Assembly (NCBI GenBank): GCA_030248225.1 | Contig: JASANE010012231.1 | Location: 62,001 to 126,000 of the forward strand | Direction of reading: 5' to 3' | DNA: 64,000 bases | From: Trileptium ribeirensis | Taxonomy: Eukaryota > Nematoda > Enoplea > Enoplida > Thoracostomopsidae | Part shown: positions 1-64,000 of the stretch, one piece after another | How the letters are laid out: each line of letters begins with the position of its first letter | Position numbering within the stretch: the first letter of the stretch is position 1 | The notes under the pieces: generated by a model | Databases searched by the model: none | The model's input: only the letters and a program-made list of their open reading frames with translations | Told to the model about the DNA's origin: nothing | Made by a program: the position numbers and the translations under genes

Positions 1-1549
1 TTTGAGAGTTTTGCTCATGACTGATTGCTCAAATGTCTCTGTTAATTATGGTACTACTTCTTCGATTTGAAATGTTTGAACAATCAAATTCACTTTTAAA
101 GAACTTAAGGTATTATATTAATGAGTTTGAAGCGACGTTAGAATGTTCAAATGTTATTTGAAGTACGAGTCAATCCTTGCTTGAACTTTTTTCATTGATA
201 TATCGTTTCAGCGATGCTCGCTAAACTGCAGAAACTGCTCCTCGTGGAATATTTCAACGTTTACACGTTCAAATATAATTGACAGGAAGTCGAAGTCGGT
301 TATAAAAATCAAAAATTACACGACTTACCCTTTGTAGTGATGAGTTTTGAAGCAGGAATTTATCCGTGTGCGACCCTGATCGTGAACCAACATCCACCGG
401 CCGATTGCGCGCTGCTTGCTTGCTGCTGTGGACGACTTGAAATTACCAACAATGATGGATTCTGGTGGCAGCGAAGCTCATGGCTATTGAAATTCGTGCG
501 CAATTTCCCGGTTACACCAGCAAATCGCTCTGGAAGCACTGAGGTTGATGATACTTTTCCCAGTTACACTGGCAAAAGTGGCAGTTTGTGTTGATTGGAC
601 TTTTCTTTAAACGCGTGAGATACGTGGATCGTACTTTTCCCGATTACATTGGCAAAAGCAACGTTCAAACGTACGCAAACATCGTAGTTCGAAAATTACT
701 TGCGGAACTACTTGTCGCAATTTACACTTTACGACGGATACAATTGGTATATAGCAAATTGAAAAAGCTATTTAGGTTTTATTTTAACCGGCCTTTACAC
801 TGAAAACCAAACAAACCAAAATATTTAAACATTTATATCTTGTGAACTTTAGCAATCATTTAACGTGATTTAAACACAGCTTCATAAAGAACACAGTCAG
901 CTCGGAATTCCATGTTTCTCCGTTAACAGCGGCAAACATTGTGTTATACTATGTCCAAACCACATAGATTATCAAACGATATAAAGCCAACCCACTCATA
1001 GCAGCCAAAAAACCAAGTAAAACGTTGAACGATGATAATTTAACGCCGTACACACTGAAATGTATCCGATTTGCATAAAGGGTAGCTACGACCAAATATT
1101 CGTGAAGACACGACAGGCTAGATATGGTTCATGTCAAGAGTGCATTAGGGAAGAGTATGACACTTCCCTGAACTCTAATGTTAGCCCTTGTTTGATGATA
1201 CGGGCGTTTTTAGCCTGACAATCCCCCAGTTTCTACATTCGTAGAATATTTGGAAACCGATCGCGAAATATAGGGATTGCATGAATGTAAGGCATAAAAC
1301 ACAACGATTTACATTCCGTAGAAAAGTAATTTTCGATGCTCGTCAATTTAAAAATATGTCAGCATATATATGAGCATATCGGAGAAACCAAGATTTTGGC
1401 GAAGCTCGCCGGTCAAAGACGTATTCTTAGCAATAACGTGTGCATCATACACATTCGTTGGCTCGAAAATCATTCGAATCATTTCGTTCGCAAATAACTA
1501 TTGGAAGAACAACCCATGTAAAACCTGAAGGCTTTAAATTGTCTCGCGG
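1..1549. other. AT-rich flank without a recognised gene
   Basis: I see no gene here. The one piece of structure is a motif of about 26 bp present three times (502-527, 554-579, 634-659) around a core like TTTTCCCAGTTACACTGGCA. It resembles the GGGAAA-containing unit of the array to the right read backwards, so it may be an outlying part of the same element. Short open frames at 337-594 and 588-803 run through this motif and show no protein family I know. Confidence 0.5.
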
Positions 1550-2665
1550 AGGATAGCTGTAGACAACTGTGGACTGCTTAGCAAGTCTACGGGAAAACAG
1601 GGAAGGCCGGAAAACTTTTTTGTAGCTGGAGGGCATGGAACAATGGGGAAGGTAAAAAACAGCGAAATTTTCCCACTACAGTCTACGGGAAAATGGGGAG
1701 GGTAGGTAAACTTGTTTTCTTATCTGTCGTCCATGGAACATTGTTAAAATGTGGAGAGAAACTGTTTTCGTAGCTGAAGTCTGTGGGACAACGGGGATTG
1801 TGGATACCTTGTTTTATATGGCGTCCATTGATCAGCGGGAAAACTGTGGAAAAAATTTTGCTTAGTTGCAATCATTGAGATACCACGGAAGGCGGGAAGA
1901 CTTGTTTACATAGTTGGTGTAAACAGGACAATGAGGAAGGAGAGGAGACAAAATGCAACTTGTTATCGTTGCTGTTGTCTGCGAAACAAAGGTGAACGTC
2001 GCGAAGGCTACTGCTAAGTTCTTTATCATCTGCCGTTAATGAGATAACGTGGATGGTGGGAAACGTGTCTCTTTTTTCTACCGTTTATGGGACAATGGCG
2101 AAGCTGGGGAGACACTTTTTTCTACTTCAGAGGTTCACTCTATAGGGAACGGTAAGCTGTAGAAATTTGTGGAAATTAGCTTCCACATCTGCCCTGTATG
2201 GGGAAATGGGAAAGCTACGGTAAAACAATTTTCGTACCTGCGGTCTATGTGATACCGGAAAAATCAACTAAACCTTGTTTCTTTATCTGTCGTTCATGGT
2301 ACAATAGGGACGCTGAGGACACGATTTTTTCATACTTAGTAGTAGCATTCATTGGGCTAAGGGAAAAGGTGTGTGTATTTTGTGGAAACTTGTTTTCATA
2401 ACTGCCATTAATGGGATAATAGGGAAGGCGAAGAAACCTCTAGGAAAACTTTGCATAGTTGCTGCAGACGGCACAACAAGTAGGGCCAGGAAGCCACTGA
2501 ATCTTGTTTTCGTAATTACTGTCTGTGAGACTGTGGTAAAATTTGGAACAGAAAGAGCGAAGTGTTTTAGCGGTTGTCGTATATGAGACAACGGAAAAGT
2601 TGGAAAATTTTTTGGAAATATGTTTTAGTAGCTGCAATCTGTGAGTAGATAGAAAATGGAGGTTT
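1550..2665 (+). repeat. Left arm: tandem array of a ~50 bp degenerate unit
   Basis: About twenty degenerate units of roughly 46-60 bp follow one another. Each carries recognisable pieces in the order GTCTATGGGACAATGGGGAA, then GGNGGGNAAACTTG, then TTTTCGTAGCTGC. Good examples begin near 1597, 1681, 1783, 2079 and 2199. The same unit appears reverse-complemented at 5230-5830, so the two arrays form long inverted repeats. Small frames inside (2198-2401, 2371-2586, 2349-2591) are by-products of the repeat. Confidence 0.75.
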
Positions 2666-4261
2666 TACCCCCCCCAAATATGTGGTGGTGAGTGGAGTGG
2701 ACATATGGTCTGCTAAAACCAAGAATGTTTTACGCCCCACATTCTTAATATTGACATAATGATAATAGAATATTATAACTAATGAGATTGATTCTACATA
2801 TCCGTTAAGTACATACATTAACATCCCTATGTATCATTATTTAATTTTTAATTTCCACATCATACATGTGTAATCCCACAGGATGATGTTGCTAGATTTC
2901 TACTATGTTTAGTATGTCTTGTGACTAAACAGCTTTCCAAAATATATTTGAACCATTATGTCATTATGATAAAAAAACTTGCAAATTAGTATGCGGTTTA
3001 GTTAAAAGGATGATTAATAGTAACATGTGTACTTTGATCTAAATGGCTTCTAGAGAGTGAATTAGAACTATGATATATAACGAAAAACTGTAAGAACATG
3101 GAATGGTTCAACGCATACCTGGATATATTGATTATATTTTTAAAAATTGTTTAATATATAGAAGTACAGGTGCGGTTAGACAAAACACAGAGTTGGTGGA
3201 TTTTTAGAGCGATTATTGGGTAATAATAATATGGATAATGTATACAGAATGTACGACAGAAGACATACATCATGCACTTACATTTCAGCCTTTCCGTTTT
3301 GGTGTACATCATTGTATCATATTATACAATTATTGATATATTACAGTTATTATACATTAATTTAAATTTACATACTTAAATTTTCAGTTTATAGTACAAT
3401 AATTGATCCATTGTGGAGCATTTTCGTTTCAGTAGTAGTTAATCCGTGACCTCTTGTTATGAAAGTAATATCATAAGTATATAATCAATATTATGATTTA
3501 ATAAATCTACTTTTTTACAAACAATTTGAATGGAAATTACAAATAAAATTAATAAAATTAATTGTAAATTATATATACAATCACTGTATTAAATAACGTA
3601 TAAAAACTTATTAACTCAAAAAAATTAATTTTAATCCACCTTTCTAATCTCCTTTCGGAATTCCCATTCCAACTGTTCCTCGGAAGAAACTACAAAACAA
3701 CTTTGAACAATGTTGTCCTTCATCACTAGAACAACGTTTTGTTCTAGTGAATTGTGAAATCCGCGTACTCCAACGGGAATATGAAAGGTTGCTAGGAATA
3801 GTCTTCGAGTATACCTCTTCATGCGAGTTAATATAACAACTGCATGTTCCAGGTTAGCAATGCTCACCATCAAAGGGTTAAAAAATAGCTTTTACGCTTG
3901 GTTGAAGGGGTACTGTGTACTTCGAGAAAGTGATTAGACAACAAAATCAACATTTCCAAACGGTAACAAAAAAACTCCAAATCCCTAAACCACTCCTTAA
4001 TCCACGTAAACTGTAATTCAAACAAACTTTAAATGATTGATTTCAAGTTTTACCTAGTTATTTAACATACCAGCCCCAGGCAACATATGGTTTTTTATTT
4101 GAACTCATTAATTTTATATATCCTCATCAGAAGCAATACACAGATTATATTTACCTCTATGTTTATAGAGACTATCAACCATTCACTCGATTTCAATGTT
4201 AACTTAAAAATGTGTTTAAGCTGAATTTTACATGTTACAATATTTACTATTTTGTTACTTA
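2666..4261. other. AT-rich centre between the two inverted arrays
   Basis: This is very AT-rich sequence with no repeat that I can define, apart from the open frame described at 3631-3873. It forms the left part of the segment enclosed by the two inverted arrays. No RNA gene or promoter could be supported. Confidence 0.5.
3631..3873 (-). CDS. Hypothetical 80-residue open frame, unknown
   Basis: This ATG-to-stop frame of 80 residues is unusually protein-like for such AT-rich DNA. It has mixed charged and aliphatic composition, a central segment RMKRYTRRLFLATFHIPVG and an acidic, glutamate-rich end (SSEEQLEWEFRKEIRKVD). I do not recognise the family. There is no signal peptide, membrane segment or clear motif. 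It lies inside the segment between the two inverted arrays, so it could be a fragment of a gene carried by that element, a single exon, or chance. It ends in TAA followed by AT-rich DNA. I see no splice sites that would settle the matter. Confidence 0.3.
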   Translation of the reverse strand: MMVSIANLEHAVVILTRMKRYTRRLFLATFHIPVGVRGFHNSLEQNVVLVMKDNIVQSCFVVSSEEQLEWEFRKEIRKVD

Positions 4262-4785
4262 AATTTAGTTAGCTTACAGAGTGAATAATTTACAAGTTAA
4301 TAATTGATAACTTTTTAACTAATAGTTATAAAATAATAAAAATTCACGTCTATAGGTTTCCAGCTATGCTGATTTCATTTTTACAACTTAAATAAAGCTA
4401 AGTTACATAGCTAATAATTTATAATTACATAGCTAATAATTTATATATTATATTTTAATAACTTTTTAAATAACAGTCTTAAAGTAGTAGAAATTCACAT
4501 CTATATGTTTTCAACCACGCTCATTTTATTTTTTTAAATACAGCTAAGTTACATAGCTTGTGATTTATAAGTAATACTTTAATAAGTTTACAACTATTAG
4601 TAGCAAAGGGACCAAAATTCATAGCTATAGGTTTTCAACTATACTGATTTCATTTATTCTATTTAGATTAAGCTAGGTTATATAGCTAACAACTTCAGTA
4701 CTGTGTAATTATATAGTTTCAAAGTAATCAAATTTGATTTTCGACCATGTTGACTTCATTTTTGTCTCATACAACATTACCCCTT
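4262..4785. repeat. Four-unit degenerate tandem repeat, ~130-140 bp period
   Basis: Four successive units start near 4270, 4399, 4539 and 4670. Each begins with a GCTAAGTTACATAGCTAATA-like segment, continues with AAATTCAYRTCTATAGGTTT and ends with CAACTATGCTGATTTCATTT. The last unit is shortened. The array lies directly upstream of the zinc-finger fragment inside the foldback-like structure. Confidence 0.65.
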
Positions 4786-4816
4786 TTAAGAACTATTTTA
4801 GAATCTCTTAAAAAGA

Positions 4817-5008
4817 ATGACACTTCAAGCTAGTAAATGTAACAAGAGTTTTACTAGACGTGATCATCTTGTATGTCATATTCACACAATTCACACTATG
4901 CAACTAAATTGGTGTGAGCAGTGTGGTAAAGTGTTTTCGCGACATGACGCACTTATCAGGCACCAAAAGAAAGTATATATTTACTTACAAAAATTATGGA
5001 GCGTCTAA
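4817..5008 (+). pseudogene. Decayed C2H2 zinc-finger fragment (two fingers)
   Basis: The 63-residue frame shows two tandem C2H2 finger cores. The first reads SKCNKSFTRRDHLVCH and continues to a second histidine, but its first cysteine position is not a cysteine. The second reads WCEQCGKVFSRHDALIRH and has both cysteines and the first histidine; the second histidine is missing before the stop. So neither finger has all four zinc ligands. C2H2 fingers with FxRxDxLxRH spacing normally bind DNA. The fragment sits between two inverted arrays, so it may be the remnant of a protein carried by that element or a captured host exon. There is no neighbouring exon that I can join to it. Confidence 0.6.
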
Positions 5009-5229
5009 AACATCCCGATGTCCATGGTGTGCCTGTCACGGTTTGGGTACATAGTTTGCGTACGGTGGGGACATTGCAACGTGAACTCTCTATTACTCTG
5101 TTATAAACGAGTATTCTCCACTTCGAATTATGAGTTCGGCCGCGCTTTGTACATGGTAATTTTTATTGGTTAAAAGTCAAACGTGACTTTTTGCTTGCAC
5201 CCTTTCAAAGCTTCCAACTTTTAGCATTT

Positions 5230-5830
5230 TTTGATAACGTACGGCTATAATAACAAGTTTTCCCACAAAGTTTTCAACCTTTCGAGTTTAGCTGCTGAAA
5301 GTATTACCTAGCTTTACCCACCATATTTGTTGTTCGCCAGACAAAAGTTGATAAAATAAGTCCCACAGAGTTTTGCACCTTCCTCGTTGGTTCGGTCTCC
5401 GACTGTGACAAATTTTCCCGCAAGATCTCTGTTTTACTATAGACGGTAGATTCGAAAAGAGGATTTTCAAATATTTCCCAATCTTCCCCGTTGGTCCATA
5501 AACTGCAGCTACGAAAAAAGTTTTTCACAGCTTCCCCATTGTCCCATACATGGCACATAAGGAAACAAATTTCCCTACGTTCCTCGTTGTCTTATAGAGT
5601 GCAGTCAGGAAAAAAGTTTCCTCAGAGTTTCCCCATTGTCCAATATATAGAACTTGTAAGTACAAGATTCCGTAAATTTCCCCAACTTACCCGTTGTCCT
5701 TTAGTTTTCAGCTATTAAAGTATTTCCCATAGCTTACCCTTTGCACCATAAACTGTTGACACGAAAAAATTTTGCTATAGCTTCACCTTCTTCCCCGTGT
5801 CCTGCGGCAGCAGCTGCGAAGACAGACGCC
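5230..5830 (-). repeat. Right arm: same ~50 bp unit in inverted orientation
   Basis: About ten units appear as the reverse complement of the left-arm unit: CTGCAGCTACGAAAAAAGTT, then a TTTCCC segment, then CTTCCCCATTGTCCCATA. Clear ones lie near 5480-5560, 5590-5650, 5660-5720 and 5725-5790. The unit returns once more near 5870-5890 as GGGACAATGGGGAG in the opposite sense. The arm is roughly half as long as the left one. Together the two arms resemble foldback elements, whose terminal inverted repeats consist of tandem subrepeats. Confidence 0.7.
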
Positions 5831-6432
5831 AGCAAGATAGAAACCAATCAAAAAGTTTCCAACAACCGTGTCACATGGGACAATGGGGAGTCATCTGTCT
5901 TTCCATGGTCCGGCACAACCATGCCATTGTTGCGTCAATTGGAATGTCTACTTTGAACCCAGCATTAGCGATAATCGAGATTTCAACAGAATACTCGTAG
6001 TGCGATACCCAGTTTCATTGCCCATCAGCTGGCATCTTTTTTTTCCCTCAGCATTTTTTGTCCGTTATTTTTAGTCGTTGGATTTGAACACCGCTTGGTC
6101 GATCCAATCTAGTCGTTGTTCTTGGTCTGTCGTATCATTCGACCCGTTCCGTTTGACCCATTTTTTATTGTTTGACCCGTCGCTGCTCTCTCTTCGTTCA
6201 CCTCACCGCGGCTAATATTTCTACTACGTACCTGCACCGTTTATACTTGTAATTTGCTATAATTAATAAAGATACAATATAATTATTACACTCAATGATT
6301 TCTTTTGAGATCATACAAAAATTAAAATTATATTTTTCAATTTATTTATACCATTGTTCTTTTATCTTGCCCTGGCTCTATATGTATGGTCGTAGACTAT
6401 TCCTTGTAAAATATGCTCTTGCGTGGTATAAA
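5831..6432. other. Junction between the inverted array and the retrotransposon 3' side
   Basis: No gene is seen. The part from about 6100 is AT-rich and lies just downstream of the retrotransposon coding end (on the minus strand), so it may be its 3' untranslated region. I found no second LTR copy here that matches the block at 14.4-16.7 kb, which suggests the 3' end of the retrotransposon is lost or replaced. Confidence 0.45.
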
Positions 6433-6660
6433 TATTAATGCAGGGGAGCAGTACCATAAAGCTTCCTGAGGATCATCCTGTAACCCTACTCATGCTTAGT
6501 GGAACCATAAAATGCCTATCGCATTGCACCCATTTATTACTAGTCCTGTTTCATTATATTCTTTCCATTATCCTTAGCATTTTTCGCAATAGTAATCGTC
6601 AGGGGCTAGATGTTGGCGTGATTCTATTTGAATACGCATTAATTCAGGTTCGTAACCTGC
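6433..6660 (-). pseudogene. PHD zinc finger at the C-terminal end of the integrase polyprotein, broken
   Basis: Past the integrase core the minus strand encodes, in pieces, the layout of a PHD finger. There is a CxxC (YCEKC, ending at a TAA at 6574-6576), WVQCDR at 6515-6532, WFH in another frame near 6503, then VGLQDDPQEALWYCSP at about 6442-6489. The order CxxC, WVQCD, WFH, VGL, WYC is that of the family (Cys4-His-Cys3), whose members often read histone H3 tails. At least two frame changes and several stops interrupt it. The expected cysteine after WFH falls on a stop codon and the last CxxC is shifted by one base. In Ty3/gypsy elements the usual C-terminal chromatin reader is a chromodomain, so a PHD here is noteworthy. 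Confidence 0.65.
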
Positions 6661-6949
6661 GTAGTCTTCTAGATTACCACTAAAATTTTTGAATTCTGTA
6701 CAATTATAACATTTTGGGCATTGGGTTGCACTACCGACTTTTACTAGTAAAATGTTCGGAAATTTGACTTTGACGACTCGAAAGAGAATATCGAATTCCG
6801 GGTGTTACACGTTACTATAAGAACCCATTGAAGATATGTTTGGGTTCGTCATTAAGACTAAATCACCTTTGTTAAATATTCTTTTTCTCGTCCTTCGCTT
6901 AAACTATTGCTTATATTGTTTCTAGGCTAGGAATAATCTTTTCGAATTT

Positions 6950-7740
6950 GGTCTCATGCTACTGTTACTTTATCAATTAGTTGTGGCGCGTATCCCTCGT
7001 CCGTAGTTGCTGTTAAGTATCCATGGATTGGGGTTTTCCTGGTAAATTGGGCTCGCGCCCATGTAGTAGGGAAAATGGAGTTTGTGAGCTTGAAGCGTGA
7101 ACCGCCATTCTATACGCGAAACATAGTGGTTCAAGGAATTAATCCCATTAATCAGGGGCCAACTGTGTTGTTGGTTTTACATCGCTTTAAGCGTCAATCT
7201 ATCGTTCCGCCTGTCAACCAATCCATTCGCTTGATGATGGTATGGTGCCGAATATACTTTCTTTGTCCCAATTAGCGCCAGTTTTTTCGCAAAATTCTCG
7301 GCGGTGAAACAGGGACCTTGGTCAGTTAGTACTACCCGGGGGACTCCACGTCGGCACACGATTCTTTCGATGAAAAGTTTGGTGATTGTGCTAATTGTTT
7401 GGTCTGATACTACAAACGCTTCAGGGCATTTTGTGAAGTAATCCATGAAGCAGATCATGTACTTGTTGCCGGATTGGATCGGTGGTAAGAGACCAATGAT
7501 ATCGATGCCTAGCATGTGAAACGGTGCTATTGCTTTGATCGGTTATAACGAGTTCCTTCGTTTCGGTTCTTATCGAAATCGGGCCCAGGGTATACATTCT
7601 TCGATGTATTGTCGTAAATCGCGGCTCATACTCGGCCAAAAGAACTTTCTAGTCATTTTCGACCATACTTTTTCAAATCCCAAGTGTCCTCCGTATTTCG
7701 ATGTGTGGTACATTTCGAATAGTGGTGGTCGAAAATCGGG
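6950..7740 (-). pseudogene. Ty3/gypsy integrase (zinc domain and catalytic core), decayed
   Basis: The N-terminal zinc domain is readable at about 7590-7740: YHTSKYGGHLGF supplies both histidines, and FFWPSMSRDLRQYIEEC supplies the first cysteine; the second cysteine position reads W. The catalytic core follows at 7177-7515 with the first aspartate in LGIDIIGLLPP and the second in VVLTDQGPCF. The third acidic residue, glutamate in the family, is aspartate (GLVDRRNDRL). A frameshift near 7520 separates the zinc domain from the core. After the core a stop interrupts the frame, but HKLHFPYYMG still resembles the post-core segment of gypsy integrases. Inserting cDNA into chromosomes would be its role; this copy is almost certainly inactive. 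Confidence 0.85.
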
Positions 7741-7940
7741 AGGTAGGTACCACGATTAGGAATTCCCATGGTTCGGTTTGTAGCGCTCGGTCATTTCTTC
7801 GTAATCGGTACAGGATGTCGCCAAAGATGATGAGTTGGTATTCATGCGTTACGATACTTTTCTTTTCGAATTACGGGGTCGTATCCAAAAATTTGCTGTT
7901 TTCGATGTAGTATTTGAATGAATGGATACATGGGTCTTCA

Positions 7941-7996
7941 TTTTGCGCACGTACCGGTTCCTCTGGTGTTTTGCGCACGTACCAGTTCCTCTGGTG
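7941..7996. repeat. Exact-length 28 bp tandem duplication inside pol
   Basis: TTTTGCGCACGTACCGGTTC plus CTCTGGTG is followed at once by a second copy with one difference (G to A). As 28 is not a multiple of three, the duplication shifts the reading frame between the linker and the integrase zinc domain. Confidence 0.85.
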
Positions 7997-8049
7997 TTCA
8001 CGGTGGTTCCAACCAAAAATACTGTGAATACATTTCGGCCCCGGTTTCT

Positions 8050-8780
8050 TCGGGTTCGTCAGGTTGATCCAGTTCTTTTTCCGATTATGTTCTTTCTTCT
8101 TGTCGTTGGCTTTGTTTCATTTTTTGATCCATTTCTATCAGTGGTTCCACTCGGACTCTCTCTCTTGGCTGTTTCCGCCGTTGTGATAACGGTTCTTCGG
8201 TTTGTTTTTCCTCGTTGAAGAGTTCGAGTATACTATGTTCTTCTTCTAAGGATTCATCTGCGGTTTCGCATGGTTGATCGTCTTCTTCACTATCATCGTT
8301 AGGTGTTATTACGTTCCCGGACATTGAGGTCTTTTCTTTCTTTTGTTGTTCTTTCTTTTTACCACTTTATTTCTGGGGTCCGTTCTTTGTTTGACCCTTC
8401 TTTTCACTTTGCCGGTCTTACCGACCATTCTTTCCTTGTCTCTTCCAGACACGCTTCTTTCGTCTACCGCCAGTGACCAATTCTTGCCTCTTCCTGTCTC
8501 ATTTTGACTTTCGATATCGTGCCATTAATTGTCGTTTTCTTGGGTTGCTTGCACTTGTATTTCAGTTTGGAATATAACAGACGCTTCGGCATCGGATTCT
8601 TCTAGATTCACCACAGCTACCGAATACCTTTTGATTCTATGATTCCTTTTTTGTTGATCTTTCTTGAGTTTTTGTTCTTTTGGTTTCTTGGGTTCTTATT
8701 TGAATCGCTTGTTGTTGACTTCCGCCGGTTCTTTTGATCGTCAGCGGTTTATATTGGTTCTTTGTTTCTTCTTCCTCCGA
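8050..8780 (-). pseudogene. Charged linker between RNase H and integrase
   Basis: Between the end of RNase H (8790) and the pre-integrase segment (about 7900) lies an extra stretch of roughly 240 codons. The first half (about 8530-8700) is open and basic with a lysine-rich patch (KKPKEQKLKKDQQKR) that then turns acidic (VVNLEESDAEA). A second open part at 8085-8324 is strongly acidic (DDSEEDDQPCETADESLEEE) and turns basic (SQRRKQPRERVRVEP). A gag-pol protein normally has only a short tether here. The composition suggests a disordered spacer; nuclear localisation by the basic patches is only a guess. Confidence 0.5.
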
Positions 8781-8789
8781 TTCCAGGTT

Positions 8790-9210
8790 TTAGGTTCCAG
8801 AGACAACTGGTGGTCTCGACATACAATCCGCGTATTGGTGGTATCGTATTGGCTTATATACGATTGTATATTCGTATTCGAAGATCTTATGCGCCATTCG
8901 AGCTAATCGCACGGTCATTTGTTTCAGCGGTGGTTTCTTATTGAGGATTTGGACCAATGGTGCATGGTTCGTGATGGTCGTTGTATGGTTTCCCATTAAG
9001 TACGACCGGAAGTGTTGAACCGCACGGATTGCTGCCAGGCATTCTTGTTACGTGATCAAGCACCGGGTTTCTTCATCGCGATACTTGTTGCTGCCATAAT
9101 AGACCATGTGTTCGTTCAACAGTTCGTTTTCTTGGGATAGGATTTATCCGATGCCGTGTTTGAATGCGTCGGTGTACAGAATAAACGGTCTGTACAGATC
9201 TGGATATCCC
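8790..9210 (-). pseudogene. Ty3/gypsy RNase H domain, decayed
   Basis: The domain reads through two stops in one frame. It begins with YTDAFKHGIG (first catalytic aspartate present), continues with the ECLAAIRAVQHFRSYL helix and ends with MTVRLARMAHKIFEYEY and a YADCMSR segment typical of the gypsy connection to integrase. The family motif VxTDHxAL reads ITNHAPL, so a conserved aspartate has become asparagine. RNase H removes the RNA strand of the RNA/DNA hybrid during reverse transcription. It lies directly downstream of RT on the same strand. Confidence 0.85.
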
Positions 9211-9377
9211 AATGCTGAATGTATTGTCATCTTAATCTTCAGAGTATCAAATGCTTCTTGAGTATCTTCCGTTCACACCTGACTGAACATGACCATCCTT
9301 GATCGTTCGTTGGTGATATCGTACAACGGTGCTGATATTTTTCCATATTTGGGCACAAATTGCCTGTAGTATCCCGT

Positions 9378-10040
9378 TTACCCGAGGAAACTCTTGAGTT
9401 GTGTCACCGTTTTAGGCTTTGATAAATTCTGTATGTCCTCGATCTTTCCAAAGTCAGTTGAAATTCTTTTACTCGATACGACATATCCTAAGAACGGAAT
9501 TTCTTCTTTCAAGAATTCGCACTTTGATCCTTTTGTTTTGAGATTCGCTTCACGGAGACGCTGTAGTATTTGACTGATATCGTACAAATGGTCCCAATAC
9601 GACGTTGAAAAGATTATGATGTCGTCGAGGTAGCACAGGCATGATTCCATCAGGACGCCCTCCAAGATCAGCTGCGTCATTCTTTGAAATGTTGCAGGAG
9701 CGTTTGTCAATCCGAACAGCATGACGTTGAACTTGAACAGTCTTTCGTGACAGATGAACGCGGTCTTTTTTGTTTTGCTCGCTCATCGGTACTTGGCAAT
9801 TTCCCGACTTGAGATCAAGGGTTGAAAAGTATTTTGCTCAGCGTAACGCGCCTAACATTTCGTCGATTCTTGGCAAGGGAAAACTGTCACGTTTGTGATT
9901 GAATGGAACATTCTGTAGTCGGCAAAGAATCTTTTTTAATCCATATTTCTTGTTGGTCAGTACGATCGATGATGCTCACGGACTATGGGGTCTTCTGATT
10001 ATTCCTTGGTCGAGCATCTCTTATACTTGTCTGCTCGCTT
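9378..10040 (-). pseudogene. Ty3/gypsy reverse transcriptase, decayed
   Basis: All the RT landmarks appear in order: EMLDQGIIRRPHSP near 10020, ASSIVLTNKKYGL, FPLPRIDEMLGAL near 9880 and FSTLDLKSGNCQVPM near 9810 (motif A, aspartate present). Then come MLFGLTNAPATFQRM and CYLDDIIIF, whose YLDD catalytic box is at 9621-9632. The thumb/connection start reads FLGYVVS. The segment from 9378 to 9770 is open; upstream parts are interrupted by stops and at least one frameshift. The YLDD pair itself is intact. RT copies element RNA into cDNA in the virus-like particle. Confidence 0.9.
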
Positions 10041-10396
10041 GATTCCTGTCTGCATATGGTAGTCGTCGTAACGGTTGTTGCACGGCTTTTCAACTGCAGT
10101 TTCGATGTAGTGTTCTGTTTGCATATTGATCCCAATATCGAAGTCCGATTTTGAAAAGACGTCTTGGTATATTGTGAAGTACGGTTGCCAGGTACGCTCT
10201 CACTTCTTCGTCGGTAACAGCTTTTTCCAATTCGACTTCTGCTTGGAAGTTTAAGTACTGTTCATATGTTCGGTTTAGCGCATTACTTGCTGTTGAAACT
10301 GTTCGATATTGATCCTTCGTTGTTCTTTATTTTTTTGTGTATTCCCGTCTCTACCATTGATATCATTTGTGAATTCTTTATCTGGATGTTGCCGGT

Positions 10397-10795
10397 TCAT
10401 GTCTTGATGATCGGCTTTCCTCTTTTTCCAACTCTGACCCATCTTACGTCTTCTTCTTTGTTCTTCATTTGGTACTTTCTTTGATTCTTTTCGAACCGAT
10501 CCATTTCTCGTTGGGCTTTTTCCTCGTCGACCACTGTTCTTACGGTTGTTTCTTCCACCTTCCGTACCAGTGGTTGATCTTCGATTATTTCCATTTCGAC
10601 CGTATTAAGATTACACACTGGTATCATGATATTGTCTTTTTCATTTTGGCAATACTGTTTGCAATCGCCAACCAGTTGTTGGTTTTCATCAAGGGTTCCA
10701 CTATTATTGTATCGCCTTTTGTTCTTTCCGGGATTTTTACTTTTATAAATTTCGCTCACCATGGTGGAATCACTTGTTTGTACGAACATTTGCAA
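10397..10795 (-). pseudogene. Charged region between protease and RT
   Basis: This open frame of 132 residues has a hydrophilic, charged composition with many lysines, asparagines and glutamates (KSKNPGKNKRRYNNSG; EEKAQREMDRFEKNQRKYQ). It lies between the protease and RT of the retrotransposon on the same strand and is probably the protease-RT linker of the polyprotein. No motif that I know is present. The next part (10040-10397) is broken. Confidence 0.45.
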
Positions 10796-10955
10796 ATTTC
10801 GAGGTGATTATTATCTTCTTTGCTAATTGATGCCATTTCGTTGCTTCGCCAACTATGGGGTATCGGTTGACCATACATTTGGATTCGTAGTTGTTGATAG
10901 ACAAAGGCTCCCAAAAAATTATGTCCATATATCGCAATGTTTGAAAAGTTTTTAT

Positions 10956-11336
10956 TTACTTTGAACCGAATTTTTGTACCTTCTTTTCCATGGGAACTTT
11001 TACTAAAAAGTAGCCCACTGCACTTTCTGTTAGATCCCCGTTGAATCCAACTGCGCATAAAGCTGTTTCTTTGAGGGGCAGCCGTTTGAAATGTCTTTTG
11101 TATTGTTCTTCACTGATGATCGTTATTTGTGATCCAGTATCGACCAAACCTCGTAGCTTCTTGTTCCCTTCCGGATACGCACTGATGTGATATCGTGATA
11201 GGACTGTTGGATCGCTACATGGTTCGTGTTCTCTCGAATGGTCCGCTTGATTTACTTCAACCAACGTTTCTTTCTTTTCGTCCACCGATATGTCATCGAT
11301 CTTCCCGAATTCTTTTGAGTGCTCTCTTCTTTCCAC
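10956..11336 (-). pseudogene. Retroviral-type aspartic protease (pepsin-like fold)
   Basis: The frame contains LRGLVDTGSQITIISE, the active-site loop of retropepsins, with DTGS at 11130-11141. About forty residues later comes a hydrophobic strand (VGYFLVKVPM). The enzyme acts as a dimer and cuts the Gag-Pol polyprotein. It follows the gag zinc knuckle, as expected. The N-terminal sixty residues are a charged linker from gag. The frame is open for 126 residues, but the flanking frames are shifted against it, so it is no longer part of a continuous polyprotein. Confidence 0.8.
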
Positions 11337-11454
11337 TCTGCTCGATTTTGATTTTCGCCGTTTCGTTTGATTGATTCATTAGGTTTGGTAGGATCCAGTG
11401 TCGATTTTGACTTTGTTGCTGACTTCCCGATCGAGTTTATTTTGTACTTTGTCC

Positions 11455-14147
11455 CATGTTTCTTGGGCACATTGCTCCATTCTATAGCCCAACCTTCCGC
11501 AATTGTTGCACCTGGGTGGCGTTTGGTTCCTCGCCGTTTGCCGAGTCTGTTGCTCTTGGTTTATTACCGGTACTGACGTTCTTTGTTGTTATTGCCAATT
11601 CATTTGAGATTGCATTGGTTGGTTGTGGTACTTGCACCGGTTGAATCGGTTGTAGCATTTCCATCCGTCCATAGTACGGTTGTATCGTATGTTGATAGTT
11701 CATGTTAGTTTGCGTTGGCATCATCGGTATCGGTGTTGTCCACGGTTGCATTACTTATTGTTGTTGCGGTTGGTGTACTTGCATCGGTCGATTGTTCCAA
11801 CGTTGCGGTCGCCATTGCATTTGTGGTTTTTTCCCTCGGTCGCCAAATCTGTTGACCCGTACTCGGTTTCGTTTGATTGACGTTCGGTTGACTCGGTCGG
11901 TTGGATTAAATCTCTTGATATCTTAATCATTGCTCGCGTGTGCTTTGCAATCCTAGAGTCATTTGTTGGTCGAGGTTCTCCACCGCTTCGGCTTTCTTCG
12001 CCGACGTTGCGAAGGTTTCTTCCTTTGTCACGCACAATCGATTTCAAGTTTCGTTCTTTAACCCTGTGATCAGCGCGGACTTGAGGACTTCTTCAACGAT
12101 TGATTCGGGTATATACCTTTCGCGGTAAGGTGTGAGTGCTGCGTACACTCGTAAACAATCTACGAAGTCTTTGAAAGTTTCCGTTTGCCGTAAACTTTGC
12201 AATTTGTTAATGTGATTTGTAAACGGTTCCGCTATATCGAATCTTTCTTTGAACTTTTTGACCAATTCGTTGTAGTTGCTGAGTTCTTCAGCCTTTTCGA
12301 ACGGCAGGACTTCCATATATTCTGCTTTCCCGCTCATTTTTGTTTTCAGGACTCACAACTTCTCTTGTTCGTCGTCAATTCTGTCTTGAGCCAGCGCTTT
12401 CTCGAGTTCTTTCCGGAACTTCTCGAAACTTGTGTCGCCTTTGTACGATTGTAAGTTTCGAACCTCGTTCTCCATCTTGACCAAGATCGCTTGGCCGATT
12501 GATTGTTGCTTTGTATTCGGCACTTGCGGCGTTTCTTTAGTCACCAGCTTGTTCAGTACTTCGATCAGTTGATTCATTGTCATCAAATCATTGATTTGGC
12601 TCGTTGTCGTCGTTGTTTGTTGGCGTTGATACTATTGACATACGTATAGTGTTGCTGTTGCTAATGGTACTCCGGAATTGATCAACTAATTGCTGCCCGC
12701 GATTTTCATGAGATTGCATTGCGAGACCGCTGGAGTTGCACTGTAGTATCCGTCGTCGTTTTGCATTGCACAGGTTGCTGTTGTTTGTACTTGGTTCCAT
12801 GTGCGCATCGTTTGAAACGCCCCGCAGTTCGTCGTTATGTAAGGGGTTTGCATCTGATTGTATACATTCGCGCTTTGCATTGCACCGAAATTCGTTGTAG
12901 CGCTCGGGATTTGTGCTTGTTTCTATGTATTCACCGTTTGACTTGTAGCGGTTCGTTCTTTATTTGCACCGGGTCGATCTTGAATTCATCGAATTGCTCT
13001 TGATTTGTACCGAATCGTCCGTGGTTCGTATCAACTTGATCTTGGTTTGTGTTGTGTCGCATTTGGTTCATGCCAAATCGATATTGATTTGCACAGAATT
13101 CATTTCCATTTGCACCGAATTGTTCCGGGTTTGTCTTGGATTGCATTTGAATTGCTCCGAATTGATCGTAATTCGTGCTGGCTTGGTCACAGTTTGCGTT
13201 GAATCGGCTTTGATTTGCACCGGTTAGTTCTTTATTTGTACCGGTTGGGTCGTAGATTGTCTTGCTTGATCTCGGTACACATTGAGTTGTGTTTGCATTG
13301 CACCGAATTGGTCTTTCTTTGTACCGAATCCATCATCGCTTGTCTCGACTTGGCCTCGAATTTCGTTATTTTGTATTGATTTTGCACCAAATCGTTCTAT
13401 AATTGCACCGAAGTGATCGTAGTTTGAGTCGGTTTGGTCTTGGTTTATGTTGGATCGCTTTTGGCTTCCACCGAATTGTATTCATATTCACCGATTGTCG
13501 GTTTGTTTTTGTCGTTTTTGCTCAGTTATTGTTGTTGCTCGTATATCTGTACTGTGTTTCTTTTTGCACCGCGTGCTTCTTCGTCGTTGACCGTAATTAT
13601 TATCGGGTGTACTTGCTCCGATTCTTTCGCGTTGTTTGGCGCCATTTTTACTTGGTCTCGATCGAAGAACCTTCGTATTTCGATTTCTTCATCTTCATCA
13701 TTGTTTTGTGATTCTTACCTTGGTTGTGCTGGCGGAACTTCTGGTTTGTCTTGGTCGAAACATTGGCATAATTGTTGCAACTCTTTGGTCAAAGTTGCAT
13801 GCTCTGTTATAAATTGCAACTGCTTTTCTTTTTGTTGTTGCAGTTTTTGTATCGCTTCTCGCATTTATTTTTCGCGATCTTCCCTTGCTACGAATAGTTG
13901 ACCGTTGCTTGCTTCTTTTTGCTTCGGTATACGTTCCTTGCAGGCTTCTTTCGTCTTGCGATTGTTCTTGTATTTTTGGCTCAGGCGGTGTTGAGTAGAA
14001 TTCTCGAGTTATCTCTTCGAGTTCTTTTGTCACGTTCATTGTTCCTTGAGCTTTTTCGCTTGATGATTATTCCATCCCGACGTTCTTTGGTTTCGTCATT
14101 GGTTCTTTGTCGATTGTTATACTAGCTGGCGTTCTCTGAAGTGGCAT
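11455..14147 (-). pseudogene. gag region with capsid-like domain and CCHC knuckle, decayed
   Basis: The likely start is the ATG at 14145-14147 (MPLQRTPASITIDKEP). After one in-frame TAA it continues into the frame at 13698-14039 (MNVTKELEEITREFY, then basic sequence). A glutamine/asparagine-rich repeat domain follows (separate entry). The capsid-like part lies at 12044-12586 (LSNYNELVKKFKERFDI, LRQTETFKDFVDCLR), matching the layout of retrotransposon gag domains. A single zinc knuckle is at 11469-11510: the spacing is C-x2-C-x4-?-x4-C and the histidine position reads tyrosine. Gag packages element RNA into particles. Frameshifts near 12045, 12340 and 13260 break it. Confidence 0.75.
12930..13345 (-). 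repeat. 21 bp (7-residue) degenerate repeat inside gag
   Basis: On the minus strand the sequence translates as consecutive seven-residue units: NQSRFNA, NCDQAST, NYDQFGA, IQMQSKT, NPEQFGA, NGNEFCA, NQYRFGM, NQMRHNT, NQDQVDT, NHGRFGT, NQEQFDE. The consensus is about N-Q-x-Q-F-G-T. Above 13260 the same units continue in a shifted frame (KKDQFGA, MQTQLNV). The 21 bp period keeps the frame. A Q/N-rich, regularly spaced phenylalanine repeat suggests a flexible, self-associating region; that is inference. Confidence 0.8.
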
Positions 14148-14374
14148 TTTAATATTTACAATTTAGACAGGCTTACGTAGAACGTCCTGGTTATGTGGTC
14201 TACTATTTGCTACTACCGTATAAATAATTTTTATTTTGGCATTTGCCTTATTTCGCGCTAGGGGTTTAATTTTTGTTTTCAAAAATTTTTTGACTACTTT
14301 TATTTTATCAGCAATTTGTCCCACTTTTACACAAAATCGTGGTCACTATGTTATTTTATGGTGTTTTCACATGG
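14148..14374 (-). other. Leader between LTR-like block and gag
   Basis: About 230 AT-rich bases upstream of the gag start on the minus strand. A retrotransposon would have its primer binding site here, but I cannot identify an 18-base complement of a tRNA 3' end. Confidence 0.4.
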
Positions 14375-16721
14375 GAAGGCTTGGATTAAGAATTTTCCTT
14401 ATGACGGCTATCGGTAATTAAGAAGGGACAGGATCTGTCACCTGAAGATTGTGGTCTGAGGTGTGCCCAGTAGTATGCTGGTGGGACGTTGAGCTAGCGC
14501 GCATCCTTCTTTGCGTGGCCAAGATCCGTTGCCCCATATTTCGCGTTGCGGCGTGCTTCTTGTTCAGCTCGATCACTCCAATTCAAATACTTGAGTATAA
14601 AACGTGTAGGAAATAATGTTTATTGCAACACCGGCAAAACTATTAAGGCACCATAGTGAGCACTTAACACCCGTAGGCTGTGACACGCTACAGCTCTCTG
14701 AGCAATTAGAGTTCACCCGTAGGTCGCTATACACCGTACTATTCTTTAGCACCGAGGATCTAATTGACCACACTTCTAAACGCACCGGATACTCTCGATT
14801 ACCTCTAGATGTTGTCACTGTTCGGCACTAGCACACTCACTATTTTTACCGTAGGTCCTATTAGTTCCAGTTACAGTATATGCTAATCTAATACGCCTCT
14901 TGTGGGGTTTATACGACCGTCCCCGAATGGCTGACGACGCACGTTTGTCTGAGTATCTGAACCTAGGACCTACATTTACGCTAGTGCAGTCTTTAATTAG
15001 GGTAAAGGTTTGAGCGAACACCGGTTACTTTTACGTTAGCTGTTACTTTACTAAAGAGCATATGAGTTCATACAATCGGCTCCGAATGGCTGACGCGATT
15101 GCAGGGTTAATTAACTACCTTAACCTGAGCGTTAGATTTACGCTAATAAGTGCCGGTTATGTTATGTTTGTAGTCGCCCCCGAATGACTGGCTGGATACT
15201 TATGTGAAGTAGATAGCAGCGGTCGACTACTATCTAGTTGATAGTTTTGCTCAATTCATATGCCCCCGAATGTCTGACCAACTGGATGGTTGTTAGGTGT
15301 AGTATTCTGGAGATTTTGGCCGTCCGAATCCACTCCCTTTACTCGTCCGGTCTTCTCAAGATTAACACTACTTGCTGAGCCGCCCCGAATGGCTGCCGCA
15401 ACCAACAAGTAATGCTACTATACCCGTACCTACCTGTTCTACTCGCCCTGGGTTTTCTCACCCAACACTTGGGGTCGAATTTTTACGTATTATCTATAGT
15501 TAATACAGGATCGCTTTTAATACCTGGATTTTATAGATCTTACGATTTTATTTGGGAAAACTAACATTAGAATAATTAATACTATTCTTAATTTACCTAT
15601 TTGTGTAGAAATTGTTTAACTAAACGCCACTTAAAATTTAGAGTTTAGAACACGCCGCTCGGCACCAATAAAATGAGTACTTCACTGTCCGGTAATTGTC
15701 TCTAGGCACCACGCGGAAAGCCGAGTATAGGCTTTTATCAGTACCGTTATCTACGCCAGATATTCTCCACATAATTATTATGATCCTCTGACGCAGTTCT
15801 TTGTGTACTGTACTGTAAGAAGTGTTGAAAAATAGCTAAAATCTAGCAAGAACCATGGAACTCATTAGTAACTGTCATGTAACCGTACTCTATAACTAAT
15901 AAACCGTAAAGTGTCACCGTCGTTAAAATTAAAAACAAGAACGTAGGTAATTAGCTATGTCGCCAAAATCAGAAATTAAACAATATAATCATTATATGAA
16001 ATAAAACACTTATCGGGACTGACAACTTCTTTTTCTGATCACTTCCCGACGACAACCGCCAAAACTAACCAAACTGTTAAGTATAAGTTAGCTAATAAAT
16101 CAAATTAACTCATCAAATTATGCAAATTAGTGGAAAGAAAACAGGTTAAACTTCCAAAATCCAAATTTTCAGAGAACTAAAATTTTAGGAGCTGAGTAAT
16201 AATTGAAAAACTGTAAAAAGACCCCCATTTTAAAGGTTTTGGACCGCGGTAGCCTACAAGTATTATCATTACATTAGGCTACCTTGATGAACGTAGCTAT
16301 GTAATCTGCTAGTACCAAAATGAAAATCCTAATAATAAACAACAGTAATCGGGAGTAATTTTTTACGCTATTAGTAACGAATCAAAAAGCCAGAAGTCCT
16401 AAGAGTATTTCTTTTACGCTACTGCAATAGCGGCCGAACTGAATCCGCAGATGCAATTAAACAACACTGGACTGCTGACGTAAAATTAAAACTCATCTAA
16501 CTTCATAGCTACTTTAAGAAATGAACAAAGAATATGCAAATTAGCATAATTTTTGAACAACAAAATAACAAATTTATGAATTTAGGAGAAGTAGTGCTAT
16601 GGGGGCCATATAATAAATGAATTTGGCGAAAACTTAGATTTTTGGCGGGTTTTGGGTTATCTTTGGGTGGCTAGAAAGGTTTGGCGCCGAAAAATCTTTT
16701 GTAGCCTGCTGGGCCCCGACA
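14375..16721 (-). mobile_element. LTR-like block G1 (putative 5' LTR of the Ty3/gypsy element)
   Basis: Read on the minus strand it starts with TGTCGGGGCCCAGCAGGCTA and carries AATAAA at 14619-14624. It ends in sequence shared with blocks G2-G4 (AATTACCGATAGCCG and a downstream stretch). It contains five spaced copies of a GC-rich module with core CCCCGAATGGCTG, read on the + strand (14921, 15080, 15177, 15264, 15382). It lies 230 bp upstream of gag in the orientation expected of a 5' LTR. At ~2.3 kb it is long for an LTR. No coding frame is recognised. Confidence 0.55.
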
Positions 16722-17136
16722 GCTCCTGTTGTCGGTTGAGCAACTTCCAATGATGCTGTTCTTTAATCCTCTCATGCCCACTAGGTCCAAATGAACCCAA
16801 CGCACATTGCGACTCGTTGTGTTCACTGAGTCTGTCGTATATCGTACGTTTGAACGTGCGTTCTTATTCGTTCGCTTTGTGAGGTCCCTTACGGAACCGA
16901 GCAACAGCTCTCAGATAGCTCAGTGGTTTGCGTACACAAGTTTCACAAGTTTCATGAAGCATCTGCAGCGGACCGACTCTTGATTTACTGACAATCTGGA
17001 GCAGCTTCGAGCGAACCGCAGTCTAACTGCGGAGATGGGTCATAAAACTGGGGGAACAAAGCCCCCTTTGTTCCCCCCACTCAAAAATCCGGGGGGGGGG
17101 ACTAGTCCCCCCATCCCCCCAGGATCTGCGCCCCTG
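16722..17136. other. Spacer with a hAT-like terminus and a lone tRNA box A
   Basis: The right end (17040-17136) reads, on the minus strand, CAGGGGCGCAGATCCTGGGG followed by long G and C runs. This resembles the CAGGGGCG end of hAT-type DNA transposons; the other end is not found. At 16912-16930 TAGCTCAGTGGTTTGCG matches a tRNA D-arm/box A, but no box B follows within the expected distance, so no tRNA gene is called. The rest holds no gene. Confidence 0.45.
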
Positions 17137-17139
17137 GAC

Positions 17140-17335
17140 CCAATAAATACTACGAAGTCGGGCAGGGATGTGAGGATTTCCTGCCGTGTGCTCACCAGTT
17201 GCGCAATGAGTACAGTGACAATTAAAAACTCGTTCGTCACCGTAAGACGCGCGGGAGGTTCGTTGAGAAGAATCAGAGGTCAACGCGCTTTGTCGGTGTA
17301 TCGCACTTTTTCTAGGTAATGTCGAAATCGCGGCT
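17140..17335. repeat. 190 bp repeat R, first copy
   Basis: AATAAATACTACGAAGTCGG through GTGTATCGCACTTTTTC is repeated at 20155-20340 with moderate divergence. Both copies contain ACGAAGTCGG, GTGCTCACC/GTTCTCACC, TTCGTCACCGTAAGA and CAGAGGTCA. On the minus strand both copies can be read in one frame (VTNEFLIVTVLIAQ against VTNKLLIATVLIAQ), but the two also differ at many residues, so I do not call a gene. Confidence 0.6.
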
Positions 17336-17344
17336 TAATAACTT

Positions 17345-17590
17345 ACGAATCTGGGGAGGGATAGCTTTACTTGGTAAGAGCGCCTTCTTGCTTTAATAGC
17401 GGATACAAGCGCGGTACCTTGGGATCGAATCCCACCCCTACCCAACTTTTCAGTCGGCCGTTTTTCAAATACCTCCGTCTTCAAGCTTCTACCGCTTGGC
17501 CTAAATGAAATATACATTATGTAACATTAAAGTCGTAAGGGAGGGTCAGATTCAGCTGCCGCCCTGCCGAACCCAGTATCATATCTGCTG
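17345..17590 (+). repeat. tRNA-derived SINE copy S1
   Basis: A pol III-like box A (TAGCTTTACTTGGTAAGAG, 17362-17380) and box B (GGGATCGAATCCCA, 17421-17434) lie about 60 bp apart, as in a tRNA with a long variable region. Downstream the body (AACTTTTCAGTCGGC through CTGCCGCCCTGCCGA) matches copy S2 at 26540-26690. The acceptor stem is imperfect, so this is a SINE head rather than a working tRNA gene. Confidence 0.7.
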
Positions 17591-18029
17591 GCTGAAGTCT
17601 AATAACGCTTGCATTAACTTCCTCCAAACAGATAATAGTGTTATGTTTTTCTGAGGTAATATGCCAATCTTGCGTTTAGTCAATTTAATGGCGAAGGTGA
17701 AACGCATACTGTGTGTTCTCGATATGTAAGCCTGCGAATTTGCCTAACCTGTTCTTGTATGAACCTTTATACTAAGCCTTAAAACCTAAGCTGGGTGCTG
17801 CCTCCCCCTATCCTCTTACACTAAGCTGCTCTTTTTTCTAACGATATATATCCGTCTGGTTCTTGAAATGGACGTGGTCCTAGAATTCATGATGACAGTG
17901 TTTCGGTAAAAGTATTAATAAATTTAAAATTTCAAATCAAAACAACTTATGTAGCTTGGATAAAAGTTTGTGACGGAAAATAATGATATAGCTACCATAT
18001 TGTTCACAGCTATGAAGAACAGTGCTATT
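17591..18029. other. No recognised feature
   Basis: I see nothing beyond short AT-rich stretches. It separates SINE copy S1 from LTR-like block G2. Confidence 0.5.
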
Positions 18030-20125
18030 TGTTGGGGTCTTATAGGCTAGGAAGGTCAAAAACCTTCGAAATTCGTTGATTTTTCACATTTTAATCTACC
18101 GTGTTTTACGGTACCTGAAACTTACTTTGAGATTTTATTTCTTAAAATTTTAATTTTAACTTAACTAACCTAACTGAATTTGCATAATCGCTATTATTAG
18201 TAGTATTAGCTACCTATTATTGAATTTGTTTCTATTATTGTAGTTTAGTCGTGACGGTCAGAGCTGAAGATCAGCGGCGGAAGTAGTCGGAAGTTCGAGA
18301 GAGAAACGGGAACAAATAATAATTACCGCACATCGCAACTATTGTTTTATGTTTTTGGCTTGAGGTTACCTAGCTAGTATAGGTAGTAGTGTTGCGTCAG
18401 CTATATAGTTGTGGTTTAAATCTGTTTCGGGTTAGGCATCAGGATTGGAGAGTTTTATTATTGACTTTGCGTTATAGTTTAAAGAATCTCTCAATAGTTT
18501 TACAGCTTAATCTGAAGAACGTAGAAGGATTGCGTGTCCTTATTTGGTATCGCTATCCTACTGGAAAGGTGCTTATACGCGGCCCTTAGCCCAGTGGATT
18601 AGGAATTTAATTTAGACTTGTAGAGACGCCTATAATCGGGTCTCTTGTTGCATCGTGTGTGGCCTATTGCTTAAATTACACCGGAAGCGCAAATAAAGCG
18701 CGGAATTTAGATGGTTTAGCGAGAGAGCGTGGTGAAGAGTTACTATGTAGCTAACATCATAGGAATTAGCGAAGGACTAGAAGGTTCTAACTCAGCTTAT
18801 AGTATCTGGTACTCGGAGCAGCTGCACAAATAAGTATCTTAATTGGTTTATTATCTTATTTAGTAATATTACTTTCCCTTATAAAACAGAAAAAGTGGCC
18901 ATAATTATAGTAGGAGCGGTAGTTAGAAACGTAATAGGTTTAGTAATACCTTAAAATTTCGGCCCTTTTTTACAAGTGAGTAGTAACCAGGACCAGAGTG
19001 GGACTTGAAAATATTAGTAGTGCAACTGTGTCGTCTGGCAGCCTTCCGGTATCATCGACGTGGGAGCGTTATTCTTGAGTACACCGGGCGAGTAAGGGGA
19101 CTGGTTCGGACGATCAAAAAGTCTAGCATCTTACCTAAATAGCAGTATCGTCATCCGTCCAGGGGCGTACACTAAGCAATCTTCAAATGCATAGTAGTCA
19201 ACCGCTACTGTACAGCTTTAATAACGTGGTCTGGCAGCCTTCCGGTGTCGGCCTGTGTAATATATGTCGCACTACTAGCGTACGTAAATCTAAGGCTTAG
19301 GTTGAGGTAATTACGTAATCGCATGGTGCACTTGGCTTCTGGGAGTGTGTCGTGTTAAAACCATAACGTTGGTAACAAACCACAATCACTATCGCTCAAG
19401 TGTAACCTTTAAACAATAGTTTTGATAACTTAAGGATAAGGAATAGGTCAAGCCGTAGGTAGCTTTAACTTAACCTAAGATCTAAAGTACTAGAAAGGGA
19501 TTGTCGAGAGTACCGAATTCAGTGGACGAAGTGCAGAGTGAAAGTGAAACGTCACACTGTGCAAGTCAAGTGTCAGACTGTGCAATAGGAGGAGTCAGAC
19601 TGTGCAATTGAATCCGGTAGAGTATAAGCGTGAGCTGAAAGCAATTCAGTACTAAAGAAAAGTACTAACATTTTTGTAACAAGGGCTTACTTAACGGTAT
19701 CGAAAAATTAGTGTGAAGTCTGCGTGAGTGAAAATTCTGTACGAAAGAACGGTACCGAGGTTTTAAACCGAGCACTGAAGAGAGTACGTACCCGGGTACG
19801 GTCATCAAAGTCATTGCCAAAAGCGATAGACGGTGTATCAGTGCCTAACATTTTATCGTTCGCAATAAACGTTTTATATCCGTATCTGTTGACCGACTAT
19901 CTGAAACTCGAGCAATAGGACCGAGCAAGGGTCACGCTGCATCGCAAAATATAAGGCACGAGTACCGCTCACGAAAAAGGAAGACGCGTACCATAATAAG
20001 CGTACCACCGGCATTCTACTGGCCACACCTCGAACCGCACAATCTTTCGGTGACGAATCCCATCCCCTTTTTAATTCCGATAGCCGACATAAGGAAAAAT
20101 CCTCTACCAACCCCTACCTCCAACA
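18030..20125 (+). mobile_element. LTR-like block G2
   Basis: Read on the + strand it begins TGTTGGGGTCTTATAGGCTA, matching the starts of G1 and G3, and carries AATAAA at 19864-19869. It ends near CCCCTACCTCCAACA. Two copies of the GC-rich module, TCTGGCAGCCTTCCGGT, lie at about 19035 and 19231. The segment 19962-20100 matches G1, G3 and G4 (GTGACGAATCCCATC, CGATAGCCGACATAAGG). Five-base target duplications were not found. A box A-like CTTAGCCCAGTGGATTAGG at 18585 lacks a box B. No coding frame is recognised. Confidence 0.55.
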
Positions 20126-20154
20126 AAACCAAATGAAATATTACTATTTGTCAA

Positions 20155-20340
20155 ATATAGCGGCTTAAATGCTACGAAGTCGGGTAGGCATGTGAGGTTG
20201 TCGCGCCGTGTTCTCACCCTTTGTGCAATAAGTACAGTGGCTATCAAAAGCTTGTTCGTCACCGTAAGATGGGGGTTCGTTGCCGAGAAACAGAGGTCAT
20301 AGTGCTTTATCTGTGTATCGTACTTTTCCTGCGTGTTATA
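20155..20340. repeat. 190 bp repeat R, second copy
   Basis: It matches 17140-17335, beginning AAATGCTACGAAGTCGGG and ending near GTATCGTACTTTTCCTG. It fills the gap between the inverted blocks G2 and G3. Confidence 0.6.
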
Positions 20341-22136
20341 TGGTTTTATTTTCTGGGGGTAGGGATTTTTCATTATATCGGTTATCGGTAATTAAAAAGG
20401 GACGGGATTCGTCACCGGCAGACTATGTGGTCCAAAGCGTGGTCAGTAGATTGCCGCTGGGACGTGAATACGGCGCGCGTCCTTCTTTGCGTGATCAGTA
20501 TTTGGCTTATCTTTCGCGTTTCGGCGTGTATCTTGCTTGGCTCGTCACTCTGGTTCAGATACTCGAACACCATACGCGTAGTTAACAATGTTTATTACAG
20601 AACCAGATAAAATGTTAAGGCACGATAATGAGCTAATTTGGCCTGTCGCTGTGACACAATGTTTGGCTATTGAGTAACTAAAGTCCTTGCTCTTAACTTT
20701 TGGCTCTCACTATCCTCACGATAACACGCTCACTGATCACTGAATTTTGATACCGGCTCCTTCACAGCTGTTAAATTCTGCACACTCTTCTACCACTAAG
20801 CAATCTAGGCGCGTACCTAAGGCTACTAGCGTTATCGTTAGATTACCTGCTATTTTATGTGAGGTTTGTACGACCGCCTCCGGATGGCTGACGACGCACG
20901 TTTTTATGAGTACCCTTTATCTCCCTACAAACATAATATAGCCGGTACGCTAATAAATACCGGCTATATTATGTTTGTAGTTACCTCCGGAAGGCTGGTA
21001 GGCTATTTATGATGAACTAAACAATAGCGGTCGACTGCCGAATAGTTGAAGTTTACTCAACGTATTCCCCCGGAAGGCTGGCTATACTGGTATTTGGGTA
21101 TGAAATACTCGAGATTTTGGTCGTCCGAACCAACCCCTTACTCCCCCGGTATTCTCAAGACTAGTATTACTTGCTTTGTCGACCCCGGTTAGCTTCCAGA
21201 TTCCACAAGTAACACTACTAATTTGTTCGAGACCCACCTGTATTCTCACCCTGGTTACCACTCACTCGACACTTGAGGGCGAAATTTTTATATCTTATTA
21301 GGACTAATAAACCTAGTACAGTGCCACTCTTAATAAATAGTTATAGAACCTAAGATCTGAATTGGGAACTAATATAATTAAGATAATTAATAAGATTCTA
21401 AGATACCTATAGCATTCTACCTAAGCGCCTTCTCTGTGAATAAATGTTCTAGCATGCCACTTCACGAATTAAAGTCCAAGATTATGCTCTACTCCGTGCA
21501 AGCTGTGACAAATATATATTGGAAACCCGACTATAGCGTTTCCTTGCAGTTCAATAATTGATCAAAAGCCCGAGTACAGGCGCCTTTCCGGAGATACGAA
21601 CCAAGTAACAGAAGGGCCGTGTATAATCTCCTTCCAATAATATAACCACAACTAGAAATAGGAACGCAATTCTTTGCGTCGTCAATAATGGATCGGTTAA
21701 ATAGTCCAAATAGCTAGCACATCCTTCGCAATCCGGCTATAATGCTCCCTTATCAATTCAAGTAAAACTATAAAACCAAGTAACTCGATTCCGGTTAGAA
21801 AAGAAATATAATGACACAACCTATTAGCTAGGTAACCACTTGGTGATTATATAAAACAAAGAAAATCAATAACAAGACAATTCTTTCTTCGCCGCTACTC
21901 AGATCAAGACTGAAAAGAAAAATAAAAATTAAACTCTTAACTACGTATACTTAGCTAATAAGAAATACAAAAGCAAAAATATGCAAATTAGGAACTAAAA
22001 GGAATTAAATTATATAAATTTTAAGATTTTGAAAAATCGAAAACTTAGGGAAACATGTAATAAGGTATTTAGTGAAAAAATGAAAAATTAAGATTTTATT
22101 CCCAGAAACGCCCTGGTAGCCTACTAGACCCCGACA
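20341..22136 (-). mobile_element. LTR-like block G3, inverted relative to G2
   Basis: On the minus strand it begins TGTCGGGGTCTAGTAGGCTA at 22136 and carries AATAAA at 20591-20596. It ends in the CGGTTATCGGTAATTAAAAA region near 20380-20340 (as read on +). Modules CTCCGGATGGCTGAC (20878), CTCCGGAAGGCTGG (20985) and CCCCGGAAGGCTGG (21067) correspond to those in G1. The block faces G2 end to end, so 18030-22136 is a large imperfect inverted repeat with repeat R at its centre. Confidence 0.55.
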
Positions 22137-22979
22137 CTACGCAATGTCGAATATTTGTTAATTATATCCCTCCCTCCCTTCTGCGTCCGTGGGTTTAGGT
22201 TTTTGTTTTGTTCCTCGTTTTGTTTTGTTTCAATACTAATTTGCCAGGGAGTAACCGGAATTCCGGTTCCGGCGAAAATCGTGTTCCGGTTGCGGTTCCG
22301 GCAAAGGGAAAAAACCATACCGGAACCGCAATTCCGGTTTAAAAATTTTGTTTGAAATTTTCCACATCTGCTTCACCTGTGATCCAAACATATGTAATAT
22401 ATATTATACCATGATCAAGCTCCAATACAACCAAGCAAAAGAAAAGATTAACTAAGCAATTTGTCGTGTGGAACGTAAGTTGGGCACATAATTTCAGTAG
22501 GAATTTTTCATAATAACCTGCAGGAGTTTGTTAACAAATCTAACCCAGGTCAATGCTTGTAGCAGCTATTTTGCACATTCAGAAGTCTGCGGGGTATGTT
22601 CGAATTAAACTGTCCAACTCGGTAACAGAGTATGGCTTACGTAGAAGTACTTAGTGTATGCTTTGGTAACAGAAATTGCGGCAAGCACGAGCCAGTGCGC
22701 ATGTAAACTTTGTAACTAGAATTGAAGTAGAAGCACCAGCCTCAAAAAACTAACATATTGATCGATAAATAAATATTATTTAGCTTCCTCAGTCTGTTTA
22801 AAGTTTCAGAAAGGCAATAATGCCATCACAATACATTAAGTTTAATGTAAAAGTTATTTTTAACACATTTTAAATCCACTGTGCCTGCATTTCTTCCTTC
22901 ATCTGTTTTGCTATATATAGGTTTCGAAGACCAGGTTCCGGATCCGATTTAAATGGACGGTTCCGGTTCCGGTAAATTT

Positions 22980-24957
22980 CGTATTCACCTTCGTATTCAC
23001 TTTCGTACTGGGCAGCAATCTCGCTGTAGGACACCGATTTCGCCACCCGATCGACCGAGATACATGACCACGGTCGAATACGTCGTATTGAAGAATTGTT
23101 CACAACAGACGCCGCCGTCCTGCAATAAGGACAACGAGGCGGCAGCACAGGCTACAGTTCTGGGAGGGCACCGGAAGTGTGGAGGCATGATTTAATCGTG
23201 GCGACGGTGGGAGATGTAACAACAGTGTCGGGTAAGTTATTCCAGCTATTCACAACTCGATAGGCATATGAGAATCTAGCACAGTTGAAACGAGGATTTA
23301 CGCGTGCGCGAAGTTTGTAACGGTGGCCGCGGGTACGGTCGTTGCTGACGTATTCAAACCACGTTAATATATCGAAGTTAATGTTACCATGAATGATGTT
23401 ATACAGAAGTATCAGATCCGCCCGAAATCGTCGAGTTTTCAATGTTTGTAACTGCAGAGCTTGAAGTCTGTTCGTATGATAAGTCTTGAAGTCCAGGAAC
23501 CATTTTGGTGGCACGTCGTTGCACGCGCTCAATTAATTTAATGTCATTGTTATAGTGGGGACACCAAGCGCTGGATGCATACTCGAGGCGGGCACGAATA
23601 AGCGAACGATATAACATGACGAAAACATGCTTATTAATATATTTGAATGATCGTCGAATACACCACAGTACATATTCTGAACGACGCACTACGTCGGAAC
23701 AATGTGCCGAAGGTTTTAAGTCACATGATATGGTTACACCAAGATCCTTTTCTCGTTACTTGTTTGGAATACCTAGGCCATCTAGAAAGTACGTATGACA
23801 CGGGTTGTTTCGGCCGAAGTGAAGACATGTAGATTTACTGACGCTGAATTTCATCGACCAAATGTTTGCCCATTCGGAAAAGGCATCAATGTCATTTTGT
23901 AAGTCGTTAATATCAAAGTTTGTTAGAGAAGGATGTGCATGCAGGCGACTGAATAGTTTCGAGCCGTCAGCGAATTTACGTAATGCACCGTAGATATGAT
24001 TATCGACCTCATTAATATATAAGAATAAAAGAATTGGACTCAAGACGGTCCCTTGAGGGACTCCACTACCTACTGGAACCCGACCTGATTTGCTACCATT
24101 AATAACAACGCATTGTTCTCTGCCTGTTAGAAAATTTGTTGGTCCATTGGAGCATGTTACCACTGATACCAAGTGATTCTAGTTTGATAATAAGTCGGTG
24201 ATGGGCTACTTGATCAAAGGCTTTCTGAAGGTCGACGTATATGGCATCCACGAAATCTCCATCGTTTACTACTTTAATCACCCATTCTAGATAGTCAATA
24301 AGTTGGATTGTTGTAGAACGTTTCCGTAGAAAACCGAATTGGGTTTTATTCAACAGAGAATTATCTGTGACGTGTTTAATTAAATAATCGGCTATTATAG
24401 ATTCTAGTATTTTACTACAACCAGCAGTCAAGCTAACTGGCCTGTAATTATTTACATCGCACTTACAACCTTTTTTATATATAGGAGTAATTAAACCCAG
24501 TTTCCAATCTGTCGGATTGATACTGGTCTGCAGTGAATGATTAAAAATGTGGTGAGCGAGAGACATAGTTCTTCATGGATTATAAAATTAAAAATTTTAT
24601 CGATGCCGGGTGCTGCGTGTTTAATAACTTTCAGTTTGTGCATTACCGACTGCGTAGTAACTATTATGTTAGATAATTTCTGTAACGATGCAGGGGTAAG
24701 TACTGGTAGGTTTGACAGGTCTTCGTCGACAAATACTGAAGCAAAATGCGTATTCAAGGCTTCGGCGCAATCTATATCTGTAGTTATCACTGTGCCGTCA
24801 CTTCTTCTAAGTGGCCCTATGCTTGGTTTTGACTCAAGACGACTGTTTACATAACCCCAAAATGATATCGAGTCCCTGTTTATGGTTTTAGCTATTAAAT
24901 ACTCGTAGCGCATCACAGCCCTATTTGTTTCTATTATGGTTAATTCAGCTGCTGCTT
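22980..24957 (-). mobile_element. CR1-like LINE copy L1, 5'-truncated, inserted in hAT copy A
   Basis: The minus strand holds the RT and C-terminal part of a CR1/jockey-type ORF2 in several frames. The 5' end is truncated in the segment between endonuclease and RT. The 3' tail is a short tandem repeat (GTGAATACGAAG about twice, 22982-23010), as is common in CR1-type elements. It sits within the right terminal GGTTCCGG repeat of the hAT element, so it inserted later. It is homologous to copy L2 at 41.5-44.9 kb; both reading frames end LPEL. Confidence 0.85.
23152..24916 (-). pseudogene. L1 reverse transcriptase (CR1-like), broken
   Basis: The pieces in order are: pre-RT segment (24491-24916, SFWGYVNSRLESKPS), RT fingers and palm (24099-24566, NYRPVSLTAGCSKILE; motif A YVDLQKAFDQV), and motif B/C (23756-24172, GVPQGTVLSPILLFLYI; motif C). 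Then come the thumb (23399-23689, RLEYASSAWCPHYNNDIK) and the C-terminal part (23152-23532, AYRVVNSWNNLPDTVV). The catalytic box that should read FADD reads FADG, so one of the two catalytic aspartates is lost. Frameshifts separate the pieces. It would have primed reverse transcription at a nicked target. Confidence 0.88.
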
Positions 24958-24985
24958 TCGGTTCCGGTTATTCCCTGTAATTTCC

Positions 24986-25439
24986 ATAAATAGCATGCGT
25001 GTGTTTTAATAGCTAACATGTGTTAGCTGTTCTTTTCGTTTTCTTTGTCAGTCTGGAGTTGACTTCCATGCAGTGAGGTGACCAGTTTTACGAGCGAGCA
25101 GCCTACACTACACTCTGGATGGTTGTTATCTTTATAAAACGTAATACACGAATATCCCCAACTTTTGAGTTTATTTTATCGAATCTTTGACTTTGTTCAA
25201 TTGCCGAATTGGAGTACTTAGCTAATACTTGATTCTTATATTTGAATTTTACGCTATTGTTCATGAACGTCATATGCTTTACTGGTTTTAATACTGGCTT
25301 TCTGGTTTTGCCGGGTGATTGATAGCGCGAGGTCTGTAAGTGAATCATTGGAGGAAACCTACGGTGGAGTGAAATAGCAACTGGATTCCGATAAACACTA
25401 GCACTAAACTTTGTCAAAGCTTAACGTTGAGCCAAAAAT
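24986..25439. other. No gene recognised
   Basis: Unique-looking sequence between hAT copy A and LTR-like block G4. An open frame on the minus strand (25103-25417) has no recognisable motif. Part of it may be the degraded start of block G4. Confidence 0.4.
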
Positions 25440-26430
25440 ACGCTACACATGTTGGTATTTATCTAGTTACTAGCCTACTCTATTCTTAATAAATTCCCAA
25501 ATAAAATAGTGAGAGCACAGCCTAACCCAATCGTAATTGTATTGGAATTAACACGCGCCTAGCTCATCCGTCTGGCAGCGGGAACTTTAACATAAGGAAA
25601 CTAATTAGCGTAAATGTAAGGAAAAGGATAAGGTAACGAAATAAACGTGCGAGTTCAACCGTCAGGCGACTACGAAAGAACCCACAAGGGAAAGTAATAG
25701 TTATCAGTTACTTAGGATCCAACAGTAAACCGTCCGGCCACTGGTCGCTCTATGGAAATTAAATAGCATAATTCTAAGGCAGAGGTTAAGGTATTCAGAT
25801 AAACGTGCGAGTCCAACCGTCCGGCGACCCCGTCCAAACCTCACAAGAGGACTTAATACATACCCTGCTTGTAAGTATCAGATTACTTACTCAGAATAAT
25901 AGTGCGCTCAATCTTGAGTCTGAGAAAAATATTCAGTGCAAGGCGTACTCAACGAAAGCAAAGTTCATTGAGACTGAGCCTAAATCAACTTATAACGGGT
26001 TTTCAACCACTGAGCGCTAAACATATTTGGAGTTGCGAAGTAGAATCGGCAAACTTACTAGTATACGAGGGGGCTAAATATTCGATAACTTGAAAGCAAG
26101 TGACTTAACTGTGGCCTACGAGTATATATCGAAGTGGCATATCCATAACTATCCCGTATTATTCTAACTTTGAATAAAACTTCTAACGTTGGCTTTTTTG
26201 TGCTTATCGAAAACGAATAGCGAGTAATTCGAGTAGTCACGCTGCAACGCCAAAGGAATAAAGTACGCTGACCTAAGTAACGTGCGCCAAGGAGGGGACT
26301 TTCAATAATTCCCACCGGCATACTACTGGCCACGCGTACGAACCACACATCTTCGAGTGACGAATCGCGTCGCCTTTTAATAATCCGATAGCCGCCATAA
26401 TAAATCATAATCCACACCTAAATCCAACAA
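25440..26430 (+). mobile_element. LTR-like block G4, partial
   Basis: The + strand shows the modules TCCGTCTGGCAGC (25568), CCGTCAGGCGAC (25660), CCGTCCGGCCAC (25731) and CCGTCCGGCGACC (25819). These are the reverse-complement type of the GC-rich module in G1 and G3. The end part (26300-26430) matches the others: CCACCGGCATACTACTGGCC, GTGACGAATCGCG, CCGATAGCCGCCATAA. The start is truncated or too diverged to place. No coding frame is recognised. Confidence 0.5.
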
Positions 26431-26445
26431 AAGTAACCGAAATAA

Positions 26446-26700
26446 CGCTAGGAATAGCTTAGTTGGGCTAGTACTTAGTAGCGAAATGCAGGGAGCGCCT
26501 TTTTGCGGATTCAGGTCGTGGGATCGAATCCCACCACTACACAACTTTTCAGTCGGCTGTTGTTTTTCGAATATATACATTCGTCTACAAGCTTCTGCCG
26601 CTAGGCCTAAATGAAGTATATATAACGTTCAGGTCGTACGGGAAGGTCAGGTTCACCTGCTGGCTTGTCGAACACAATCATAGTTCATAGGGTAATTTTC
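26446..26700 (+). repeat. tRNA-derived SINE copy S2
   Basis: Box A reads TAGCTTAGTTGGG (26455-26467) and box B GTGGGATCGAATCCCAC (26518-26534). A body of about 150 bp follows (AACTTTTCAGTCGGCTG, CTTCTGCCGCTAGGCCTAAA, GTACGGGAAGGTCAGG) and aligns with copy S1. It begins only about 15 bases past the end of LTR-like block G4. The box A here is better preserved than in S1. Confidence 0.75.
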
Positions 26701-26724
26701 TGAGTTCTTTTTTTTGTTGTTTTG

Positions 26725-26894
26725 TTTTGGAACTTAATCATTATGTATATATACATTACATGTTTGGACTACAGATGAAGCAAAAATGTGGAAAATTCTA
26801 AACCGGAATTTCGGCCCCGGTGTGATGTTGCCTTTTGCCGGAACCACAACGAAAACATGATTTTCGCCGGGACCGGAATTTTTGCTATCCCCTG
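26725..26894 (-). mobile_element. hAT-like element copy C, one end only
   Basis: On the minus strand the sequence begins CAGGGGATAGCAAAAATTCC and runs through GCCGGAACCACAAC-type subterminal repeats and TTTCCACATTTTTGCTTCAT, matching the left 170 bp of copies A and B. The other terminus is missing, so no target duplication can be checked. Confidence 0.65.
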
Positions 26895-26902
26895 ATGCAT
26901 AA

Positions 26903-28105
26903 CCAGCGAGGCACCTACCTTCCTTTGTTTATGCAGGAGTAAAGAAAAAGCGCGTAGCCTACCACCCTCTTCTGTCGTCAGCGATTGGCGATTACCTGTT
27001 CGGCGTGCCACCCATCCATCAAAATATAAGACAATACAAAATTGGGGATTTGGCAACGCATGCAAAACTTTAACAAACAAAACATTGGCCTATTACTTAC
27101 GTATTCGTTCTAAAACACTAAGTACCCTGTTACTGACTGTTTCAAATATTATAGGGATGTAGCTGTAATGAAGCTTTTGAAATAGATTTGAATACTTTCC
27201 CAGGATGTATGGATGATTTTGGCAACTATAGGTCTCATGCAGAGTAATCGAACAATTTTTAGTTCTACTAGTTTCGCTCAGCAGTTCCTGAGATACCGGG
27301 AAACCTTCGATTACATAAATTAGTTTTTGGATTCGCTTTTTTCACTTTTAAATTGTCAACGATATTGTATGATTGTGTCAAATTTGGTACGAGTCGACGC
27401 ATCCTGCGCCATTACAGAAAAATATATACTTCGTTGTTTTTCAATATTCCAAAATTGAGTCGAGTTATCGCTCAAAACCAGCCAAATGTGGCCATTTTAG
27501 GGAAAAATAGGGTCTTAAAGTTTTATTAGAGGTGCACTGAAGTTTTGTTTGAACTAAATCTTACCAACCAAACAAAATATTTTTGCTTTCTTTATGGGTA
27601 TATACAATGGATCAACCAAAAAATTGTTTTTATTCTAACATTAAAAATGGTGAACTACTATGGCATTAAGTATGAATTTTGAGTTACTTTCGATCGATTT
27701 TAGCAATTTTTCACACTTTGTGGGCTTTGAGTGAATATATTTCGGGAACCAGAAATAAATTCAAAGATCCGATACAAGAAGTTTTGGCCGAAGAGTACTT
27801 TAAAAATTTTATTGAGGTATTTTGAAACTTGTGGGACCAGGCAAATTTTGAAAATGATGAACAATTCTCTAGAAAATTCTAAGTTTAACTGGCCTAGCTA
27901 AGCGATTGTGTTTTATCATTTTGGCCTGATTTAGGTACGTAGGTCGATTTTTTGGGCCAAACTTGGTTGTTGCTCTCTTTGAAGTAAATTTTGTCCAAAT
28001 GCCGCTTCTCTGGCATCATGTTGGGTTCTGGTTGGGTTTTAGCACCCGATGGGGTCCTCTAGGATACCTGAAATATCCAAATTGCCACTTTTTGGTTAAA
28101 TCTAG
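26903..28105. other. AT-rich stretch without a gene
   Basis: I see no gene, tRNA or clear repeat in this 1.2 kb. Frames on both strands are short and show no family resemblance. It separates hAT copies C and B. Confidence 0.5.
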
Positions 28106-29831
28106 GTATTTAGCAGAGAGTAACCGGAATTCCGGTTCCGACGAAAGCCGTGTTCCGGTTGCGGTTCCGGCAAAGGGCAAACACCATACCGGAACTGGAA
28201 TTCCGCTTTAAAAATTTTGTTTAAAAATTTTCCACATTTTTGCTATATCTGTGTTCCAAACATGTAATATATATCTACAATGATCAAGTTCCAATACAAC
28301 CAAGCAAAAGAAAACATTAACTCGGCACTTTGCCGAGTGAAATGTAAGTAGGGCACATAATTTCAGTAGGAATTTTATATCTCAACCTGCAGGAATTTGT
28401 TAACAAAAAGCCGAAAATGCCGCCGTCCCACTTTTGACCAGCGTTTTTTGGTCAAAAACATGTTCTTTTGAACATAATTTCTTATAAATGAACACCAAAT
28501 TTTAAAAATGACCATATAAATCTGGCCTGTCCACAGCCCTCCGAAAAGTGGGGGGGGGGAAACTTCGGGGGGCCCCCATGTTCATTCTCGGGGGAAATTT
28601 CAAAGTGGGGCGGGGTTAAATTTTGCTTAAAAATACAAAATATTTCCATATTTTCATGCATTTTTACTACTGTGAACGTACTTTCAAGCTAAAAAACAAT
28701 ATTTTAGCATTATAAATAGTGGTAATTAATGTTTAAAAAACAATTTGCAAACAAAGAACATAAATTTTCAGACATAAAAATTTTTGGAATTAGTTGAACA
28801 TGGTGGGTTTCGGCTGAGTGGGGGGACGGACATGGGGGAAAATCTCACGAACATGGGGGGATTTGGAAAGTGGGGCGGGGTCCCTCCCCCCACCCCCCCA
28901 CTGTGGACAGGCCAGTAAATGAACAGGAACATTTAACCCCACCAAAACCATCGTTCGAAACCGAGTTTTGTTTGCAATTCTTAAGACTATATGATTCGTA
29001 ATGTTCATAAGCTAGTTTTCATATGTATATATAAAATAGTACACCAGACACTTAAGTTATGTATGTATATATAGCTTAAGTAATGCATCCACATATATAT
29101 ACCTATGTAATATATGCTAGTTTGATTACGTGTAAGGGCGTGTCTAAGCGGTAATAGCTAATTGTAAAATAGACCAGTCATGCTTAAAAATGAAGACTCA
29201 CTGTTATTAATGACCAAATTTTTGAACAGTACAATTTTTGAAAAAACCTGCCTTCTCTAGTCAGGTTTGTCTCATTTATAGCATTCTGCTTGGAAATTTA
29301 TCATCATTGTCACCAACTGATGTGCACTGGTTGCCCAACGCTAGTCTAAGCATTCTAAGCAGGTTAGAAAATTACCTTCTAATATTTTTCATAGAACCAT
29401 AGAAACTAATAATTTCAAGTTTCCTACAAAAGATGTAACAGACTTATGTGTAGTAAAGGGAGGCGGCTGGACACATGGCGAAAGTGTTTATTCTACACTC
29501 CATGCGTTGTAAGCACATTCAGTTTGACACAATATACACAAGGGTTATAGTGGATGGCATGTTTTGCTGTGGGTGTCCAAAAAGCGACATATTGATCTAT
29601 CAATAAGCATTAGCTTCCTCAGTCTCTTTAAAGTTTCAGAAAAGCAATAATGCCATCGCAATACATTAAGTTTAATGTAAAAGTAATTTTTAATACATTC
29701 TAAATCCACTGTATCTTCATTTCTTCCTTCATTTGTTTTGCTATATAAGTTTCGATGACCAGGTTCCGGTTCCGAATCCGGTTTAAATGGACGGTTCGGG
29801 TTGCTGGTTCCGGTTATTCCCTGGTATTTAG
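28106..29831 (+). mobile_element. hAT-like non-autonomous element copy B with perfect target duplication
   Basis: The element runs 28114-29823. It starts CAGAGAGTAACCGGAATTCC and ends GGTTCCGGTTATTCCCTG. Both sides carry the identical 8 bp GTATTTAG (28106-28113 and 29824-29831), a clean hAT-type target duplication. The two end regions match copy A closely. The middle differs from copy A and contains a nested MITE (28522-28915). The CRAGRG tips and 8 bp duplication are seen directly; the superfamily follows from them. No transposase frame is present. Confidence 0.9.
28517..28920. mobile_element. Nested MITE with 15 bp perfect TIRs and 5 bp duplication
   Basis: The termini are CTGGCCTGTCCACAG (28522-28536) and its exact reverse complement (28901-28915). 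They are flanked on both sides by TAAAT (28517-28521 and 28916-28920). Just inside lie long G and C runs that are also inverted (GTGGGGCGGGG on both sides). The 394 bp element has no coding capacity. It lies inside hAT copy B and is therefore younger than that insertion. A 5 bp duplication does not fit hAT (8) or Tc1/mariner (TA); the superfamily is not assigned. Confidence 0.85.
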
Positions 29832-30538
29832 ACTTGTTTTTTCAAACTTCGTTAAATTGGGGACTATAGTGACATTTTGAGTAATATGTTGAGTACCTAT
29901 GTATCTTCCTATACTCCTAAAATTGGCCTAATCGTGTTTCGAGCGGGAGGGACAAAATTCGAATTTTCGCAATTGGCTTGCACAAAGTGCGATCTAAGTC
30001 CAGACTTGATCAAATTGGGCAGTCTAGTGACTTTACGAGCACTATTGTCATTATTGTAGTAGCTTCCTACACCCCTAAAATTGGGCTAGTCTTGTTTCCG
30101 GTGCCCCAAAGTCCGATTTATCGTATGTGACTCTCCCAATGTGCGATAATTCTTATAAGACATAATTAAAAGGGGGCTCGCCAACCCCTAACGAAGCTAA
30201 CAAAGCATATTGTTTGCGATGGAGTATGACATTTAGGCAGAGATTATTATGCAAGCAACATACTATAACACAAAAAAATTATGCGGTTTTCGAGTATTTT
30301 AGGTCCATGCCTATGGAAAACACACAATCCCTGCAGCGTAAGTGATAACAGTACGCCGTTTTCAGCTAAGCAGAGGATGACTGGCTTTACAAAATCTAGA
30401 AATATTGCCATTTTCGTGTATTTTGGGTCTCATAGGCCTAATTTAGAACTCGTTTTGACCTATATAAATACTATTTACATACTAGTGAAGTTCGCTTGCG
30501 AGCCAGAATTGGAGTGGTGAGAACAATCCTCCGAAGCG
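29832..30538. other. No gene recognised
   Basis: Unique-looking sequence. A 60-codon frame (29877-30059) and a 79-codon frame (30281-30520) have no recognisable motif. Two phrases, TTCCTAYACYCCTAAAATTG near 29907 and 30064, show a weak local duplication. Confidence 0.45.
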
Positions 30539-30821
30539 GAAGTGTGAAAAATATTTGCCACACAATATTTTTGACACTCGCAATGAGTTTGTCGGCCCAG
30601 AAAACCCCATATCCGACACTAAAACCAACAATAAACACACATTCAGTTGCTTTTCCCACGACTTCTCACCAAAACTTTCGAAAACGTCATTTTTTTCTGC
30701 CAAGTATGAACCAGAAGTGTAAAAAATATTTGCCCAACAATATTTTTAACACTTGCAATGAGTTTATCTGCCCAGAAAACCCATAAGAGACACTAAAAGC
30801 AACAAAAAACACACATGATAT
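30539..30821. repeat. Direct duplication, two ~105 bp units 175 bp apart
   Basis: GAAGTGTGAAAAATATTTGC through AACAATAAACACACAT (30539-30641) recurs at 30714-30817 with about 15 differences and one short length change. The intervening 70 bp are not repeated. The frame 30496-30786 reads across both units and is a by-product. Confidence 0.8.
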
Positions 30822-32096
30822 CAGACAATATGAAATTTGGCGCCAACTATAAGCTTATAGACTCCAGATTGGGAAGTAGTTGAAAAATTTGTTATATATC
30901 ATTGGAAAGTCCTGGTAAAGCTACATGGAATAGGCCTATTAGTTTGTGGATATATCGTTTACTTATTGAGAAAAGTCGCAAAAACTTGAGGGGGTGCCCG
31001 AAAATGGGCCAAAATGACGTCATTTTGCTCCATAACTTTTCCCACGGGAAAAATCCAAAAATCCGGCTCCGTCACCACACCTAAATCGACCATTGCGGTT
31101 CGAATAAGCTGTCTTGCATCAAAATCCGTCCAACCATTATCGAGTTCCAGGGGCGACAGACACGCACACATAGACAGGACCTCCTCAACCCCCCCCTCCA
31201 GAACCAAAATTGAAAATTCTCGTGTCTCTCGCTCGCGAGTGGAATGACCTCGGTTCGTTCGCTCATTCCACTCGAATTCAATTAGTACAACTAGGCAGCA
31301 AAGTAGATGCAGATTATATATATATGAAATCCTATAGAGGCTTATTTGCTCTGCAAGGTAAACCCAAATAATTTTAGGTATCTGCACAGGCTGCCGAGGT
31401 ACACTAAGTAACATTATTTTTGGGTCTCTTGGGGACCCTACCCGAGCCCCTTTGGCTTGTTTTCTCTGGAAAAAGATGTTGGAATCATGCTTTGCGTCTA
31501 ACTAAGAGCCGAACTTTCAAATGAACGAGCGAACGAATCATTACGTTCAGCCAAAGTTGAGTTATGCCTGGCACACTCCGATAACAGACATTATCAAATT
31601 TCACCACTGTCACGGCTTGTAAGAATTCTTCGCTTCACTGGTTTACTCACATATTCGGCGTACAACTAGCCCAACAAAAAATGGCGGAAAACAAGTTTCC
31701 ACGATATAAGTCGCGAACATATATAATCGTGGTGAAATAACAAGTAGGTGCATTAGGTTGCTCTCTAGCTCAGTCAATTTAATATTAGTTGTTTTTGTAG
31801 TGAGCTTGATATTTGCACATTTAGTTTCGATTTTGACTTATAAAGTATCGCGGCTTGAGTTGCGCTAGTCAGTTCCAAGTGATTGTCTAAAATGAAGGCA
31901 CCAAATATAAACCAAACTTGCATCCGCAAAGTTATGGCCAGATGAGGATCTTGTCGGAACAATTATTGTTATCGATACCACGCTTATATTGCGAGTAATC
32001 AGACGTCTATTCAGTGTTCGTTTGCTAATTTACAGTTAACCGAAATTGAACAGTGTTGTTATATACTGTATTAGTAAAAATCTTTTTTCTCAAGTA
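30822..32096. other. Upstream region of MED14 with a 12 bp perfect hairpin
   Basis: At 31236-31274 CGAGTGGAATGA and its exact complement enclose a 15-base loop. The preceding 31130-31200 has the CAGACACGCACACA-type text often found at ends of invertebrate repeats. At 31681 an ATG in strong context (AAAAAATGGCGG) opens a 19-codon frame that could be a leader ORF. A pyrimidine-rich AG (TCTTTTTTCTCAAG, ending 32094) lies just before the MED14 start, so an upstream 5'UTR exon is possible. No promoter could be defined. Confidence 0.45.
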
Positions 32097-32284
32097 ATGT
32101 GTGACGAAGATGACAGGTCTGATGAAGAAATCCAGCGAGATAAGAATCTCGTTATGTTACCAGCGGTACCTCAAAATCCATCAGTAGTTCTCTTGTCTCA
32201 TCTAATAGATGCTGCGACTCAGCGAATATTTTCGGAGCTGACAATCCTGTCGGAGTTACTGCCCAGAAAATCCGATGTTGAAAG
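32097..32284 (+). CDS. MED14: MED14 exon 1 (first coding exon)
   Basis: It encodes an acidic N-terminus (MCDEDDRSDEEIQRDKN) followed by LLSHLIDAATQRIFSEL and LTILSELLPRKSDVE. The split arginine codon AG|G is completed by exon 2. The donor reads AG|GTAAAG. Confidence 0.9.
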
Positions 32285-35200
32285 GTAAAGTTTTTATGGT
32301 ATATGACGAAGCACTGTCTATATTAAAGTATTTCCACGGCGGTTGAAACCTTGTTTCGGGTTATTTATTGTTCTTGGATGATGCTCATTCACGCTGGCTC
32401 CTGGGCCTGCGGCCCCAGTTTTGAATAAGAAATAAGTTTGTATAAACCCGTAACATAAACAGCACTATCCGTTTGTGTATTTATATAGTCGTAAACAAAT
32501 TGTATTTGGAAATATTCAATACATTCACCAAATCAGTGTTACCGTAATCTCAGAACCAAAAATTAACCAGGCCAATCGACTAAGCGGGTGAAATTACCTT
32601 ATATATATGTATATGAGACTAACTTAATTTTTTTATTTTTGGAACCCTGAAGCTCATATTGGAAGTGGTGCACTTCCGAGGTTACTCTGATCCTTAAACT
32701 TTTTATCCGAGCATCGAAGACGACAATTAGCATTCCAATCGACTCAGCGGATCAAATTACTTTATATGAGAGTAACTTGATCATTTTGTCTATCTATCTG
32801 GAGAGATTTATGCGACGGACAGACTTTCCTAATCAGGCGCTGTTTGAGGAAACACTTCTCGCTACGTTCGCCCCGTTTCAAAAATTTCGGAGGTTACAAA
32901 AACGATCAGGTTATTCACCAATCATACCGGTGACTATAAATATTCCTTGCTGGCAATGATGCAGCTCTCTTTGCATTTGTGGATTTGCCCACCGTCTAGT
33001 TTTTAATTCTTTCGCGAAATTTCAGATACATTATAAATCAGATATATTATTCATTTCCATTTGGCAATTAAAAAATCCATCAAATTATATGCACAATTTC
33101 GTATTTTAGCCTGTTACTAGATTTTCAGATTTTACAAAAATGGTAGTCATTTTGTTAATTAATGTTTGAGCAAGTTCTAAGGGATTTTAAGTACCAGTGA
33201 ATGTATGCGCATATATATAACTATGCAGAAGCGTGTAAATAGAAACTTATAGAGGATATCGCCAGAAGGTATATGTTGAGTTAAAGCATCGTCCCAACAG
33301 TCTCATACTGCTTGCGGCTTGACTGTCCCGTATGTATAGTATGTTGCTATATATGGTACAGTGTGTATAATATAGCTAAAGGAAGTTGGATTTGAGAAAA
33401 ATAATGTTATGTTCCGTTTTGGACCTAATTATATATCACCTGTCTGGGCGATTCTCGCTTATGATTTGGTGTAACCGAATATTTATTTTATACCTTTTAA
33501 TATTTGTTTGAAAGACAGTGGCACCTTGAAAAATCTAGATTAGCATAGTGTGCGTCATTCCTCGCCATTCAAAGAGGCAGGAAACTCAGACAAAGTAGCA
33601 TGTCTCCCTGTAACACTTACCAATTCTTCATTCAGTAAAGACACCTGTTTGAGGATCCAGCGGTAAACTGTTGGGACCAAGGTTTTTTGGGTCCACAGGT
33701 GGGTCTGGACCCAAATTTTTTTGCTGGAGCCACCCTAGTTCTAGGGCAGTTTCGGGTTCTGGGACATAGGATCTGCTAATAAATTTTATTACAAAGTGCA
33801 GGCTTTCAGCGGTTTGTGCTTACATATGCATATAGTTGCTTGCTGCTAGTTCCATGGATGGCCCTCATCCTATAACCTGACTTGGGACAGGCAGAAAATA
33901 ATTTATGTATTTGTAATTATGTAATAATGTAAAATTGCGTTTCGTAATTACGTTTCGTTATTGTGTAAAAAATAGTGAAATTCTCGAGCCAAAAATTGCA
34001 AATCATGGCCCAGTGTTTAAGCTGTGGACCCAAAAAAATTTGGCGGACCCAAGCTAGACCCAGGGTCCGCTTTGAAAAAATCCTAGATGGGACTTATGTA
34101 TATATACATTAACACACAGAATAAAATGATATAAACAATATATGCTTCACGGTGTTTGTCTTACTACAAACGTCGAAATCTAGCTGAAATGATTATAATT
34201 TTTATGTGCCTATGCAAACTAGTGCTGCAGTAACACCTATTGGTGGAACCCTGACTGCCAGCAAGCAATTTAGATGTTTAGAGATCTGTCTCATTAGTGC
34301 TGATAGATTTTCGCAGTTTGATCATGTCAGACTTTGTGCCTACTAAAATTAAAGCAGCTAACCAAAACTGGACATTTAGTTGAAAAAACATTAACACACT
34401 GTTACGTCATTAAAAGGTTTTTCAGGAAAGTCAGTATCGATCGCTTTGCGCACAGCACAAGGCAGTTGTTTTTACGATTGCTGGCGGTAGTCAAATGGGC
34501 GAAAAACTCTGACAAAGTCGACACTTGTGATGTACGTTCAAAAAGCTATTGTTTTATTTTTGGATGGTATGACATTTGTCTCATCAAGCCATTTTTTGAT
34601 GATAATCGTACCAGGAATCTTAATTGTTTCTGCGGTATCTACGAACAAGAAAGTTAACATGGAACGTTATAAAATACACTTTTAATATTCTGAGCCATAA
34701 AAATGTAGCATTAAGCTATTTCCTATTTGAAACGAAACGAAACAAACAGTGAAATGGTTTTAGTTGAACTCATGATATCTTGTTTCAACATTATTAACCA
34801 TATGCACCTTACTATGGTGGATAGAGAAAGGGTATGTAAACATAACTTTGTAGTAAACTTTTCATTGGAATCTTTGCCGCGGTGACAAAATTGTTTTATA
34901 TATTGTGTTTGATATAGCCACCAAAATGCGCTTTATTGAGGATATGTGTTATTTTACAAAATCTCAACGGAAGTTTTAATTAAGATGGTTAAAACTTAAG
35001 GAAGCTGTAGTATCAAATACACTTTTTCGAAATTTTCCTATCTATACTTATTAAGTACTTGGTATGTATTTGAAATAGCTCCACAAATATATAGGTACGG
35101 GGTTATTTGGAACTTATAACAAACTATTACTCAACAGAATATGACAGTGATATAAGTCATATATTTGCGATAGCGTTGAACAACTAAGGGCGTAGATTTT

Positions 35201-38200
35201 ATTTTTGACTGGAAACATTTGGACAACTAGTAAAGAATTAAAGAATATGTTTTCAGTTCGTGTAACGATTGCAAAAATACTGATACATCGTTGGTTATGA
35301 AATGATATTGGTTATATACACGATGTTATCCGTCGCCAGTTCGAAATGTTTTGTCGGAAAGCTGATAAATCTAAATATGTTCCCAAAAAACTTTGAGAGA
35401 TATGTAACTTTCGGAAATATATGGTTTATATTCAGTTGGCCTGCTCTTTTTTAATTTTGGTTTTTGGAAAAGAAGTTGTGAATCGCTATTGTGAGTGTGT
35501 AGATAGGCATTATGTAGGTTCAAGGCTTCTGGTGATTCTGTCTAGTAAGGTACAATGGTTGTTGAACTAAAATCACAGTATTCTACCGGTACCTAGTTCA
35601 CTGTTATGGGGAGTCCAAATTTAAAACGTTTCAAATAGCCCCTTTTGACTGCACCATTTCATACTTCGATTGTTATTGTAAATCAAATGATTTTGCTGGT
35701 ATGTTTTTGTCAAAATTGTCGTTTTCGAGCTAATGACCCAAAGTTTAAATTCACCGTAAAAGTGAAATGCTTAGAATATTGATGTCGGTTTTTCTTGAAT
35801 GAGGCGAGCGATGGGCTAAACGTTATTTTATCCGTTAAAAGTTTTGGTTTCATTGTTTCAAACCCATGTTAAGCATGTCCTTAACCATGCTGAACCCTCT
35901 AGGAATTTTTGGAGCAAGAATATTCAGATTTTGCCACAAATTCAGTTGTACGTGGAGGACTTGACTTGTTATATAGTTTGTCGGGTTTGCTGAATGCGAT
36001 AACCGTTATTTGTGTGTATACCATATAGAAACGCTAGTTGCTTACATCATGAACATATGGACGCTTAAAGATATAAGTATTCTTAATAACTTTGATTTAT
36101 AAATTGTTCGTTCGAGGAACAAATGAAAGATGCCTGTGAGGTTTAACGGTTTATAGTGTTGTCCTTGATGTATTACCAGTGTATTTTTCATTTTCTGGGA
36201 CTTTAGTGGGCCAGGCTCAGGAAGCTCAATTTATAGCTTTGAAAAGGTCACTAAATGCAGATTAGCCACACTCTCCATTTCTCCTCGCTTGTGCGAACAA
36301 CGGTTTAAATGCTGAACATTTGGTATGAGCAGTAATCGATAAATTAAAAAACATTCAGTGTCAAAATTGAAATAAGCGGAGATAGTAACTGTGTATAATG
36401 TATATGAACAATCCGACTTAAAGTATATAACGCGTCAAGGTGGCCACACTACATATTTCTTGGGAACCGTAGGGTTTCCATTGTTGTAAGAATCATTTTG
36501 TGATCTGTCCAGTCTTTTTTAACCATTACACAATGTTTGTATGATCTTAGCGCGCCAATTATGTAATTTCATGCAGCTTGTCAGTCTTGGGTTAAATTGT
36601 TTCAAAAGCATATATTTCATAATAATTGTCACCGCAAAATCATTTATTGTTGACTTTTTAATTGGAGACACTGGCAGCCGCCATTTGTGGCGTTTTTGGT
36701 GCGAAGCGGGTGCCATTACGTGTTATTCACTCGCAAAAATTCAGGCTCCACTTTGGTTAATTTACATTGGCAAATCTTTTCTTTTCACTGGCGAAGCGCC
36801 CATACATAAATGAACAATATGTTTTTATAAAATCGTTTCCGTTTTCTGACCAAAATAATTAATAAATTTTGTAATAGTCTATTAATATTATTTTTTGTGT
36901 TAACATCATGTGCTCATATATATTTCCTGCAACAAAATCCACTGAAAACATAAAAGCGTACCAACGTAAGTTGAACCGCTGACCTCTAGATTGACAGGGT
37001 GAGACGGCGCGCTAGATCACTCCGCCGGGTTTGTTTTCAGGTAATTTAAGTGATGATATTTCGAAATAAATAACCTTTTCAAGACAACGCGAAGGTGAAA
37101 TTTGGAGTCTGTGCTCTTTTATCACTTTAGATTAGGTAAAAAATTTTAACTTTATGTTCCTACGATCGCTTAAGATTCAAAGAAACATTATGTGATTTAA
37201 TGGTTGTTATTACCTGGAGTAAACCCATCTGTAATAAACATTACAGCTGTTATACGTTTATTGGTGTTGCTGCTTAAGCGCTGGCTGAAATTATATCCTA
37301 AAAACAAACCTATGTACAAGTAACGTTGTGATACCTGATAAAAATTCATTGTTATGCGAGTTTTGGCCTAAATTGTTCGTTCTTATGGATCCAGATGTGC
37401 CATGGATTCGGTTTTGCATCAGATTGCATATGGTCTGTTTTAGTGGCAGATCAACCGTAAGCATTCATAATGTTTCTTTTTGATTTAGATTTCTGGTCAT
37501 ATAACTAGTTATAATGGAGTATATCTACACCGTACTTCAGCGAGTAACAGAATTCTGATTCCGTGTACTGGTTCTGCATAATTTTTGCTGGAATCGACGT
37601 CTCTGTTTCAGGTCTATCGTATATCTGCATCGCGAAATTTGTCAAAAGCTCTTCAGCGCCTGGTCAATATTATGTAAAAAAACTACACCTTAAGTGCAGC
37701 ACCTATTGATGCTATTTGTATAACATAAAACAAAATATTTTCTGTCTTTGTGTTATTCAGGTACATACCTTTAATTAGCTGTTATATTTCCAAATGCCAT
37801 TTCTTGATTTGTATTAAACTGTATATAAGGCACACTGAGACAATGCTAGTCAATCTAACACGAACATGAACATATTAATATTTGTTGAAGCACTCTGTGG
37901 TCCGGAATTTGTTAGCTATGTTTTTATTTAAGCTACAGCCAGCGTTTTCTACTTAATGGGTCCCTTTGTAGACAGGGAAAAACGGAAACAAGGGAAATTG
38001 CGTGCGTACCCTGTGCTTAGTGCCTTCCGACAAACAGCAACAACCAAGTCTGTCGTTATAATTTTATGCGCATAATAAATAAAACCAGTTTCGAGCATTT
38101 CACACTGCTAAGAATAAATTGTGTAACACTAGTAATTGTCTAGATGACAGGATACAGCGAGAACATGGCTTGCTATTCCTTGACTATTGTAACGTTACAA

Positions 38201-41200
38201 ATCGAACTATGTATCTTTAAATGCCCACAAAGCAAAAAACATTCACCATATAGCAAGAAAGAAATAGTGGCTGTAATTCTCACCAAATCAATAGTGGTTT
38301 CTTTTCATAAGTGTGGAAAAGGTCTACTACGGCCCACCTACTAAAGTAGGGTCATGAGTTGAGTCGAAATTCTGCTAAATCTTGTGACAGCATCAGTCAG
38401 ATGTGTTTTGTCAATTCTAAGATACACTGGTAATGTTACGAGCATTTTGATCCCAAATTTTGTTACAGATGACAGAGGCTATCCCAAGGTTGAGAAATTT
38501 TGAAAACATCTCGCTTCTTGATTTCGCGTTGCAGCTTGGATAAGTTGCTGTTACTTCCAGCAGGTTTTTTCGTATAATCATGCAGGAATTGTTAACCTTA
38601 ACAATTTATTAATATCAAAAGAACGCTTGGTGTAAACAGTCGAAATTTATAAATCACGACTTTCAAGAAAATTACAATTAAATAAACAATTTAATTCAGG
38701 GACCTACTATGTACAGTCACGATCAAAAGTAAGTACTGAGGCGGGTGGATGCAATTTCGACTGGACGCGGACAAATCTGATTTTAGACGCGGACGTACGC
38801 AATTTTGTTTTGACGCAGACGTACGCAATTTCGTCCGCCTTATGCGCATTTGGACGCACAACGAATGGAAAGATACCGTACTTACAAAATTTTATTGCCA
38901 AAATTTAGCATTTATAACGCCTTGCAGCAGTCAAAGGGGCATAGACAGTATCAGTTTACATCTAAAGCAATACAAACAGTGCTAAATAACCCTATAATGG
39001 CCAACTTCTCTAGGGTTAGTAGAGGCTCTTGATACTTGACTATACTTCACACTGTTGACAAGACCAGGTTTCGATTCCTATTCCAGCTAAAATTTTAAGT
39101 CCCCGTCCCGGCTGCTTCGGGCATACTTTGATTTATAATGAAATATTGCAAAGTTTTAGTAAACGCAATCCACTATAAATTTGTTGTACTTGTGTATTTT
39201 CGCCAAAACACCGATGTTCGGTCAATTTGGCTTGTGATTTCGGGATTTTACGATATAGGTTTGATTTGTATATTTTAGCCATATATAAACGTATTCTCCG
39301 CCATTAACTGCCGGTGTTTGGAGAGTCCTACGACCCCCCGCGCTACCGGGGAGCACCACGCTGTCCTTCATATTTTTTTTAACTTTTTACCACTTCGATG
39401 AGGCCAGTGTTTGCATTTGTCTCCAGAATGGAAGCGTTGAAGGTTTTACTCTTGCTAGCTTTCCCTGAGTTTTTGTTAAAATTTTCGTCAATTTTTGTTT
39501 ATTTATACCATTTTTTACTGACTTCTTCGCAAGTTTTGCCGAAATTCACAAAATTAACTGCGTTTGGTGCGCGGAGTAAAACCTCAGGAGGGCTCTCACA
39601 TCATCCGGGGGCACCTCATACCTTAGATAGATAGATATGGAAATAAGAGGCCTCAAGGTGTTTAGACCTAATTGGTCCTTTACACAGCCTCTGTTTGTCA
39701 AGAGCATAAGTCTTTGTTTTCTTTGTTCCTCAAGCAAACGTTTGTGATTCGGTTATATATCTATTTAACAACCTAACATCTGAAACTATCATCGTCAACT
39801 GACTATTACCGTATACCTCATACCTTAACGCCGGCCGTGACTGAACGGCACTGTATGTGGATTTTGATAAATAGAGTAACGAAATGAAATGTATGTATTA
39901 TATAGAGTGTTACTCCTCTTCTACTTTAAAATAAACTAATGACCGAGAGATCAATCGTTTAGAAGTACAACTTTGTTCTTGGAATGCTTAGCATTCATCA
40001 TACTTGAGACAATTTTTCAATGTATGCAATTTTCATGTATTGTGCCATGTATATTATTTTAATTTCTAGCATTCCCATGCTATCGAGTCCTTTTAACAAA
40101 TAATGCATTAATATATTTGTTGTTTAAGAAAATATCTTACTTTCTAAGCCAACAAGCTATCTTATTCTGCGATACGGCTGACAGACTTTTTGATATTTCC
40201 AAGGTCAAGCTAGTTGGTGCACGGTAAGTTAATAATAATTGCTTACCAAATGAGATTGTCCGTCTAAGACAAGCGTGTATTTTACATGCATGTGTTACTT
40301 ATTCAAGATTATTGTGATCGTAACAATATAAATATAGTAATGATTTAGTTTTACACTAGACCTCATTCATTTTTGTTACTTTTCTTGCATAACAAAAATG
40401 CTCTGTTGCATGATTTTATGTCGAGTCTAAGAATAATGACGGTGGTTCATTTGATGAGATGTGGGTTTCGATTATATTTTTTACGCGGCAGTATACAATA
40501 CCGAGCTTTTAATGAAATATGATAACGTTTCAGTATAATAGAAACGTAATTTTATTGCAGGGATATTAATTTATGCTATACCACTAAACGATGGAATGTT
40601 ATGCCGAATCTTTAACGAACAATGACAATGTGATATCATAATAGGGGAAAGATCATTCATTGAACTGATGTGGTTTTTTAGCTGTATCTATAAGTGTATT
40701 GTATTCTGAGTAGTTAGTGAAACGAGCGTAGTAAGGAATTCTCACTGGCCAGAGAGGTATATTTTGATGGTGTCGGTTCTTGGGGTGACACGAATAACTA
40801 ACTTTTACCCGGCTGACTGACTCGCGCGATAGGTCATTCGAAAGGGTAAAATCTATGTTTAGTTAGTTAAACGTAAAAACGAATTCCAGCTACTTTAGAT
40901 CGTAAAAGAGGGTCGAAGGGACTCGGGTTGGGTCACAAAGTGGCCCAACAAAGCATTGTTTTCTCTGTGTCTCAGCGACGGTGGTGATATTTCAGCCAAG
41001 TCAAGCTCAATATATGGAGCAATATAAGACTATAAAATTGTATATAAGCCTATATTTGTGCAATGTAACCAATAACCATTGTGTCCAGGATGATTAGCGT
41101 CCGAAACGGTTTTAAAAGGGTCCATGAGACCAGAAATACATGAAAACGGCCATATGATATTAGTCTTTATTTACGCCACATGGGAAGATTAAAATGACTT

Positions 41201-44200
41201 TGAATGGGCTCAAGAGACTCGAAATGGACGAAATTAGCAATATCTAAGCAAGCCCTCGAGCCATATAGGTGACGTTGGGTTTATTGTTTGGAGCAACCAA
41301 CCCTCTACATAGCTGCACACGGTGCACCGGGGTAGCCGATTTATGCTGCAGGGTTGGGTTAAAAATGGGCTTTGAAGTTTCCAATAAACCTAAAATAGAA
41401 GAAAGCTGCACATCTTTGAAACCGCTATAAATGCATGGATTTTGTTGATATCATTTGTAGGGCGATTCATCCTTTATGTAAATATTACCTTTGAAATCAC
41501 TTTTGACCAGGCGATGTCGGTTAATCGTGAGATGTCGCCGTCATCACCTGGGAAACCGTGATATCGAATCACGGTTATTTCGACGTATTGAGCACAATGA
41601 CTTCTTTTTGCAGCTCACCGATTCTGAAACTGTTTGGCACAGCGAAGCGGACTACAGTTCTGGAAGGCACCCGGACTGGTGGAGATGTGACTTGAAACCA
41701 GCGACCGTCGGTGCACCAACAACTGTTGCCGGCAAGTTGTTCCAGGCTTCGACAGCCCGATACGCGAAGGAGTAACGTGCACAGTCCAACCTGGGGCGCA
41801 ATCGATGTCGCAGCTTATAGGGATGGCCACGCCATCGATCATCGTTCGCAAACTCGAACCAATCGCTGACGCGAAAATCGAAGTTACCACGAATCGCACT
41901 GTAAAGAAATACGAGATCAGCAAGGAAACAGCGAGTAGCCCAAGTGCAAACCCAGGGCACGTAAACGAGCTTCATTCGGCAAATCAGAAAGACCTGGGAC
42001 GAATCGGGTTGCGCGGCGCTGGATCAATCAGCGATCAACTTGATATCTTTCTGGTGGTGAGGACACCATGCACTGGAAACATACTCGAGTATGGACCGTA
42101 CAAGGGATCGGAACAGCATGAGAAAAACCGGCATATTCAGGAATACACCATAAAACATGCTCTGCCCGACGCACCGCATCGGCACAATGCAGAGATGGTT
42201 TCAGTTCAGCAGACACTATCACGCCAATGTCCTTTTCAAACGCTTTATTTGGAATGACTATACCATCGACCTGGTATGTATGACAAGGGTTATTACAGCC
42301 AAAATGAATGCAGACACAATTGTGATCACTAAATGACATACACCATTGTTTTGCCCAAGCCGAGAATGCATCAGTTTCGCACTGTAGATCAGCCGCATCA
42401 AAATTTGTCAGCGAGTTATGTGAATGAATCCGACGTAACATCTTTGAGTCGTCTGCAAATTTGTGTAGAGTGCCGCCAACGGAATCATCAATGTCATTGA
42501 AATACATCAGAAATAAAATCGGGCCCAACGCAGTGCCTCGGGGAACGCCACTTTTTACATCACACCAATCTGATCGATGGCCGTTAACTACAACGGCCTG
42601 CTGTCGACCCGACAAGAAGGACTCTATCCATCATCGAACTTTGCCAGTAACTCCAAATGATTCAAGCTTGATCAGCAACCGACGATGGGGTACACGATCA
42701 AATGCTTTTTGCAAGTCAAGATATATAGAGTCCACGAAATCACCATTGTTTACGACCTGTATTACCCACTGGAGATAGTCTATAAGCTGGACAACGGTAG
42801 ATCGTCGACGGACAAAACCGAACTGCGACTTATTAAGAAAGTTATTGGATGTCAAATGGTACACGAGATGGTCCGCAATAATGGATTTCATACTTTCAGA
42901 TATTCTGCTCGTTAAGCTTACTGGCCTATAATTATCAACGGAGGAACGACAGCCTTTTTTATATATAGGGGTCACAAATGCTAACTTCCATTCAGCCGGG
43001 ACGACTCCGGATTGCAGCGATTGATTGTACAAATGAGCCAAAGCTTCATATTTCATTACGACGCTCAAATAATACATAATTATTGATCAGGTCAATGCCC
43101 GCAGAGGCAAACTTCTTCATTGTTTTTAGGTTATTCATTACAACGTCGGGCGTGAAATGGATAGTGCTGAGCTCGAATGGAGACCGTTGAGATAAATGTG
43201 GTAAATTTGTGATGTCTTCTTCGACAAAACTGCGGAAAAATGCTGGTTAAATAGATCAGCGCAATCATATTCGGACGCAGTGACCGAACCGTCTGCAAGC
43301 GTTAGAGGACCAACTCCACGCCGAGCCTTAATCCTGGAGTTCGTGTACAGCCAAAATGATTTCCTGTCACCATTTATGCTGCTTGCCAACAAGAATTCAT
43401 AACGGCGAATTGTTCTATTGGCTGCAATTTCGGCAACCTCAGCGGATGCTCGATAATTCTCATAACCAACCATGAGTCGGAACCGCAAATATCGCGTATG
43501 GCAGTTACACTGACGTTTATACGCAAGTTCATATCGCCGATCGTCCCACTTGGGCTTAGTTATACTACTCCCGAGCTTGATTATGGGGACGAAATTAGAA
43601 ACGGCTTGGGTGATTGTGGCTTTTATGTTATCCCAAGAGCGACTGCAATCCATGCGCACATCTGGAAGAATCGAATACCTAAGACGAGACCAATCTGTTC
43701 GTTTATAGTTAGGACGAACGGATGCACGGCACACGTATCGGAGATGCCGCGCTAATATAGTAAAGTTGACAGCAAAATGATCGCTTGTGCCAAGACCATC
43801 TGAGGTAAACAAATCACCCAAGATATTAGGCTGGTTAATAAACACAAGATGAAGTATATTGCTGAGGCGTGTGGGAGAAGTAACATGTTGCGTTAAACCA
43901 GCGTCTTCGCAAGCTGTAACAAACTCATCGCATGCATGTGGCAAGCGTAGTTGGTCCAATAAATGTCTTTATAATTGAAGTCACCAACTAATACGACTAT
44001 TTTATTATGAAAACTACAAAGATTCCTGATCAGGGAGCATAACGATTCGTTAGAAGCTGGATCAGTTGCAGGCGAGCGATAGCAGCAGCAAAATATAACA
44101 TCGCCGATGACGAAGGGACCGACACCGCAATAAATTCAGAAAATCCAAACGTCTCAACAGGAAAGACAGTTGCTTTCAAGCACGTTTTCACTAATATAAG

Positions 44201-47200
44201 TATGCCCCCTCCACGGCCACGGGTGCGATCAGCCCGGAACAATACTTACCCTGGAAGTAACAACTCGTGGTCCGGAATAAAGTCAAGTCCCCACGTTTTA
44301 GTAACAGCCACAAAATCAGGTGCCGAACTGTAGTCCACACCGCAAACAAGATAATGAAACGCATCACGCTTATTAACAAGAGCCCGTGCATTTAGTAACA
44401 TACAGTTCAAATATGCTGAGTCAGACGCACTTTGGTTTTGCGATACACCATTATATTTTATGCAGGTACTTTTACCTCCACTAAAGGATCGTAAAATTGC
44501 CAAAACAGTTTCAGTGAGATTAGTGGGTGTGGGAGCTGATTGCTATGCCGTTGGGTTCAAGAGAGCAAACCCAAGACCCATCATTTGATGGAGACGCTGC
44601 CCCTGAACTCACAGTGATAACAGAATTCTCAGGTACCGGTTTTGAGACGCCAGTCACAACCTACTTATCACCCATTTTTTCAACAATTTTATCACTACGA
44701 ATTTTGACATTTCTTCCAGAAGCTTAAATAACTTCATTCTAGCCGCAACTTGCGCATGCTTTGCTGTTTGCATGGGGGTCAAATCTGGTTTGACATTGTT
44801 GGTCCATCGATCCGCAATAAGCGGGTATATTTTGAATAATTTTTCAGTAACGATCTCGAAAATTATTTTTACAATATCACGAGAACCAGATGCAGTTTTA
44901 GTGTAATTTTAAATAATAAAAAAGTAAATAATAAAAATAAGGTTAATATTCAATATTCTTATTAAAATAACTGTGGATTGTACTGCTAATAAGGTATGGT
45001 ATGATCAGATCTGAGCAAAATGACACTTTTGGAATGGAATATGCCAACCAATATTGCCGATTGGTTCCTGGTGTCTTTATGCTGTAACACATGTTACTAC
45101 ACGCGGATTTAATTTTAGGGACCTGCTGATGTCGTAACAGTATTGATTGACAAACACTGTTTTATAAGCATTTTGTATAACCCAATGGGTGTTTTCAGAT
45201 TACCCACGTTTCAAGTTCCAGCGGCGATTGATGTTTTAACGCTTGGTACGTACCCGAGATTGCCTGCAGCGATAAAGGTAATTATGGTTTCCCTGAGGAT
45301 CGCTACGAATGGCTGGTTCTACGGTAGTCAGAAAATATTGTATAATCACGATGATCCAAGAAAAACGCTATGATTATACCACAAATTATTAGAGATCAAA
45401 TTGTGTTGTTACAGTTGGGGTACTGAACTATAACTTTATTTATTTTTCGTGTATTCAACAGCGCTCAAAATGCATAACATATGAGAAAGATGACACGTAT
45501 AGTAACACTTTTTGTTCAACCCTGCTAAATGTAGCTTGTGTTATGGGCATTATACCAGTTGTTTAGGCAAGTCACGGTTAGTCAGAATTAACCGTCTAAA
45601 TTATCAAACAAACCGCTTCAAGCTTGTGACATTGGTCTTTACTCGTAAAACTCCAGACTAGCTTGATTCAGCACTCCAAACACAAAAATCTATTGCCGAA
45701 AACGGCTGAGACATAAAACACGGTTTTAACATAACATCTTAGCGCAGTGTCATACTGTTCTCCACTATAAAATATTGGTTAGAACTGTACCAGTGATACT
45801 TGCTTTGCGTGTTATACGCTAATCAACTTGCTATGTGATTGAAATGATTAGCAATGATTTCTTCGCATTTAATTTCAACAAAAACAAACTCGACAATTTC
45901 ATCGCCTTGTAAACCTGTATTTAGTCTAAGTTAGCAGCGCTGGTTTAATTCAGCAATGAACTGAATGATTATCTCGTTATTATGAATATACTCTATATAT
46001 GTTATGTATATTTATTCTAGAGTAAATTTATACCTGAAAATCCAATTACCACCAAGGAGCAAGCATGTATTTTAAAGAGACTGGGACAAGTTGTGGAACA
46101 CCGTATTATTTCATCAGCGTTTCCGCTGCCAACACAAATGCGAAATGTCAATGTTAAGAATGGGATGGTAAGTGGGATAATGGCTATATAAGTTTCGCAG
46201 TTTTTTATTTCAAAAACTGTTTACAATAACTACATTGGACCGATTAAACAAAATTGTTCATCATCCTTCCATCTTTTTATAGGTAAACCCGACGCGACAT
46301 GGAGCAATACCTGTAAGAATCACTGACATTCTGTTGTGATCTATCATCATTATGTGGTAAAACGACGAACTGTTTTCATTTTTGCACACGTCAACTGGAG
46401 ATAGGTGTACTGGATTCATAACCTGCATTAGAAAGCGGTTTTCTTGCCTTCATATGATCGCGATAAAATATATTGTAAAATTGGCGGTTTTTTGTTTTTT
46501 TGCTATCTTTTTACTCATTTGCCTATCCCCACCCCCTATTTTCGTTTATTAACAAAACCCTTTTCTTTTTTTTTTTTTTATCACTTGTCGGTTTATAAAT
46601 ACTGTCATTTTCTTATATGCAAGTATTTGGAGATTATATTAAAACATTTATCTTGATACATTTATTGCTTATTTAGTTATAGATGTCACAAGTTGATTAC
46701 GAAATTGGAAAAAACAGAATTTTTACTCATTTGGCTATGCCCGTCCCCAGATTGTCGGTTTATTTGGAAAAACCTTTTTCTATTCTGTTTTATTGATTAT
46801 CACTTGTGGGTTTATAAATACTGTCATTTTCTTATATGCAAGTATTTGGGGATTATATTAAAACATTTATCGTGATACCTTTATTGCTTATTTAGTTATA
46901 GATGTCACAAGTTGATTACGAAATTGGAAAAAACAGACCGGTTCATTTTCTATGTCCATTTACGATTTTTGAAATTTTTTTGATCTGGCGCATGTGATGT
47001 AATTATTATTAAAATATAATTGAGCGAAACGGAGCGTTTTTGTTTTCGTCAGAGGTGGAAAATTCGGCACCGTCTGTTTGTCCGTCCGTCCGTTGAACTC
47101 CTCGGTAACTACTGGGCCGATTTTAAAAACTTTTTTGTAAGGCATAATATTGGACAGGTGCAAGACATATAGATTTTGTCAAAATTTGCTTTAGTTAAAT

Positions 47201-50200
47201 TAGTAATTAACTAATTAATTAAGCGTGTCAGCCTATTTTTAGCATTTTCGAACAAAAATTGCTTATTTTTCAATGAATAATTATTGTAAACTCTTATTTT
47301 AGTGCGTATCTCGCAGTGCGGATTATGAATCTGGTGTTTGTTATTATTAATGGATGTTGAAAATATGCCAATTAGTTAAATATATGGCTACATACTAATC
47401 TATTATTAATTAGCAAATTTTTTGAAAATTTTCAAAGTACTCCGAAATGAAAAAAATGCAGGCGGGGGTTTTCTGTAACGCTAATCACGGGTTGGTATTT
47501 CTGAAGTTCTAAAACTTGGCCGTATATGCTAATTAGTTAAGTAATTAATTAGATAATTAGAGTTAATTTTATGCAAATTTTAAAATGACCTTAAAATTGA
47601 TGATTTTTGGCATTCGGATGGTTCGATATCGCTAATCATGAATATGTGACTTTTAAACCTCCATGATTTTATCGTGTTTGGTAATTAGTACAATAATTAG
47701 GTGATATTACTAATAAATTTGCTAATTTTTTACCTAGCTAGCTTATTGTGAGGTGGATTTGACATCAAATGTCTATAACTTGATACTTAGTATAAATTGA
47801 TTGAATATTTAGCTGAAATACTTGAACACATAAATAAGATATATACTTTGTCTATTGTTCCGCTAACTTTTTGTAATTTATTACGTTTTTCTAGTATAGC
47901 CAATTGGACGGGACGCCTTGTGACAATTATTTTAAAAATGTTAATAACAATCGCTGAAAATTGTATTTATGCGTTTTCGGCAATTTTTTGTTGAGGATAT
48001 AATTAAAAAATCGGTTTCTACGCTGTTTCCCCTAGTTTCAAAGAGTATGTATTTTAAATTTTTGCGGTCATACCTTCTGTACCAGTGGCGTTTTTTGTTT
48101 GCATTGTGCCACAGATTGTGGAAGAAGGGGACTTAGACGATTTTGTAGTTTTTTTGCGTTCTAGAAGAAACCTTTTTTGTGCTTCAAATTCATTGTGATT
48201 GAGATCAAATTCGTTTGTCCTCTGTCACGTAGAATTATTTAATTGGGTGAAAAATGATTGTTTCTGCTAGGACCAACGGCTTTTGTCAAAGGTATAGTCG
48301 TCATAATAATGTCAAATTTCTCATTATCATTTGGACAATTTTCGGCTTGCGGATGTTTTTTTGAGGTCAAAAATCTAATTTAGTACGTTTTTGTCGTGTT
48401 TCGCTGCGTATATATTTAAAATTTCGCGCAGATATCTTTTGAAATGGTTGAGTTTTTCATGTTTTCTGAGTACATGTTGCCATAAATATAGAAAAAAATC
48501 TATTTTTGGCATTTTGCAGGTTTGTTGTAAGTGGTTTATATTTTTTTGTTACATTGATAATATATTAACATAGTTTATAACCACCAAGCTAATGCTAATA
48601 TTTAGTTGTCTGTTATAAAATGGGAAAAACATTTATTTGTGACTGACTTTTTTAGCTGTTGTTTAAGGAAAAAAATCTCGTGAGCAAACTAGTGTTTTTG
48701 GGAGCGAATGGATCCACAATGTGAGAATATTTTGGTTCGGTGTCGATATAATAGCCATAGATAATGAAAATGCATTGTTTTAAGACCTAAAACTAGTAGA
48801 ATCGGTCATTTTTGCGGTTCGAGAGCAATTATTTTAAATAAATTCTATTGATTATTGATCCTAATTTGGCTCAGGTGATAGCCCTCAGATATAGAAGACC
48901 TCGCTATATTATATTGCCCGGGAATGCAGGTTCCGAGCACTCATAGTTAGTAAACATTCTATAAAAATACAGACATACCTAAATTCAAATGTACTACTTT
49001 TTCGTTATAACAATAATTAGAAATTAAAAAGAATTTTGAATAAATTTATTTCAACCTAACTATTATTTTATATAAAATTAAAATTTATCATTTTTAACAA
49101 ACTGATTGTGAGTGCTCGGTGAGGAAGCAGGTGTATTTTTGTAATTTTCTACCTAAATCGGTACCTGCCTACCAGTATGTAATGATCACCAATCGGTTGA
49201 ATATAAGGGAAAGAAATCTTTACTAGCATGGTGATTTTTTGAATATGTCACTTCGTTTACATCTCAAATGCAACATGTCTGTGAACATTTTGAATACCAA
49301 TATCGATGTTTGGATCAAAACAATGCATAGTTTCGTCCGCTACTCTTCTTACGCAGAAACAAACACGTACATTTTGAAAATGAGATTTTTGACGTTCCAC
49401 GTTATTATTCTTTTCTATTTTTCCGTGCACAAATTTGGATTTTTGAACGATCATATAAACTCGAACTATTATTTTGTGCTGGACCTTTTAAATTATGTTA
49501 TTAGTTTAAATTGTTATTTTGGGTGCCGATGTAGTAATCATTGATAATCAAATTTGTAATTTTATAGGACCTAGAAATTTTAGTAAGTCTATAATGCTTC
49601 ATTGAGTCAGAAAGTTAAGTTCGCAGATAATAGCTGTTGAACTGGCTATAAAATGTTACGTAGCAACATATATCGGAAATTACTCAAATTGTTCCGTGCT
49701 AAGTGTTTTTGGTTTCGGTTGGCTACATGAGATATTTTTGTTCTTTATGCAAGGTGGCTCAAACCCGTGAAATTTGATTTTCGTCGGGAACAACGACAAT
49801 CAAAATTATTGTATTTTCAGCACCATAATAAATCGATTTAGGAGCTATATCATTTAAGGTAATGCAAATGGAAGAAAAATGGTTGTGGATTAGTAAATTT
49901 AGCTAATTATATAGGAAAAAATGTCTTACTTGCCTTAAATGCCTATTATAAATTTGTGCGTTTTAACCAACGTCACTTATAGCGATGTAAATTAAGAAAA
50001 ACGGGTTATGGATCAATGAAATTTTCAGGTGATATTAGAAAGGTGGCTTCCCGAAAACAGAAACCATAATAGAAAACTAAATTCCTGGGTATAACCTGTG
50101 CTAAGTGTATTATCGACATTACAAAAAAATTATAAACCACTTACAGAGTTTTCTTTAACCTAATCCGTAGTCATTTTAGAGACTGAATGCATTTAAAAAT

Positions 50201-50739
50201 ACTCCGAGCGATACACGTGGTTTCTTTTTCTTTGCCATTCAAACCGGTGTTGTTTCTCTCTGGTATTTGATAAATAAGGGGTAGTGCTGATCTATTGTGG
50301 AGAACGGAGGATTGATCGTACATGTATGGTTAAATTCTATTGTTTCACAGTAATTAAGCTCTGCGGTACATTATTCTCCATGAACAATACAATATCTGTT
50401 GGGATTCTAGATTCTTAGGATTGAAAGCACTTGAAACAAGAATACTACGTAGTATCGAAATGGGAATAATCAACAATGGACTTTGGTATTATGCTTTGGT
50501 TATGCATTTTAATTCGGTTTGTCCTACAAACACAAGCAATATGTGTTATTTTAGGCAATATTTACAGTTCCTGGTGAATTTGTGGCTTGCTTAACTCTTC
50601 TTGGTGAATTGCCTGTTACCCCATGGACTCTACTTAATTTGAAGATACTTGTAAAAGATGCGACAAATGTAGTTAGCCCTGGATCTGAGCTGGTCCATCC
50701 ACTTCAGGTTTACTACGTACATCAAGTTGTACAGGGTCG
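32097..50739 (+). CDS. MED14: Mediator complex subunit 14 (MED14), N-terminal part, six exons, incomplete at right
   Basis: MED14 is the backbone subunit of the Mediator complex, which links transcription factors to RNA polymerase II in the nucleus. Joining 32097-32284, 34426-34531, 40129-40223, 45199-45277, 46021-46167 and 50555-50739 gives 800 nt (266 codons plus two bases) without a stop. All junctions are GT/AG and the phases fit (2, 0, 2, 0, 0, 2). Recognition rests on the conserved N-terminal block: LLPRKSDVER, then HSTRQLFLRLLAVVKWA, then QQAILFCDTADRL, then IDVLTLGTYPRLP, then GEFVACLTLLGELPVTPW. These follow metazoan MED14 in order, and the spacing is collinear with the family. Animal MED14 proteins are about 1400 residues, so more than 1100 codons lie to the right of the window. 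Start: the ATG at 32097 is the first in frame after a stop at 32037. The introns hold many TEs. Compared with vertebrate MED14 the sequence is diverged. Confidence 0.92.
32285..34425 (+). other. MED14: MED14 intron 1 (2.1 kb)
   Basis: GTAAAG donor and TTTTTCAG acceptor. It contains an inverted-repeat element (33678-34093). Otherwise it is AT-rich with no gene seen. Confidence 0.85.
33678..34093. repeat. Short inverted-repeat element in MED14 intron 1
   Basis: The left end (CCAAGGTTTTTTGGGTCCAC, then GGTGGGTCTGGACCCAAATT) pairs imperfectly with the reverse complement of the right end (TAGGATTTTTTCAAAG, then GACCCTGGGTCTAGCTTGGG, then CCAAATTTTTTTG). The arms are about 60 bp. No target duplication was found, so MITE is likely but unproven. 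Confidence 0.5.
34426..34531 (+). CDS. MED14: MED14 exon 2
   Basis: It encodes KVSIDRFAHSTRQLFLRLLA then VVKWAKNSDKVDTCD, the most conserved part of the MED14 N-terminus. The acceptor is TTTTTCAG|G and the donor GAT|GTACGT; it ends in phase 0. Confidence 0.92.
36966..37035 (-). repeat. tRNA-like relic (SINE head)
   Basis: On the minus strand GGCGGAGTGATCTAGCGCG resembles a box A/D-arm, CTGTCAA an anticodon loop, and GCGGTTCAACTTACG a box B that is intact only in its first half. The stems are poor, so this is a tRNA-derived relic and not a tRNA gene. Confidence 0.45.
38755..38848. repeat. Short GACGCGGAC / GTACGCAATTT repeat
   Basis: GACGCGGAC appears at about 38764 and 38789 and GACGCAGAC at 38814. 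The last two are each followed by GTACGCAATTT, with a further CAATTTCG phrase at 38752. The region is a local, degenerate direct repeat of about 25-27 bp. Confidence 0.6.
39005..39092 (+). repeat. tRNA-like relic (SINE head)
   Basis: A box A-like GGGTTAGTAGAGGCTCTTG is followed about 55 bp later by a box B-like AGGTTTCGATTCCT, which carries one extra T against the GGTTCGATTCC consensus. An anticodon loop-like GTTGACAAG lies between. It looks like a degenerate tRNA-derived SINE head. Confidence 0.45.
40129..40223 (+). CDS. MED14: MED14 exon 3
   Basis: It encodes KISYFLSQQAILFCDTAD then RLFDISKVKLVGA plus the first two bases of an arginine codon. The acceptor is GTTTAAG|A and the donor CG|GTAAGT. 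The segment matches the MED14 FLxQQxxLFxDTADxL region. Confidence 0.9.
41652..41975 (-). pseudogene. L2 C-terminal domain downstream of RT
   Basis: The frame reads LADLVFLYSAIRGNFDFRV, then FAYRAVEAWNNLPATVV, and ends at LPEL followed by a stop. The F-Y-R-x-V-x-x-W-N-x-L-P text is typical of the C-terminus of CR1/jockey ORF2 proteins. It is frame-shifted relative to the RT part. Its exact role is not known to me. Confidence 0.8.
42028..43077 (-). pseudogene. L2 reverse transcriptase, one in-frame stop
   Basis: NYRPVSLTSRISESMKSII and motif A (SIYLDLQKAFDRVPHRRLL) lie in 42631-43077. After a single TGA at 42631-42633 the same frame continues at 42630-42028 with GVPRGTALGPILFLMYFND (motif B) and HKFADDSKML (motif C, both catalytic aspartates present). 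So the RT core is interrupted by one stop only and is less damaged than L1. The target-primed reverse transcription function is lost through this stop and through frameshifts on either side. Confidence 0.88.
43138..44503 (-). pseudogene. L2 apurinic-type endonuclease and linker, broken
   Basis: The endonuclease begins about 44503 with LNARALVNKRDAFHYLV and PDFVAVTKTW. The family has TETW at this place and that glutamate is catalytic; here it is lysine. The next piece (44030-44242) reads RTRGRGGGILILVK. The last piece (43138-43959) is open for 273 residues and holds FTSDGLGTSDHFAVNF, with the SDH box intact, then the linker WLYTNSRIKARRGVGPL to RT. Frameshifts lie near 43960 and 44240. It would have nicked the target DNA. 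Confidence 0.85.
44654..44908 (-). pseudogene. Open stretch upstream of L2 endonuclease (possible ORF1 end)
   Basis: About 84 codons are open on the minus strand up to a TGA at 44654-44656 and contain YPLIADRWTNNVKPDL and AARMKLFKLLEEMSKF. The frame has no start at its 5' side and lies just ahead of the endonuclease, so it may be the end of the LINE's ORF1. I do not recognise a domain. Confidence 0.4.
45199..45277 (+). CDS. MED14: MED14 exon 4
   Basis: It completes the arginine codon and encodes LPTFQVPAAIDVLTLGTYPR then LPAAIK. IDVLTxGxYPRLP is a hallmark of MED14. The acceptor is TTTTCAG|A and the donor AAAG|GTAATT; it ends in phase 0. Confidence 0.93.
45278..46020 (+). other. MED14: MED14 intron 4 (0.74 kb)
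   Basis: GTAATT donor and ATTTATTCTAG acceptor. AT-rich; nothing else seen. Confidence 0.85.
46021..46167 (+). CDS. MED14: MED14 exon 5
   Basis: It encodes SKFIPENPITTKEQACILKR, LGQVVEHRIISSAFPLP and NVNVKNGM. This matches the MED14 segment after the YPRLP block (proline-rich start, then a helix with LxQxxxxR). The donor ATG|GTAAGT is consensus; phase 0 on both sides. Confidence 0.9.
46168..50554 (+). other. MED14: MED14 intron 5 (4.4 kb)
   Basis: GTAAGT donor and TGTTATTTTAG acceptor. Strongly AT-rich. It contains a 219 bp tandem duplication (46497-46936) and, at about 47030-47190, text such as GTCTGTTTGTCCGTCCGTCC that is common in invertebrate non-autonomous repeats. No gene is seen. Confidence 0.8.
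46497..46936. repeat. Tandem duplication, 219 bp period, two units
   Basis: Unit 1 ends at 46717 and unit 2 at 46936, both with AAATTGGAAAAAACAG. The right 130 bp are nearly identical (for example ATAAATACTGTCATTTTCTT). The left part is more diverged and contains a long T run in unit 1 only. Confidence 0.9.
50555..50739 (+). CDS. MED14: MED14 exon 6 (last one in the window)
   Basis: It encodes AIFTVPGEFVACLTLLG, ELPVTPWTLLNLKILVKDA and SELVHPLQVYYVHQVVQG plus two bases of an arginine codon. It corresponds to the MED14 segment with GEFxAxLTxxG, PWxLLxLxILVxD and LVH. The donor is CG|GTAAGT. The next exon should start with a residue completing the arginine codon; I do not find it in the remaining 13 kb. 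Confidence 0.93.
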
Positions 50740-51724
50740 GTAAGTTATTGTTTTGTAAAAAGGTTGACAGAAATAGTGTGCCTGTAGTGAATTGGTGAAA
50801 TACAACTTAAATTATTTGTTGAAATAATTATTGTTAATTGAACCTAAGGAAACACTATGGGTTTTATTATGAATTTCGCATGCTTTGCGTAAAAGGACGC
50901 GACCGATGCGAACGGAGTTTCCTCACTACGCGTTGAGCTAGCAAAAACTTAAATTTTTTACATCTGTATGATTGTGGCATTTTACTGTGGGCATAACATA
51001 CTTTTAACCTGGAGGCAATGGCACAAACCTATTAGCCTTTTTCTTCGTTTCAAGTAATGTCACACATATCTACTTTGTCAGAGGAAATTAATACTACCAC
51101 CACGAGCACTGTTCAATCTTCGCGGATGAAATATAACATGTATGCCCGACATTAGTTTAGAAAGCAAAAATATGTTGCAATAAAGGATTTGGAGTGTAGC
51201 ATCATAAGTCCAAAATGAGTTCTAAATTTCACCAGATCGTTACGCAATCGCCGTATGATACAAGAATTTATGCTGTTACAGACAATACAAAAGTAGTCGA
51301 AAATGATACAAATTTCGTGTAATCATAATTGATAGTAATCGATTTTGGCTGAAAATGTTTGAAATGGATCAGAGACAGTTGTATATAGGTTAAGCATTCA
51401 TTGTACTATAGCATATCTTAGTTCTGTGTCTCGTTCTATGGGAGTTTCTTTTAATCCATATCGATATAAATTTCAATTGATTTTTGTATTTATTTTTTGG
51501 CCACAGGTGTATCATTCACAGTAAAAATATAAAGTAGCATTAATAACAAACTAGTAACGATTCAGCCAATCACGGTCGACATTATGACAGCAAATGTACG
51601 CATATTCGTTCGTGGGCGTATAGACCGCTTAACGTCATGGAGAATAAGAATATTGCTTGTTCAGAAGTTATTGAAACATTTAGTGCAGTAATTATACATA
51701 TTTTCAATTTAGTGCAGCATGTGT
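50740..51724 (+). other. MED14: MED14 intron 6, start (to the I/R1-type LINE)
   Basis: The consensus donor GTAAGT opens an intron that continues past the right edge (more than 13.2 kb). This first part has no recognised gene or repeat. Confidence 0.75.
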
Positions 51725-51730
51725 TGCAGT

Positions 51731-52300
51731 AATGGATACGCAGCAGCAACCATCTGCTTAAATGTAACCACAACAACCGACTCCAAACCCACAAATCACC
51801 CCTTCCTCAACCCATACACTAATCACAAACTTCTATACCACAACAATAAGCTTGTCCACCTCCCTGAAAACATCATCGCAAAAGTTACTATAACCACTCT
51901 GACCACAATCCCACCTTTCTGCCACACATCAAGGACCCATAGCAAGTACTTCTGAAGAATGTGAAGGTTTTGTAGCTACTTCCGCAATTGTTACTCCTCT
52001 GGGGTCATTATTTGAACGTCCAAGGAGTTATGCTACTTTGCCGATATTTCTGTTGGCAATAGTTATTCCAATAACGAATGCTTCGGCTATGTATATTTGC
52101 GTCAACAACACTCCGCGGCCGCATCATTGTCGGGACATAATCCCGATCTTGATGTGGCTGCTTCTGAAAATTCTGTTGGCGCCTTCTATGGGAGCCAAGG
52201 TTTCTCGCTGTTGTGCAGAACCTGGTTATCCAGGAAGACGGGTGTTTGTTGTTGGTAACAAAAATACAGAATCGCTCGGTTATGTCTCATGCTCAAAATG
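51731..52300 (+). pseudogene. Possible ORF1 of the I/R1-type LINE
   Basis: It begins ATG GAT ACG CAG CAG CAA (MDTQQQPSA) and continues PQQPTPNPQITPSSTHT after two TAA codons, where the surrounding Q/P-rich text suggests former CAA codons. A serine/threonine-rich part follows (STSEECEGFVATSAIVTP). No zinc knuckle could be read with confidence. Assignment as ORF1 rests on position upstream of the endonuclease. Confidence 0.4.
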
Positions 52301-52309
52301 GTGTAATAG

Positions 52310-53000
52310 AAGCAATATGTTGATAGGTATTCAAATAAATGTACAGCATCATTCAGATTCTCATTTAGAACTCTAGAGAAGAATTAGAGGCTATAATTGC
52401 TTACGACACAGGCCATATCACCCACCGTCCTAAAATAAATACCTCAATAGCACTGATCCAAGAGCCATGGGCCTACAATGCTAAGTGTAATTTAAAATTA
52501 ACTCTATCACAATTAGGCAAGAAGTGTTGGACATAACAGTATATTCGCCTCATGTTGCTAAATTAATCAGCTACCAGAAAGTCCATGATGACGAATCTTT
52601 TTCTACTTACCGATACATCTCATTTCAGGTTGGGGTTAGTCAAACCTCAAGATGCGATGAGAATAGTGTCACGGTGCGTATATTCAATAGGAAAGTTTAT
52701 TCTCAAAATGTCTGCACGTTTTGTCGCATTAAGTGTACGAGGTATGACAAGTACAGAATGCAACAAGACTGTTATTAGAAAAAAACAGAAAGCTGGAGGA
52801 ACATTTGCTCCAAAATTGAGAGCTGTAATGAGAATTCCAAGTTACGAACATTATAACGTACGTTGTAACGAACGTTATTAAATAAATCAGGGACACCCGA
52901 ATTGGTTTATCTAAAAGGCCATTACGGAAATATACGAAGACTGCACCAAAATCCCCAAACATGTTGCTTGATACGTTAGTCCCCGGACCTGTCGTATCTG
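52310..53000 (+). pseudogene. Endonuclease of the I/R1-type LINE, broken
   Basis: TSIALIQEPW at 52441-52470 is the characteristic endonuclease text of jockey/I-type LINEs, with the catalytic glutamate present. Upstream LIGIQINVQHHSDSHLEL resembles the domain start. Downstream frames (52524-52778, 52585-52881) show RFVALSVRGMTSTECNKTV, then the sequence decays. Confidence 0.6.
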
Positions 53001-53107
53001 ATTACATGGACTGCTTTTCTAGTCGAGGTCTCCTAGCAAATATAGCAACCATAAGCATAATATCGTTGATATAAATTAGATCAAAAATGCTCTCTCCACC
53101 ATTTTTA

Positions 53108-54023
53108 GCTTCAACACTCTAGGTCCAGATGGTATATTTTCAGCACTACTAAAATATGCAGGTGTGCAGTTATATGACAAACTAGTATATCTGTTTATTG
53201 CATGCTTATCGCGCGGATATATCCCACAACAATAGAGAATTTCAAGCATTGTGTCAATTTCAAAACCTGTGAAGAACACTTATGGTGATCCAGAATCTTT
53301 CAGACCTATCTGTCTCTTCTGCTTTGTTCTGTTCTAAACACACTGGAGAAGCTACTAGGCAGATATTAGTGTTATACATGCCGCATTGACAAAAAGCTCA
53401 ATCCTAAACGACAAACATACCAGCGGGAATTGTTTTAAAGGCTATATTGTCATCGGTTGCTTCTTAGATATCGGAAGTACATTTGATAGCGCTAGAACCG
53501 AGGCATTTATCAAGGCATTTGCAAAATTTGATGTATATACCCATTAGCATCTTCGTTTGGCTCAGAAGCTTAATGAATTGTACAAAGGCACAGACCATTA
53601 TGAATAAAATAAAGGTTGTGGTAAACCTGTCACCAGAGCAGTGGGTGGAGTTTAATCTCCGTTACTTTTGTGCATGGTGGTTGACGACCTAAACCGCTTG
53701 ATTGCAACGGGTGTAGATTCCCAGTCTTACTCTGATGACATTCCAGTAATATGCGTTAGTATGAAAAGCTCTACCGCTACCAAACGTTTTTCCACTGCAC
53801 TGGGTGAAAAGTTAGCCTAGGAAATTGCGGCATTGTGCACTTTAGAAGAGGTCCTGCACCGCTGGCCACAGTGGACTTTAGACTATTTAATGCAAATCTT
53901 GTGCTTGTTGAACTAGTCAAGTATGTAGGTATCTATTTGGATTCTAAATTAAACTACAAACCTTATTTGGAACAGTGGTCAACAAAAGCACTCGTGCGAT
54001 CATGGTATGCAAAACTGTCATAG
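53108..54023 (+). pseudogene. Reverse transcriptase of the I/R1-type LINE, broken
   Basis: The readable text in order is FNTLGPDGIFSALLKYAG, DPESFRPICL, FLDIGSTFDSA at 53461-53493 (motif A, aspartate present) and PVTRAVGGV then SPLL (motif B). YSDD at 53728-53739 is motif C with both aspartates. The thumb reads KYVGIYLDSKLNYKPYLEQW (53900-53990). Several stops and frame changes interrupt it, so it is inactive. Confidence 0.8.
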
Positions 54024-54170
54024 GTAAAAACCTGGCGCCTACTTCCAGCCAAGATTATATGGCTGTATAATACAGTCATTGTTCTGATAACAAGCTATCT
54101 GTATAGTGTCATCGCCACTGGGTTAACGTTTTTCAAGAGAAAATTATCTTGCGTACAGCTATTTGAAATT

Positions 54171-54893
54171 TTGCTAAGTAAAGGAGCTATTAGGACTATA
54201 CCAGCCATGGGTACACTAGCACTACTTGGCATACCAATAATTGAAACAACAATTACTGGTAAAGCCATTTTAAATTACCATAGATTGAAAACATATTGTG
54301 GCCTTTGGACTACTAATCAACAACACAATGGTCATTTAACAATAAATCAAATGGTTGGGAGTATACCCATGCTCAGCGTAACCAGTGACATGACGCTCAA
54401 ACAGCATCATGATTCCTGCCCCTGTAGTACCCCATTATTCCAGAAAGGGTAGACTGTGTGCGGAACAAGATGGAGTCTGTTACTCTGTTAATTGATACAT
54501 AGATGGATCACGCATGGACTTGCATGACCGACAAGGTAATGGAGCTGTTTATATATTGAACCAAACAGGTCAAAATATATCTTTAGGTAGGCTAGCGTCA
54601 GTCTTTCAGGCTACTTATGCAAACTCAACAAGCCAAGACTCAGGTCGGTTGTTTCGCTGCTCACTGGTCATAATCATGTGACCGCTGATCTTTTCAAGCT
54701 GGGAATGCTTCAGAGCAGTCTTTGTAAGACTTGTAATACAGAAGATATCTCACAACACGTTGCTCTCAACTGCAGCAGCGTGACTGAAGTTAGCAATCAT
54801 ATGTATGATCTGGATCCTTTAGATCTTACTAGCCTCTGTCAAGGCGGAATCAAGGCAATAGTGAGAATTTCCGTGGAATGCGGCAGATTTTGA
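54171..54893 (+). pseudogene. Post-RT and RNase H domain of the I/R1-type LINE
   Basis: 54171-54452 continues the connection (LSKGAIRTIPAMGTLALLGI). RNase H begins with YIDGS at 54496-54510 (first aspartate present), followed by GNGAVYILNQTGQN and SVFQATYANST. The frame 54678-54893 reads HVTADLFKLGML, then CKTCN and ISQHVALNC. This CxxC...H...C arrangement occurs at the C-terminus of these LINE proteins. Confidence 0.7.
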
Positions 54894-54930
54894 TGTAATT
54901 AGAACTGGGCCTTGTGACGGGTATGTTTTT

Positions 54931-55190
54931 GCCTACACACAGTTACATAATTTTGTCCCCACCCTAATTATATCTATCTTTAGTGGGACAGGTGAAATCG
55001 GAACTTCAGAGAATTGCCTTTCAATCAAAACATTAAATATGCCGCCAGCCAGTGCTTCTTTTGTATTTTGAGCTTCTCCTGGTAAAAACGGCAAACTGAT
55101 CATTTTTAAACGCGATTATATTAAAAAAACTCGTATGTCCTAAAAACCCTCGATGTGTAATCAAATTAGCCAGCATATATGTGTAACAGC
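54931..55190. other. Spacer before the 5.1 kb tandem repeat
   Basis: No gene. It probably includes the 3' untranslated region of the I/R1-type LINE. Confidence 0.4.
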
Positions 55191-58100
55191 GTGACGCTGC
55201 TGCATTAACGCACTTCCAAAACGCAATGCCCATATGACCCCGGCTATCGTAACCTCGAGTGCGAACCTAAGGGGTTTAGAATTTTTTCTTTTTCTGTTCG
55301 GCCAAGAGACTACGGAGCTTAGCAAGCCGCAGGAGCTCTTCACAGGATGTGTTGTGATCCTGCCGGACGGGTTGCGCACGTAGCCTAAGTGGTACTACCT
55401 TTGAGGTCCCGAGGGAGGTTGGCTCCGTCTCCTGCTGTCAGGCAAAGAGCCATACCACTATTCCCTATCATCGTTCCACCGGGAAGTGTGTTAAAGTTTT
55501 AGATTGACGAATTTTCTACTTTCCTGAACGATTAATTTATTTAGCCAGTGGCCCCCACTAGATGTACGACAAATCCCTTGACGTTTAACGTCGGATCGCG
55601 TGATTTCTTATTTGGCGACATTCAGCGAAAGTTTGTTTTCGGGTAAAACGTTCTCTCCTTAAGTCGCACGAGTCGTACTCACACAAGAGCACAATTAAAT
55701 AGGAATCGGCGAGTCACGCTAAGGTTTGCTTCTTCCGTGCGTGTCTCAAACCTGCACATGGGTCGTCGATAGGGGTGACGGATTTCAAACCCCTTCAGTA
55801 CATATGTCGCTACCATTGGTCAGTAAAACGCATGGACACATTTGGGGTTTTTTGATTGAGTATTTATTGATAATCCAAAACCATATATATATATATAGAC
55901 ATGATATATTGTACGGGAAAATACATAGATACAATGACAACGGAATAGTACGCTACTGGGAAAAAACTGGAGGGATAACGAATGGGCATGTCGGAGTCAT
56001 TGCCTTTTTCATGGGACACTCACATCTGGTTCAAATCACGGCGTGAACTACTAAACCTTCCAAATGACAGCTGCGCTTACCTTACTCGAAGAATGGGACA
56101 GAGAGAACATACATTTAACACGAGGCGGTATTCAGTTAGTTATCGCCATTCGAGTAACTACTACAAGGGTACTCCGGTTAAACAATAGGTTCAGGTAAGC
56201 TAAAGGCGGCAAAACAACGGATGAATTCGAATATACGGTTCGAAGCTTACACTTTGGGGTTTTCTAATTTTGCTCATCTTAATGAACGGCTACGGTACAA
56301 GATAAGTGAACATTGACAGATAGTGTAAAACACCGAATGGATGAAAGTACGGTAAGTTATAACAAATCAGCAAAGGTTATAATTGAACAATCAACATGGG
56401 TGCAATATAAGCAAAAATACACGTTAACATGGGTGCAACATGTGCGTTTACGATAGGAACAACTCCTAATTTCGAGTGCGACGGCGCAACGTTTTCTTCC
56501 TTACATGCATACGTATGTATGAACGGTAACCGCGGGGACACCAAATATTCCTTAGTATGGGGTACAAGTGTCCTTAGTGCGTGATTCCAGGTTCCTATGA
56601 AATTGCCCTTCAAATGTGAGAACAAAGATACAGAATTTTGAGCTTAAGTCTATACTCATTAGCAACATAAATAAATACGAAAAGCGAACTTTTTCTTGTC
56701 CATGATCATGAGCCATGATTTACAATGGGCAGGGTAAAATCGTTCCTGAGCGGCTTAGAGATCCACGTAGAAAGAGATTGGGACCGAATTTTCTAACTTT
56801 TAAAGCTTTCCTAGCACAAAATTTACTGCTAAAATTTATAATGTTTTGTGTACATTAATTGTATTTTACCAACACAGGAATATTGATATTTTGAGTTGAC
56901 GGCCAAATTTGTGCATTTTAAGAAGACGCTAGATCGAGCCGGCTTCAGGGAAAAGTACTAAATGGTCGATTTTGAGCCCAAAGCGGGTTTACGGAGGGCC
57001 TTCGTTCGCGCTCAGCTCGGCGGAACGATGCTCTAAAATCCTACGAAAATTTACGGTTGAAACATAAGTGATTAAGAAAATAAATCCTTAATACTAAGAT
57101 CGGCAATATTAATTCGGGTGCTTCACGTCCTGATATAAATTTGTTGGGTGTTGTTTAGTTCATTTATAGCATATATTTATCTAGTCCCTTAGAAGGTTTT
57201 AAACGGGCTCTCTCTATGATTGCGGAAGGGTTGAAGGCGTTGCGTAGCTTTCGATTTTCATTACCTAAAACGATCGTATAAACGCAGTCTCGGTGCTTGT
57301 AAGCAATTTGACTTGATGCGGGTCGAAAGGTACTCAAGTAGATTATATACCAATTCTGTTGTTAAGCTCTGGCAAGAGAATCGTAATAATTAACGGCTCG
57401 GTGCGGAAAAGCTATAGACGAGTTGACAACAGTTTATGTAAATGCCTTGGTTCGTCCTAGGTTTAATTTCTTAATCTTGGGAAATAAATACTTGCTTGAT
57501 CCCTAGTCAAAAACAAGAAATGCTGCGAGTAGGCCACTGCCGAAGCAATGAACCGCTCTGGGGCTATTTCCAATTTCTACGACCTCACTTGGGTTGAAAT
57601 GCATAGTTTGTGTAACTGATTTCTCCGTTATTTGTATGTCTTACTCGGTTTTTCAACCTAGAAGTCTTTATATTACATTTGTGAATCGCTCTTCATCGCT
57701 ACGACGCGACGATAGAAGTACGGGACGGGGGACGAGCTCAGTCGAGTCCCTGATTTAGGATACAACAAGCAAATCCTATGCATCCAATTGATCTGTATAA
57801 ATTGAGTGGCTATACATTATAATTATGCGAAATTTTATTTCAACTTCAGGGCATAGGGGCAGGGGTTAAAATTACATTTAGCTAAATGAAAAGTTATTTG
57901 GGAATAAGCCTAAATACCGATGCCTTGTAGGTCATCGGCACTACCCTAAAAGCTTTTGCTATTTCAACTTGAAAACTGTTCTCTAAAAGAGTTCCATTTG
58001 CTATTAAACATTAGTTAACGTTTCTAATGATTTCTACTTATTAAAACAAGCCTGTAAACTGCAGATCCGGTTGCCGGTACAACCGTAACAAATTTACCTA

Positions 58101-58269
58101 CTAGCTTTCTCTAAATTGTACGATTTTCTCGGTTCTGGCCGAGGTCTTTAGTCTAATTCATCACAGTGCTGGGCTAAACCTATGATTTTGAATTGATCGA
58201 TAATTTGTCAGCCTTTCTCTGTGAAATTTTGCACAGGGGCTGGGTTCGGCCTAATTATTCATTCTATTA

Positions 58270-58340
58270 GGACCGGGTCAACGGTCCTCACAAAAATTGG
58301 TCCGTCGGGCCGAGACCCGATATCGCGTCTAGCGATATCG
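58270..58340. other. Two perfect hairpins in T1
   Basis: The first is AGGACCG/CGGTCCT (58269-58275 with 58282-58288), loop GGTCAA. The second is CGATATCGC/GCGATATCG (58318-58326 with 58332-58340), loop GTCTA. Both stems are perfect. The corresponding hairpins in T2 lie at 62374-62393 and 62430-62454. Confidence 0.85.
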
Positions 58341-58696
58341 CTAACTTTTATACACAAAAATGTTTCCCACTGCCTTTAAATTTACCAACTCTGGTAAATT
58401 TAATATTTCTATCGAGGCAGCATCATATCGGACTTTCGCGACTCCGATAGCTTTCGTGCTGCCTTGATGAATATATACAGAGAGAAACACTGAAAGTTTG
58501 GAAAATACGTGCAAAAGCTAAACCAAAACCGACTTATGAATTGCATATACTGCGAAGAAATCTATGAAATTTGTGTAGACCCTAAGCGGCTTTTGCCCTT
58601 GCTCGGGTCCGCATTTTTTATAATTTTTGAATGGGCCACGGCTTTGCCGGGCTTAATAGCGCAAGGAATGCCTAACGGGCCTCTATTTGTAGAGTA

Positions 58697-59045
58697 AAAA
58701 TCGTCAAAATTCCTGGAAGGAATTTTGAATTATTCACGTTTAAAGTTTTAGGTGGGGGCGGACCCCTATTGGGTCGTCGGGTTTGTGATTCCGACGCAAT
58801 ATTGTCAAATTTTAAAACTTGTATTCGGTGGCAGACATTCCTACGAAGAAACGGCCAAAGTTTCAACAAAATTCCTGGAGGGAATTTTAAAATATTCCAA
58901 ATTTACGTTTTCGGAGGGGGCAAGCCCCTTCAGGGTCATCGGGTTTGGGATTACGACGCGATATTCGGAAATTTTATGAACTAAATGGATAGCTGAGATC
59001 CTTATAAAGATCCGGAAAAATTTCAGCCAACTTCCTTCAGTAATT
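58697..59045. repeat. Two ~160 bp subrepeats with hairpins in T1
   Basis: Two units begin with a perfect hairpin AAAATTCC/GGAATTTT (58706-58726 and 58868-58888). Each continues with GGGG...CCCC and a CGTCGG...CCGACG segment (58770-58800), then ACATTCCTACGAAGAAAC or its relic. A third, weak unit begins near 59016. In T2 the series has three units. Confidence 0.75.
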
Positions 59046-59640
59046 TTTGAGATGCACTGAATTTTCACTCAGAGTGAGCTACTTCACTCTCTAGACATTA
59101 GATTAGCAAATTTGGTTGCGGGCCGATTACACTTTACGCTCGATTGTAGAAGCGTAGGTTGCTACTAACATCCTAACAAAATCTCAGCAAAATTGCCAAA
59201 AGCAACAGTGTGCCAGGTAAATTTTATCGATTACGAGTAACTATTAATAATTATTCCGATCACGATTTTGCAACGATATCTTCTCATAAAATGTGTTATT
59301 TCTAGCAGTACTGCCTAATCAAATTTAGATTCAGCAGACATGGCCAAGGATGGTACGGAACCTTATTCCGAATATTCATTGAGGAAAGTTTTATTTAACC
59401 TCTGTCGGCTCAAATGTTACGTTTTGGGCTACTAACTCTACTCAAGAAATCACACAAAATAGATCTACACGCGGGTGTCTCCTTTATTTATGCCTTAACT
59501 CATCGACCGACGGAAGTTAGCATAACTTCGACTATTCAGTGAATCCTTAGAAGCGGTCAACAAAGACAATGGGTCTGCGGGACAAGCTAAGACGGCCCAA
59601 CTAGTGCGTACAAAAAAAAAGAGCGGAGAGGGCTCTCAGA

Positions 59641-60299
59641 GGCGGAACAACACGACTAATCAACACCTCCACTAAGCCCCCCCACTCTCTGCCCTTACCC
59701 TCCCCAACAACAGTAATCTCCTTTAATAAACCCCCCCCCCTGCCCACACTCACATACCCGGATCCGTCTATTCGACGTCCACCCCCCCCCCCCCATTCGC
59801 CAAACCCAAAAGCGAGAAAGCCAAAAAAACACAAAATAAATCAACCTCAACAAAATAAAAAGAACAGCAGAGCCGGCCACACCCACCCGCACCCCCCCCC
59901 GCCCCACACCCGAACCAACCAGTAGATCGTCCCCGCCATCCCCCAATACCGCCCAACAAATAATTTATGAGCCACTAAATCATACAAAGTGCTCTCAGGA
60001 CCTTTCGGACTATTAGACCCAAAAAGAAACCCAAAAGCAAACTCTCATCACCACAAATTCGCATATACAACCCTTTACATAAAACTCTAAAAATATATAA
60101 CAAACCCCCTAAAGCCTCCTCCAATCTACACGACTAACACAGCCGCACTCTCCGCGACCCCACCTCGCCCCCTCATCTATTCTTCTCCTCAGTCACGGAC
60201 ATTACTCATACAATTACTGCACACACTATACTTTCTTCCCTATTTAAATTATAACTTCAAACCCAAATACTCAAACTAAATATAAAAACTAAAATCGAC
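59641..60299. other. G-poor, C-rich strand-asymmetric segment
   Basis: By my count there are 59 G among 660 bases (9%), against a C content several times higher, with C runs of 9 to 14. The minus strand is therefore G-rich and could form R-loops or G-quadruplexes. The counterpart in T2 (63860 on) has normal G content as far as the window shows. Frames here are glycine-rich by-products of the C runs. Confidence 0.85.
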
Positions 60300-62373
60300 G
60301 TGACGCTGCTGCACTGCGCACTTCCCAGACGCAATGCCCATACGACCCCGGCTATCGTGACTTCAAGGGCGGACCTGATGGGTTTCAATCACGCGAATGT
60401 CTTTTCCCACGCGAGTCAGGCCCAAGAAATGACGGAGCTTAGCAAGCCGCAGGAGCGCTTCACAGGATGTGTTCTGATCCTGCCGGACGGGTTGCGCACG
60501 TAGTCTACGAGGTACTACCTTTGAGGTCCCCAGGGAGGTCGGCTCCGTCACCTGCTCACAGGCCAAAGAGACCGTACCACTATTCCCTCTCCACGTCTAA
60601 CCCGGGAAGTATCAAATTCTTTCTAACTTTCTAAAAATGGGCAATTATTTGGTTTTGTTTTAGCCAGTGGCCCCCACTAGGGTCCGACAAATCCCTAGAC
60701 GTTTAACGTCGGATCCGCGCGTATCTAATTTCCTAGTTTGGGTGCTCAGCGTGAGTCTAAAATTTTCTTTTCTAATGAGTCGCACCAGTCGTACCTATAC
60801 AACAACAATGATTAATAAACTAATTTGTAATCGGCGAGTCACGCTCAGGTTTGCTTCTTCGATGCGCGTGTCAAACCTGAACGTGGGTCGTCGATCGGGG
60901 TGACGGATTTCAAACCCCTTCAATTCCTATCGCTACAGTGGGTCAACAAAACACTTACACAATTCGGGTTTTCAGCGAGCATTTATTGATGAGTTACACA
61001 AAAATTTACGGGTACGCGGACAGATACATATTGTACGGGCAGATACAATAGCGTTATGTCACATTTATAGCACGCTAATACGTAACAAGCAGAGCATCGG
61101 TTGGGGAGGGTCGCGGAGTCATCGCCTTTTTCATGGAACTCACACAGCTGAGTCAAAACACGGCATATACTGTGAAGCCTTATCTTATGACAGCTGCGCT
61201 TACCTTACTCATGGAAAACAGTAGTGGGTGAAGTTAAGATTAGTACTAATGGGTGCTACGGTTAGTTATCGACATCATGAAGGCGCCATCGAAATAACTA
61301 GTGGCTCAGTACTACATTCGCTGACAATGTTGGGTACTCCGATACACAATAGGTTCAGGTAAGCGAAAGGCGGAACGAGGCGGGGATACGGGGATGAGCG
61401 TGCAACGGGACGTTTGCGAGACTTCATCTTGCTCATGCAAATCACAAACTTATGGTACATAATGATCAGGTAATTGAATTCGCAATTAGTAGCGATGCGG
61501 TTAACTTATGACAACACAACACAATAATGGATACGACAATGCTTGAGGATATCATGACAAGAGTATGCAATATTCCGCGGTACGACTCTTAAGTTCTTTC
61601 TAGGTGTGCGACAACGGTACGATACGAAATTTTCTCCTACTCGCATACATACATACAAGTTTGAAATGTGATATAAACTTTGTTCTGAAATATCCGGATA
61701 CACTACATTATTTTGATCCTTACTCTCTACTAGATTACTCCACAAGCACGGTGGAATTCAGGCCCTGATTTTCGTAAATTCTTTGATCCGGGTCATGGCA
61801 GGAACAAATGCTTCAAATACAACATCTTGAGTTGCAACAACAGAAAAAGGAACGATTGGGGCGGTCTAGGCTTTCGGACACTTACGGGGTCCCGGTTGTC
61901 TGAGCTTGGGACTAAGTTTTGAGCGTTTCTTAATACTAGATTTTGTCGCACATACTATACGGGTTGTACCTATGATTTTAATCGAAACGAGCAATATCAG
62001 AGGCGAGGCCTCGTGGGCCATCGGCACTACTCTAATAATACTAAAGCCTGCCTTAATTGGACTTGGGAAACATTCAAAAACGAACTCAATTTTGTATTAA
62101 AATTTAATTGTTGTCTCGAGCAATTCCTGCTCGACAAGACGAGGCGATAAACGAAGGCCCCGGTTGATAGGACAACCGTAGCCAATCTTCTAGCTTAATC
62201 CCATTCGGTAGATATCTTCAGGCTAATTTGTCTCCTAATTTTCGATCGAGATTTGAGCTTAAATTCCGTAGGGGCTGGAGAAAACTACAATTCGCTATAT
62301 CTTCCTAAATTACCAGCCTTTTTCTACGAACTTTTGCATGGATGCTGGGTTTGACCTTCTACTTCGAATTCCT

Positions 62374-62454
62374 AGGACCGGGTCAACGGTCCTCATAAAA
62401 ATGGTCCGTCGGGCCGAGACCCGATAGACTCGAAGTCGCATTTGGCGACTTCGA
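62374..62454. other. Two perfect hairpins in T2
   Basis: The first is identical to that of T1 (62374-62380 with 62387-62393, loop GGTCAA). The second reads TCGAAGTCGC/GCGACTTCGA (62430-62439 with 62445-62454), loop ATTTG: two base pairs differ from T1 and both stay paired. Confidence 0.85.
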
Positions 62455-62724
62455 CAATCTTGAAATCCTAAAATATTTTCACTGCTAATGCAACTTATCA
62501 ACACTGGGGAATTTGATATTTTCCTTTCCCCAGCTAAAACGCGTGGAAAAGCAAGATCAAAACAGACTTACGAAAATAGTCTGAATTATGAAATTTGAAC
62601 TACAATCCGAGCGGCGGTTGTGCGGGTCGGATCTAAATTGCTCATAACTTGTGAACGGGCCACGGCTTTGCCGGGCTCAATAGCTTAAACGAAAGGCCTA
62701 CTGGGCCTCTATATCTACAAGAAA

Positions 62725-63235
62725 AAACGTTAGAATTCCTGGAACAGACGTCCAGATATCAATGTGTAAAGTTCGGGTAAAAGCGGATCACTATCGGGCC
62801 GTCGGGTTTGTAATTCCGACATGATAAAGTCAGAGTTTATGATCCTACCTTAAAACAGACATGCCTGCGAAGAAACTGCGAGAGTTTCGCCAAGATTCCT
62901 GAAGGGAATCTTAAAATAATTTACTTTTAGTCTGAAATATACATTTTTAGTGAGGTTAGGCCTCTTCAGGGCCGTCGGGTTTCAGTTTCCGACTCGAAAT
63001 CAACGGGTTTTAGAGTCCTATTCATTAGCGGACACTCTCACGAAGAAACTGCCAAAGTTCTGACAAAATTCCTGAAAGAGGACGCAAGTTACTTGTATTT
63101 TCGCGTTTCGCTGGGAGTGACCCTTTTTCGGGTCGCTGGACCTAAGTTCTGTGTCGATATTCGAACGTCTCAAACATTGAATCTATAGTTCGGTTCCTCC
63201 GAGAGGTCCGGGTAGAATTTTAGCAAATTTGCTGA
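62725..63235. repeat. Three ~160-173 bp subrepeats in T2
   Basis: Units begin near 62732, 62892 and 63065. The middle one has a perfect hairpin AAGATTCC/GGAATCTT (62892-62912). The GTCGG/CCGAC stem is kept in the first two (near 62800-62820 and 62973-62993), and the third is degraded (GGGTCGCTGGACC). The first unit has lost its AATTCC stem. Confidence 0.7.
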
Positions 63236-64000
63236 GGTAATTCCTGTAACGCGCCAACTTCCTACCGGTGTGAGCTGGCTCAATAGCGTTGCCTTAAATG
63301 AGTACATCTGACTGCGACTTAATACCAAGTTTATTCGACATATGCTACCGGGAGCATTATTAACTTATGGTCAGGATTTGGGCTAAGTTCCTATGGTAGC
63401 GTAATCCAAAAATACAAATAAAAATCCAATTGATAGAGCTCCAAAATCGGCGGACGGTTTCACGTCCAAAGAAATCAATAAACCAAGAAAACATCTAGCA
63501 TAAAGTCCTCGGCAAAGTACTTGACACGGATGATGTGGCATGACTGCGGATGATTCGGAGTGCTAATTAAAAGTCTTATTCAGCCAAAATTCTTTCAACC
63601 AAAATGTTTAGTTTAACCTCGGTCAGCTCAGGGAATAGTTTCCAAAATCCTACCTCGACTCAGGGAATCATGTAAAATTATTCGGCGCGAGTGTCGCGCT
63701 TATTTGTGTCCTAACTCTGTGACCGAGGGAGGTCCAGTACGACTTTGGTTTGAGAAGAGGGCGTCAAATATTTCCGCTGGCGATTACGGGTCTGCTGGAC
63801 AAGCTAGGGCGGACTATCTATCAGGTAGACTAAAAGCGCGGACAGGGAGTCCGTAGCAACTAAAGCTTAAGACGGATCAATGCGAATAGCTTACATCTAC
63901 TTCTGTTAATCTGCTCACGTATCGGGCCTAACAGACACTCTACCTCTACTACGGATCCCGGTCTCCCTGTCCACACTTACGTATGCGATTCCAATCGGGC

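Follow-up and report, generated by a model that had tools for sequence, protein, structure and literature searches.

The window, a 64,000-nt stretch of Trileptium ribeirensis DNA, ends in repeated sequence with conserved hairpins, which raises the question of what kind of element the repeat is and whether its stems are maintained as structures. The first-pass annotation had described a tandem repeat constrained as structured RNA or as a DNA structure, possibly the most novel element in the window. We identify the two copies, T1 and T2, with high confidence as long terminal repeats (LTRs) of a Ty3/gypsy-like retroelement that carries an env-like region; a complete LTR is about 7.4 kb long. The supposed novelty is instead the LTR of a high-copy retroelement. 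This strongly favored identification draws on the ends of the copies, their TATA and poly(A) signals, a PBS-like junction, dispersal, nesting, and gag and protease sequences beside one copy. The sense strand of the element is the minus strand, and its parts are located as follows.

55182..59632 (right limit approximate), minus strand: T1, probable LTR, delimited by alignment with T2 and comparison with a complete LTR copy
55182, minus strand: U5-side end of T1 (sense ...CTGTTACA)
55863..55868, minus strand: T1 poly(A) signal (AATAAA on the sense strand), placed by the T1/T2 alignment
About C8103:130575: resumption of T1 beyond the window, by comparison with a complete LTR copy
60290..64000, continuing past the window to C8103:129571, minus strand: T2, probable LTR of the recent, high-copy type
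60290..60981, minus strand: predicted extent of the T2 U5, nearly invariant among 27 copies chosen by U5 similarity (L009, L021 and L023 omitted)
60982..60987, minus strand: T2 poly(A) signal (AATAAA on the sense strand), 82 nt past the TATA box, in 28 of 30 copies
61064..61069, minus strand: TATA box of T2 (sense TATAAA), kept in 29 of 30 copies
59600..60290, no strand assigned: tract rich in A and C and poor in G, separating T1 from T2 (A 35, C 37, G 10, T 18%)

The LTR measures 7221–7547 nt (7.2–7.5 kb) in five copies and has short inverted termini of the TG...CA type (TGTAACAG...TTACA). Its sense start is TGTAACAG in six of seven copies, the remaining copy ending 5 bases short, and its sense terminus is ATTACA or a near match. 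As in Ty3/gypsy elements, a promoter and a poly(A) signal lie within the LTR, and TATAAA and AATAAA are identically spaced in all 28 copies carrying both; T1 has no TATAAA at the place matching that of T2. Transcription would start approximately 25–30 nt downstream of the TATA box, so that U5 would span approximately 690 nt and U3 approximately 6.5 kb. The 30 T2-type loci come from 40 that were scored out of 2637 candidates, and the low diversity of U5 is partly a product of this choice because loci were picked by their likeness to U5. A common flank, beginning with TGGGGGCCACGCCGTGAG 2–4 nt past the LTR end, was shared by five of the 30 copies. Across the assembly, 23 exact LTR/PBS-like junctions were found versus 0 for the control, and the fixed TGG-initial sequence at these junctions is a candidate PBS. 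The family is dispersed across many contigs at high copy number. No target-site duplication was detected among seven copies compared, several of which have badly assembled flanks.

Coding sequence was found on the sense strand behind one copy, on C14098, in the order gag, env-like stretch and aspartyl protease; gag with a zinc knuckle followed by protease, as in Ty3/gypsy elements, was thus seen at one locus. The CCHC knuckle of Gag (zf-CCHC) scored 21.2 bits against a cut-off of 20.8, and the protease reached 3e-5, below family cut-offs, with its domain split between two pieces. The env likeness was judged by eye from position and motifs, and Pfam and PDB sequence searches returned no match for this region. 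No gag was found beside any other copy whose flanks were examined, which would make most of the copies seen solo LTRs.

Homology between T1 and T2 spans 55190–56087 and 60299–61210 (73.2% over 948 columns), with further homologous pieces at 58201–58408 and 58502–58964. The divergence at about a quarter of sites given by the first-pass annotation holds for these conserved blocks only, as approximately 56200–57900 hardly aligns. Nor is the element a tandem repeat: T1 is interrupted by T2, with T1 homology on both sides, and resumes outside the window. That this juxtaposition is a false assembly join rather than a real nested insertion is a serious possibility, albeit one we consider somewhat improbable. 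A/C-rich tracts flank T2 on both sides (59651–60151 in the window; 3851–4251 in L031), and copies look mosaic, with approximately 1.75 kb of T1 unrecognisable at the break. Of 30 left flanks, 12 were skewed, all 12 toward A+C on the deposited strand regardless of element orientation. Against a false join, T1 homology continues in order past T2, as after a real insertion, and the right flank of L039 (8201–8351) is G+T-rich on the deposited strand. The tract at 59600–60290 is probably an artefact of the assembly consensus because the skew tracks the deposited strand and not the orientation of the element; this strand test led us to reject a biological origin of such tracts through untemplated synthesis or hypermutation. 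The identity of the element as an LTR is independent of whether the T1–T2 join is real, and the strand-bound skew at repeat edges is a practical warning for users of the assembly.

The hairpins that first drew attention lie in the following parts of T1 and T2.

58269..58288, minus strand: hairpin 1 of T1 (AGGACCG/CGGTCCT)
62374..62393, minus strand: hairpin 1 of T2
58318..58340, minus strand: hairpin 2 of T1, in the putative U3 (arms 58318–58326/58332–58340)
62430..62454, minus strand: hairpin 2 of T2, in the putative U3 (arms 62430–62439/62445–62454), approximately 1.36 kb upstream of the TATA box
58698..59190, minus strand: T1 subrepeats, three units, the third degenerate
62724..63245, minus strand: T2 subrepeats, three units

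Hairpin 2 is fully complementary in both T1 and T2, and comparison of alleles confirmed that two inner pairs are altered on both sides, as previously noted. Across 19 alleles, with the hairpin-deleted C8103r omitted, 94.2% of cells were paired and 11 were double-changed; the covariation score was 0.244 versus 0.125 after shuffling, and none of 500 shuffles scored as high. This covariation is confined to two adjacent pairs in few lineages, and two covarying pairs were reached in 360 of the 500 shuffles. All 11 double-changed cells fall in T2- and C17977-type alleles, with none within T1-type copies; the allele listing omits L075, L082 (with a shorter loop) and copies repeating a listed allele. 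The hairpin 2 arms changed less than the sequence between and beside them: in 15 old copies, excluding L075, whose hairpin is deleted, 14/270 arm sites differed from T1 versus 37/245 in loop and flank (Fisher 1.8e-4, a test that treats sites as independent, which those of related copies are not). Among 16 T1-type copies, found among 40 that were scored out of 1556 candidates, six hairpins were perfect, nine mismatched and one deleted, and C8103r brings the deletions to two in all; such breaks in single old copies are as expected from decay after insertion.

Pairing was also compared between strands, again without C8103r. On the sense strand, 76/80 cells were paired, including 72/72 in the nine inner pairs, versus 70/80 and 67/72 on the opposite strand. 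Non-Watson-Crick cells on the sense strand included 8 G-U versus 2 A-C across the 19 alleles, and most transition cells of this kind are wobbles on the sense RNA.

Hairpin 1 showed Watson-Crick pairing in 59 of 63 cells across nine copies, none of its pairs having a second Watson-Crick type. Covariation had been claimed for the subrepeat hairpin, with T2 credited with a single unit; all three T2 units are present, and the 8-bp stem is intact in units 1 and 2 of T1 and unit 2 of T2 and broken in unit 3 of T1 and units 1 and 3 of T2. Over these six units, 68.8% of cells were paired versus 68.9% after shuffling, with no covariation. In parts of the 3' module, the T1 and T2 consensus folded more strongly than column shuffles, which do not keep dinucleotides (10 of 58 z-scores below −3). 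The nine-copy consensus gave 17 of 22 z-scores below −3, in eleven windows from 57948 to 58915, while 32 z-scores obtained from six further pairs of diverged repeats in the window averaged −0.14 with none below −3. U5, the most conserved part, showed little excess folding, and helices predicted on both strands over the module revealed no strand preference (23 G-T versus 29 A-C cells).

Of the constraint originally proposed, one stem compensated between lineages is supported, whereas the tandem structured-RNA locus is not. For hairpin 2, the few informative events suggest, from sequence, that RNA fits better than DNA, and a function as an RNA stem is quite conceivable, though just short of probable. 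Lying in U3, hairpin 2 would be situated at the 3' end of the genomic RNA; source lineages would keep it as an RNA stem serving the element's own RNA, and inserted copies would lose it through ordinary mutation. Export, stability, packaging and 3'-end formation are candidate roles, indistinguishable here. Against this reading stand the shuffles that match the number of covarying pairs, the mismatched and deleted old copies, the module's lack of overall strand preference and the weak folding of U5.

Alternatively, the paired changes could stem from template switching (quasi-palindrome correction) while the palindrome was being reverse-transcribed or replicated, one arm being copied onto the other in a single step without selection for structure, an explanation we regard as unlikely but not negligible. 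Retroelements readily switch template, the two double-changed pairs lie side by side and the stem comes close to a perfect palindrome; however, loop and flank change more than the arms, and the G-U states on the sense strand represent single steps not expected from a one-step switch. Less likely still is a role of the palindrome as DNA within the promoter region of U3, where it might, for instance, form a cruciform or a paired protein-binding site: its position upstream of the TATA box and the strand-neutral module helices agree with such a role, but the arm letters differ between lineages, unlike a sequence-specific site, and hairpin 2 wobbles on the sense strand. The earlier view of a structured non-coding RNA gene that was duplicated locally is almost certainly wrong, for although the hairpin-bearing conserved blocks and the lack of a long ORF would suit it, the family is dispersed at high copy number with LTR signals, gag lies behind one copy and an Rfam match is absent.

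Rfam 15 gave no match at the gathering score within the window and six weak matches, all below that score, in 55000–64000; known RNA families and tRNA were rejected as the identity of T1 and T2, as was a coding reading. The terminal hairpin, minisatellite and missing target-site duplication had prompted us to consider a Helitron/Helentron-like element, an option abandoned when the LTR signals and gag came to light. We also rejected reading the conserved AGGTAAGC as a splice site, since its complement is conserved upstream. Exact-pattern searches of viral contigs and of prokaryote genomes found no relatives, and none was found in phages.

To return to the RNA-stem reading, retroviral genomic RNAs carry cis-acting elements close to the 3' end, such as the constitutive transport element, whose stem-loops serve the RNA itself. 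Hairpin 2 would share this position, but it would lie inside U3 and has no Rfam match. More speculatively, and with rather low confidence, the sequences might reflect an envelope-bearing giant animal retroelement in which a long-U3 folded RNA module, its stems rebuilt pairwise as active lineages diverge, acts as a new cis-acting signal aiding export, packaging or finishing of the genomic RNA. If the U3 stem is a real RNA structure, the many solo LTRs would provide natural variants for testing.

An apparent structured non-coding RNA thus becomes an LTR family of unusual size. The review PMC6431247 describes Burro, a group of giant planarian LTR retrotransposons of gypsy-like type with an internal region above 20 kb, one polyprotein, accessory BIR, BCL2, MATH and ankyrin domains, and env-like sequence placed between gag and protease, an arrangement that the review regards as first seen there. 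The present element resembles Burro in its gypsy-like Gag with a CCHC knuckle, the apparent placement of its env-like region and its probably very large size; unlike Burro, it has gag and env-protease in two overlapping frames, and the 9 kb open frame covered here lacks Pfam matches to BIR, BCL2, MATH or ankyrin. The same source describes Ogre of dicot plants, gypsy-like with LTRs of 1.9–6.5 kb, and large retrotransposon derivatives (LARDs), whose non-coding part lies between the LTRs. Ogre shares the extraordinarily long non-coding LTRs, which here are longer and accompanied by an env-like region, in a host that the surrounding LINEs suggest is no plant; LARDs likewise move a long non-coding stretch within an LTR element, whereas here that stretch is the LTR itself. 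The passages of literature on giant or long LTRs contained no LTR above 7 kb, which is no proof of absence from print. One survey (PMC6238403) set LTRharvest to LTRs of 80–1500 bp with 2.5–11 kb between them; a 7.4-kb LTR falls outside these limits, and such elements may therefore be under-counted.

The repeat unit that appears in the window as T1 (55182-59632) and T2 (60290-64000) is an LTR whose sense strand is the minus strand. The first-pass annotation had described a non-coding tandem repeat, a reading that gave way once T2 was found to lie in T1 and LTR signals were recognized. The sense start of the unit is TGTAACAG, its sense end is ATTACA or a variant, and T1 at its end at 55182 reads CTGTTACA. 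TATAAA is present in 29/30 copies and is followed 82 nt beyond by AATAAA in 28/30, with identical spacing in all 28 that carry both; T1 has kept AATAAA and not TATAAA. Five copies gave LTR lengths of 7221, 7390, 7468, 7530 and 7547 nt. One flank past the LTR end is common to 5 of the 30 copies and opens with TGGGGGCCACGCCGTGAG after 2-4 bases; 23 exact LTR/flank junctions of this kind occur in the assembly, against none in the reversed control.

The element is dispersed and abundant. When the assembly (687 Mb, 20,229 contigs) was searched with the first 634 bases of T2, 2637 candidates came up, and the 40 that were scored matched at 99-100% and were spread over many contigs. At 30 loci similarity sets in at nearly one position, give or take a few dozen bases, and in the seven copies for which more flank was available it stops at a single position about 7.4 kb further, one of these falling short of it by 5 bases. 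No ORF longer than 150 aa was listed within the LTR in two copies examined, and the one copy checked for internal repeats had only a 44-base minisatellite and a single short pair. The minisatellite lies close to the LTR's 5' end in sense orientation (7237-7564 of that copy, L034), and each unit carries inverted arms, TGACCA...TGGTCA. Across 27 copies aligned to window 60290-62390, diversity is about 0 in U5 and climbs to 0.2-0.34 in U3, and several of them have a mosaic look; lineage recombination, selection on U5, copy choice and chimeric assembly are alternative explanations. Another diverged LTR copy, in reverse orientation and with hairpin 2 lost, lies at C8103:141438-145905 on the contig of the window; its similarity to T1 is about 73% across 1447 columns.

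In one copy, on contig C14098, the shared flank leads on the same sense strand into coding sequence:
L044 (C14098:47031-57030), 2-8472, minus strand: gag frame overlapped by a frame in which an aspartyl protease follows an env-like stretch
The first frame is open for 733 aa and includes a CCHC knuckle, and the second, of at least 2096 aa, overlaps it and extends to the protease. Between knuckle and protease, a basic cleavage motif precedes a hydrophobic stretch, with a likely transmembrane stretch later. By eye, this stretch is env-like; it had no sequence match in Pfam or PDB, and gag was not found in the other loci examined. According to PMC6431247, Burro was the first element seen to carry an in-frame env between gag and pol. 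There env lies between gag and protease, and the C14098 copy has a like order, as far as its env-like stretch was judged by eye.

T2 lies in T1 with poorly assembled joins. Homology to T1 reaches about 59632 and picks up again, in order, at about C8103:130575, T2 ending at 129571, and about 1.75 kb of T1 is unrecognizable at the break. The tract between them (59600-60290) is rich in A and C and poor in G and T (A 35, C 37, G 10, T 18%), and a similar tract lies beyond T2 (L031 3851-4251). Among 30 left flanks of 200 bases, 12 have 64-96% A+C and the remaining 18 have 43-57%. A biological cause would make the skew follow the element, but in all 12 it is the deposited strand that is rich in A+C, with the element forward in eight and reversed in four; since the skew tracks the contig strand, such a cause was rejected. 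The tracts are likely a consensus artefact, presumably arising where piled-up reads disagree and the alphabetically first base is chosen. Support from letter order is mixed: the T1 base precedes the T2 base in the alphabet more often than the reverse in the tail (31 to 17 and 22 to 15), but 59380-59600 shows this lean too (51 to 35), compared with 119 to 124 and 158 to 198 elsewhere, and the right flank of one locus, L039, is rich in G+T. No target site duplications were found in the seven copies compared, several of which have poorly assembled flanks. The exact joins, the missing duplications and the mosaic-looking copies should therefore not be over-read.

The proposed relatedness of T1 and T2 stands for the conserved blocks, which are homologous (73.2% identity over 948 columns in the longest), whereas the intervening stretches hardly align. 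In a nine-copy alignment, 17/22 folding z-scores in windows at 57948-58915 fell below -3 (range -0.95 to -6.79, against column shuffles). In the four windows that follow, plus-strand z-scores were weak (-0.70 to -1.87) and minus-strand ones mixed (0.29, -0.70, -4.31, -4.22). With T1 and T2 only, 10/58 z-scores fell below -3, compared with 0/32 in controls.

Hairpin 2, a stem inside U3 (58318-58340 in T1, 62430-62454 in T2) whose letters had been read correctly, was followed in T1, T2, seven further copies (lost in one), 20 more T2-type and 16 T1-type copies. Counting each base pair in each allele as a cell, eight alleles paired in 70/80 cells on the plus strand and 76/80 on the sense strand, including 72/72 in the nine inner pairs. 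Over 19 alleles, sense-strand pairing (94.2% vs 88.5% shuffled), cells with both partners changed (11 vs 3.4) and the covariation score (0.244 vs 0.125) were each matched by 0/500 shuffles. The double changes are limited to two pairs, a number reached by 360/500 shuffles, and all 11 cells belong to T2- and C17977-type alleles. Among the 16 T1-type copies the hairpin is perfect in 6, mismatched in 9 and lost in 1; in the 15 with a stem, sites unlike T1 number 14/270 in the arms and 37/245 in loop and flank. Loss of one member of a direct-repeat pair accounts for the 9-base gap that makes the T1/T2 alignment unclear at the hairpin; further T1-type copies, among them L081, retain both. Compensatory arm changes had also been claimed for a subrepeat hairpin; that example had been picked from intact units, and the stem is kept in three of six units and broken in three, pairing at 68.8% vs 68.9% shuffled. 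The claim survives for hairpin 2 and not for the subrepeat stem.

In an LTR element, the transcript of U3 lies at the 3' end of the genomic RNA. A stem held in U3 while its letters change would serve that RNA. Sense-strand wobbles in hairpin 2 (8 G-U vs 2 A-C cells) agree with this reading, though they go back to a small number of events, and among helices predicted for both strands neither strand is preferred (23 G-T vs 29 A-C). Alternatively, the paired change could have been made in one step, by a switch of template inside the palindrome. Very long LTRs are already known: PMC6431247 quotes 1.9-6.5 kb for Ogre, PMC3485330 describes LTRs longer than 3 kb as 'not frequent', and PMC3601003 notes conservation tied to stem-loops within long R regions. 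The T1/T2 LTR stands at the long end of the range, and the U3 stem would be the new part, if shown to act.

Other elements lie elsewhere in the window. On the plus strand at 50500-54900, a decayed element with reverse transcriptase and RNase H remnants discernible by eye, which we take to be of LINE type, ends just before T1. A broken LTR-type element on the minus strand (8000-14500) is strongly A-rich in sense, with an AT skew to -0.41 and a weak retropepsin match at 10956-11336. Two broken LINE copies, 63.8% alike, were also found:
23756-24566, minus strand: broken LINE copy, reverse transcriptase match (PF00078)
42028-43077, minus strand: broken LINE copy, reverse transcriptase match (PF00078)
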